IMG/VR virus record: IMGVR_UViG_3300046838_000098
Coordinates: 1-32,232 of that record
Source: a virus
Length of the DNA: 32,232 bases
Strand: one strand, 5' to 3'
Positions within the stretch are counted from its first letter, which is position 1. Every line of letters begins with the position of its first letter. Below are positions 1 to 32,232 of the stretch, in pieces. Made by a program: the position numbers and the translations under genes. Under the pieces are notes generated by a model. That model had not been told where the DNA came from and did no database searches. It was given only the letters and a program-made list of their open reading frames with translations.

Positions 1-14
1 GGATAGATCGCCAT
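1..14 (-). CDS. Start of a gene running off the left edge
   Basis: An ATG at 14-12 overlaps the stop of the primase/helicase gene in a TAATG arrangement, the same junction used repeatedly in this operon. Only the first codons (M-A-I-Y-P) are inside the window, so no function can be given. The call rests only on the overlap pattern. Confidence 0.4.
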
Positions 15-1345
15 TAGAATGGGATGTACTGTGTGTCGCCGCCGATTAGCTCAACACGATCCTCAACGTCCTGAATGGTAACGAAGAAGGTGTCGGACTG
101 AGCAGCACGACGGCTCTTGTAATTGGAGACGGCAACAGTTCTTTCGGCAACTGCGCGTACATCGTATCCACAGTCTGCCCCGGCAGTAATGTCGCCGGAA
201 CCTCTTGACCGTCTATAAGAAGAGTTACTGTCCGTTTTGTTGGCGTGGTGAATAAGTACAACTGCCGCCCCTGTTTTGCGAGCGAGGGGCTTAAGAGCAT
301 CATTAAACAGCGTTGCCATAGCTCCCGCATTGTTCTCATCCTCCGTATGGAATCGAGTCAGGCTGTCCAAGATGATTAGTTCCGGGTCGTAATCCAGCGC
401 CTCGGTCACGATATCATCTGCCTGCTTGTCGAGGCGGATATTCTCGTTGGAGAGGTAGCGGATATTCTTTGCGATCTCCGGGTTCAATCCGAGCCTGTGC
501 AGCCTGTGGTAGATCAGGTCTTGTGGACTCTCCTCGTCGATATAGAGGACGCGCCCGTGCGTTAGAACATCCCTTTGTAGGAATGTGGGGGCATTGCCTG
601 CTACTGCGATAGCCATGCCCATCGTGATCCATGACTTCCCGATTGATGGCTCGCCAATCAGCATATGGATATCCCCACCGCAGATCATATCCTCAATGAT
701 CCATCTGACAGGCGGGGGATCGGCCGTGAGGTCCAGCACGGTGAAGCGACTCTCTCCGGGGGATGGGACGCGATCCACGATAGTGCGGAGATCGTCCAGC
801 CCATATGTCTCGAAGAATTCACACACATCGTTGATTTGATTTGGCAGGTGGACTCGCCGCGCCCGTTTCCCGAGCGCCAATCGAATTTGTGTCCAGGCAT
901 GATCGACACGACCCGCTACTTTATAGTCACCGTCGTTGTCGAGAATTACCCAAATCTGCTCAGCTTGTGTGAGATCCTCCGCCATGCGGTCGTCCCAAGT
1001 CTCAATACCCGGAAGGCCGATAACCCCGGTGTCTGGATTGTCACCGAGTTCCTGGCGGAGCTTCATCGTGTCCGTCTCACCTTCTACGAGAAAGAGATTC
1101 TTCTTTAGGCTATCTCGTAGATTGAACAGGCAGGGAGGTACACCTTGCTCCCATCTGAAAGATCGAGTGCCAGAAGGGATGCCCTGCCTTTTCTTCGTAC
1201 CATCACGATACGGGAAATGGATACTTCCGTCGTTTCCCATTTCGATTCCGAAGTCGAATACAGACTCGGACGTGATTCCTTTTTCCTCGAACCACGCGAG
1301 AACCTCAGGAGTGAGGCTAGTTTTTTCACTCAACAGTTCTCCCAT
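14..1345 (-). CDS. TOPRIM-RecA-fold primase/helicase-like replication protein
   Basis: This 443-residue protein probably primes and/or unwinds DNA at the phage fork. Seen in the sequence: an N-terminal segment, a TOPRIM-like domain with VEGETD (residues 87-92) and DNDGD (136-140) as acidic metal-binding motifs, then a RecA-like ATPase with Walker A GEPSIGKS (231-238), a Walker B ending LIILDS, and a VLIHHANK sensor-like motif. This order is typical of phage RepA/AAA_25-type primase-helicase proteins. There is no obvious N-terminal zinc finger, so true primer synthesis is uncertain; it might be only a helicase loader or helicase. The ATG is preceded by AAGG at about 7 nt and overlaps the stop of the tiny membrane gene upstream (TAATG). 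It lies in the replication module behind the polymerase. Confidence 0.85.
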   Translation of the reverse strand: MGELLSEKTSLTPEVLAWFEEKGITSESVFDFGIEMGNDGSIHFPYRDGTKKRQGIPSGTRSFRWEQGVPPCLFNLRDSLKKNLFLVEGETDTMKLRQELGDNPDTGVIGLPGIETWDDRMAEDLTQAEQIWVILDNDGDYKVAGRVDHAWTQIRLALGKRARRVHLPNQINDVCEFFETYGLDDLRTIVDRVPSPGESRFTVLDLTADPPPVRWIIEDMICGGDIHMLIGEPSIGKSWITMGMAIAVAGNAPTFLQRDVLTHGRVLYIDEESPQDLIYHRLHRLGLNPEIAKNIRYLSNENIRLDKQADDIVTEALDYDPELIILDSLTRFHTEDENNAGAMATLFNDALKPLARKTGAAVVLIHHANKTDSNSSYRRSRGSGDITAGADCGYDVRAVAERTVAVSNYKSRRAAQSDTFFVTIQDVEDRVELIGGDTQYIPF

Positions 1346-1479
1346 TAGATGACCTTAAACACTTTGAGAAAGATGGCCGAGTTGATGCACACCGTCGTAA
1401 GTGCTGCGGCGGTACGGAGCAACTCGAACCATACCCTCTGATGCTTAGTGAATGGGAGGGGGTTAAGTTCTCCCTCCAT
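1345..1479 (-). CDS. Tiny single-span membrane protein
   Basis: A 44-residue protein starting MEGELNPLPF. Its second half is a hydrophobic stretch (about residues 20-44, LLRTAAALTTVCINSAIFLK) that could form one membrane helix. The start is well supported: AGGAGG lies 7 nt before the ATG. The gene overlaps the end of the HAD gene upstream by 17 nt and its stop overlaps the primase/helicase ATG (TAATG), so it fits the coupled operon. I do not recognise a family. Small membrane proteins next to phage replication genes can act in host-membrane attachment or exclusion, but nothing here shows which. Confidence 0.65.
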   Translation of the reverse strand: MEGELNPLPFTKHQRVWFELLRTAAALTTVCINSAIFLKVFKVI

Positions 1480-1945
1480 TTACACGCCTCCTGATCCCGG
1501 CTGGTGACAGCCGTTGGGTGTTCAACTCACCGATGGGAATACCCATGCTGGTCTTTGGCTTGACTAGAGCGGCGAGGTCCTTCAACGCCTGCCTCCAATC
1601 GCCGGTAGCATGGATTGCCTTGTCGTCAATGTACGCGATGCCTCCGGGCTTCCAGGGCTTGTCCCAAATGGGGAGATCCTGCAATCCCTCCTCGGCAAGT
1701 CGCGCCCTAACACGGTTGAGTTCCTCGGCTTTATCCCGCTCGGGACGGGGAGTGGTCTCATCCGTTTCCACAGGGGCCAGTCGGGTCGAGTAGAGCATGA
1801 CCTCGTAGCCATTACCCTGTAGAGTACGGATGAAGTTAGCAGCCCCAGGAAGCCACTCCCCGAGTCCGGGCCACTTGAGGGCGAAGATTGTGCCGTCAAT
1901 GTCCACGACGACACGGTTCTTCCCGCTTCCGATATGCTTAGCCAT
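1463..1945 (-). CDS. HAD-superfamily hydrolase / 5'-nucleotidase or polynucleotide phosphatase-like
   Basis: A 160-residue HAD-fold protein. Motif I is VVVDIDGTI (residues 12-20) with the nucleophile and acid Asp15/Asp17; motif II is the LYSTR segment; the acidic motif is AYIDDKAI. HAD enzymes transfer phosphate through an aspartyl-phosphate; in phages the small ones are often nucleotidases or nucleic acid end phosphatases. The substrate cannot be told from sequence. I use the ATG at 1945 because GAGGAG lies about 6 nt upstream and it overlaps the preceding gene by 8 nt; a start 12 codons upstream is possible but would lengthen the overlap. It sits with nucleotide-handling and replication genes, which suggests a role in nucleotide or end processing. 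Confidence 0.75.
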   Translation of the reverse strand: MAKHIGSGKNRVVVDIDGTIFALKWPGLGEWLPGAANFIRTLQGNGYEVMLYSTRLAPVETDETTPRPERDKAEELNRVRARLAEEGLQDLPIWDKPWKPGGIAYIDDKAIHATGDWRQALKDLAALVKPKTSMGIPIGELNTQRLSPAGIRRRVNGGRT

Positions 1946-2321
1946 TCGTCTCCTCAAAGAGAACACGGGCAATGAGAGCATACACAGAGATATCCATGAA
2001 GGAGTCGATAGCTCCCTCGTTGCTTAGCTCGCCAGTTTGTGCAAGAGTCTGTAGACGCCTAACCTTATCCGTAAGGCGCACCATTGCACCCACCCAAGCG
2101 TCGATCCCCCATTCACTCGAAGAGCGTACATTCGCAAATGGGTCATCACCTCGCCCATAATCACGTTGCTTAAGATCATGGAGTTCGCCCGCTTCCTTAA
2201 GGAGTTCATGGAAGCGTTCGCTATTCGGATGCCTCGTCGGACGAGTCTCCGTCCACCGTATCTTCGGGGGATTCGGGTTGTGGTTCCCCGAGAGCGGTAG
2301 GCCCGTCGATTCTGCTGACAC
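1938..2321 (-). CDS. MazG/DUF1599-like all-alpha nucleotide pyrophosphohydrolase candidate
   Basis: A 127-residue protein. The C-terminal 90 residues are helical and carry a KQRDYGRGDDPFANV segment, then a helix with MVRLTDKVRR and a final helix with SFMDISVYALIAR. This is the pattern of phage DUF1599/Nmad1-type and MazG-like all-alpha NTP pyrophosphohydrolases, in which acidic residues on two helices bind metal and nucleotide. The assignment is by pattern only. The start is GTG with GGGAGG about 7 nt upstream; no later ATG, GTG or TTG is available before the conserved part. It overlaps the upstream gene by about 100 nt, which is unusually long, so the first 30 residues may be poorly constrained. 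Role would be nucleotide-pool control near the polymerase. Confidence 0.6.
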   Translation of the reverse strand: MSAESTGLPLSGNHNPNPPKIRWTETRPTRHPNSERFHELLKEAGELHDLKQRDYGRGDDPFANVRSSSEWGIDAWVGAMVRLTDKVRRLQTLAQTGELSNEGAIDSFMDISVYALIARVLFEETNG

Positions 2322-2673
2322 TAATTCCTCCCATCACAGCCTTAGCGATGATCCCCGTGAGCATCTGAACTTCCTTGTGAAGTCTCGCACAGGTATCGAG
2401 TGCCTCCAACGTCATGTTGGCATAGCACTCCGTGACCTCTACGAGCTTACCCTCAGTGTAGTCCTGGTCGCAGCGACACTTGTGGACGAATCCATAGCGA
2501 TCTGCGAACTCATGCTCGGCCTTGGCGTTGAACTCTGCGCTCTGTTGGTCCATGAAAGCAACCGTGGAGGGATCAGGCTCCTCAGCTTCCTCGTCGATTG
2601 AGAAAGCAGCCCAATCGTCATCCCCAGGCTCCTCATCATTACCAAAGAGATCATGTACATTATCGTCTGGCAA
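2221..2673 (-). CDS. Acidic hypothetical protein with Cys pairs, downstream of polymerase
   Basis: A protein of about 150 residues I do not recognise. The first third is very acidic (DLFGNDEEPGDDDW, then DEEAEEPD), the middle has a CRCDQD segment and further Cys in a helical region, and the C-terminus is again acidic (PESPEDTVDGDSSDEASE). I use TTG at 2673, which has GGAAGG just upstream and lies inside the last codons of the polymerase gene; a more distant TTG at 2727 is possible. The short acidic motif DLFG could be a partner-binding peptide for the replisome, but that is a guess. It overlaps the gene below by about 100 nt in another frame. Confidence 0.65.
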   Translation of the reverse strand: MPDDNVHDLFGNDEEPGDDDWAAFSIDEEAEEPDPSTVAFMDQQSAEFNAKAEHEFADRYGFVHKCRCDQDYTEGKLVEVTECYANMTLEALDTCARLHKEVQMLTGIIAKAVMGGISVSRIDGPTALGEPQPESPEDTVDGDSSDEASE

Positions 2674-3409
2674 TATACCCTTCCTTGTCGGCCCAGGTGG
2701 TCCTACTAATCTCGCAGGCGACACCAATGGGTACTACAGAAGATACCTCAGCGTAGTCCATCCAGAGCGGGACTTCCCGCACGAGCGTCTCGATCTCGCC
2801 CTCACGGGCATCGAGTTGAACTTCATCATGGACGACGTTGATTAGGTGACTCTCGAACTCCATTGCAATGAGTCTATCGTCCACTGTGACAAGGGAGTTC
2901 CGCATAAGGTCAGCGGCGCACCCCTGTACGAGGGCGTTGAGTTGCTTGTGCTCGGACTCGGGATGGAGTTCCCTTCCGAATAGCGTTGTAATACAGCCCT
3001 TCTCAGAGAGTCGCGCGGATAGTGCGGCCTGCACAATTCGTATTCCAGGCCACCGCTGGTGAAAACGATCCAGCATCTTTCGTGCGGCTGGAAAGCCCAC
3101 CTCAAGCTGACGCATAATCGTCGGCGTCCCTCCCCCGTAGACAAGTGAGAAATTAAGTACCTTTCCGACTTGTCGCTGCTCATCAGTGAGTGTTCCAGAT
3201 ATTCCCAGGGCACCCGCTGCCGATTCGGTATGGAGGTCCTTGCCTGCCTTGATTGCGTCAGCCATGCTCGGATCGCCGAGTACAGCCATATAAAACGCCA
3301 GAAGGCGAAGTTCAATTTGGTCATAGTCAAAGTAAAGCAGGGCGTCCAACTTGGGGATGAACGCCTCCTTGACTACCTTATCCTTCCTCGGGATCGTCTG
3401 TAGATTCAA
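2660..3409 (-). CDS. DNA polymerase I (family A), C-terminal half: palm and fingers
   Basis: This 249-residue product carries the catalytic core of a family A polymerase. It begins at the conserved NLQTIPRKD block, then has motif A FDYDQIELRLLA (catalytic Asp28), motif B (O helix) RQVGKVLNFSLVYG (Arg79, Lys83, Phe87, Tyr91) and motif C HDE (194-196). All catalytic residues are present. The exonuclease and thumb are encoded separately at 3634-4590; the break lies between TGRMSS and NLQTIP, normally adjacent in one chain. The start is TTG, preceded by GAAGGTGGG about 8 nt upstream inside the inserted gene. The two halves add up to about 567 residues, the usual size of a phage exo+pol enzyme, so they probably assemble into one enzyme. 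Confidence 0.85.
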   Translation of the reverse strand: MNLQTIPRKDKVVKEAFIPKLDALLYFDYDQIELRLLAFYMAVLGDPSMADAIKAGKDLHTESAAGALGISGTLTDEQRQVGKVLNFSLVYGGGTPTIMRQLEVGFPAARKMLDRFHQRWPGIRIVQAALSARLSEKGCITTLFGRELHPESEHKQLNALVQGCAADLMRNSLVTVDDRLIAMEFESHLINVVHDEVQLDAREGEIETLVREVPLWMDYAEVSSVVPIGVACEISRTTWADKEGYIARR

Positions 3410-3653
3410 TGACTAGCCCACCTTCGTTTTCAAGCGCCTCGATCTCAGCTTCCGAAGTCCCATCCGCTTCCGCTTCCGGCTCGGGGGTTTCCGTATAGTT
3501 CTTGTGATACTCAAGAATCCACCCTTCAATCAACTCAATTCGGGCTTCGTGACTTACGATGTAATCCCTCAGCGTCGTGAGCATCTTGCCGAGATCGTTC
3601 AATTCTCCCTGGGACACGAATGTCCCCGGTACACTACCGTTCTGCTTCGCCAC
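3378..3653 (-). CDS. Small acidic protein nested between the two polymerase halves
   Basis: This 91-residue reading frame fills the gap in the split polymerase gene. It starts at GTG (3653) with GGAAGG about 8 nt upstream, overlaps the end of the N-terminal half by 20 nt and the start of the C-terminal half by 32 nt, each in a +1 frame step. The product begins MAKQNGSVPG, has a helical middle (LNDLGKMLTTLRDYIVSHEARI) and an acidic tail (PEPEAEADG and DDPEEG). I recognise no family; it is not a homing endonuclease (no LAGLIDADG, HNH or GIY-YIG motif) and has no intein blocks. It may be a polymerase accessory subunit, or an inserted domain if frameshifting joins the three frames. Confidence 0.6.
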   Translation of the reverse strand: MAKQNGSVPGTFVSQGELNDLGKMLTTLRDYIVSHEARIELIEGWILEYHKNYTETPEPEAEADGTSEAEIEALENEGGLVIESTDDPEEG

Positions 3654-4590
3654 TTGACATCCTTCCTGTTCGCGTACCATGCTGGCGATATGAGGGATGC
3701 AGAATGCCACCCCTCTGCTCATCCAGAATGGCTTTTAAGTACGTCCCGTGAATTTTCTTTAGGGTTCTCAGTTCGAGAATTTGCTGCGCGAGGGGGTCGT
3801 CAAGTCCAGCGAGAGTTGTTTTGTCGGTGGACTCAAGGGCGACCCCAATAGCGGCGAAAGCCTCTGTAAGCTGCTTCGGACTATTGGGATTGAATGATTC
3901 AGACCCAACCCGATCCCTAATATCCATTTCGAGAGCGAGTGCTTTAGATGCGTATTCCCGTGCAGCTTCTTCCACGTATTCGACTTTGACACCCATACCT
4001 CGTGTTTCCATTCTGAGGAGAGTAAAAGTAAGTCGCTGCTCAAGTCGGAGGAGTCGAAGTAGATTCTCACTACCCTCAACTTGGGGTCGCAGGATATCGT
4101 GCAGCCGAATGGTGAACTCGGCATCCTTTCGGGCATAGGGTTCTATTACCTCCCTCGGGAGCTTGTCATACCCATCTTTCTTCGTCAGCTTTAACCGCCG
4201 ACGTTCCTTGCGGATTACTTCTTCTTCGTTTGTTTCCTCGCCAAGTAATTCCCGAGCCAGATATTTAAGACCTTTTCGCCTATGCTCATCGAGAAGGTGA
4301 GCGAGACACTCTGTGTCATAGACGGCCTCCGGCCGTAACTCATCTGGATCAAGTATTCCCGCCAATGCCAACTTCTGCAAGTCAAATTTGGCGTTGTGGA
4401 AGATGAGTTCGTCGGCCCCTGCGAGCCGCTGTCGAATCTCGGCCGAATCCTCAGGTAGCGTGTAGAACTCCGTATGAATTCCATCTGCATCGCTTTCTGC
4501 GGTAGTGACAATTACGGCAGTATCAAAGAATGCTACTCCCGTTGTCTCTGTGTCTACCGCCAGTCTAGAAACTCCCGCTTCCAAAGTCAT
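3634..4590 (-). CDS. DNA polymerase I (family A), N-terminal half: 3'-5' exonuclease and thumb
   Basis: This 318-residue product contains a DnaQ-like proofreading exonuclease: ExoI DTETTG (Asp13, Glu15), ExoII HNAKFD (Asp70) and ExoIII YARKDAEFT (Tyr152, Asp156). It continues through the thumb helices to TLAGLDDPLAQQILELRTLKKIHGTYL and the HPSYRQHGTRTGRMSS block that leads to the palm. There it ends after GEAER with a TAG at 3636-3634, so palm and fingers are missing and encoded at 2660-3409. I use ATG at 4590 (AGGA about 5 nt upstream); an upstream in-frame ATG would overlap the Rad52-like gene much more. There is no 5'-3' exonuclease domain, as usual for phage enzymes. Confidence 0.85.
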   Translation of the reverse strand: MTLEAGVSRLAVDTETTGVAFFDTAVIVTTAESDADGIHTEFYTLPEDSAEIRQRLAGADELIFHNAKFDLQKLALAGILDPDELRPEAVYDTECLAHLLDEHRRKGLKYLARELLGEETNEEEVIRKERRRLKLTKKDGYDKLPREVIEPYARKDAEFTIRLHDILRPQVEGSENLLRLLRLEQRLTFTLLRMETRGMGVKVEYVEEAAREYASKALALEMDIRDRVGSESFNPNSPKQLTEAFAAIGVALESTDKTTLAGLDDPLAQQILELRTLKKIHGTYLKAILDEQRGGILHPSYRQHGTRTGRMSSGEAER

Positions 4591-5053
4591 CGCTTCCTGC
4601 TTTCGGGGCATATTTGCGGTCAGTTTCAGCAGCAATTTTCCGCTGCACCGCATCTGGCCCAGGCGCCTTACGCTGCTTGGCAATTACCTGCCGCTCGGCC
4701 TCGTCCCATAGATACAACCCGATGCCGAATTGGTGCCCGGCTTTCTTCAATGCCTCGGCCAGCGCCGTCTTAAGCGCCTTATCGGGATCATTAGCAGTAT
4801 CCGCGCCGACACCCGAAGCAACCTTGCCGAGTGCTTCAATCCTGCCGGTAACAACGGCGAGGTATTTCCCGTCGGAAGCCTGCGTGAGATCACTCTTGGT
4901 GAGCCGGAAGGACCAATCGGCTCCGAGGACATCATTCAGCCTCCTAATGGTGGCGTCGATGGAAATATAGTCAAGTTTCATTCCCCCCTGAGTACGCTGT
5001 TTCACGTCCTCGATGGGAAAATTTTCGCTGAGTTTATCCAATAGCTCGGACAT
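4565..5053 (-). CDS. Rad52/Rad22-like single-strand DNA annealing protein
   Basis: A 162-residue recombination protein of the Rad52 type. The core reads MKLDYISIDATIRRLNDVLG, then a strand with YLAVVTGRIEALG, and a helix block GADTANDPDKALKTALAEALKK followed by AGHQFGIGLYLW, all typical of Rad52-family annealing proteins, which pair complementary single strands during phage recombination-dependent replication. The C-terminus is flexible and ends DDFGSGSF, which resembles a partner-binding tip. The start ATG has AAAGGAG 6 nt upstream. It overlaps the nuclease gene upstream by 20 nt and the polymerase gene downstream by 26 nt, which fits a two-component resection/annealing system with that nuclease. 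Confidence 0.8.
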   Translation of the reverse strand: MSELLDKLSENFPIEDVKQRTQGGMKLDYISIDATIRRLNDVLGADWSFRLTKSDLTQASDGKYLAVVTGRIEALGKVASGVGADTANDPDKALKTALAEALKKAGHQFGIGLYLWDEAERQVIAKQRKAPGPDAVQRKIAAETDRKYAPKAGSDDFGSGSF

Positions 5054-5945
5054 TCAACTCCTTTTCAGTAGGCGTAACTGTCGGCGCAACTTCGGCGTGC
5101 CCCTTACGAGGAAAGTACACACCTTCGAGATCGTAGTGACCAATCTTCGTGTTGCCCTGATTCCGACAGTCGCAGAGTGGGGCTTCCCAATCACAGAAAG
5201 CCGCCGACCAATGCGGTACGCACACAACATTGAATACGGACTTCGTGCCATCCCAGATCAACTTCTGAACCTTGTCCTGCTCAGGTGCCAGGAGGTCCTC
5301 TAATTTATCTCCCCTGGAAAGACCCTCAAATACAGCTTGGACGGCCTTAGAGCGGCTGTGAGCGCGTTCTAGGACCACTTCGGGGGGTAGAGGAGATACC
5401 TCTGCGAGTAGTGGCTCGGGAGATTGGGATGTAATCCGGGTGTCAAAGAAGGGGATGTAGACAACTCCCACCGCATTTAGCATGGGAAGTCCCCTTTCGA
5501 CAAGTGCGTGGAAGTACATTGATAGCTGCCAGATGTGTTCCTCCTTAGCGCCATCGCGCCTCACGAAGAACATACTCTCGCCTTTCACCGTCTTGAGATC
5601 CCCCAGGACGTATGCTTCATAGCCGGGGTGGTAGAAGATGTAGTCTGCCGTACCCGACCAACCCTCAGGCATCCATTCGTCCAACTTGACTTCCGTTTCC
5701 ACTTGCACACCTTGGGACGCAAGTATCCCTTCCGCGTACTTATGCCAGAGGGTTCCAGTCATGTTCCTGAATCCCGATCCGATGCGACGGGGAACGGTAG
5801 GCGCTCCGATGGCTCTGAGTTGAACGTGCCGGAGTGAACCGACAAGATCCGTACTCGCATGGAGTTTTCCATCCGGGGGACGCTGATCCGCTTCTATCGC
5901 TTCGGTGAGCAGGAGGGGTAGATCAACAGGGAAGAGTTCACCCAT
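5034..5945 (-). CDS. Cas4/RecB-like PD-(D/E)XK nuclease
   Basis: A 303-residue protein with a PD-(D/E)XK nuclease pattern: a helix with GTLWHKYAEGIL, then GTADYIFYHPGYEAYVLGDLKTVKG, where Asp in GTAD and the D-x-K of GDLKT form the catalytic site, then HIWQLSMYFHAL as the following helix (QxxxY-like). Near the C-terminus four Cys (VVCVPHW, AFCDWE, PLCDCR) could hold an iron-sulphur cluster or zinc, as in Cas4/AddB-type nucleases, though no N-terminal partner Cys is obvious. It probably resects DNA ends to make single strands for the Rad52-like protein encoded next. ATG at 5945 has AGGAAAGG about 6 nt upstream. It is the first gene after an AT-rich, palindromic intergenic region. Confidence 0.75.
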   Translation of the reverse strand: MGELFPVDLPLLLTEAIEADQRPPDGKLHASTDLVGSLRHVQLRAIGAPTVPRRIGSGFRNMTGTLWHKYAEGILASQGVQVETEVKLDEWMPEGWSGTADYIFYHPGYEAYVLGDLKTVKGESMFFVRRDGAKEEHIWQLSMYFHALVERGLPMLNAVGVVYIPFFDTRITSQSPEPLLAEVSPLPPEVVLERAHSRSKAVQAVFEGLSRGDKLEDLLAPEQDKVQKLIWDGTKSVFNVVCVPHWSAAFCDWEAPLCDCRNQGNTKIGHYDLEGVYFPRKGHAEVAPTVTPTEKELNVRAIG

Positions 5946-5970
5946 ATAAGACCTTTCCTCATATTAGCTC

Positions 5971-6001
5971 AGTAGAGATACTTAAGTACCTCTACTTTTT
6001 T
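5971..6001 (+). promoter_or_regulatory. 26-bp near-perfect palindrome followed by a T run
   Basis: Positions 5971-5996 form an inverted repeat with 12 of 13 matched pairs around the core TACTTAAGTA; arms are AGTAGAG and CTCTACT. On the plus strand it is followed directly by six T, so it could terminate rightward (antisense) transcription. Because neighbouring genes run leftward, it may equally be an operator for a dimeric regulator in the leader of the nuclease gene. Confidence 0.55.
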
Positions 6002-6020
6002 ATAGAGAGACACATATGTA

Positions 6021-6059
6021 CTAAGGTCTTAGTGTACTTATGTAATACAAAGACCTTAG
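6021..6059. repeat. Inverted repeat CTAAGGTCTT / AAGACCTTAG in AT-rich leader
   Basis: A perfect 10-bp inverted repeat: CTAAGGTCTT at 6021-6030 and AAGACCTTAG at 6050-6059, spaced 19 nt apart. A further dyad ACTAAG-GT-CTTAGT overlaps the left arm, and a related AAGACCTT occurs at 5948-5955 next to the nuclease SD. The 134-bp gap (5946-6079) is markedly AT-rich for this genome and has a TATAAA in the leftward direction (reading about 6005-6000). It is the best candidate internal promoter/operator region for the replication module. Confidence 0.45.
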
Positions 6060-6079
6060 GGTAGCAGTCGTGTCAAGTG

Positions 6080-6403
6080 CTACTCGACAAGGAGCCAATC
6101 TCGATTGATGGCGGAAACTCCCGCTGGCGGAGTATTACTCTCCATTAGCCAACGAAAGAAATCTTCGCCTTCCTCGTCTTTACCCTGAACGGACCGAGTG
6201 CCATTCTCGGCGACTCCCGCTACCTCCTCAGAGGTACCGTCGGGATGTGACCCTCCCGAGAGGTGAACTTCTCCCTGCAAAGCCAGTGTAGCAGTGGTGT
6301 CAAGTGCTTCCTCACGGTAGTCACAGGGGCAGTTGGGGCTTAGGCTCGTGCCCAAGCATTCCCCGAAGTGACACGGAGGGTTGGTCGCATTCTCGTCGTG
6401 CAT
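6080..6403 (-). CDS. Small hypothetical protein with Cys/His cluster
   Basis: A 107-residue protein. The first 30 residues contain CHFGECLG and CPCDY, enough Cys and His to bind a zinc ion; the middle is low-complexity and polar; the end (DFFRWLMESNTPPAG and INRDWLLVE) is hydrophobic and probably ordered. I do not recognise a family. ATG at 6403 has AAAGGAG 6 nt upstream, so the start is well supported. It is the last gene of its run before the AT-rich gap at 5946-6079. Confidence 0.6.
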   Translation of the reverse strand: MHDENATNPPCHFGECLGTSLSPNCPCDYREEALDTTATLALQGEVHLSGGSHPDGTSEEVAGVAENGTRSVQGKDEEGEDFFRWLMESNTPPAGVSAINRDWLLVE

Positions 6404-6405
6404 AG

Positions 6406-6633
6406 TTACTCCTTTTCGCTCGATGTACCAGCCAAAGCAGCGCGAGCGATGCCCGCATAGAACTCGTCGTAACCGGCTCGCACCTGTTCCAGCGCGTCGC
6501 GTAGCTGCTGGTTCTCCGCCACAAGAACATCCCGTTCTCCCTCTACCTTGTCGATGTAGCGGAGCGTGATGCCTTCGGAGAGGTTGCGCGCAGCGTCTCG
6601 CTCGCGGCGGAGGGTGTCGGCGTGTCCGCTCAT
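6406..6633 (-). CDS. Small coiled-coil protein
   Basis: A 75-residue protein starting MSGHADTLRRERDAARN. Nearly all of it has heptad-like spacing (LRRERDAARNLSEGI, then GERDVLVAENQQLRDALEQV), so a dimeric coiled coil is likely. Short coiled-coil proteins of this type are frequent and uncharacterised in phages. I use the ATG at 6633, which has GGAGG 4-5 nt upstream and overlaps the stop of the upstream gene (ATGA); an earlier in-frame start has no such support. The gene ends three bases before the next start. Confidence 0.6.
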   Translation of the reverse strand: MSGHADTLRRERDAARNLSEGITLRYIDKVEGERDVLVAENQQLRDALEQVRAGYDEFYAGIARAALAGTSSEKE

Positions 6634-6824
6634 GTATCCTCCGGTGTATAGGCGACGCATATGGGGTCGCCCTCGATTATCGCTGTTTCGGGTTCGTCTC
6701 CCCAGGCTGGATCACGGTCGAAGAATGCACCACAATCCTCGCACATCCACCTATCGGGAGTTAGGACGACGCAATGATGCTCGGAGGATTCGATGACAGA
6801 ATCATTCTCGAATTCATCCCTCAC
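6630..6824 (-). CDS. Small zinc-finger-like protein
   Basis: A 64-residue protein starting at GTG (6824), MRDEFENDSV. It contains HHCVV, then MCEDCGAFFDRD and a later PICVAY, which is a likely zinc-binding knuckle. GGAGA lies about 8 nt upstream of the GTG, and the GTG overlaps the TGA of the upstream frame (GTGA). A longer frame open to 6962 exists, but the added part looks like out-of-frame sequence. The end overlaps the coiled-coil gene (ATGA). No family recognised. Confidence 0.5.
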   Translation of the reverse strand: MRDEFENDSVIESSEHHCVVLTPDRWMCEDCGAFFDRDPAWGDEPETAIIEGDPICVAYTPEDT

Positions 6825-6991
6825 GAGATTTTCTCCGCAAGCGTGAGCAGCACGATGGCGATGCCACGGCAGACCTTGTACGTGGGCCAAATACAGCAGC
6901 GCCCAAATGGTCCAGCCACACGCCAATCGTTTGCGAGCGTTACTTGCCACTCCCCAAACCACAGGGCCAGCTTCCTACAGGCCGAGGGCAT
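6821..6991 (-). CDS. Small Cys-containing hypothetical protein
   Basis: A 56-residue frame starting MPSACRKLALWFGEWQ. It has four Cys (residue 5, a CC pair, and one in YKVCRG) and a hydrophobic helix near the end (IAIVLLTLAEKI) that could touch a membrane. It is linked on both sides by stop/start overlaps: 17 nt with the gene upstream and GTGA with the gene downstream. There is no clear SD, so translation would rely on coupling. It is called mainly from this linkage and could be wrong. Confidence 0.4.
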   Translation of the reverse strand: MPSACRKLALWFGEWQVTLANDWRVAGPFGRCCIWPTYKVCRGIAIVLLTLAEKIS

Positions 6992-7121
6992 GAGTTAGGA
7001 TTGCGAACGGCCATACCTTCTCGGACAGGAAATGCTCCAATAGGAACGCGCCGTAGGCGGTTAGGCAGCGGGCGCAGAACCTATGCCCGTGCGTCGAGCA
7101 GCGGCCGAAGTGCTGTGACAT
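6975..7121 (-). CDS. Small CxxC protein at the end of the ATP-grasp gene
   Basis: A 48-residue frame starting MSQHFGRCSTHGHRFCARC; the Cys and His spacing suggests a small zinc site, followed by an amphipathic or hydrophobic segment (FLLEHFLSEKVWPFAIL). It starts 41 nt inside the ATP-grasp gene in another frame and has only a weak SD, so translation would depend on coupling. It overlaps the next small frame by 17 nt. It matches the run of tiny Cys-rich proteins in this arm, but evidence is limited. Confidence 0.4.
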   Translation of the reverse strand: MSQHFGRCSTHGHRFCARCLTAYGAFLLEHFLSEKVWPFAILTHALGL

Positions 7122-7824
7122 ACTGCTCGATTCTCTTAGGCGAGAGAGCCGGTGCCGTATTGACTTCAAGGACGTACTCCTTTCCCTCGTGATCCACTAC
7201 CATATCTACGGCTCCGAAGTCGAGGCCAAGAAGCTCAACGGCTTGGATTGCCGCTCTATGGCGGGACGCATTGAGGCCTCGCGCTGGCGTCTTGAATACA
7301 TATCCGTGGGCGTGATTCTTGATGAAACCTCCTTCGGACAGATGGGGTCTTTCGAGATACTTCCTCTGAACGCTAACCACCATCCCTCGGACGACGTGAA
7401 GGCGATACTCGCGTTCATTGGGAATGAACTCAACGTACAGGTCGTGAGGTCCGAGTTGGTCTCCTTGGTCATATACTCGAATCCCACGACCTTGAAAGCC
7501 CTCACTTGTTCGGCCGAAAACAGTAGTTTCCCATTCTTCGGCGATACCTGAACTGACAGACCACCGAGGGATTGGACAATCAGTGTTGGCCAGCGCTTGA
7601 AACGTAGTACACTTTGAACTGGCGCGTCGGATTCCTTCGGCTGAGTTGAGAGTTGCGGGAGTCTCTCGGTCGGGGGATTCCACTCCTCCCCATCGGATTG
7701 CAATTTCCCATGCTCCCTTAGTGCGGGTATGGAAAGCGCAAGAGCCGAAGGGTAGGCCAAGCCCTTTCCCAATGAGTCTGCCCGTGGGACGCCCTGCTGC
7801 ACGGAATGCGAGGACTCTGGGCAC
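7081..7824 (-). CDS. ATP-grasp ligase (RimK-like fold)
   Basis: A 247-residue protein of the ATP-grasp superfamily, enzymes that join a carboxylate (through an acyl-phosphate) to an amine or thiol. Seen: a basic N-terminal part, a central strand block DLYVEFIPNEREYRLHVVRG with conserved acidic residues, QRKYLERP, and the C-terminal AVELLGLDFGAVDMVVDHEG followed by VLEVNTAPALSP, the typical metal/ATP-binding Glu and Asn of ATP-grasp enzymes. The start is GTG with AAGGGGGTG about 5 nt upstream. It sits directly below the class II amidotransferase and amidoligase genes. Such sets are known from phiEco32-type phages and are predicted to make or attach peptides. The substrate is unknown. Confidence 0.8.
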   Translation of the reverse strand: MPRVLAFRAAGRPTGRLIGKGLGLPFGSCAFHTRTKGAWEIAIRWGGVESPDRETPATLNSAEGIRRASSKCTTFQALANTDCPIPRWSVSSGIAEEWETTVFGRTSEGFQGRGIRVYDQGDQLGPHDLYVEFIPNEREYRLHVVRGMVVSVQRKYLERPHLSEGGFIKNHAHGYVFKTPARGLNASRHRAAIQAVELLGLDFGAVDMVVDHEGKEYVLEVNTAPALSPKRIEQYVTALRPLLDARA

Positions 7825-7825
7825 A

Positions 7826-7984
7826 CTACTTCACCCCCTTCAAAATAAAGGTTTGGACAGCCTGCCGACAAGCGAAACAGAGATCGCCTTTCCAGATGAT
7901 GAGGTTATTAGAGACACGCCTGACGGTAGTTTCGTCTACATCATGCGTATCGTTGCACCTATCGCAGTATGTTACGATTGCCAC
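7826..7984 (-). CDS. 52-residue zinc-ribbon protein
   Basis: This very short gene encodes MAIVTYCDRCNDTHDVDE at the start and GDLCFACRQAVQTF near the end: two CxxC knuckles about 30 residues apart, a complete minimal zinc ribbon. The start is GTG at 7984, overlapping the amidotransferase stop (TAGTG) and preceded by GGAGGTG at 5 nt, a very good SD. It stops just before the ATP-grasp start. Its position between the amidotransferase and the ATP-grasp ligase suggests it works with them, perhaps as a carrier, adaptor or substrate, but no family is recognised. Confidence 0.75.
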   Translation of the reverse strand: MAIVTYCDRCNDTHDVDETTVRRVSNNLIIWKGDLCFACRQAVQTFILKGVK

Positions 7985-10026
7985 TATTTCACCTCCGTGA
8001 TTACTACGCTGCCGTCCCTATACGCTGCTACGTCGGCGATTCCCTGCCTGCCTCGACAATGCGAATGGCAGAAGCGGTAGCCATCCAGCCCTGTGAAGTT
8101 AGCTGGGGCGTTGCACTTCGATGCGCCACACTTGTCCCAATGGGAACCGCAGTAAGCCTTCTGCTTGCCGACGAGAGCGTTCTCGACGACGAGCGAGATT
8201 GGCTTTTTGCAGGCCCGATTTCGTGTTCCCTTGCAGCAACAAGCAGTCTCCGTTACCGTAATGGTAACCTCGATCTCGCCCTTTACTTCTTTCGTAGCGC
8301 AGGGAATACACCCCACGCCTTTGAGATAGAAGCCGCTGCAATCCTCGCACCGTTGGAGAGTGGGATTCAAGGGATGCACGTTGTCCGGTTCTCGCTTGAC
8401 AATTTCGACCCCGCAGGACTCCGTGGGCGCCCATACGCAAGCACCACAATGATCTCCATAGGAGAATTGTTCACTGTGCTCCTCGCAGACATACATGACG
8501 CGCTTCTTCTGCCCTGCGATCTCTTCGGAGTAGGCCGTCCAGGGGTACATCTGCTGATCGGCCAATTCCTGCGCTTCTTCCGCCGTGGTCGCCTGATCGG
8601 ATTCCACTTCGGCGGTGATCTCATTCCAGTAATTCGTGACGATTTCCTCATTGAGCTTCTCGTATGCCTTGAGGAGTGCGAACTTGAGGCCGGTCATCCC
8701 GATCCCGAAGTCCTGACTCTTCGTTCCCGTGCGATACATGAGGAAGTCGATTGACCTCTGGGAGAGGCCCGTCTGATCGGAGAGTTCGGCGAGAGTGTAG
8801 CGATGGAGTTTGGCCTCGGTGTCAGCCCAATTCTCCAAATTCGCCCAATCCTCCGCTTTGACAGAAGGGAGGGTGATTCCTTCGATGGGGTCTTCCTCGC
8901 GCTTATTGCCGGAGTCTTTCTGCCATTCCTGGTGACACACGCGGTAGCAATCCTTGCAGATGGCGCCATATTTCAGGTGTGTCGTCATATCCTCGCCCAA
9001 GATGCCGTGCCCGCACATACAGTTGGGCCACTTGAGGTGGCCCTTCACATCGGCGAAGTCTACCTTGTCGTCATAGGATTCCCTGAGATCCCAGCGGCGG
9101 GCCAATTTGAACCCCTCCGGGGGATTGGCGCGGAAATCTGCGACGGCCTTCTTGTAGTCGTTCATGCTGTTGAATATCCCGTTCGTATCCCACGGGCGCC
9201 TGAATGACGCAGCGGGAGCGGGAGTACGGCCTCCTCGAATCCAGGCATATCCATTCTGTCTCTCGACAGGTGGCCGCTGAATGATGGGGCGTGGCTTGAC
9301 CTTGAACTCGTGGACTTCGAGTGCCTTGTAGTCATCGGCGATGAGGAATTTCCCCTCACCTACGAACCGAATTTTGTCAGGCTTGGGCGGAGTTCCCACG
9401 AGATCGCCCCATGTGTCCTTGATGACTGAGGCTTCCGAGGCCCACACGATGCAGTTGTCATTCTCGAAAACATACAACGGGGACGAGGGACCCTTTACCA
9501 GCACGAGGCGGGAGGGATGCCCAATGGGGTCCATCGCAGCGAATGCGAACGATCCCCCCAACTTCTCGATTGCCTCACGAATAGTCTCCGGGGAACCCAG
9601 GCCGTGCTTGTCGAGTAGCGCCGGGATAATCTCCGAATCTACCTGAAAGCGTCTCTCGATTACCTCGTCCTTGAACAAGGCGTCATCATTGTTGATCGAG
9701 CCGTTGTGAATAGCGAAGCAGTTGTTGTAGCTGACGGGGTGGTTATTCCCCATCGTTGCTTCGTCGCCTTTCGTTTTGTATCTCGTGTGCAGGAGTACGG
9801 CCTGAACCCCAGCAGGAAATGGCTCCCTTTCCTTGATGAAATCCGTGGCGCACTTTGCTGCCTTGTCGAGTTTGACGGAGCCAGTCCATCCTACGGCCAT
9901 GTAGCCCGTGGCGTGCTTACCCCGATGCTCGATTTCCAGCAGGAGGCGGTCGCAAAATAGCCCGATATTCTCCTGCGTTACCTTGACCCGTTTGTTCTTG
10001 AGGTATATGCCTGCGATGCCACACAT
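7984..10026 (-). CDS. Class II glutamine amidotransferase fused to zinc-ribbon domains
   Basis: A 680-residue protein. The N-terminus is a class II (Ntn-type) glutaminase: after Met removal it starts with the nucleophile Cys2 (MCGIAGIY), then HRGKHATGY, HTRYKTKGDEATMGNNHPV, HNGSINND and a GGSFAFAAMD strand, which together bind and hydrolyse glutamine to release ammonia. The glutaminase part is about 230 residues. Unlike GlmS or asparagine synthetase there is no recognised synthase domain afterwards; instead the rest has many Cys pairs (CMCGHG, CKDCYRVCHQ, CGAC, CEDCSG, CIPC, and a final CNAP...CHSHCRG block). It lies between an amidoligase and an ATP-grasp gene, which could use the ammonia. 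ATG is at a TAATG overlap. Confidence 0.85.
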   Translation of the reverse strand: MCGIAGIYLKNKRVKVTQENIGLFCDRLLLEIEHRGKHATGYMAVGWTGSVKLDKAAKCATDFIKEREPFPAGVQAVLLHTRYKTKGDEATMGNNHPVSYNNCFAIHNGSINNDDALFKDEVIERRFQVDSEIIPALLDKHGLGSPETIREAIEKLGGSFAFAAMDPIGHPSRLVLVKGPSSPLYVFENDNCIVWASEASVIKDTWGDLVGTPPKPDKIRFVGEGKFLIADDYKALEVHEFKVKPRPIIQRPPVERQNGYAWIRGGRTPAPAASFRRPWDTNGIFNSMNDYKKAVADFRANPPEGFKLARRWDLRESYDDKVDFADVKGHLKWPNCMCGHGILGEDMTTHLKYGAICKDCYRVCHQEWQKDSGNKREEDPIEGITLPSVKAEDWANLENWADTEAKLHRYTLAELSDQTGLSQRSIDFLMYRTGTKSQDFGIGMTGLKFALLKAYEKLNEEIVTNYWNEITAEVESDQATTAEEAQELADQQMYPWTAYSEEIAGQKKRVMYVCEEHSEQFSYGDHCGACVWAPTESCGVEIVKREPDNVHPLNPTLQRCEDCSGFYLKGVGCIPCATKEVKGEIEVTITVTETACCCKGTRNRACKKPISLVVENALVGKQKAYCGSHWDKCGASKCNAPANFTGLDGYRFCHSHCRGRQGIADVAAYRDGSVVITEVK

Positions 10027-12008
10027 TAGCGGCGTCCTGCTGCATTCCGATACGCTTGATCGGCCAACCGCTCCGCTGCGTTAAGATACCGCCGCTCAGG
10101 GGCCTGTCGCACGTAAAGGGGATCATTCAGGACGTTTCCAAACACCTTTCTCTCGGGCTTCTTGACAGCCAATTTCGTTGCTCTGATACAGGTGTTTCTC
10201 GGTGCTACCACCGTGCGATTCCTGGGCGACGGGAGTTCGCGCAATTCGTCGAGGAAGCCATCGGGAAACTCAATGTCAGTCTCGCCAAAGGCGTAAAGAA
10301 GGGAATCCTTCTCATTGGCGGAGAACACGAGCTTCTCGAAGATCCACCTGACGCGCTCCAACGCGACCTTCCGGTGTCCCAGGGTGGTATTCTTCCACTT
10401 CTCCTTCGTCCACCCGAATGTGGGGTACTCATCCTCTTCCACATTCGTCATCTCCTTGGGAGTATCCGCCCATGCGTGAAGTGACTGCATGAACGCGAGC
10501 CATCCGTGGAGAATGCGGGGATTCCCGGTGGAATTCCAGACGCGCCACTCGATTGTACATTTCGGGAGTACGCAGGTGCAATTACGGAGGTTGTCAGCCC
10601 CAGCGCCGCACGCGCAGTATTCCACCGCGTTTTGATACGGCTTGAAGTTGAGTCCGGTCATGCGATCCTGTCCCATGCACGCTCGGAATGCATTACTCTT
10701 GACGCCCCACGGACCCTTTGCGGTCGGGTGGGAATAACCCCTCCCGTTATTGGCCCGATCATGCCCAGGCACCAGCGTCCGGTGGCCGTAGGAGCATCCA
10801 GCGCCCGCGAGGCGGAAGATGACATCTTCGAGGTAGTTGTACCCCGTCACCAGCCGCCAGATGTTGTCCGTCGAGAAATTGTGGGCGTCAATGTGGATAT
10901 GACCCCCGCAGTTGGCGTTATATTCCACTTTCCCCACCTTCTGCAAGGAACGCAGCTTGGCGAGAATTTCCTTGGCGGAGTTCGCGTGCTCGGTCTTATC
11001 GAATTGCAGGAGATACTGGATGAGTTCCCCGCCCGTTACCGAGCCGTCATGCTTGAGGAACGCGGGCCACGATGAGGTATCCGGGCACTTGGTCGAGTAA
11101 CTCTCCACGTATCCCTCGCGGATGTAACCCGCATTGTAGAGAGTATTCGCAAGCGCGTGGGCATCCCCATCCACCTCGGTTTCGATGCTGATGACACGCA
11201 CCGGACGATTCACGAGAGCAGTAAGACGGAGAGAGCCGCCCTTCGGCAATTCTCCCTCATCCCATTTCTCGTGAGGAATACGCTCGGCATCGATGCGGAC
11301 ACCCTGACAGGCACCGCAGAGTCGAACGCCGTCATCTTGCGGGAATACGTAGTCGGAAAATGCCGCACACTCTGTGCAGCGATGCTCCGCTTCGCACTCC
11401 TTGCAGACGAACTTCCCATCAGCCGCAACGAGCATTCCCGCCTCAGCGTGATATCGCCTGCAATACTTGCACCGCTTTCGGGGACAGCAAGTGAGGCACT
11501 TGTCCTTCTCATCCACGACTTGCGCGTGAATGCTGACGTATTCGGAGCATCCCTCACCCGCACAGGGTTTGCAGCAATTCGTGCAATATCGCTGTTTGGT
11601 GTCCCGTCCGCCGATGTAGTGGGAATCCAATCCTGTAGTCTCGCACCAGGAACACCTGTTGAGATAGGCGATCCCATTGCTACCAACGAAGTTGTATATT
11701 CCGAGGGAAACACGCTCCATTCTTCCGAACCTCGGCTGCCACTTGCCATCACCGAGCCACTTCTCCGTTTCTTCCCACGAATCAGTGGTCACTGTATAGC
11801 GGCAGGCGATTCTCCAACCCTCCTGGTGATACGGAGTTGCGAGTTCGGGCGTGAGGCCGTAATGTTTTTCTTTCGCCCAGGTGTATAGGGCATCGAAGGA
11901 GGTCTCATTGAATCCCCTTCCATCGGGGGCGAGATAACCTGCATCCTCGAATACCCATCCCTCCGGGGGCTGGACCACTCTACCGATAACCCTTTTCTGA
12001 ATGGGCAT
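10026..12008 (-). CDS. Amidoligase (glutamine-synthetase fold) with N-terminal zinc-ribbon array
   Basis: A 660-residue protein. Residues about 118-235 hold a dense series of zinc knuckles (CSWC, CTNCCKPC, CLTCCPRKRC-KYC, CKEC, CTEC, CGAC). From about 270 it matches the phage amidoligase family related to glutamine synthetase and gamma-glutamylcysteine ligase: VISIETEVDG (Glu276, Glu278) for metal binding, NCGGHIHIDAH (368-374) and a late TIEWRVWNSTGNPRILHGW block. Such enzymes activate a carboxylate with ATP and couple it to an amine. The zinc array probably recruits a partner or nucleic acid. It is TAATG-linked to genes on both sides and forms part of the amide-bond module. Substrate unknown. 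Confidence 0.8.
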   Translation of the reverse strand: MPIQKRVIGRVVQPPEGWVFEDAGYLAPDGRGFNETSFDALYTWAKEKHYGLTPELATPYHQEGWRIACRYTVTTDSWEETEKWLGDGKWQPRFGRMERVSLGIYNFVGSNGIAYLNRCSWCETTGLDSHYIGGRDTKQRYCTNCCKPCAGEGCSEYVSIHAQVVDEKDKCLTCCPRKRCKYCRRYHAEAGMLVAADGKFVCKECEAEHRCTECAAFSDYVFPQDDGVRLCGACQGVRIDAERIPHEKWDEGELPKGGSLRLTALVNRPVRVISIETEVDGDAHALANTLYNAGYIREGYVESYSTKCPDTSSWPAFLKHDGSVTGGELIQYLLQFDKTEHANSAKEILAKLRSLQKVGKVEYNANCGGHIHIDAHNFSTDNIWRLVTGYNYLEDVIFRLAGAGCSYGHRTLVPGHDRANNGRGYSHPTAKGPWGVKSNAFRACMGQDRMTGLNFKPYQNAVEYCACGAGADNLRNCTCVLPKCTIEWRVWNSTGNPRILHGWLAFMQSLHAWADTPKEMTNVEEDEYPTFGWTKEKWKNTTLGHRKVALERVRWIFEKLVFSANEKDSLLYAFGETDIEFPDGFLDELRELPSPRNRTVVAPRNTCIRATKLAVKKPERKVFGNVLNDPLYVRQAPERRYLNAAERLADQAYRNAAGRR

Positions 12009-12424
12009 TAGTAACCGTCCCCCGGTGCGCCCTCAAGATCGAGCGGCTCGGGGTTAGTGAGATAGGGGTCGGGAATTTCCACCCCATGCTCCAACGAGAG
12101 CGTCTGAGCCTCACGAATGAGGCCCTCCCGATACTGCCAGGGATAGGTGCAGAGATTTTGACACGCTCTCGTGATTGCCCGGTTTTCCAGACGGCCCTCA
12201 GCGAGCTTCTCCCGCCAATTCGGGCCAGCGTAATTTCCGACAGCTTCGTCGAGGGTGAGGTTGAGTGTCTCCAATGCCTCCAAGACCCTGTTGGAATAGA
12301 GCGCCTTTGTGGGGTGCTCCGTCCGGTGGTGGGACTTGATTTTCTCCAAGGCATCGTCCAAGTGATCTGCGTCGTCGAAGTCAAACGGGCACCCGCGACG
12401 CAAGCACCTGCCAAAGATAGCCAA
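12008..12424 (-). CDS. Small protein with N-terminal C2H2-like finger
   Basis: A 138-residue protein starting MAIFGRCLRRGCPFDFDDADHL. The two Cys and a later HHRTEH could form a C2H2-type zinc finger over residues 7-38. The rest is helical (LEALETLNLTLDEAV, then LCTYPWQYREGLIREAQTL) with a Pro/acidic end. The start is TTG, directly after the stop of the PcfJ-like gene, with AAGGAG 6 nt upstream. Its stop overlaps the amidoligase ATG, so the two are translationally coupled. Function unknown. Confidence 0.65.
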   Translation of the reverse strand: MAIFGRCLRRGCPFDFDDADHLDDALEKIKSHHRTEHPTKALYSNRVLEALETLNLTLDEAVGNYAGPNWREKLAEGRLENRAITRACQNLCTYPWQYREGLIREAQTLSLEHGVEIPDPYLTNPEPLDLEGAPGDGY

Positions 12425-13228
12425 TTACTTCTCCTTTCCGATTCCGTTCAGCCACTCTGCAATACGCTTGCCATGTGAGCCGTCCGCCCCTAGCTGGGAT
12501 TTGTTGCTCGCGGATAACAGAATAAGCCACTTGCTGTCGAACTTGAAGCGCCGACCTACGACCCTGATCGCCCCACGATTTTTGGCGAAATTGTCCTCGA
12601 CAGCCTTTGCCGTCTTGACATACGCTGCCCACACATCCTCATCCACATCCTTCGGGCGTGTATTGACGCATTGGGCGGAGCCGATTTGATACGCGAAGGT
12701 ATCGGCATCGTGGTAGTCACGATCTTGGAGCAGGAAGTCGTATGTGCAGGATGTGTAGCGAGCGGGTTTGTATTTCCCCGGTTCGTATTCCAATCCTGCC
12801 TTCTTGAAGCATTCCGTTACGACGGCGAGTGTGGGGTACGTGACATTCCACGTCTGCGCTGCGAGCGGAATTTCCTCCCCATTATCGCGGGGATGCTCCT
12901 TCTGCATCCATGATGCCTGCTTCGCGTGAAGGGTGCTGTGGGGGACGCCTGAGGGGTCGAAGAGGGCGAAGAAATACCAAATGCGCTCCTCGTGTGTCCA
13001 GACGTAATGGGCGCCCGCACAGTGGCCCATAAGGCTTCCCAGGGTCGCTGTGTCGTCGGGGTTATCGATGTAGCCGATGTACCACCCATCGTCCCATTCC
13101 TTCACGTGCTTGACATCGAGCCACTCGTACTCCTGCTTGGCACGGTCGCTCCCTCGCACGCCCTTGACTTTGGGCGCTTCATTGACGAACTCTCCTTCGA
13201 GGGGATTGAATGCGAATGCCTCAGGCAC
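12425..13228 (-). CDS. PcfJ-like protein 1
   Basis: A 267-residue protein with the core pattern of PcfJ-like proteins: LGSLMGHCAGAHYVW (67-77), then RIWYFFALFDPSGVPHSTL (82-100), where an HC-x-G motif is followed by a strand with F/S-L-x-D and P-H-x-T-L. PcfJ proteins occur on plasmids and phages and their biochemical role is not established. A basic segment near the end (RVVGRRFKFDSKWLIL) may bind nucleic acid. I use GTG at 13228 because AAGGAG lies about 7 nt upstream and it overlaps the gene above by 8 nt; a longer frame upstream lacks support. A second PcfJ-like gene is at 14478-15074. Confidence 0.65.
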   Translation of the reverse strand: MPEAFAFNPLEGEFVNEAPKVKGVRGSDRAKQEYEWLDVKHVKEWDDGWYIGYIDNPDDTATLGSLMGHCAGAHYVWTHEERIWYFFALFDPSGVPHSTLHAKQASWMQKEHPRDNGEEIPLAAQTWNVTYPTLAVVTECFKKAGLEYEPGKYKPARYTSCTYDFLLQDRDYHDADTFAYQIGSAQCVNTRPKDVDEDVWAAYVKTAKAVEDNFAKNRGAIRVVGRRFKFDSKWLILLSASNKSQLGADGSHGKRIAEWLNGIGKEK

Positions 13229-13412
13229 GGTCGAACTCCTTGATCTGACGGACTTCACCCCACGGGAAGAACAGCACCGTAAAACCGAGTGCATTCTCGC
13301 TCATTGCTGAGGGGGTGAGCTTCACGCCTTCCTGGGTATGCCGCACGACGACTTCGGCGGACTCGAACTCCACCATTTCGTCGGCCGTGACGACCCTCAC
13401 GATTCTAGCCAT
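13221..13412 (-). CDS. Small hypothetical protein
   Basis: A 63-residue protein starting MARIVRVVTADEMVEFESAEVVV. The pattern of alternating hydrophobic residues suggests a small beta-rich fold (VRVV, EVVVRH, FTVLFFPWGEVRQIKEF). No family recognised. ATG at 13412 overlaps the end of the Cys-rich frame above and its stop overlaps the GTG of the PcfJ-like gene below by 8 nt, so it is tightly coupled within the module. The short SD (AGG at 4 nt) is weak. Confidence 0.55.
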   Translation of the reverse strand: MARIVRVVTADEMVEFESAEVVVRHTQEGVKLTPSAMSENALGFTVLFFPWGEVRQIKEFDRA

Positions 13413-13617
13413 TAACCTGAGTACCGAACGGCGTCAGGGTGAAGTCGTGGATGCAATTACCCCTACGTCCACACACATTCCCGTCCGCATTCAGCTTTTC
13501 GCACGCTTCCTGACGCGCTGCCCTGTCTTGGGCATTTGGAACTGCCTCGGCCAGAGCCTTGCACGTACATCCTCCGGCACATCCAGCGAGGTCAGCAAAT
13601 CCGTTTTCGTCGCACAC
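13405..13617 (-). CDS. Cys-rich protein partly overprinted on an amidoligase gene
   Basis: A 70-residue frame starting at GTG (13617): MCDENGFADLAGCAGGCTC, then QEACEKLNADGNVCGRRGNCIHD. Its many regularly spaced Cys look like a real metal-binding or disulphide protein. The first two thirds run out of frame over the 3' end of the amidoligase gene (13491-13617), which also reads as good protein there. It ends with an 8-nt overlap with the next gene, as the other genes here do. The SD is weak and a shorter version starting at a later GTG is possible, so confidence is modest. Confidence 0.4.
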   Translation of the reverse strand: MCDENGFADLAGCAGGCTCKALAEAVPNAQDRAARQEACEKLNADGNVCGRRGNCIHDFTLTPFGTQVNG

Positions 13618-14291
13618 GAAAGTACCACCCTTTCTGTAACTGCATGATCGACGAGTCTCTGGCAGAACTTGATCCACGCGACAGCTTTCGTTGCATTGAG
13701 GCAACCCTCGTGCAGCCTGAACTCCACGGTCCCATGCTCGGGAATGCTCTGGAAATTCAGGCCCTTATTTCGGGTGCCCCAATCCTTATTCCATAGATCA
13801 CCTCGCCAGTTGTCGTAACCCCTGATATTGCTGCCAAGTTTCTTGATTTGATTCTCCTGCAACGCCGAACACCGAGGCGACCTGAGGCGGTGGGAAGAAC
13901 ACATACGCGCGATGAGTTCCTGATTGTTGTACCAAGTACGGGCGAGGATTTTTGCTGCCTCCGTATCCTCCCCCAACTCCTTCGCGCCCACATGGACGTG
14001 CATCCCATCCGACTTCGTGATGTAGCAACCGAGGTCGAAGAGGAAATCCATGACTTTCGTGAGCTTATTGAAGCCCGCGTCGCCCTTGAGAATTGGCGTC
14101 CTAACTTCGACGCCCGAGCCGTCGCGACCAACACCGTAGCGCAATTTTGTCGCTTGTCCCGTTTGGACCGGGAATTTTGCGACGCGCATGGCTTCATAGA
14201 CTGCGTAGTACGTTTGATTATTCCAGGGGTCGGTGCTGCTCGTGCGATACCCGCATTCGATTTCGACGCCGAAGGTCCGCTCACTTCTCAC
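13491..14291 (-). CDS. Amidoligase (glutamine-synthetase fold), single domain
   Basis: A 266-residue stand-alone amidoligase. Motifs in order: RTFGVEIECGYRT (Glu10, Glu12; metal/ATP), GVEVRTPIL (60-68), GMHVHVGAKEL (96-105) and GTVEFRLHEGCLNATKAVAWI (about 192-212). These are the signature blocks of Amidoligase_2-type enzymes, which form amide bonds by way of an acyl-phosphate, in the same superfamily as glutamine synthetase and the pupylating ligase PafA. I choose GTG at 14291: GGAGG lies about 8 nt upstream, the protein then starts just before the first motif as in relatives, and overlaps the small gene above by 11 nt. Two amidoligases in one cluster suggest two different substrates or steps. 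Confidence 0.8.
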   Translation of the reverse strand: MRSERTFGVEIECGYRTSSTDPWNNQTYYAVYEAMRVAKFPVQTGQATKLRYGVGRDGSGVEVRTPILKGDAGFNKLTKVMDFLFDLGCYITKSDGMHVHVGAKELGEDTEAAKILARTWYNNQELIARMCSSHRLRSPRCSALQENQIKKLGSNIRGYDNWRGDLWNKDWGTRNKGLNFQSIPEHGTVEFRLHEGCLNATKAVAWIKFCQRLVDHAVTERVVLSCATKTDLLTSLDVPEDVRARLWPRQFQMPKTGQRVRKRAKS

Positions 14292-14415
14292 TGGCGAGCC
14301 TCCGTAATTCGGATGCGATATACGTCCCCACGAGTTTGATGACTGCCGTTCCATGGGGAACGTGCTTGTCCGATTTGGTCGAATTGTTATCGACCGAGTG
14401 GAACAAAGTAGCCAT
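14281..14415 (-). CDS. 44-residue hypothetical protein
   Basis: A short protein starting MATLFHSVDNNSTKSDKHVP. The second half, GTAVIKLVGTYIASELRRLAS, would form one amphipathic helix. ATG at 14415 has AAAGGG about 5 nt upstream. It overlaps the amidoligase GTG by 11 nt, so it is coupled to it. No Cys and no known domain. It could be a small partner or peptide substrate of the amidoligase, but this is only a positional inference. Confidence 0.55.
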   Translation of the reverse strand: MATLFHSVDNNSTKSDKHVPHGTAVIKLVGTYIASELRRLASEK

Positions 14416-14453
14416 GTAACCCTTTCTGTCGTATTCCAGGGCACACGCTACAA

Positions 14454-14467
14454 CCGGGAAAACCCGG
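14454..14467. other. Perfect short hairpin between PcfJ-like gene and the 44-residue gene
   Basis: CCGGG-AAAA-CCCGG, a 5-bp GC stem with a 4-nt loop, lies in the 62-nt gap. No T run follows in the leftward direction, so it is more likely a processing or stability element than a terminator. Confidence 0.4.
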
Positions 14468-14477
14468 CCTAGTGTGG

Positions 14478-15074
14478 TTAGAGCGACGTGCCTTCCAACC
14501 ATGCTTGGTAGCGCATCTTGTCGTTCCAATGCGCCCACTCGAAGCCATTACGCTCCGCCAGGAGATAGCGGAAGTGGTAGTTGTAATCCGCATCTCCCAC
14601 ACGCATGATGTATTTGACGAATTTGTCCACGGGCACCTCGATCTCGCCCCCTTTGAGGGCGTACCACTCCCTTACGATGGCGTGGAAGGGTGCCATAGCC
14701 AGTTCGTCATTTCGTCCACGTACTTGTAGAATCCTCGCTCGCTGACCGATTGGCTCCGGCCAGAATGGTTGCAGGCTCCCAACGTCCCAGCAGCGACCAT
14801 AGGGGGAATATTCCCCCTCCCTGACACACAGGATTGTCGCGTGCGGTATGCCTAGAGCGTCCCGTAACGAATACACTACGTGAACGTCTGAGAATTTCGC
14901 GTAGTTTTTCGTCCCGAGACAATGAGCCAGGAAGAATGTCTCAAGCCACCAATCCCACTGTGTGTCACAGCGCACAATGGAGTAGGCGTCTGTACGCCAC
15001 ACCTCCCGAGGATTCTCCCACGGAATCTCGATGTTGCTGATATCCCGTAGGCCATTCCGATAGGAACGTATCAT
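14478..15074 (-). CDS. PcfJ-like protein 2
   Basis: A 198-residue protein with a clearer PcfJ pattern than its relative at 12425-13228: FFLAHCLGTKNYAK (47-60), VVYSLRDALGIPHATILCV (66-84) and ARILQVRGRNDELA, which match the HC-x-G, SLRD, P-H-A-T and Q-V-x-G-x-N features of the family. The start ATG (15074) has AAGGGG 5 nt upstream. PcfJ-like proteins have no firmly established activity. This one is placed between the secreted protein gene and the amidoligase, so it is probably part of the same module. The two copies differ in length and sequence, which points to distinct roles rather than a recent duplication. Confidence 0.7.
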   Translation of the reverse strand: MIRSYRNGLRDISNIEIPWENPREVWRTDAYSIVRCDTQWDWWLETFFLAHCLGTKNYAKFSDVHVVYSLRDALGIPHATILCVREGEYSPYGRCWDVGSLQPFWPEPIGQRARILQVRGRNDELAMAPFHAIVREWYALKGGEIEVPVDKFVKYIMRVGDADYNYHFRYLLAERNGFEWAHWNDKMRYQAWLEGTSL

Positions 15075-15087
15075 CGCGCCCCTTACC

Positions 15088-15585
15088 TCAACTGACCTTA
15101 TACAGCACCGGCCCCAGGCAGCGGGAACCATGCGGCCCGGTTTTCACGTCGATATTCGGAGTAATTCCTGGGACGCTGTACACGGAGTGGCCCCGATAGG
15201 TGGCGGAGTCAATCGCCGTGATAGTCGTACAGGAATACCAGAGCGTGTGTCCGAGGGCCAGGACATTGGTTCTGGTTTTGATGGAGCAGACGATACTTCC
15301 GGCGTCAATCCACGTCCCGAATCCACTTGTCTTTTCGAGACAGGAACCTACCGAAATTTGCGATGGCGCGAGATTGCAGGCGATGGACGTTCTGAACCCG
15401 ATGTGATTCGGTTGCAGCGTGTTATCGAGTCCCCAAAACGTCGAGGCATCCGCTGAACAAATGAGACCTGCGGCTTGGGCGGAGGGAGGCGTAGCAAAAA
15501 CATTTCCCACCACGACCGCGATTGCGAATACCACCACGACCGGCATCGTGAGCCACAAAATGATGCGGCGATGACGCTTACTCAT
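15088..15585 (-). CDS. Secreted Cys-rich protein with signal peptide
   Basis: A 165-residue protein with a textbook export signal: basic start MSKRHRR, hydrophobic core about residues 9-30, and a likely signal peptidase site after AQA (35-37). The mature part has six Cys (43, 70, 82, 100, 119, 156), which would pair as disulphides outside the cytoplasm, and is beta-like (GSIVCSIKTRTNVLALGHTLW). ATG at 15585 has AAGGAG 7 nt upstream. No known family. In phages such proteins can act in surface modification or superinfection exclusion; here it is followed by the PcfJ/amidoligase genes, so it might be a target or surface partner of that module. Confidence 0.7.
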   Translation of the reverse strand: MSKRHRRIILWLTMPVVVVFAIAVVVGNVFATPPSAQAAGLICSADASTFWGLDNTLQPNHIGFRTSIACNLAPSQISVGSCLEKTSGFGTWIDAGSIVCSIKTRTNVLALGHTLWYSCTTITAIDSATYRGHSVYSVPGITPNIDVKTGPHGSRCLGPVLYKVS

Positions 15586-15619
15586 GTGTTGCTCCTTTCA
15601 GTTACCCCATTATGGGGAA

Positions 15620-15691
15620 TGCCTGGGCGGGGAATTGCACCCCACTATCTCCCGCAGCTATGCGGTGCTGAGTCTACCACAGCTTCCAGGC
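15620..15691 (-). ncRNA. tRNA-like cloverleaf with a collapsed anticodon loop
   Basis: Read leftward, 72 nt fold as a cloverleaf: acceptor GCCTGGA (15691-15685) with CCCAGGC (15627-15621), 6 of 7 pairs; D-arm GCTG / CAGC with GGTAG in the loop; anticodon-position stem CCGCA / TGCGG; and a T-arm TGGGG-TGCAATT-CCCCG whose loop differs from the usual TTCRANY at one key position. The discriminator would be A, with no encoded CCA. The odd point is the anticodon loop: 4 nt (TAGC) or at most 6, instead of 7, so normal decoding is unlikely. It is either a decayed tRNA or a tRNA mimic. Confidence 0.4.
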
Positions 15692-15726
15692 GTTGTGTTG
15701 CAAGTAGGTAGGGAGTTACAGCTTCA

Positions 15727-15806
15727 CTCCGCAATCCCAATAGGCGTCAGACTGCATAAAAGGAGTCCACCCACCCGTCACTTGGCCCTTTCGGGCTAAA
15801 GCGGAG
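15727..15806 (-). ncRNA. Possible structured RNA enclosed by CTCCGC / GCGGAG
   Basis: A perfect 6-bp closing stem (CTCCGC at 15727-15732, GCGGAG at 15801-15806) encloses a GCCC-GAAA-GGGC hairpin (GNRA loop in the leftward direction) and a GACT / AGTC stem. It lies just upstream of the tRNA-like element in the leftward direction. Function unknown; it could be chance. Confidence 0.3.
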
Positions 15807-16077
15807 ATCAAACGAGTATATATCCTCGCGCCTCGGCTGCTGGAAGTTTGACGCACTTCCGTGAGCTACCACGTGAAATTTGGTACGCGCCGCCCCTTAT
15901 GTATCCCATCGCGGTCGCGTTTTGTCGGCGCAGCTTTTGTCGCCGACCCCATCCCCATTCGCCCTCGCGCTCACCTCTCAAGTTTTACCCCAAAAGGAGC
16001 AAGCGCCCCACACCGTCAAGCAGGGATAGGGCGAATAACGCGGAGCTACGTTCGGCCGTAATGGTGGCCGGGGGAAG

Positions 16078-16974
16078 CTAAGACTTTACTTGGTACAGGC
16101 AGTAATTCCACCGCGACATTCCCACATCGCGCCTGTGAATTTGCTTCACGAGTTCCCAGTTTTTCGGACACTGGGAGCCGTACTGATTCGGTGGGAGCGT
16201 TTCCGTGACATAGCACCGCTCCGTGTAACTCCACGTCCGCCTTGTGCGCGGGCCGTCATTTCGCAAATGCGTGGATGAGAGGATGTAGGAACCCTCATGG
16301 AGACACCGCCCCACAATGTCGAGGTCTTTTCGCCCCTGATTCCCATTCCCGCCGTCGTGGGCATTACTCATGTAGAGGAGATCGAATGGCCCGTGGGCCT
16401 CCAACTTCTCGAAATCCCCGTGAATAAAGCGCACTATGCCGAGTTTGCGAACGGCAGCCTTCTCGTATTTCCCGAGGCGCTCCCAATGCTGAGTGACAGC
16501 AGTTCCTAAGCGGTTATCGTCGTAGGGATCTCTGCGAATGAGACGATCCCCGATCCGGTCTGAATACGCCAAGTCGTCCCGAGCCGCGTAAATATCGGGA
16601 GGCAAGTCCTTTGATACCTCCTTCACGGCGGCTCCCGCTGTCGTGGGGTCTTTGAGACGCCGGAGCGTGCCCGCGTATCCCCACTTCTGCAACATGAGGT
16701 ATTTCAAGATCGCGTATTGCAGCGATCCCCGATTGTGGTCGATGAGGACTAACTCCTCGCGCACCGTGGGTAGGAGGGAAAAAAATCCCACTTCCCCGCC
16801 CGAGCAAATTGCAGCCGCTCGATTGATGCGCTTGCCCTTGATGAGTTCACGCCAGATACCAATGTCCTCATTGGGACAGAGGTACGAGACGCCGAGCGTG
16901 TTGGGAATTTCGGACACATAGTTCAGCTTGGGTTGCTTTGCAACGGGAGGTTGCTCCTGTGTTGCGACGGTCAT
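16078..16974 (-). CDS. Rossmann-fold methyltransferase-like protein
   Basis: A 298-residue protein with features of class I SAM-dependent methyltransferases or DUF3419-like relatives: NRAAAICSGGEVGFFSLLP as the glycine-containing motif I, ELVLIDHNRGSLQYAILKYLML where the Asp ends strand 2, a later GIVRFIHGDFEKL and FDLLYMSNAHDGG as the strand-4 motif. The exact substrate is unclear and the glycine motif is not canonical, so it may be catalytically altered. I use ATG at 16974, overlapping the TGA of the zinc-ribbon gene (ATGA) with GAGGAG 8 nt upstream; an upstream extension looks non-coding. It is the last gene before the structured 490-bp gap. Confidence 0.55.
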   Translation of the reverse strand: MTVATQEQPPVAKQPKLNYVSEIPNTLGVSYLCPNEDIGIWRELIKGKRINRAAAICSGGEVGFFSLLPTVREELVLIDHNRGSLQYAILKYLMLQKWGYAGTLRRLKDPTTAGAAVKEVSKDLPPDIYAARDDLAYSDRIGDRLIRRDPYDDNRLGTAVTQHWERLGKYEKAAVRKLGIVRFIHGDFEKLEAHGPFDLLYMSNAHDGGNGNQGRKDLDIVGRCLHEGSYILSSTHLRNDGPRTRRTWSYTERCYVTETLPPNQYGSQCPKNWELVKQIHRRDVGMSRWNYCLYQVKS

Positions 16975-17168
16975 ACTCCGAACTCCTCTAGTAATGCGAG
17001 TTCCTCGGGCGTGTATTCTGTGCCGAGAGCCTCGCAGGGTGGATACAACGGGGTTGATACGCAGGGGACGCCACAAATGAAGCAAATTTCCCCTGCCTCG
17101 CCTACCATAGCGCTGAGGCACTTGGGGCAGACAATCCAGTGATCGAATTCCGTATTCGATTTATCCAT
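16971..17168 (-). CDS. Zinc-ribbon protein with conserved tail, copy A
   Basis: A 65-residue protein: a zinc ribbon (IVCPKCLSAM, then EICFICGVPC) and a tail that ends EYTPEELALLEEFGV. The same tail ends the zinc-ribbon protein at 17803-18231 (EYTEAELALLEEFGV). The codons differ at several synonymous positions, so the peptide is being conserved. Its stop overlaps the methyltransferase ATG; the GAGGAG inside the tail codons serves as the next SD, which explains only part of the similarity. The start ATG overlaps the gene above by 8 nt. Function unknown; the shared tail suggests a common docking partner or a processed peptide. Confidence 0.7.
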   Translation of the reverse strand: MDKSNTEFDHWIVCPKCLSAMVGEAGEICFICGVPCVSTPLYPPCEALGTEYTPEELALLEEFGV

Positions 17169-17628
17169 AGTTCCTCACGATCTTCCAGTAGGCATTGGCC
17201 GAGTGCTTTCCCGTCCAGCAGCCGCCGGATTTGACGTGATTTGTGTCGGTGACGCGCGGAGCGCCCTCGTTATTTCGGTGATGGTAGCAGACGCTAAAAC
17301 GCCTTCCCTGGTATTCCTGAGGGTATACGTCTGCCACGATGACGTACACGATATCCGCCAACGCTATGTCGAGGTTGCGTGCTTTATAGCCATAGCGCCC
17401 TGGGGGATTCCACTGATTAACCTCGGGCACCTTGAGGTCGAGCGGGATGCCCAACTCAGTCGCCATTTCCTCCGCCCAGATGTCAATTCCACCCACGGGT
17501 GAGTGTCCTGACACCATAGACGTAGCATGGTCACCCAGGAGAATTTCCCGAATGAGTGCCTTTGCGACGACTTCTCCCAATACCGTGAATTTGTCGGTGC
17601 CGTTGCCGACAATACCGACGCTACTCAT
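17161..17628 (-). CDS. SLOG/LOG-like nucleotide-binding protein
   Basis: A 155-residue Rossmann-like protein. It begins SSVGIVGNGTDKF, then has SMVSGHSPVGGIDIWAEEMATELGI and YKARNLDIALADIVYVIVADVYP: a glycine-rich first strand, an SG(G)-like turn followed by a helix with D and E, and a late strand-helix with R-N. This is the arrangement of the SLOG superfamily (DprA, LOG, DUF2493 relatives), which bind nucleotides or their derivatives; many sense or cleave nucleotide ligands. The C-terminus has CYHHRNNEGAPR and GGCWTGKHS, which may bind metal. ATG at 17628 overlaps the gene above by 8 nt and has no clear SD, so coupling is likely. Confidence 0.6.
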   Translation of the reverse strand: MSSVGIVGNGTDKFTVLGEVVAKALIREILLGDHATSMVSGHSPVGGIDIWAEEMATELGIPLDLKVPEVNQWNPPGRYGYKARNLDIALADIVYVIVADVYPQEYQGRRFSVCYHHRNNEGAPRVTDTNHVKSGGCWTGKHSANAYWKIVRNYG

Positions 17629-17806
17629 GGCTTGGGGGTTGTGGGAACATACCGAAAATCCCCTTACAGCGTTTGCAGAGTAGAATACGACGAAGATAGC
17701 TCTTTGAGCGATCAGGCTCGACTACCAATTCCTCGTACTCCCCACCACAATTTACACAATCGAGCAGGGGTTTGTTGCCGGTGGGCACCCATTTGTAGGC
17801 GCTCAT
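17621..17806 (-). CDS. 61-residue zinc-ribbon protein
   Basis: MSAYKWVPTGNKPLLDCVNC followed by a second knuckle LLCKRCKGIFG: two CxxC pairs about 27 residues apart, a compact zinc ribbon with basic residues between. ATG overlaps the TGA of the gene above (ATGA), and GAGGAG in the preceding tail codons provides the SD. It overlaps the SLOG-like gene below by 8 nt. Unlike its two neighbours it lacks the EYTxxELALLEEFGV tail. Function unknown. Confidence 0.65.
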   Translation of the reverse strand: MSAYKWVPTGNKPLLDCVNCGGEYEELVVEPDRSKSYLRRILLCKRCKGIFGMFPQPPSHE

Positions 17807-18231
17807 ACGCCGAACTCCTCAAGCAGCGCAAGCTCCGCTTCCGTGTATTCGACTTCCAACTCCGCGAGCGGGAACTCGCAATTCGCACACAGCTTGGGAG
17901 GTCGTCCAGGCTTTCCCGTGCGTGCAATACCCTCGCCACAGCGTTCGCATGGATGAGGATACACGCCCTCAGCGGATTCCTCGTGCTTCTCAGCACGCTG
18001 TCCCTTGAGGTAGTAATCGAGTTCCGCCAAATGCCCCCTGAAATGGGCATCGAGCGGTACACTCTCGGGGAGGTATTTCCCACACGCCTTACACGCGACC
18101 TCGCCCGAGGCTGCACGCAAGCATAAATATCCCTCCTGCCGAATTAGTGCGACTCCGACGGCATTGAGGAAGATGGGCACCCATTTCCCGTGATCGAGTG
18201 CGAGCGGCTTCCCGTGGTCTGAGACGCCCAT
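17803..18231 (-). CDS. Zinc-finger/ribbon protein with conserved tail, copy B
   Basis: A 142-residue protein. A C2H2-like finger (ACKACGKYLPESV, then LDAHFRGHL) is followed by a zinc ribbon (PCERCGEGIA, then KLCANCE) with a basic GRPPK linker of the type seen in many actinophage zinc proteins. The end is EYTEAELALLEEFGV, shared with the protein at 16971-17168. ATG at 18231 has AGGAGG 6 nt upstream and overlaps the stop of the membrane gene (TAATG); an upstream extension is Cys-rich but out of context. DNA or protein binding is likely from the fingers; the tail's role is unknown. Confidence 0.7.
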   Translation of the reverse strand: MGVSDHGKPLALDHGKWVPIFLNAVGVALIRQEGYLCLRAASGEVACKACGKYLPESVPLDAHFRGHLAELDYYLKGQRAEKHEESAEGVYPHPCERCGEGIARTGKPGRPPKLCANCEFPLAELEVEYTEAELALLEEFGV

Positions 18232-18425
18232 TACCAACCTCCTGTATCGGCACAAAGAGCCGCAGTAACAGCGGCAGCGAATCCAAGTACAGCAACTCCA
18301 ACGGCCCAAATTTCAGCCCATGGAGTCGGGAGAAGTACACATCCTGCAATATAGCCGCCGATGATTGCGGCTAGGAGCACGAGTGCAAGAAGGACGATGA
18401 CGTACAGGATCAATGCATTCTTCAT
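18231..18425 (-). CDS. Small two-span membrane protein
   Basis: A 64-residue protein with two hydrophobic segments: LILYVIVLLALVLLAAIIGG (about 5-24) and EIWAVGVAVLGFAAAVTAAL (about 38-57), joined by a short loop with CVLLPTP. It should sit in the inner membrane as a hairpin. TAATG overlaps link it to the genes on both sides, while its own SD is weak. No family recognised; it could be a holin-like, anchoring or exclusion protein, but no lysis gene is next to it. Confidence 0.6.
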   Translation of the reverse strand: MKNALILYVIVLLALVLLAAIIGGYIAGCVLLPTPWAEIWAVGVAVLGFAAAVTAALCADTGGW

Positions 18426-18616
18426 TAGAGCACCGCCAGATAGCGTTCCATTGCCTCAAAGCCCTCAAGGCAATACCTTGGGAATACGGTGCAATCACGG
18501 CTTTCCTCTTCCAGTTTGAGTGGGAGGCACCGCGCCTCAAACCCATTCTCACGGGCCGAGAGAGCGTATTCCTCGGTGCATTCCACCCATAACGTGCCAG
18601 TCCACACGGCCCACAT
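18425..18616 (-). CDS. Small hypothetical protein
   Basis: A 63-residue protein starting MWAVWTGTLWVECTEEYALSA. Three Cys in the body (VECTE, EARCLPL, RDCTVF, plus RYCLEG) and a helical end (GFEAMERYLAVL). No recognised domain. The ATG at 18616 overlaps the TGA of the gene above (TGATG), and the stop overlaps the ATG of the membrane gene below, so the start is fixed by linkage rather than by a strong SD. Confidence 0.55.
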   Translation of the reverse strand: MWAVWTGTLWVECTEEYALSARENGFEARCLPLKLEEESRDCTVFPRYCLEGFEAMERYLAVL

Positions 18617-19017
18617 CACCGCACCGCCGTCCTGAGTGCGTCGCACTCCGCCTGGAAGGTGATTCCGGCGACGAGGGCGCTATTGCAGGTGTAGAGATTG
18701 CCCTTGGTCTTGCCACCGCGCGAGCGGCCGACGCGAATCCAGCACGCGACGCCTGCCTTGGACAGCCGATTCGCCTTCTCGATGTGACGCGACATTTCGC
18801 CAGCCTGGATCATTTTGCCCGCATTGGCGATCTGCTTGGGCGAGTGACCCTCCACGCGCACGCCATTGAGCGTCTGCTCGCCGACGAAGTAACACGCACG
18901 GATTTCGCGCTTGATGCGCCTCCCCGTCTCGATGACAGCGAGGTCGTCCAATTCCCGCTGCCTGAGGCGCTCCGCGTCTGCCTTGACCCGCTTGGGGTCT
19001 GGGGGATTGAATCCCAT
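18616..19017 (-). CDS. Hypothetical basic helical protein
   Basis: A 133-residue protein starting MGFNPPDPKRVKADAERLRQ. The first half is a charged helix; the middle has REIRACYFVGEQTLNGV and GHSPKQIANAGKMIQAGEM, and the end is basic (IRVGRSRGGKTKGNLYT). The charge and helix content would allow nucleic-acid binding, but there is no family match I can name. The start ATG overlaps the stop of the gene above (TAATG) and a G-rich SD is present. It belongs to the early part of the leftward operon. Confidence 0.55.
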   Translation of the reverse strand: MGFNPPDPKRVKADAERLRQRELDDLAVIETGRRIKREIRACYFVGEQTLNGVRVEGHSPKQIANAGKMIQAGEMSRHIEKANRLSKAGVACWIRVGRSRGGKTKGNLYTCNSALVAGITFQAECDALRTAVR

Positions 19018-19133
19018 TACTGCGACCCCCCACCGATGAACGCCCAGGCCAGCAGCGTCCGAACACGCGCGGGCGTGTACCCGCGAATGATGAGCCGAAG
19101 CCTGAAAGCCTCGGGATCGCTATGCACGAACAT
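19017..19133 (-). CDS. 38-residue hypothetical peptide
   Basis: MFVHSDPEAFRLRLIIRGYT then a short hydrophobic end (VRTLLAWAFIGGGSQ). The start is supported by AAGGAGG 5 nt upstream of ATG 19133; the frame opens further upstream but that start has no SD. The stop overlaps the next gene (TAATG). The mix of Arg and hydrophobic residues suggests an amphipathic helix. No function can be given. Confidence 0.5.
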   Translation of the reverse strand: MFVHSDPEAFRLRLIIRGYTPARVRTLLAWAFIGGGSQ

Positions 19134-19213
19134 TGTCGCCTCCTTAGCGACGATTACGGTGCCATACCTACGGACACCGGAAGTGCCCTCCATTGGGGGG
19201 CACAACCGCTGCC

Positions 19214-19843
19214 TTAGGCGTTCTTGGCAGTCCAGATGGCGACGTGCGCCTCACCCTTGGTGAAGTGCGGGGTGAGCAGCCCGAGCGCATTGAGGGTGTA
19301 AAGCTGACCACTCGACGCATCCGCGCCGGGGTCCTTGCCCTCGAATGGCGGGCACACATTCGCTTCCTCGTCCTCGTCGTCCTCCTCGACCTCGACGATG
19401 GAGCCGACGCCGTTACCGCCCGAATTGGCAGCGGTGACGATTGCCGCCAACTGCTCGGGATTGGCACCTGCGGTGATTGCCGCAGTCAGGAGGGAAGTCA
19501 CGTCCACGTCGGTCGTGGGCGTGGCAATGGTCTCGACGACCGGAGCCGGAGTCGGCGTGGTCGGCGTGCTTTCGATGGTCGAGGGCGTCTGCCCCAGCTC
19601 ATCGGCGTACTTGTTGCAATAGAAGCGGAGGGCCTGCGAGGGGCGCTTGAATGTCCCCTTGTTCCGTCCCCGCGTCTTGAGGCCGCCGATCTCAACGACA
19701 GCCGCGTAGAGGTCCTGCAACTGCTGCAAGCCATTCGTGCCATTATTCGTGTTCTTGGCGAGCGCCGCGAACCACGAATCGAACCCTGCCTGCGTGCCAT
19801 CGGCGAGGGCGGTGATGATGTGCTGCTTGACTGCTGAAGCCAT
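19214..19843 (-). CDS. First gene of the main leftward run; protein with AGANPEQL motif and acidic patch
   Basis: A 209-residue protein I do not recognise. Order: a helical N-terminal domain (1-85; FDSWFAALAKNTNNG, then a basic KTRGRNKGTFKRPSQALRFY that may contact DNA), a Thr/Pro linker (86-112), a short motif VTSLLTAAITAGANPEQL (115-132) shared with the protein at 21236-21607 (16 of 26 identical over the aligned segment), a strongly acidic run (EVEEDDEDEEA, 151-161) and a final ordered part with SGQLYTLNALGLLTP. ATG at 19843 has AAGGAG 6 nt upstream and sits below a hairpin at 19859-19876. As the promoter-proximal gene it is probably well expressed. Confidence 0.65.
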   Translation of the reverse strand: MASAVKQHIITALADGTQAGFDSWFAALAKNTNNGTNGLQQLQDLYAAVVEIGGLKTRGRNKGTFKRPSQALRFYCNKYADELGQTPSTIESTPTTPTPAPVVETIATPTTDVDVTSLLTAAITAGANPEQLAAIVTAANSGGNGVGSIVEVEEDDEDEEANVCPPFEGKDPGADASSGQLYTLNALGLLTPHFTKGEAHVAIWTAKNA

Positions 19844-19858
19844 TAGAGGCTCCTTCCT

Positions 19859-19876
19859 GGTAGCCGTGAAGCTACC
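19859..19876 (-). promoter_or_regulatory. Leader hairpin directly upstream of the SD of the 19214-19843 gene
   Basis: GGTAGC-N6-GCTACC is a perfect 6-bp stem ending right before AGGAAGGAG. This placement could expose or hide the ribosome site or stabilise the message. A related GGTAGC sits in front of the SD of the paralogous gene at 21607, but without the full stem. Confidence 0.4.
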
Positions 19877-19907
19877 GACGGTTGGCGTCACATTATGCGA
19901 ACGCCAC

Positions 19908-19991
19908 TCCCCTATGTGCATTGCACGATGGGGAAGTGTAGCGAGGGGGGCGAACCCAATTCTGTGCCCATGCTTGGCACGCTCGCTACAC
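19908..19991. ncRNA. Stacked hairpins: candidate structured RNA or leader
   Basis: Two adjacent folds. 19908-19934: TCCCC / GGGGA and GTGC / GCAC around a 3-nt loop. 19936-19991: a perfect 10-bp outer stem GTGTAGCGAG (19936-19945) with CTCGCTACAC (19982-19991), holding GTGCC-N7-GGCAC (19964-19980) and a GGG-CGAA-CCC hairpin (19948-19957). This looks like a three-way junction. Read leftward it is in the likely 5' leader of the 19214-19843 gene. The inner arm has a 5-bp stem and 7-nt loop as in an anticodon arm, but no tRNA identity can be derived. Confidence 0.45.
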
Positions 19992-20278
19992 GACGATCAA
20001 ATCCGTATTCAGTGTTCTATGCGCCATTGGCGTCACGAACAGAGGCTCGCTTGAATACCGCTCCGCATTGTATAGGGACGCCGAGTTCCTATCCAGCTAC
20101 ATACCCGATTGGGAAACCGTGTAACTCTTTCGCATTACCTCGTCGTAGCCTAGCTGCGAGAGCCTATCACATTCCATTTTCTGACGCTTTCCATTACGTC
20201 TTGGCTGGTCGGGTTCCGAACCTCCTAAGTTGGCGCCACCTGTCCGAGCAGGACTCTTACGCCTGGGGAATCATACCA

Positions 20279-20298
20279 AGTGTCCATCGGTGGACACT
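20279..20298. repeat. Perfect 8-bp hairpin/dyad
   Basis: AGTGTCCA-TCGG-TGGACACT: eight paired bases and a 4-nt centre. It could be a bidirectional RNA hairpin or an operator. No T run follows in either direction. Confidence 0.4.
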
Positions 20299-20590
20299 CA
20301 AGCTACCATGCTCCCACGGATTACCCTAACACCTACGTGCGAGGCCACCATTGGCGATCCTCACTTTCGACGGCAAGCAAGCTGTGCAACCCACTTACCA
20401 TTGGCCTTCTCCGTTGTAGGTAGACAACTTCACATGAGCACCCATTAGATTGCGGTGACTCGCTGCTTCGTCCTTCCCTTGACGGTGCCTATGAAATAGC
20501 GTGACCGGCTTGGCCGACCCACCCTATTAGCTTGGCGGCGATGCCGACCGAGCCGATGCACACTCTAGACCACCCGGCACCCCCTGTCTA

Positions 20591-20637
20591 TCCCCCAAAA
20601 GGGTGATCTTGAAAAACCCCTCGTTTGCAGGCTTTTA
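20591..20637 (-). repeat. Divergence-zone element, copy 1
   Basis: TCCCCCAAAAGGGTGA (20591-20606) followed by an A run, then CTCGTTTGCAG. The 16-nt part is exactly repeated at 21682-21697, and the following A-run plus CGCTATTTGCG-like part recurs at 21716 and 22154. This is the most diverged copy. Confidence 0.5.
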
Positions 20638-20652
20638 GTGGTTGTAAGGGGG

Positions 20653-20668
20653 GTTAGTGGTCACTAAC
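20653..20668. promoter_or_regulatory. Operator-like dyad GTTAGTG-GT-CACTAAC
   Basis: Two perfect 7-bp arms around a 2-nt centre, typical of a dimeric repressor or activator site. It lies just left of the tandem-repeat region. No regulator gene is identified in the window. Confidence 0.45.
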
Positions 20669-20689
20669 TTAGGGGTCGCCCCCTGTGCG

Positions 20690-20909
20690 CGTGTGTGCGC
20701 GGGGGAATATATGCGCGCATGATTGCTTGGCGTGTGCGTGTGTGCGTGCGCCTACCTAATTTTATTCCGCTTGCACGTGATTTTATCACGCTTGGGTGCG
20801 TGATTTTATACCGCTTGGGCGATATTCCCATCGTGCGCGCGGGCGTGCGGGCGCGTGTGCGCGTGCGCGCGTAGGTGCGCGTGCGCGTAGGGGTGCGCGT
20901 AATGGATAC
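20690..20909. repeat. Long alternating purine-pyrimidine (GC/GT) tract
   Basis: Two blocks, about 20690-20755 and 20833-20909, are made of runs such as GTGCGCGTGTGTGCGCG. Alternating purine-pyrimidine DNA of this type favours left-handed Z-DNA and structural flexibility. The blocks flank the 21-23-bp repeats. Open frames through this tract are repeat artefacts. Confidence 0.55.
20759..20823. repeat. Three tandem 21-23-bp repeats (iteron-like), with central dyad
   Basis: Copies at 20759-20779, 20780-20802 and 20803-20823 share ATTTTAT, then C(C/A)CGCTTG, then a GTG-like end. A partial copy may lie at about 20721-20740. The junction of copies 1 and 2 forms a perfect dyad CGTGAT-TTT-ATCACG (20776-20790). 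AT-rich repeated sites within a GC-rich tract are typical of initiator or regulator binding clusters. Confidence 0.55.
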
Positions 20910-20992
20910 GCGCGGGCACGTAGGCGCGGGCACGTAGGCGCGGGCACGTAGGCGCGGGCACGTAGGCGCGGGCACGTAGGCGCGGGCGCATG
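20910..20992. repeat. Five exact 14-bp tandem repeats GCGCGGGCACGTAG
   Basis: Perfect head-to-tail copies at 20910-20923, 20924-20937, 20938-20951, 20952-20965 and 20966-20979, followed by a degenerate copy to about 20992. The unit length is not a multiple of three, so it does not encode a peptide repeat in one frame. The absence of mutations between copies suggests recent expansion or selection. Confidence 0.85.
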
Positions 20993-21180
20993 ACGTGCTG
21001 GCAAGCACGAGGAAGCGCCGATGTGGGGATTCGGGGTGCGCGCAGGGTACGGGGATACCCCTAGAACGCCATAGGAGCGCCGTAGGCACGATGGTAGCCG
21101 GAATCAATGTCAGGAGTAGGGGTAGGGGTCCGCAGGCGCTTAGAATGGCTTAGAACGCCTCAGGCCGAAATCGCCCCCGG
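20993..21180. other. Short gene-free segment
   Basis: No gene is seen between the 14-bp repeats and the terminator of the 21236-21607 gene. It contains GGGG-ATA-CCCC (about 21049-21060) and a repeated GCTTAGAA word at about 21139 and 21150. Confidence 0.35.
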
Positions 21181-21208
21181 AACGCAAGAACGCCCGCTTG
21201 CGCGGGCG
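21181..21208 (-). terminator. Leftward terminator-like hairpin below the 21236-21607 gene
   Basis: CGCCCGC (21191-21197), TTGC, GCGGGCG (21202-21208): a perfect 7-bp GC stem with a GNRA-type GCAA loop in the leftward transcript, followed by TTCTTGCGTT. The U tract is imperfect, but its place about 30 nt after the stop codon fits an intrinsic terminator. Confidence 0.5.
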
Positions 21209-21235
21209 CTCCTGCCGATTAGGTGAGGGGTGATG

Positions 21236-21607
21236 CTAGGCGAGAACTGAGGAGACCACGTCATCCGCATACGCGGTGACGATGTGATTCGTCACGCCGT
21301 TCTTGCCAGGGTAGGAGAATGCCGCGCCGCACGTAGTGGGGATCGAGTGCTTATCGATTGCCCACCGCTTCCACGTATACGTGCGGATCTTGACGGGCTT
21401 GGCCGCCGCCTTGGCCGCCTTGGCCGCCTTCGTGCGCCCGTCCACCTTCCGCGCGGGGAGAGAGGGGGGACCGGGATTCGTGGACACCTCGGCAACCGGC
21501 TCGGTTGCAAGGGTGGTGCCATTGAACGCGCTGACAATCGCGCTCAACTGTTCGGGCGATGCGCCTGCCGCGACCGCTGCCGAGATGAGATCCGTGATGC
21601 CTGCCAT
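21236..21607 (-). CDS. Monocistronic protein sharing the AGASPEQL motif; basic linker
   Basis: A 123-residue protein. It begins with ITDLISAAVAAGASPEQL, related to a segment in the middle of the 19214-19843 protein (TDL...AFNG aligns with 16 of 26 identities), then a Pro linker, a Lys/Ala-rich patch (GRTKAAKAAKAAAKPVKIR) and a C-terminal part TYTWKRWAIDKHSIPTTCGAA and GVTNHIVTAYADDV. The Lys/Ala patch resembles histone- or HU-tail DNA-binding sequence. ATG at 21607 has AGGAGG 6 nt upstream. It has its own terminator-like hairpin and a TATAAT far upstream, so it is probably a separate early transcript. Family not recognised. Confidence 0.65.
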   Translation of the reverse strand: MAGITDLISAAVAAGASPEQLSAIVSAFNGTTLATEPVAEVSTNPGPPSLPARKVDGRTKAAKAAKAAAKPVKIRTYTWKRWAIDKHSIPTTCGAAFSYPGKNGVTNHIVTAYADDVVSSVLA

Positions 21608-21681
21608 GTGAATCCTCCTGCTACCGACCGGCGGGATTGCCGATCGAGTCCCACCTTGGACGAGCGCCGACCCCAGCGCAA

Positions 21682-21735
21682 TCCCCCAAAAGGGTGAGTT
21701 TTCGGCGAAAAAGGCCGCTATTTGCGGACTTCTGC
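21682..21735 (-). repeat. Divergence-zone element, copy 2
   Basis: TCCCCCAAAAGGGTGA (21682-21697) identical to copy 1, then AAAAA and CCGC-TATTT-GCGG (21715-21727). Read leftward this is a 4-bp hairpin CCGC-AAATA-GCGG followed by CC and five T, which resembles a weak intrinsic terminator or attenuator in the leader of the 21607 gene. Confidence 0.5.
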
Positions 21736-21749
21736 CTCGCGTAGCGCGG

Positions 21750-21855
21750 GGGTGCGCCCGCGTGATGACAGGCGCGAGCACGCACGCGATAACACGCGCT
21801 ATGCACGCGCACCATGCACGCGATGACACGCGCATGACGCGCGCGCGTTAGGAAG
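21750..21855. repeat. Imperfect GCGC/CACGCG repeat patch
   Basis: Short words CACGCG, GATGACA and ATGCACGCG recur in tandem (for example ATGCACGCG at about 21800 and 21812), giving a second alternating GC-rich patch like that at 20690-20909. Upstream of the 21607 gene. Confidence 0.5.
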
Positions 21856-22018
21856 CAATCCACTCGGCTGACGACGATGGGCACACTCTCACATCGCGGG
21901 GTTTTAATTCCCACGCGAATGGTAACCGCGCGGAAAACACACACGCGCGAGTGCGAACCCCGTTGTGGCAGTACTTGCGATCTTTTTGATTCTACGTAAG
22001 GGATTCTTAGACCCTACC

Positions 22019-22047
22019 CCCTCTTTTCCCCAGGGTCAGAAAGAGGG
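22019..22047. other. 8-bp stem hairpin CCCTCTTT / AAAGAGGG
   Basis: Perfect 8-bp stem (22019-22026 with 22040-22047) and 13-nt loop. No T run follows on either side; possible RNA-processing or protein site in the divergence zone. Confidence 0.4.
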
Positions 22048-22062
22048 TCCATAGGTAGGTCA

Positions 22063-22109
22063 ATAGGGGGATCATAAGGGGAGCAGAACTCCCCACTTGG
22101 ACCCCCTAT
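22063..22109. other. Nested hairpin ATAGGGGG ... CCCCCTAT around GGGGAG-N5-CTCCCC
   Basis: Outer perfect 8-bp stem (22063-22070 with 22102-22109) encloses an inner perfect 6-bp hairpin (22078-22083 with 22089-22094). Such a nested fold is unlikely by chance and could be a structured leader, cruciform or termination element between the arms. Confidence 0.5.
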
Positions 22110-22147
22110 GCACGATGTCGCCGCGAAAGTGCCCCCATATAAAATAA

Positions 22148-22172
22148 AAAACCCGCTATTTGCGACATTTCT
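22148..22172 (-). repeat. Divergence-zone element, copy 3
   Basis: The A run and CGCTATTTGCG (22154-22164) match copy 2 (21716-21726) exactly over 11 nt and then diverge (GACATTTCTACAG against GACTTCTG). The TCCCCCAAAAGGGTGA part is absent here. Confidence 0.45.
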
Positions 22173-22207
22173 ACAGAAAAGTTCCGAACAAAATCCCACT
22201 TCGTGCG

Positions 22208-22220
22208 ATTATATATATAG
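22208..22220 (-). promoter_or_regulatory. Candidate -10 element(s) in AT-rich tract
   Basis: Leftward, 22213-22208 reads TATAAT, a perfect -10 word, but the -35 region at 15-17 nt is poor. Rightward, the same tract reads TATATATAG and could be a -10 for the virion operon. The tract is followed by an inverted repeat GAGGGTT / AACCCCTC at about 22220-22239. Only a weak prediction. Confidence 0.3.
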
Positions 22221-22295
22221 AGGGTTATTTAAACCCCTCGGGTAGCACACTCTTCGCGGCTCCCTAAAGGGGCCGCAGGACTCAGTTACCAAGCG

Positions 22296-22324
22296 AAGTG
22301 TATCCCCACGTCTGGGGATCACTT
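22296..22324 (+). promoter_or_regulatory. Leader hairpin of the virion operon
   Basis: AAGTG-(T)-ATCCCC, loop ACGTCT, GGGGAT-CACTT: an 11-bp stem with one bulged T, about 57 nt before the first virion gene. Probably a 5' leader structure for stability or regulation. Confidence 0.5.
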
Positions 22325-22380
22325 AGCGTTACTTAATAGAGGCGACTTGCGCCTTCATATCCTTCCTTTAAGGAGAACTA

Positions 22381-22698
22381 ATGGCACATACCTTCGCTGG
22401 CTCGCACGCCCTCGGTGCGCTACAGCAGGTTGCAGGCGCGCTCCGTGAGTCTGCTACCAACCTCACGTTTGATCCCGCAGGCACATATGCCACGGGCGGG
22501 ATTCCAGTTACCCCAGCCAATGTCGGCCTCTCGACCATCCTCTTTATGATCCCGGCAGTCTTCGACAACGGCTACTATGGTGTATATGTGAACTCCACTG
22601 CCAAGATCAAGGTATTCTCGGCGGCAGGTACGGAACTCGCCAATGCCTCTGCTGCCCTTCAGGGTGCCAAGGCACTCCTTCAGGCGAGTGGAACCTAA
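22381..22698 (+). CDS. Small head-associated (decoration-like) structural protein
   Basis: A 105-residue protein: MAHTFAGSHALGALQQVAGA, then strands ATNLTFDPAGTYATGGIPV, GLSTILFMIPAVFDN, GYYGVYVNSTAKIKVFSAAG, and ELANASAALQG. This all-beta pattern (alternating strands around a GG-x-P turn, then a Y-x-V-Y-V-x-S segment) is that of small proteins commonly found beside phage capsid genes and thought to sit on the head surface. The assignment is by pattern, not by a named family. ATG has AAGGAG 5 nt upstream. It is the first gene of the rightward arm, after the structured leader. The following gene starts two bases after its stop. Confidence 0.5.
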   Translation: MAHTFAGSHALGALQQVAGALRESATNLTFDPAGTYATGGIPVTPANVGLSTILFMIPAVFDNGYYGVYVNSTAKIKVFSAAGTELANASAALQGAKALLQASGT

Positions 22699-22699
22699 T

Positions 22700-22909
22700 A
22701 TGGCTTTCGATATCCATATCAAGGGCGAGGATTCCCTCGATGACGGCGAGAAGGTTGCCTTCGAGCGCCACCTCGTCGAAGAGGTCCGCGCATTCGTGGC
22801 CCGCTTCGCTGTCAAGCCGGGCGTCTCTGTGACCGATGGCTCGGTTGCCGTCGATACCCAGGACGAAGTTTCTTTCAAGCCAGTGGAAGAGGTCGCCGAA
22901 GATGGCTAA
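22700..22909 (+). CDS. Small acidic hypothetical protein
   Basis: A 69-residue protein, MAFDIHIKGEDSLDDGEKVA, then a helix (FERHLVEEVRAFVARFAV) and a beta-like end (VSVTDGSVAVDTQDEVSF) with an acidic finish. No family recognised. The ATG lies immediately after the previous stop; an upstream in-frame start would overlap the previous gene in another frame. Its last 8 nt overlap the next ATG. As part of the virion arm it may be a minor head or packaging component, but nothing shows it directly. Confidence 0.6.
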   Translation: MAFDIHIKGEDSLDDGEKVAFERHLVEEVRAFVARFAVKPGVSVTDGSVAVDTQDEVSFKPVEEVAEDG

Positions 22910-23108
22910 ACTATCCGCACGAGAGCGGAGCGCCCTCCCGGCCTCCGCTTTCGTCTACCCCGACACTCGGGAGTTCCCAATCCCGGATCGCTCTCACGCC
23001 TATGATGCCCTGCGAATGGCGGGTCATGCCCCAGACGGCGGCGCGAGGGTGAAGGAAGAAGTCTGTAAGCGTTTCTCCATTGGCTGCTCTGGGGCTGAGG
23101 TTCAGTAA
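22902..23108 (+). CDS. DUF6582-like small protein
   Basis: A 68-residue protein starting MAKLSARERSALPASAFVYP. The pattern L-S-x-x-x-R-x-x-L-P-x-S-A-F followed by E-F-P-I-P-D-x-x-H-A-x-x-A-L-R-M and a late V-x-x-x-V-C-K-R-F is that of the small DUF6582-type proteins widely found in phages next to portal or head genes. Its activity is unknown. It overlaps the previous gene by 8 nt (ATGGCTAA), which couples translation. The end GCSGAEVQ is variable-looking. Confidence 0.65.
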   Translation: MAKLSARERSALPASAFVYPDTREFPIPDRSHAYDALRMAGHAPDGGARVKEEVCKRFSIGCSGAEVQ

Positions 23109-23110
23109 CT

Positions 23111-23674
23111 ATGGCTAATCCCCGCCGCGCTCCCTCCGTGGCGGAGTTCGACAGGAATTTTCAGCTCAATGCAAAACTCTCCATCGAGATTGAGACCTTT
23201 GATCGCCGCTGTGCCCAGAACACCTCCATTGCTCCTACCTCTGGGGACATCCGCCTCTATCAGGCCATGGGGATTGCTGGTGACATCCTCTCGAATATCT
23301 CCGCCTACATCGTTACCACTGGAACATCTGTCACCCTCCTCAAGTACGGCATCTGGGATCAGAACGGCAACCTCCTGGGTTCAACGGGAGACCTCTCTGC
23401 CTCTCAGGGTTCCCAGATGTGGCTCACGGGCGTCCTCTCTACCCCCGTCGTACTCACACAGAGTCAGCCCATCTACCTGGGATTAATCTGTGTCGCGGCG
23501 ACGCCACCTACCTTCGTGAACAATGCCGTCTCCCACACCCACTGGAACCAACTCCCCACAGGTCCCGGACTCGCTATGGCCTACGCCATTGCAGGACAGG
23601 CAGACATTGCCTCCGTCTCCCTCCCCGCCAATGCTACCGGCGCAGGGAGTCCCATCTACATGATGGCCTGGTAA
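23111..23674 (+). CDS. Predicted virion/beta-sandwich surface protein
   Basis: A 187-residue protein. After a charged N-terminus (MANPRRAPSVAEFDRNFQLN) it is mostly beta and small-residue rich: ISAYIVTTGTSVTLLKYGIWDQNGNLLGST, MWLTGVLSTPVVLTQSQPIYLGLICVA and LAMAYAIAGQADIASVSLPANATGAGSPIYMMAW. The order (response of a strand pair, WDQNGNLLGSTG turn, late aromatic) looks like phage head-fibre or receptor-binding beta-sandwich proteins that describe effects of temperature-independent surface loops; no exact family can be named. It starts two bases after the previous stop with a weak SD. Position before the terminase supports a virion role. Confidence 0.5.
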   Translation: MANPRRAPSVAEFDRNFQLNAKLSIEIETFDRRCAQNTSIAPTSGDIRLYQAMGIAGDILSNISAYIVTTGTSVTLLKYGIWDQNGNLLGSTGDLSASQGSQMWLTGVLSTPVVLTQSQPIYLGLICVAATPPTFVNNAVSHTHWNQLPTGPGLAMAYAIAGQADIASVSLPANATGAGSPIYMMAW

Positions 23675-23686
23675 AGAAAGGTATAC

Positions 23687-23878
23687 ATGAGTTCACCCAA
23701 TAGTAACTCCGCCGACATGAACTCTTGGCTGGCTAAGGCCAATGCCGCGCAGTTCACTCCCTCGCGGGAGTTCGGCAACCCCTCGGCTGAGTCCGAGCAG
23801 GAGAATCCCTCCGATCAGGGAGTGTCAGGTGCAGGACGAGACGTATCCTCAGACGGATCGCTCGACGACTCCAACTAA
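23687..23878 (+). CDS. Small disordered polar protein
   Basis: A 63-residue protein, MSSPNSNSADMNSWLAKANA, rich in Ser, Asn, Glu and Asp (PSAESEQENPSDQGVSGAG, then a final SDGSLDDSN). It is probably disordered apart from the short MNSWLAKANA helix. AAAGG lies 5 nt upstream of the ATG. No family known. Its 3' end overlaps the next frame by 50 nt, so either this C-terminus or that N-terminus may be unstructured. Confidence 0.5.
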   Translation: MSSPNSNSADMNSWLAKANAAQFTPSREFGNPSAESEQENPSDQGVSGAGRDVSSDGSLDDSN

Positions 23879-24038
23879 AGGCCGAGAAGCCACTCACCTT
23901 CGCCGCGAGATTGACGATGAGCTAGACTTCTATACATCCACCATCTCTACCACCGGGAAAGGTTATGTCTTTCGGAATTCGTATATCGAGTGGCAAGACG
24001 GGTATGGGCGGGACGAACGCCGGATGGAGAAAGATTAA
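23829..24038 (+). CDS. Small hypothetical protein
   Basis: A 69-residue frame starting at GTG (23829), MQDETYPQTDRSTTPTKGRE, then LRREIDDELDFYTSTISTTG and YVFRNSYIEWQDGYGRDERR. GGGAG lies 6 nt upstream of the GTG. The first part overlaps the end of the previous gene and the last 74 nt overlap the next gene in another frame; one of the two may be shorter than given. The charged helix and aromatic segment look like true protein. Function unknown. Confidence 0.45.
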   Translation: MQDETYPQTDRSTTPTKGREATHLRREIDDELDFYTSTISTTGKGYVFRNSYIEWQDGYGRDERRMEKD

Positions 24039-24135
24039 GATACTCTCCGAGTGGCAATGCTCCTGCGGCGTATATAACGCCAAGCATTGGAATCTCTGCC
24101 CACTTTGTCACGCCCGGAGACCTGATGCTAGATAA
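23965..24135 (+). CDS. 56-residue zinc-ribbon-like protein
   Basis: MSFGIRISSGKTGMGGTNAG leads to a compact CSCG ... CPLCH knuckle pair (residues 32-49) and ends HARRPDAR. Two CxC/CxxC groups 11 residues apart would hold a zinc ion. AAAGG is very close to the ATG at 23965; an alternative ATG at 24004 would avoid most of the overlap with the gene above. It overlaps the next gene by 11 nt. No family named. Confidence 0.5.
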   Translation: MSFGIRISSGKTGMGGTNAGWRKIKILSEWQCSCGVYNAKHWNLCPLCHARRPDAR

Positions 24136-24298
24136 CCCCTTCTTCCAATTCGGGGAATTCTGTGAGGGCTGCAAGCGTTGGTACAACCCCTCATCCCCCC
24201 ACATCTGTGATGTAGGTGTACAGGATAAAGTTACTGAGCGAAAGAAGGTTGTCCGGTGGCTAGGCGACAACCTCTTTAAAGTACATAACATCAAATAA
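24125..24298 (+). CDS. 57-residue zinc-finger-like protein before terminase
   Basis: MLDNPFFQFGEFCEGCKRWY, then HICDVG gives three Cys and a His in zinc-finger spacing, followed by a basic helix (VTERKKVVRWLGDNLFKV). It could bind DNA and is placed directly before the large terminase, but its sequence does not resemble a known small terminase. GGAG lies 5 nt upstream of ATG 24125; the frame is open further upstream without an SD. Confidence 0.5.
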   Translation: MLDNPFFQFGEFCEGCKRWYNPSSPHICDVGVQDKVTERKKVVRWLGDNLFKVHNIK

Positions 24299-24306
24299 GG
24301 AGCCAG

Positions 24307-25824
24307 ATGCCTGACTACAAAGCAGGGAGTTCTCTCCCCGTCGATGGTCAGGGTATTGCAGATTTGATGTCGCGTTACGTCCTCAAGTTTGCGTGGTTCT
24401 ATTCCCGCCCCACACCGTACAAGCCCCACTACTGGCAGACGCTCTTTCATGCCAATACAGATCCCTCCACAGATCGCGTGTGTCGATATCGCCACCTCGT
24501 CGCCGGAAGACGGGGAGGTAAGACGCTCTCTGCTGCGTGGGACACCCTCTATTACTTCTGGCATCCCCAGGCTTTCCACATGGATCACCACGGGATTGAC
24601 TCCTCCAAACCACTCCACGGGTGGGTACTCACTGAAGATTATCCCCTGGGAATGGCTGCGCTGATGACCTTCCGGGAGACACTAGCTGCCGCTGGCCTCG
24701 TGCCAGGGGAGGATTACAAGGAACATAGAGGGAATCGCTATATCGAGTTCAAGAACGGCTCCTTCCTCCAATTCAAGACCGCAGATAACCCCGAGATGCT
24801 TCGTGGTGCCGGTCTCGATTGGCTCTGGATGGACGAGGCTGCCTTCATTAGCCAGCGTCGCGCGTGGGAAGTGAGCCGTCCTGCTCTCGCCGATAAGATC
24901 GGTCGTCTCGTTACCACGACTACTCCTAACGGAAAGAACTGGCTATATGATGAGTTCTGGACTGGGAAGGCTGTTCACAATCCTGCACATGGGCGCGTCG
25001 AATACCGCTCCCTCGATAATCCCTACTTCGCTACCGAGGAGTGGCAGGCTGCTCTCGAAGACTATCACCCCATGCTGTTTCGGCAGGAGTTTATGGCTTC
25101 CTTTGACTCCATGGCGGGCAAGGAACTCTCTGGCGATTGGCTTAAGTATTACGAGATCGCAGAACTACCCCGCAAGGATGCAAGTCTCCCGCCTTCGCCC
25201 GAAAATCTCAATCTCAACATATTCGTTGGCGTTGATCCCGCTATTTCTCTGGCGGACACAGCGGATCGCTTCGCTATTACTGCAATTGGGGTCACGTCGC
25301 AGCGTGATCGAGTCTACCTTCTGGATCAGTGGGCGGGTCGTCTACCTTTCCCTGAGCAGGTGGACAAGATCAACGAGTGGTTTATCAAGTGGCGTCCTCA
25401 TTACATTGGAATTGAGAAAGTGGCTTATCAGGCCGCCCTTGCACAGCAGGTTTCACGCCTTGAGGGATTCCCTCCTGTTGTCCCCATTATCCGAAAAGGA
25501 AAGAAGTTTGAGCGCATTCTCTCGATGGCACCCCTGTTCAGGATTGGGAAAGTGCGCGTGCGAAAGGAGTTCGCTGACTTCATCAATGAGTGGGTAGACT
25601 ACGATAGCACACTCAAGAATCCCAAGGACGACTGCCTTGACTCCATGGAGATCACCCTCTCCCTCGCGGGCGTCCTCCTCCCCAATATTGCTACGTCACG
25701 ACCTTCGGACTACTCCCTCGATCAAGTAGACAACTCCATCGAGGCTATCAGACGACGTGATCTCCCAACCACCGTTGGCGCAGATGCATCCGGTATGGAT
25801 GAACACCTGGGCGCGGATTGGTAG
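24307..25824 (+). CDS. terL: Terminase large subunit (packaging ATPase and nuclease)
   Basis: A 505-residue protein that drives phage DNA into the prohead and cuts the concatemer. ATPase: HLVAGRRGGKTLSA as Walker A (about residues 61-74), GAGLDWLWMDEAAF as Walker B with the catalytic Glu, and LVTTTTPNGKNWLYDEF as the coupling motif. Nuclease (RNase H-like): FVGVDPAISLADTADRFAITAIG, YIGIEKVAYQ and NPKDDCLDSMEIT carry the three acidic metal-binding sites. Length and motif order are complete. ATG has AAGGAG 4 nt upstream. The portal gene follows after two accessory genes. Confidence 0.95.
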   Translation: MPDYKAGSSLPVDGQGIADLMSRYVLKFAWFYSRPTPYKPHYWQTLFHANTDPSTDRVCRYRHLVAGRRGGKTLSAAWDTLYYFWHPQAFHMDHHGIDSSKPLHGWVLTEDYPLGMAALMTFRETLAAAGLVPGEDYKEHRGNRYIEFKNGSFLQFKTADNPEMLRGAGLDWLWMDEAAFISQRRAWEVSRPALADKIGRLVTTTTPNGKNWLYDEFWTGKAVHNPAHGRVEYRSLDNPYFATEEWQAALEDYHPMLFRQEFMASFDSMAGKELSGDWLKYYEIAELPRKDASLPPSPENLNLNIFVGVDPAISLADTADRFAITAIGVTSQRDRVYLLDQWAGRLPFPEQVDKINEWFIKWRPHYIGIEKVAYQAALAQQVSRLEGFPPVVPIIRKGKKFERILSMAPLFRIGKVRVRKEFADFINEWVDYDSTLKNPKDDCLDSMEITLSLAGVLLPNIATSRPSDYSLDQVDNSIEAIRRRDLPTTVGADASGMDEHLGADW

Positions 25825-25882
25825 ACGAAAGGAAGATACCTTGGAAGTCCTACACCCTACTGCACTCCTGGGGGAACCCAAT

Positions 25883-26293
25883 ATGTGCATCATCTGCGAG
25901 GAGACGCCTAAGCCCTCTGAGCAGAGTGTAATCGACACTGAGCATACCATGATCGCCCCCTTCTCGGACAACGTATGGCATAAGTACATCTGCGAGAAGT
26001 GTGGCCTTGAGATCGCCAATCGCCTGGGGTACATCTCCAATAAGCAGGCAAAGGCTGCATTCGATGCCGCCGAGGCCGCTGCGAATCGCCTCAACGTCGT
26101 GAGAGAGAAAGTCCTCTCCGCCGCTGAGGATATTCACTCATTCGCTACGGATGTCACCCTGGGTAATGAACGCTCAACTGTCGGAAAAACTGTCGAAGGA
26201 GAAGTCGTTGAACCTGCCACGCTCCCCGCTAGTGAAAAGAAGGCGGCTGCAAGAAAACCGAAGGTTGCTGTCGGCAGCACTTCTACTGATTGA
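25883..26293 (+). CDS. Zinc-knuckle and helical protein between terminase and portal
   Basis: A 136-residue protein: an N-terminal MCIICEETPKPSEQ and a second KYICEKCGLEIANRLGYIS form a zinc ribbon; a long Ala-rich helix follows (KQAKAAFDAAEAAANRLNVV) and the end is Lys/Ala/Pro-rich. I use ATG 25883 (GGGGGA about 7 nt upstream); TTG at 25841 with AAAGGA 7 nt upstream is a real alternative that adds 14 residues and would close the gap to the terminase. No family recognised; could be an auxiliary packaging factor. Confidence 0.6.
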   Translation: MCIICEETPKPSEQSVIDTEHTMIAPFSDNVWHKYICEKCGLEIANRLGYISNKQAKAAFDAAEAAANRLNVVREKVLSAAEDIHSFATDVTLGNERSTVGKTVEGEVVEPATLPASEKKAAARKPKVAVGSTSTD

Positions 26294-26597
26294 CAGCCGT
26301 AATCAGGAGATCGAGGAACTCCGGTATCTCCTCTGGGCCGCAGAGACGGAGGTAGCTTCCATTCACGAGGCTGCCGCCCGCGTAGCGGCCGAGGCCGAGA
26401 AGGAGGTTGTCGAACCCACTCTCGCATTCATGAACCAGCCCCTCTATATGTCAGAGGAGCAGGAGGATGTCCAGTGGCAACTCGATAATGACCTCATTTC
26501 ACGCAAGACGGCGGAGGCGCTCCTCAAGGATCTTGAGTTCGAGAACGCCGAAGTTCACCTTGCCGATGAGTATTCCTATGAGAACTTCCACTACTAA
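26166..26597 (+). CDS. Charged helical hypothetical protein before portal
   Basis: A protein of up to 143 residues. A coiled-coil-like centre (IDSRNQEIEELRYLLWAAET, then IHEAAARVAAEAEKEVVEP) is followed by an acidic part (MSEEQEDVQWQLDNDL) and LISRKTAEALLKDLEFENAEV. The start is uncertain: ATG 26166 gives a 128-nt overlap with the gene above; a TTG at 26208 has AAGGAG 6 nt upstream and is plausible. The stop is 10 nt before the portal ATG. Its role is not known; helical proteins here are often head chaperones. Confidence 0.5.
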   Translation: MNAQLSEKLSKEKSLNLPRSPLVKRRRLQENRRLLSAALLLIDSRNQEIEELRYLLWAAETEVASIHEAAARVAAEAEKEVVEPTLAFMNQPLYMSEEQEDVQWQLDNDLISRKTAEALLKDLEFENAEVHLADEYSYENFHY

Positions 26598-26607
26598 GGA
26601 GGGATAG

Positions 26608-29121
26608 ATGGCCGCACCAACGTATGCCGGTTCTTCTAGTATCCCTCAGACGAATATGCCGGATCTCTCTAGCATTACTCGTCTCAACACTGTGGATTCT
26701 CTTAACAAGAAGGTGGACCAACTCCGCCGCTACAGGCAGCCGCTTGAGAATCAGTGGAAGTTGAATCTGGCCTTCTACAAGGGGAAGCAGTATGCCTACT
26801 TCAACAGGGCAACTCGACGCCTTGAATCACTACCAATCGACGATGGCGAAAAACCTCGCTATAGAGTTAGGCTGGTTAGTAACCAAATTATCACAGGGGC
26901 CACCTCCCTACTCTCTAAACTCACCAAGACCCGTCCCGAGTTCTACGCAGAGCCGGGATCAGGAAGTGATGCCGACGTAAAGGCCGCTCAGATGGCGGAG
27001 ACGCTATTCGAGTATTGGTGGGATGATCTCTTCCTCGACGATATGTTGGAGGAGGCTCTCCTGTGGGCGATCATCGCCGGACAGGGTTGGTGGCGTATGT
27101 CGTGGGACGCCCAGGCCGGGAAGTCCATGACTTTCTGCCTCGACCCCCATGGTAAGCCCATCACAGACGACACAATAAAGGATCTCTTCTATGCACAGTT
27201 GGAGCAGGCAGGCGTTGAACCCCAGGAGAAGACGGTATACCTTGGTGACGTTCGCGTTGATTCCTGCTCTCCCTTTGATGTCTACATTGATCCCACTGTC
27301 CGCAACTGGCCTGATGCTAAGTATGCTATCTGCGTATACCACCTCTCGGCGGACGAAGTAAACTCCCGCTGGAAGGTAAACCTCACACCGGACTCCCTCG
27401 CTACGGCACCGGACAATATGCTCCCCATGAGCAATGCCCCGGATGCCCAGCAGCCCGACGCCATCAACGTCTACTACGGCTACTTCAAGCCCTCGGCAAT
27501 TCAGCCGAAGGGCCGTCTTGTCGTGTGGTCAAAGACGAGAATTCTTGAGGATGGCCCGTGGCCCTTCCCCTTCCATGATCTCCCCCTAGTGAAGTTTCCG
27601 GGACTCCGTATTCCGGGTTCCCCCTACGACTCCTCGGTTGTCGAGCACGCTCTCCCGATGCAGAAGGAACTCAATAAGACGCTTTCGCAGATTGTTGAGT
27701 ACAAGAACCTCACGGTGAAACCGCGTGTGTGGGCACCTACCGGGAGCATCACGACTCGCCTCACGAGCGAGCCGGGTGCCCTCTATGAGTACAACCCCAT
27801 TGGCGACCACAAGCCGGAGATCGAGCAGCTTCCGGCCATTCCTCCCTACATCTTCGAACATCTGAACAACATCAAGGAAGCTCTCCAAGATGTCTTCTTC
27901 ATCACGGATGTCACTGAGGGCACCGTGCCTCCGAATGTCGAGGCCGGTATCGCCATTGATCTCCTACAGGAAATGGCTACGGATCGCCTCGCCCCGATGA
28001 TTAAACTCATCGAGCACTCCCTGGGGCAGGCGGGGCAGCTTCTCCTCATGTTCGCCCAGAAGTTCTACATCGAACCCCGCCTAATGAAGTTGCAGGGATC
28101 TGGGGGTTCAACCCAGGTCAAGCGATTCACACAGGCGGATATCGATGGCTCCATCTCCATTCGTGCCCGCGTAGGTTCAGGTCTCCCGCGTACACGCGCG
28201 GGTAAGCAGGCCCTCATCCTCAACCTCGTGGATAAGGGTATCATGGACCCCTCGGAGGCGTATAAGCATCTTGACCTCGGCGATATGACCGGGGTGGCGA
28301 AGATGCTGCGCTCTGACGAGGATCAGGCTTTCAGGGAGCACGACAAGTTGATCCAGGGGCAGCCCATCAATATGATCGCATACTCCCAGGCTATGACGCA
28401 GGCGGAGAGCGGTCAGATGACCGACCCCGATACGGGGCAACCGATTCAAGATCCCCAGGCGATGCAGACGGCCCTCTCGAACGCGGGTCTACAGCCGCAT
28501 CCCTATGAGAACTTCGAGTCTCATATGTCGTCCCATGCACTCTTTATGAAGTCCCCTGAGTTCGAGGCATTGCCGCTAGAGGTACAGGAGGCGTTCCAGA
28601 CTCACTACGTCCAGACCCTTCAGACCTACCTCAAGCTGCCGAAGCCGGTTCAGTATCAGGCAGTCCGCCCGACGTTGCAGATCAAGTCCACTATCGGACC
28701 CACGGGCGCTGCTGACATCCTTAACCGTGCTGGTGTCATGGACATTGATCCTCAAACGATGGCTGAACCCCCGCTCGATACGTGGGTCTCAGACGACCTG
28801 ACCTCGCCTCTGGCGCAGAATTCAGGGAATACGACTGGGCCGCAGGCAGAAATGCAGGCGGCTCAGACGGCCAACAATATCTCTCAGGATCAGCAGGCTC
28901 ATACGCAGAAGCAGCAGGCGCTCGCCGCCGAACACGCTGCCAAGGCGCAGCAGGAAGCACACTCCAACGCACAGTCAGCTAATGAGCAGAATCAGATGCA
29001 CGCCATTAGAGCGGTGCAGGAGCAGCACAAGGCCCGTATGTTCGCTGCACAGGCCGACCTCGCTGAGCGTACTGCGCGTGAGAAAAAGGTTAATCCTACG
29101 CCAGCGGCCCCTAAGAAGTAA
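26608..29121 (+). CDS. Portal protein
   Basis: An 837-residue portal, the dodecameric ring at the head vertex through which DNA passes. Seen: N-terminal NKKVDQLRRYRQPLENQWKLNLAFYKGKQYAY, then VSNQIITGATSLLSKLTKTRPEF, a wing/stem with YWWDDLFLDDMLEEALLWAIIAGQGWWRMSW, a core YNPIGDHKPEIEQLPAIPPYIFEHLNNIKEAL, and GIAIDLLQEMATDRLAPMIKLIEHSLGQAGQLLL, all typical of podovirus/myovirus-like large portals. The last ~120 residues are rich in Gln/Ala and form a long helix or barrel-like tail. AGGAGGGA lies 5 nt upstream of the ATG. The gene order terL-portal-scaffold-capsid supports the call. Confidence 0.85.
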   Translation: MAAPTYAGSSSIPQTNMPDLSSITRLNTVDSLNKKVDQLRRYRQPLENQWKLNLAFYKGKQYAYFNRATRRLESLPIDDGEKPRYRVRLVSNQIITGATSLLSKLTKTRPEFYAEPGSGSDADVKAAQMAETLFEYWWDDLFLDDMLEEALLWAIIAGQGWWRMSWDAQAGKSMTFCLDPHGKPITDDTIKDLFYAQLEQAGVEPQEKTVYLGDVRVDSCSPFDVYIDPTVRNWPDAKYAICVYHLSADEVNSRWKVNLTPDSLATAPDNMLPMSNAPDAQQPDAINVYYGYFKPSAIQPKGRLVVWSKTRILEDGPWPFPFHDLPLVKFPGLRIPGSPYDSSVVEHALPMQKELNKTLSQIVEYKNLTVKPRVWAPTGSITTRLTSEPGALYEYNPIGDHKPEIEQLPAIPPYIFEHLNNIKEALQDVFFITDVTEGTVPPNVEAGIAIDLLQEMATDRLAPMIKLIEHSLGQAGQLLLMFAQKFYIEPRLMKLQGSGGSTQVKRFTQADIDGSISIRARVGSGLPRTRAGKQALILNLVDKGIMDPSEAYKHLDLGDMTGVAKMLRSDEDQAFREHDKLIQGQPINMIAYSQAMTQAESGQMTDPDTGQPIQDPQAMQTALSNAGLQPHPYENFESHMSSHALFMKSPEFEALPLEVQEAFQTHYVQTLQTYLKLPKPVQYQAVRPTLQIKSTIGPTGAADILNRAGVMDIDPQTMAEPPLDTWVSDDLTSPLAQNSGNTTGPQAEMQAAQTANNISQDQQAHTQKQQALAAEHAAKAQQEAHSNAQSANEQNQMHAIRAVQEQHKARMFAAQADLAERTAREKKVNPTPAAPKK

Positions 29122-29669
29122 TGGCCGTTACTAAGCGCAGGACATACTCGGATAACGACAAAGCACTCATCTTTGCCGAACTTGAGATGTCGGAGGGAAA
29201 CATCAGAAGGACCTCTCGCAACCTCAACATTCCGATCAGTACCGTCCGCTACTTCAAGCAACAATGGGAGACGGAGGGGGTGCCGAAGGAAATCGCTGAG
29301 GCTATCCCCACCGTTGTTCAGGAGTTCGTCGATGACGCCGAGCGCGTCCGCGATAAACTCCTCATTGCTCTTGAGCAGAAGGTGGACAGTCGGGACATTA
29401 ACGCCCGAGAAATCGTCACGGCTCTTGGAGTCCTGACGGACAAAATCCGCGCCATGCGCGGTTTGGATGCCCGGAAGGTCGAGCATTCAATATCCCTACC
29501 GGATGCCGAGGAAATGCGCGCTCTTTTTCAGGGAGTCATTTCCGAAGTAGTCGGTGCAGCGCAGACTCGCAACGACGAGTTGGAGGATGCGGAAATCGTA
29601 GAAGGTACATGGGAACCAGCGAGCACTCAGGCCGCACTCCCTCGTGCCCCAAATACGGAGGGTAGTTAA
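29121..29669 (+). CDS. HTH protein, candidate terminase small subunit
   Basis: A 182-residue protein with a helix-turn-helix at the start: KALIFAELEMSEGNIRRTSR then NLNIPISTVRYFKQQWE (about 16-50), as in resolvase/homeodomain-like DNA-binding domains. The rest is helical (VVQEFVDDAERVRDKLLIAL, then AREIVTALGVLTDKIRAMRG) with an acidic C-terminus. HTH plus helical oligomerisation region fits small terminases, but its position after the portal and far from terL is unusual, so a transcription regulator is possible. ATG overlaps the portal stop (TAATG). Confidence 0.5.
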   Translation: MAVTKRRTYSDNDKALIFAELEMSEGNIRRTSRNLNIPISTVRYFKQQWETEGVPKEIAEAIPTVVQEFVDDAERVRDKLLIALEQKVDSRDINAREIVTALGVLTDKIRAMRGLDARKVEHSISLPDAEEMRALFQGVISEVVGAAQTRNDELEDAEIVEGTWEPASTQAALPRAPNTEGS

Positions 29670-30478
29670 TGCCCATTGAGAACGAAGATCAGGCTATTCA
29701 GGCACTCGCAGACGCCGGAGCAATTGACGACGGAACGAGCCAGCCGCAGCCAGTAACACCCCCGGACGATCAGGCCCAGGTCCCAGACCAGCCGAGAATC
29801 GACCCAGCCACCCTTAACCTTCCCCCAGAGGCGCAGGCATATCTTGACCAGCGTGAGCGGGAAATGCAGGGTGACTACACTCGGAAGACTCAGGAGGTCG
29901 CCGAGCAGCGCCGTGAGGCGGAACAGGCCATGGAGTTCATCAATGCCCTGAATACCGATCCCTCATTCGCGCAACAGGTAGCTCAGACGCTCTCGCAGTC
30001 ATTGCAGCAGCAGGGGTACTCCGCACAGGAGGCCGATGCCTATGCAGCCGGACAGGGCGAGTTTGCGGACGATACCTTTGTTGATCCCTATATGGACAAG
30101 ATCAATCAGCTTGAGAATTGGGCACAGCAGCAGGAGCAGCGGTATGCGGTAGCAAACGCCGAGGCGCAGATTCACGCGGGTATCAATGCCATTCGTGCAG
30201 AGAATCCCTCGTACTCTGACGACGACATCAAGGATGTCCTAACCATGGCCTTTGCCTACAACGGTGATGTGGTTCAGGCACACGATGCGTACAAGAACAT
30301 TACGCAGCGGGTGACTGAGGGCTACATCAATCAGAAAGCAGCCGTCCCTAGCCAGCTTAATGCCCCCTCATCTGCTGGTCATGCCGAGATTCCGCCGGAG
30401 GGATTCACGTCTCTCAACGACCCCCGCCTTGAGGAAGCCGCTAAGCGGATGCTCAACGAGGCCGGGGCACAGTGGTAG
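29669..30478 (+). CDS. Scaffolding-like protein
   Basis: A 269-residue acidic, Gln-rich protein: a disordered start with PPDDQAQVPDQPR, PPEAQAYLDQREREMQGDY, then a long helix KTQEVAEQRREAEQAMEFINAL, QQEQRYAVANAEAQIHAGI and a late DPRLEEAAKRMLNEA. Such composition directly before a major capsid gene is typical of scaffolds, which guide prohead assembly and leave before packaging. ATG overlaps the previous stop (TAATG). The family cannot be named from motifs because scaffolds diverge quickly. Confidence 0.75.
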   Translation: MPIENEDQAIQALADAGAIDDGTSQPQPVTPPDDQAQVPDQPRIDPATLNLPPEAQAYLDQREREMQGDYTRKTQEVAEQRREAEQAMEFINALNTDPSFAQQVAQTLSQSLQQQGYSAQEADAYAAGQGEFADDTFVDPYMDKINQLENWAQQQEQRYAVANAEAQIHAGINAIRAENPSYSDDDIKDVLTMAFAYNGDVVQAHDAYKNITQRVTEGYINQKAAVPSQLNAPSSAGHAEIPPEGFTSLNDPRLEEAAKRMLNEAGAQW

Positions 30479-30481
30479 AAC

Positions 30482-30499
30482 TATAGGGTCGTCCCTATA
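30482..30499 (+). promoter_or_regulatory. Hairpin in the short gap before the capsid gene
   Basis: TATAGGG-TCGT-CCCTATA, a perfect 7-bp stem with a 4-nt loop, only 22 nt before the capsid ATG. It may be a processing or stabilising hairpin that lets the capsid message outlast upstream messages. Confidence 0.5.
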
Positions 30500-30521
30500 T
30501 TGTGTGTGAATTGAGGTAGCT

Positions 30522-31739
30522 ATGGCTGGTGCTACTGCTACCCTCACAACGCTTGCGAATATCCTTAAGGAGTTGTACCTGCCGCCGGTCGTAGACCAGC
30601 TTAACAATCAGGTGCTTATCCTTCAGCGGCTTGAGCCGCGCTCGCAGGAGTTGGTGGGTAACGAAGCCGTCGTGCCGCTGCACACGAGTCGGTCGGGTGG
30701 TATTGGTTCTCGTGCTGAGAACGCTGCCCTTCCCGCCTCGGGTTCGCAGGCGTTTGCGAAGGCTGTATTTGATCTCAAGTACCACTATGGTTCGATCTCT
30801 GTCACGGGCGTCGCAATGGCGAAGACCGCTAATACGGCTGGTGCCTTCCTTAAGGCACTTCAGGCCGAGCTTGACGGTATCCGCCGCGACCTCACCCTCG
30901 ACGTAGGCCGTCAGGCTTACGGCGCAGGCGATGGCAAGATTGCAACCTGTGGTACTACTACCGCTTCTACTACGGTGGTTCTCGCTTCGGCTGAGGCCAT
31001 CCGTAAGGGTTCGCTCTACATCGGTATGGTGATCGACATTGGTACGGCGGCTGCGCCGACGTCCATTGCTTCGGCTGTCACCATCACCGCTGTGAACGTG
31101 GCGGGTCCCTCTATCGTGGTCTCGGGTTCGGCGGTTACTACGTCGGGCGCGAACTTCGTCTTCCGCAGCGGTAACGCTGTGGATGCGACCCATGTGAACG
31201 AGTTGATTGGCCTTCAGGGTCTCATCTCGCAGGCGGCTAACGTCGTCGGCGGGATTGATGCCTCCCAGGCTGCCAACTCGTACTGGGATAACCTCCGTAC
31301 TAACCTCGCGGGTACTCTTACCCTCGATTCGCTGCTTCAGGCGTACAACCAGGTCCAGATCGCCGGTGGAGAGGCTTCCGCTATGATCTGTACTCCGGGT
31401 ATGCAGAGGGCTTACTTCAAGCTCTTGCAGGCCCAGGTTCGCTACGTCGAGCCGCTTACCATCAAGGGCGGATTCCAGGTCCTTGAGTTCATGGGCAAGC
31501 CGTTCATCGCTGATCGTCTCGCCCCGTTCGGTTCCATCTTCTTCCTCGACGAAGAGTTCATCAAGGTCTTCTCGACCGGTGATTGGCACTTCCTCGACGA
31601 AGATGGCAATACCCTCAAGTGGGTTGTCGGGTTCGATGCGTGGCAGGCTGTGCTTGCTCGCTATATGAACCTCGGTGTCTCGCGCAGGAACGTGCAGTTC
31701 GTTCTGTACGGCCTTACGGACGATCCCAACGGCTTCTAG
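30522..31739 (+). CDS. Major capsid protein
   Basis: A 405-residue protein in the usual place after the scaffold. It begins with a helix region LTTLANILKELYLPPVVDQL and the N-arm sequence QLNNQVLILQRLEP; later LQAELDGIRRDLTLDVGRQAYG (spine helix), IVVSGSAVTTSGANFVF (A-domain/insert), GLQGLISQAANVVGGIDASQ, ASAMICTPGMQRAYFKLL and FIADRLAPFGSIFFLDEEFI resemble HK97-fold coat proteins that line the icosahedral head. Codon choice is noticeably clean (many GGT, GCT, CTT), as expected for a highly expressed gene. GAGGT lies 4 nt upstream of ATG. A GC hairpin follows the stop. Confidence 0.85.
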   Translation: MAGATATLTTLANILKELYLPPVVDQLNNQVLILQRLEPRSQELVGNEAVVPLHTSRSGGIGSRAENAALPASGSQAFAKAVFDLKYHYGSISVTGVAMAKTANTAGAFLKALQAELDGIRRDLTLDVGRQAYGAGDGKIATCGTTTASTTVVLASAEAIRKGSLYIGMVIDIGTAAAPTSIASAVTITAVNVAGPSIVVSGSAVTTSGANFVFRSGNAVDATHVNELIGLQGLISQAANVVGGIDASQAANSYWDNLRTNLAGTLTLDSLLQAYNQVQIAGGEASAMICTPGMQRAYFKLLQAQVRYVEPLTIKGGFQVLEFMGKPFIADRLAPFGSIFFLDEEFIKVFSTGDWHFLDEDGNTLKWVVGFDAWQAVLARYMNLGVSRRNVQFVLYGLTDDPNGF

Positions 31740-31751
31740 GCCGTTAGCCCT

Positions 31752-31774
31752 GGCGGGAGGCTTCGTATCCCGCC
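31752..31774 (+). terminator. GC hairpin after the capsid gene
   Basis: GGCGGGA-N9-TCCCGCC, a perfect 7-bp stem just after the capsid stop, followed by CTAAGTTTA. The T tract is weak, so it may attenuate rather than terminate, or protect the 3' end of the capsid message. Confidence 0.5.
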
Positions 31775-31782
31775 CTAAGTTT

Positions 31783-32208
31783 ATGAACAAGAATAAGAAC
31801 AACATCTGGGTTCCTGAGGCATTCGGTCACCGTGAAGTTACCCGTGTCCGCAACGCTGTTCGGGAATATGATCCCAACCTCGATTTCGGGAAGAACGAGG
31901 TTACGGGTCAGTGGTGTATCTTCCTGAAACGCGGAACTACCCAGGCGGCGCAGGAAGTTGATCTTCCCGTGATCGGTTTCAATGATATCCCGCATCCCGA
32001 TGATGCAGTTCGGAAGTTGCATGAGTCTGATGCCCTCAGAACGGGCAATGAGATTCTCGATAAGATCACAAAGAACAACGAAGACATCGAGGCACGGCGC
32101 GAAGTTGCTGCACAGGAAGCGAGCGCACAGGCTGCCGAGGGCTTCGATTGGGGCTTCCGCCAGATGGGGAAAGCCCCCCACACCAAAATATTCATCCCAG
32201 GAAAATAG
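31783..32208 (+). CDS. Hypothetical protein downstream of the capsid gene
   Basis: A 141-residue protein starting MNKNKNNIWVPEAFGHREVT. It has an ordered front half (VRNAVREYDPNLDFGKNEV, then QWCIFLKRGTTQAAQEVDL, FNDIPHPDDAVRKL) and a helical, Ala/Glu-rich back half (DKITKNNEDIEARREVA, then AQAAEGFDWGF). I cannot name a family. I use ATG 31783; the frame opens further back inside the capsid gene without support, and the SD of this ATG is weak. Position suggests a head-completion or minor structural role. Confidence 0.6.
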   Translation: MNKNKNNIWVPEAFGHREVTRVRNAVREYDPNLDFGKNEVTGQWCIFLKRGTTQAAQEVDLPVIGFNDIPHPDDAVRKLHESDALRTGNEILDKITKNNEDIEARREVAAQEASAQAAEGFDWGFRQMGKAPHTKIFIPGK

Positions 32209-32217
32209 GAGGTAACC

Positions 32218-32232
32218 ATGCAGTATCCTGGA
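32218..32232 (+). CDS. Start of a gene running off the right edge
   Basis: ATG at 32218 with AGGAGGTAACC directly upstream, a near-perfect SD. Only MQYPG is inside the window. The rightward virion operon clearly continues. Confidence 0.6.

Follow-up and report, generated by a model that had tools for sequence, protein, structure and literature searches.

A family A DNA polymerase split into two genes at one site across a phage clade, with changing genes at the break

How is a family A DNA polymerase (PolA) produced when its gene is divided in two and a third, out-of-frame gene lies at the break? The question is raised by the window, by which we mean the whole stretch of DNA that was analyzed, a linear IMG/VR record of 32,232 bases that may be a fragment. 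Its terminase large subunit and P22-type portal genes, found on the plus strand at 24307-29121, mark it as coming from a tailed phage. On the minus strand, an overlapping run of genes encodes an exonuclease-like protein, a Rad52/Erf-type annealing protein, the N-half of PolA, a 91-residue insert, the C-half of PolA, and an acidic protein. The original prediction, made from the letters alone, had three minus-strand frames at the polymerase that overlap by 20 and 32 nt, each overlap being a +1 step, and the ORF listing returns the same arrangement:

4565-5053, minus strand: single-strand-annealing protein of the Rad52/Erf type (ORF; PF04098, 7.4e-15).
3634-4590, minus strand: PolA N-half, with 3'-5' exonuclease, thumb, and palm up to TGRMSSGEAER and the stop codon (ORF listing, Pfam, relatives' alignment, AlphaFold2, Foldseek).
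3634-3653, minus strand: 20-nt overlap of the N-half stop and the insert start (ORF coordinates, sequence).
3378-3653, minus strand: 91-residue acidic insert protein, GTG start (ORF listing, codon usage, composition).
3378-3409, minus strand: 32-nt overlap of the insert stop and the C-half start (ORF coordinates, sequence).
2660-3409, minus strand: PolA C-half, with fingers and the palm with motifs A, B, and C, TTG start at MNLQTIPRKD (ORF, Pfam, relatives, AlphaFold2, Foldseek).

Overlaps of this size are usual locally, as the annealing gene overlaps the N-half start by 26 nt and is itself preceded by a gene (5034-5945) that overlaps it by 20 nt. The SD-like sites that had been predicted are present: AGGAAGG lies 7 nt upstream of the insert GTG at 3653, and AAGGTGG lies 8 nt before the C-half TTG at 3409. 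This TTG is the first usable start of the C-half because only a single codon, which is not a start codon, is open above it; the insert frame is open further upstream than its GTG, to an ATG at 3722. Because the genes form one overlapping minus-strand run, their translation is probably coupled.

Elsewhere in the window, a minus-strand cluster at 7081-14444 may serve to modify peptides or the wall; it has a glutamine amidotransferase domain at 7984-10026 (PF13522, 7.1e-15), amidoligase-like proteins at 10026-12008 (PF12224, 8e-5) and 13491-14444 (PF12224, 7.4e-20), and a weak ATP-grasp match at 7081-7824. Tandem repeats occupy 20759-21845, including a 14-base unit in 5.6 perfect copies at 20910-20987.

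The two halves are complementary. Pfam assigns the N-half to PF01612 (4.7e-18) and to profile positions 2-124 of PF00476 (3.5e-15), and the C-half to positions 127-380 of the same PF00476 (8.9e-46), so that the two together span the family A profile. The catalytic motifs expected from the original prediction can all be read in the translations. DTETTG, HNAKFD, and YARKDAE (ExoI, ExoII, and ExoIII) are in the N-half together with TGR-x-SS, and DYDQIELR, RQVGKVLNF, and HDE (motifs A, B, and C) are in the C-half. When profiles of the halves were mapped onto the Klenow chain 1d9d_A, the N-half covered residues 30-348 and the C-half 352-601. This leaves three residues between TGR-x-SS and NLQ-x-IP, in agreement with the predicted spacing, and it assigns the palm's first segment, TGR motif included, to the N-half and the remaining palm to the C-half. 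The same spacing was sought in intact loci by a regular expression that fitted 12 of the 58 (11 different sequences) and not the remaining 46; it was three residues in 10 and four in one. AlphaFold2 predicts each half with confidence as its own part of the polymerase (mean pLDDT 93.7 for the N-half and 93.8 for the C-half), with pLDDT low at the last N-half and the first C-half residues. The best PDB matches of the N-half model in Foldseek were family A polymerases, and the C-half model gave a TMq of about 0.87-0.88 to the Bacillus fragment and Klenow. A split intein was considered and rejected: the N-half has just five residues after SS, and MN opens the C-half, leaving no room for intein segments.

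Relatives were gathered by N-half scans and C-half scans, with the window's own copy (L001) added, to give 224 loci from the best 80 matches per scan. A script then sorted 225 records, the window included, into 58 in which the frames of the halves differ, 124 in which the halves share a frame, and 43 that have one half or neither. The 58 comprise the window, L001, two loci that are treated separately below (L023 and L121), and 54 loci from 40 contigs. At least 40 other IMG/VR contigs thus carry both halves, and all 40 are cut at the window's site. The usual state of a family A DNA polymerase is a single polypeptide, but in this clade 41 of 41 contigs, counting the window, are split, and split at one place, among the matches listed. 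One C-half scan pattern includes the MN start and is therefore biased to split genes; 19 of the 40 contigs came from N-half patterns away from the junction, and none of the 19 is intact. The intact records from the N-half scans, among the matches listed, are all distant, with at most 34% identity. No uninterrupted close relative was found among the matches listed, and the proposed split thus stands; as 40 other contigs share it, sequencing error is ruled out as its cause.

A tree was built from the 83 rows that remained after near-copy removal, 31 of them split (including L023 and L121) and 52 intact. The tree, from a quick search and with several long outgroup branches, unites 29 split rows in a single clade (SH-aLRT 100) and leaves the 52 intact rows outside it. 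The clade is a deep one, the aligned C-halves of its representatives being 41-54% identical. Separate N-only and C-only trees with seven intact rows each need one split/intact change, and from these alignments a single split event for the clade would be the simplest account. The best-ranked rows among 50,697 phage records, a collection that may not include the entries nearest to the window, are only about 33% identical to the halves tested, and no close DNA match to window positions 1-25000 was found among those phage records. The host search yielded no relative from the scan of genome contigs.

Several loci were kept out of the clade or its counts. The gap in L023 is at a different place: its PolA (6101-7272) is broken at motif B (KAIN / TFG) by a 1171-nt gap that contains a 305-aa ORF. 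L121, kept apart with L122, is a distant PolA (3265-5807) that is split at the same site as the window. An HNH endonuclease gene (PF13392, 1.2e-8) lies in its gap and overlaps the N-half stop. L121 is a second, independent split at this site. L093 was not counted because its contig has only the C-half and a fragment of a GT2 glycosyltransferase. Within the clade, L118 has a disrupted C-half frame.

Alignment shows that the relatives' C-halves begin with ATG at the same residue as MNLQTIPRKD of the window, and most clade members have a C-half start codon at this first residue. At that position L089 has ATT, with an in-frame ATG nine codons up, and L162 and L173 have ATA (1615) and ATC (7190), respectively, with no in-frame ATG, GTG, or TTG above. 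A simple coupled start does not explain these last two, for which an unusual start codon or another route of expression is possible.

If the site of the cut is fixed, its contents are not. Four of the 41 contigs (L104, L113, L114, and L174) have no insert at all, and their N-half stop and C-half start share ATGA or GTGA. A GT2 glycosyltransferase (PF00535, 3.8e-18) is in the gap of 26 contigs, alone or with other ORFs, and is the sole gap gene in 16 (gap length 764). The count agrees with tblastn, which found 37 loci, i.e., the 26 contigs, 10 second loci of those contigs, and L093. Small acidic ORFs stand alone in four (L085, L086, L101, and L103), a SLOG-like protein, with a match to PF10686 (4.9e-6) just under the curated cut-off, is present in three (L003, L004, and L118), and other genes fill the remaining four (the window, L117, L162, and L173). 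The relatives' inserts are complete genes, each with a start and a stop of its own, and many of them terminate precisely at ATGA; gap length modulo 3 takes all three values across the clade. Insert class has changed at least seven times on the N tree or at least eight on the C tree. L112, with GT2, and L114, with no insert, have C-halves that are 98.1% identical in DNA, but N-halves that are only 79.7% identical, making recombination near the junction likely; the L112 insert has GCATGA on both flanks. The four empty loci, to the extent fetched, gave no match to the GT2, SLOG-like, and small proteins tested, and neither did the rest of the window. As a control, the outer gene boundaries were compared: one gene family is common to 18 of 25 rows upstream of the N-half, and 17 rows downstream of the C-half fall into six families. 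Variability at the break resembles what is seen downstream of the C-half; the halves were therefore treated as separate genes. The gap is best explained as an ordinary gene boundary where cassettes come and go.

The window's own insert is, as predicted, an acidic 91-residue frame in its own right, with 22 D+E, 5 K+R, and a pI of 4.05. Its codon usage scores 0.257 in frame and resembles that of seven window genes in frame (0.136-0.234), whereas the other two frames of the same strand score -0.05 and -0.04, so the insert looks coding. It has no Pfam or PHROG match, and there is accordingly no endonuclease gene at the window's own break. No relative was found in the viral contigs searched or in any locus fetched, and comparison with the small ORF of L003/L118 gave no meaningful match (hhalign probability 0.24%). 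Weak PDB matches to prolyl 4-hydroxylase (E 0.0078 and 0.011) were rejected as chance helical or composition similarity. The protein is best read as exchangeable cargo rather than a dedicated polymerase subunit.

We consider it highly probable that PolA is made here as two separately translated chains that assemble into a family A polymerase, that the insert is cargo, and that the arrangement most likely originated with a homing endonuclease. What argues for two assembling chains is the combination of tight overlaps, a fixed start residue, all frame relations between the halves, and a gap that is occupied by complete and unrelated enzymes in some members and empty in others. The N-chain, with the exonuclease, the thumb, and the first palm segment with its TGR motif, would be made separately from a C-chain that starts at NLQ-x-IP and supplies the fingers and the remainder of the palm, including motifs A, B, and C. 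The chains would meet non-covalently, with the loop from TGR-x-SS to NLQ as the point where the Klenow fold is completed, and the 91-residue protein would not be required for the polymerase as such.

As to origin, HNH-type endonuclease-like ORFs occur in the gaps of L089 (phrog_2255, 6.6e-22), L118 (phrog_5046, 6.8e-6), and L173 (phrog_5046, 3.6e-8), i.e., in 3 of the 41 contigs of the clade. The one case outside the clade is L121, whose unrelated polymerase has such an ORF (phrog_7545, 2.6e-21) at this same site. Endonuclease-like genes at the break in these four make homing-endonuclease insertion the likeliest origin, and the sequences suggest a course of events in which such an endonuclease entered a then intact ancestral gene at its conserved TGR..NLQ coding site. 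The halves would have persisted from then on as two genes, and the endonuclease would have disappeared or given way to other genes. It is equally conceivable that the split came first and that an endonuclease invaded it afterwards. A more far-reaching idea, to which we give a distinctly minor share of belief, is that the endonuclease scar at TGR..NLQ has become a permanent ATGA cassette slot in an essential gene, where glycosyltransferase, SLOG-like, and small acidic genes are swapped; replication would then need two chains to meet, and the acidic proteins may aid their assembly.

The 91-residue protein could instead be a dedicated third subunit or assembly factor of a two-chain polymerase, made by coupled translation. 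Acidic small ORFs do recur beside the break (pI 4.05 in the window, 4.05 for the 63-aa protein of L085, and 4.28 for the 57-aa protein of L103), and phage MEP401 has a 77-aa acidic ORF of pI 4.70 at another split site. However, the window protein is without a match in any other locus and without a meaningful one to the L003/L118 ORF, the gap is empty in four contigs, and in 16 the glycosyltransferase is its sole gene; we regard this possibility as improbable. It was the first of three options in the original prediction, whose separate chains and coupled translation are well supported by the relatives; its accessory-protein role is not, as the gap genes of relatives are unrelated or absent.

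That the polymerase is a decaying pseudogene, with another enzyme replicating the phage, is conceivable in that a 32-kb linear record, if a fragment, could come from a genome with a second polymerase elsewhere; that both halves keep their motifs, their frames, and folds predicted with high confidence throughout a deep clade makes it a poor prospect. The other two options of the original prediction fare slightly worse still, and variable gap content together with a variable frame relation between the halves makes both very unlikely. Two +1 frameshifts, giving one long polypeptide with an inserted domain, would suit the +1 step needed at both overlaps of the window, but not the three frame relations of the clade, the independent insert genes such as GT2 that end at ATGA, or the start codon kept at one first residue in most members, and a GT2 enzyme inside the palm is implausible. 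Introns do occur in phage DNA polymerase genes, as the authors describing MEP401 remark in the part of PMC10580990 available, but a small intron removed from the RNA is at odds with insert-free contigs that are still split, with the coding codon usage of the insert, and with Rfam, which matched no group I/II intron or other RNA in the whole window or, at a lax threshold, in 3300-3750, and only tRNAs in 12 relatives.

The preferred two-chain reading points to a natural two-chain family A polymerase that a deep phage clade has retained, with the cut falling inside the palm, between two conserved motifs. Natural cases with and without inserts, with C-halves 98% identical, would suit tests of split-polymerase assembly and of whether endonuclease scars turn into gene-exchange sites. 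The natural split site may also be of use in polymerase engineering. Annotation pipelines would otherwise call two partial polymerases or a broken gene.

Several known enzymes invite comparison. The Klenow, Taq, and Bacillus PolI large fragments are single chains, and the window's halves match complementary parts of them. The nearest known case is in the Methylophilales (OM43) phages MEP401 and MEP402 (OP830906 and OP830907), for which the available part of PMC10580990 describes a split DNA polymerase and raises an intron as a possibility. As in the window, a family A enzyme is divided there into exonuclease-half and polymerase-half genes with a small acidic ORF between them. However, the cut does not coincide with that of the window, being about 25 residues further on: the N-half ends in SSSPNLQNFDGEIKTLFLSRYGE and a stop codon, and the C-half starts with MILNADAKALEWV, just before motif A. 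By eye, the small ORF is unrelated to the window's insert. No split family A polymerase other than that of MEP401/402 was recognized in a search of the open-access literature; the parts seen of PMC6892783, PMC7824862, and PMC11348598 deal with split PolB with an intein and split PolIII, and no split PolA was found in them. Nor was a paper on the TGR..NLQ split site found in the open-access literature, which of course does not show that none exists.

Two-chain replicative polymerases are also found in Aeromonas phages 25 and 44RR, in which gene 43 (43A/43B, PolB) is split and its parts are separated by either a homing endonuclease gene or untranslated sequence (PMC2988022, seen in part). This is a family B enzyme with another fold and another site, and the portion of the article at hand does not describe exchange of metabolic cargo. 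The split PolB chains of phage 25 co-purify and are active, and Aeh1 nrdA, split by mobE, is active as two chains (both from the same portion of PMC2988022). NrdA is a ribonucleotide reductase, and the endonuclease that is still present in Aeh1 has no counterpart in the window. That two-chain pairs of this kind can work is thus known from precedent in PolB of phage 25 and NrdA of Aeh1 (PMC2988022, in part), and by analogy the pair described here would probably be active. Split phage polymerases as such are already known; what is new here is the different site, its retention by a whole clade, and the changing cargo.

Follow-up and report, generated by a model that had tools for sequence, protein, structure and literature searches.

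Which amide bonds are made, and on what acceptor, by the enzymes encoded at about 6975-15131 in the virus record IMGVR_UViG_3300046838_000098? The record is a single one of 32,232 bases, and we refer to this whole analysed stretch as the window. A first-pass annotation had listed two amidoligases, a class II glutaminase, an ATP-grasp ligase, a pair of PcfJ-like proteins and zinc ribbons in this region, an inventory that we could confirm with small corrections. The genes form a compact minus-strand operon placed with replication and recombination genes and apart from structural genes: from ~15.1 kb down, the minus strand carries the module and then the replication genes, and the genes for terminase, portal and capsid come later, on the plus strand. 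In reading order, the module and the two genes that follow it in our analysis are:

14478-15131, minus: PcfB, the second PcfJ-like protein, with an HC-x-G motif (phmmer match to a protein of the related contig L098)
14281-14415, minus: basic ORF of 44 aa, from sequence; its stop overlaps the AL2 start
13491-14291, minus: AL2, a plain amidoligase of 266 aa, start corrected (PF12224, E 7e-20)
13221-13412, minus: small protein of 63 aa coupled to PcfA; its stop overlaps the PcfA GTG start
12425-13228, minus: PcfA, PcfJ-like, start corrected, with an HC-x-G motif (phmmer match to the L098 protein)
12008-12424, minus: helical protein of 138 aa with a Cys/His finger-like N-terminus (stop/start overlap with AL1, ribosome-binding site)
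10026-12008, minus: AL1, 660 aa, an N-terminal zinc-ribbon array followed by an amidoligase of glutamine-synthetase fold (PF12224)
7984-10026, minus: class II glutaminase with a helical part and a C-terminal zinc-ribbon array, 680 aa (GATase_6)
7826-7984, minus: protein of 52 aa with two CxxC pairs, zinc-ribbon-like, from sequence; its start overlaps the glutaminase stop
7081-7824, minus: RimK-like ATP-grasp carboxylate-amine ligase, 247 aa (phrog_2599, PF08443)
6975-7121, minus: 'sm', a Cys-rich protein of 48 aa overlapping the ATP-grasp 3' end (conserved in L018 and L019)
5034-5945, minus: Cas4/RecB-like nuclease (matches of E 1e-79 to 2e-68 in L098, L101, L099/L100, L028 and L018)
4565-5053, minus: Rad52-like annealing protein (PF04098, 7e-15; relatives in L098 and L028)

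Most neighbouring genes of the module overlap, by stop and start codons or by a few bases, and the overlaps, which had been pointed out before, are real and lie behind plausible ribosome-binding sites; on these grounds we read the module as a single coupled operon. In the initial ORF list, two starts lay too far upstream; they were moved to near 14291 for AL2 and near 13228 for PcfA. Several of the tiny ORFs that had been proposed are indeed present, but the one before AL2 is more likely 14281-14415, the 48-aa ORF at 6975-7121 had been overlooked, and a further candidate, p99 (13405-13704), has a heavy overlap with AL2 and is doubtful. The Cas4-like nuclease lies directly downstream of the module in the window and in five distinct relatives. 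Elsewhere on the minus strand, the gene for a family A DNA polymerase is broken at 3410-3633, between the motifs GRMSS and NLQTIPR, and the L098 gene has a break at the matching point (19836). An orphan of 165 aa, hydrophobic at its N-terminus (15088-15585), overlaps the start of PcfB, and a protein without a Pfam match at 16078-16974, with a SGGEVGFFSLLP...LIDHN stretch, has the look of a SAM-dependent transferase. An Rfam scan of the window returned no family above threshold, and the eight proteins tested against the anti-phage defence systems of PADLOC-DB had no match.

Relatives of the module were found by alignment-based scans; when the glutaminase or PcfA alone was run against viral contigs, nothing was found, and contigs with a relative of the terminase were too short for the module. 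In the resulting lineage set of 12 related viral contigs, the glutaminase was present in all 12, AL1 in 11 (the twelfth is cut), the ATP-grasp ligase in seven, AL2 clearly in four and a PcfJ-like protein in two (one over the cut-off, one divergent), some absences being only apparent as L028 begins and L025 ends inside the glutaminase. L099 and L100 are probably near-identical, their AL1, glutaminase and ATP-grasp matches being equal in length and score. The glutaminase followed AL1 in 11 of the 11 contigs with both, and the order AL1, glutaminase, ATP-grasp was fixed and is the same in PaP3; G008-G011 have AL1 and the glutaminase without an ATP-grasp match, and any of them may be a fragment. 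Catalytic residues of the module were invariant in distant relatives of roughly 20-40% identity. As judged from these contigs, the fixed core is the AL1-glutaminase pair followed by the ATP-grasp ligase, and AL2 and the PcfJ-like genes are optional. A working amide-bond module, as suggested earlier, is supported by intact invariant residues and by core genes kept together in fixed order; the accompanying expectation of joint occurrence with undegraded active sites holds for the core, but AL2 and PcfJ come and go. A tblastn search of phage records with PcfA, PcfB and AL1 returned nothing usable, which suggests that these particular forms seldom occur in sequenced isolates. Near the module, L018 (8355-8984), L099 (2212-2712) and L101 (15033-15623) each encode a protein with an HExxH motif whose N-terminus is hydrophobic, and the two of these that were scanned had no Pfam match.

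AL1 scored just above the cut-off of the Pfam family Amidoligase_2, PF12224 (23.1 bits, cut-off 22). Its residues E276, E278, D321, E328, H370, H372, E394, E487 and R489 were invariant among 13 sequences with identity down to 16%, and they are the set that would be expected of a carboxylate-amine ligase; its fold model matched YbdK, glutamine synthetase and PafA weakly (E 2e-4, TM about 0.4 by target). The long zinc-ribbon array ascribed to AL1 was confirmed, with 19 cysteines ahead of the catalytic core. Of ten aligned module sequences, seven, among them the window, have an array of 16-23 cysteines, and the other three have at most one cysteine there, so the array is not essential to the chemistry. 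A CxCG...CxC knuckle is inserted in the core beside the catalytic ExR strand; it occurs in all ten module sequences, minus one cysteine in one of them, is missing from PaP3, UFV-P2 and T5S1, and can serve as a marker of the lineage. When bacterial genomes were scanned with AL1, only distant amidoligases were found, mostly in Firmicutes and none with a nearby glutaminase, and a host-genome version is not supported.

The glutaminase matched GATase_6 of Pfam with an E-value of 7e-15, its amidotransferase domain spanning residues 1-205, and Cys2, R82, N108-G109 and D130 were invariant across nine phages. The reported fusion of this enzyme to C-terminal zinc ribbons is present in the 680-aa protein: C336, C338, C357 and C360 are kept in L018, L019, L098 and L101, and at least one CxxC ribbon pair was seen in ten of ten aligned module sequences. 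Cys-containing glutaminase tails are also found in LUZ24-like phages, ZRK32, Phriendly and T5S1, and the window, L098 and L101 alone have the very long tail. Since ribbons are widespread, LUZ24-like glutaminase tails included, and the longest ones restricted, ribbons as such are, by these alignments, typical of the cassette and the long arrays an elaboration specific to the lineage. CxxC ribbons are suited to the cytoplasm. They may, as had been proposed, serve for docking, and the acceptor may be a protein. In L100 (~11560-11603) the glutaminase lacks an ATG and has an apparent ATT start, with the catalytic Cys still as second residue. A match in Enterococcus phage Efs (L011), by appearance an ordinary glmS gene, was set aside.

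The ATP-grasp protein matched PHROG 2599, 'S6 glutaminyl transferase', with E 7e-43 and Pfam RimK PF08443 just above the cut-off (22.4 bits, cut-off 21), and its motifs were invariant among six sequences. A profile of its relatives hit the RimK structures 7qyr/5zct with E 4e-13 and was nearest to RimK-type glutamate ligases and cyanophycin synthase, then to graspetide ligases, and tetrahydromethanopterin glutamate ligase is also among the relatives. Membership in the R2K ATP-grasp clade was rejected, with PF18299 (21.7 bits) and PF14243 (21.3 bits) under their cut-offs of 26.2 and 26.3 and a better fit to the RimK model. This likeness points to addition of an amino acid at a carboxyl end and would fit modification of a peptide or protein.

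AL2, annotated before as a second plain amidoligase, is a clear member of PF12224. It matched phrog_2443 (1.6e-26) and, weakly, the YbdK-family model TIGR02050 (2.8e-5); its catalytic residues are invariant and of the same kind as those kept in AL1. In a survey of AL2-type amidoligases, a glutaminase was encoded within 3 kb on the same strand in 21 of the 39 distinct groups with enough downstream sequence; glutaminase matches occurred in 169 of 50,697 phage records. L019 has two AL2 copies, and a GNAT-like gene (9646-10008) overlaps the first of them at its start.

PcfA and PcfB had no match to PF14284 at the curated Pfam cut-off, and their PcfJ-like label is probably right, through intermediates. 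A 163-aa relative in L098 (15376-15867), encoded shortly after the ATP-grasp gene, was over that cut-off (26.3 bits against 25) and matched PcfA with E 2.6e-12 and PcfB with E 2.4e-7 in phmmer; a profile of the three proteins matched pCF10 PcfJ and relatives in a one-to-one comparison (E 1.3e-4), and the fold model of the L098 protein had phage PcfJ-like proteins as top matches. Like the PcfJ family, to which L098 and the fold model link them, the window copies have the HC-x-G and C-terminal Q/V-x-G motifs; they differ in lacking the long N-terminal part and in having an insertion. In L101, a divergent, weakly supported copy lies directly before AL1 (E 0.0013). A search for the HC-x-G motif among amidoligase loci found no further PcfJ, and a second PcfJ scan returned only the contig already found. 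The best PDB matches of the PcfJ-like model were GNAT acetyltransferases (E 2.6e-3, TM about 0.3, pLDDT 65); this low-confidence model gives a lead, but no more, that the domain could be a divergent acyl- or aminoacyl-transferase of the GNAT type. No paper naming amidoligase and PcfJ together was found in the literature searched; PcfJ, which comes from conjugative plasmids and phages, is now placed beside defined chemistry.

Among the small ORFs, 'sm' was found in the window, L018 (10926-11132) and L019 (12071-12283), with no comparable score in other loci; its homologues stand directly upstream of AL1. It has a C..C pattern followed by EH...EK...LG and a hydrophobic C-terminal half, and it is a candidate partner or substrate. 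The 52-aa and 138-aa proteins had no relatives among the related contigs searched. Short basic ORFs that end in Lys/Arg lie directly before AL2 in L018 (9970-10197), L025 (6380-6514) and L028 (1463-1597), and a similar 41-aa ORF lies one gene further upstream of AL2 in L019.

Taken together, we favour, at a probability of roughly 0.4, an early-region phage cassette that makes amide bonds from glutamine-derived ammonia and ATP, the acceptor being most likely the carboxylate of a peptide or protein in the cytoplasm. The class II glutaminase would hydrolyse glutamine by means of its N-terminal Cys and hand the ammonia to AL1, which would activate a carboxylate as acyl phosphate in a site of the glutamine-synthetase type and convert it to the amide. 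By analogy with other ammonia-transferring enzymes, the constant adjacency of the two genes would fit a two-part glutamine-dependent amide synthetase. The RimK-like ligase would then add at least one amino acid, probably glutamate, to the acceptor of AL1, AL2 would form a further amide, and the glutaminase ribbons and the AL1 array may hold the enzymes together or tether them to a macromolecule of the cytoplasm. The acceptor is most probably the carboxylate of a host protein or of a small phage peptide; cytoplasmic zinc ribbons lead us to favour an intracellular macromolecule or a peptide over a metabolite. We infer the ammonia hand-over, the order of steps, the target and the roles of the zinc ribbons and PcfJ-like proteins from the features above, and our literature search found no biochemistry for any such cassette and no identified substrate. 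A more elaborate version, a tagging system in which a zinc-ribbon scaffold brings the glutamine-dependent amidoligase, the RimK-like ligase and the PcfJ-like partners to a single acceptor, for which the operon's small ORFs might serve, seems to us distinctly improbable.

Other acceptors have to be weighed against a cytoplasmic peptide or protein. The cassette might add or amidate residues on peptidoglycan stem peptides or precursors and so block adsorption or lysis by competing phages, which, in the accessible text of two papers, is a reading offered without experiment for the phiEco32/RIO-1/LUZ24 cassette and includes superinfection exclusion (PMC5498523; PMC10580990). Amidation of the cell wall by MurT-GatD enzymes is known (PMC3267633), and the secreted HExxH proteins that L018, L099/L100 and L101 encode close to the module leave room for an envelope target. 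Against this, no cell-wall-binding, transporter or Mur-ligase domain was found in the module proteins scanned, the module lacks two enzymes of the published cassette, the gamma-glutamyl cyclotransferase and the PF14395 ligase, and long zinc-ribbon arrays would be odd for a small lipid-linked substrate; we regard such a target as unlikely, though a serious candidate. Rather unlikely in our view is a role in small-molecule metabolism, with gamma-glutamyl amides or other amino-acid amides being made or recycled for the nitrogen economy of infection. Several ligases and zinc arrays appear excessive for nitrogen scavenging and there is no cyclotransferase; the weak match of AL2 to the YbdK family and the presence of tetrahydromethanopterin glutamate ligase among the ATP-grasp relatives speak for it. 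A nitrogen role has been proposed for auxiliary genes of phage ZRK32, but the growth effect is not linked to the cassette genes by mutation in the part of that paper available (PMC10945688).

Two further readings are less probable again. If the basic ORF before AL2 or the 48-aa Cys-rich ORF were the substrate, the ligases would yield a modified peptide in a RiPP-like maturation. The short basic ORFs directly before AL2 in the window, L018, L025 and L028, the 48-aa ORF shared with L018 and L019, and the graspetide ligases among the ATP-grasp relatives agree with this, but small basic ORFs are frequent in phages, the 48-aa ORF was not found in other relatives and a core-peptide motif is not evident, so that we hold it to be very unlikely. 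Finally, a carboxyl-bearing modified base in the phage DNA could be amidated or extended, as the module lies beside DNA metabolism genes, zinc ribbons could bind nucleic acid, and Arthrobacter phage Ottawa (L005, 3949-10594) has an amidoligase-glutaminase pair near three ParB-like proteins and an oxidoreductase. This we consider highly improbable: the scanned proteins of the window, a subset of the ORFs, included no recognisable base hydroxylase, hydroxymethylase or glycosyltransferase, and to our knowledge none of the module families is known for base modification.

The phiEco32/LUZ24-type amidoligase cassette was reportedly described by Iyer et al. in 2009, and from that year on there are reports of amidoligase cassettes from many phages. 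The lineage studied here sharpens the question of their substrate: it splits a stable core (AL1 and glutaminase, then ATP-grasp) from the optional AL2, PcfJ-like proteins and long zinc arrays, and it offers small ORFs as candidate peptide substrates. It would be more of note if the zinc scaffold, the PcfJ partners or the small ORFs proved functional. The Pup-ligase PafA was among the structures matched by the AL1 model (4bjr, E 2e-3), after YbdK and glutamine synthetase. A Pup-like tag ending in GGE/GGQ was looked for and rejected, the small ORFs of the operon ending LGL, SEK, FDRA and KGVK. An enzyme of the MurT-GatD type was likewise discarded: that enzyme pairs a Mur-ligase-like subunit with GatD, a class I glutaminase, and the module has a class II glutaminase and a ligase of glutamine-synthetase fold instead.

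Arthrobacter phages Wheelbite and Ottawa resemble the window in that an AL2-type amidoligase adjoins a class II glutaminase; they differ in that AL1 and ATP-grasp were absent from the stretches read, the glutaminase is without zinc ribbons and a cyclotransferase is present. The human-gut phage contig MT839723 (L006, 4161-6163), a fragment of 6.6 kb in which no ATP-grasp was seen, has an amidoligase with an N-terminal zinc-ribbon array adjoining a class II glutaminase, but this amidoligase has 330 aa. The closest comparison is with phiEco32, LUZ24/PaP3/tf/UFV-P2 and RIO-1-like podoviruses, which share with the window the order of PF12224 amidoligase, class II glutaminase and ATP-grasp (PMC5498523; PMC3890496), together with a second carboxylate-amine ligase, a Cys-containing glutaminase tail and a position in the early/replication region. 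The earlier statement that this combination is known from phiEco32-type clusters is correct, the same core being found in LUZ24-like phages. The window has PF12224 proteins with an intact catalytic set (AL1, AL2), a glutaminase with intact Cys2, R, NG and D, and a RimK-like ATP-grasp after the glutaminase. Unlike that cassette, it lacks the PF14395 COOH-NH2 ligase (neither a Pfam scan nor a profile built on PaP3 and UFV-P2 gave a match), the place of which may be taken by AL2, of phrog_2443 type, and it lacks a gamma-glutamyl cyclotransferase; the latter is also missing from the T5S1 and Phriendly stretches and is thus not universal in the cassette. Description of the module as expanded applies to its long arrays and added PcfJ-like genes, but not to the two ligases, tailed glutaminase and ATP-grasp: a pair of carboxylate-amine ligases, a zinc-ribbon-like C-terminal glutaminase tail and an ATP-grasp were already known from LUZ24-like and RIO-1-like phages (PMC5498523). 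PaP3, UFV-P2 and T5S1 are without the AL1 zinc array and core knuckle of the window. As far as the sequences can tell, the window is a variant rather than a strict member of the phiEco32/LUZ24/RIO-1 cassette, whose core is already known; new here are the zinc knuckle in the AL1 core, the lack of both a PF14395 ligase and a cyclotransferase, the long zinc arrays and the PcfJ-like partners.
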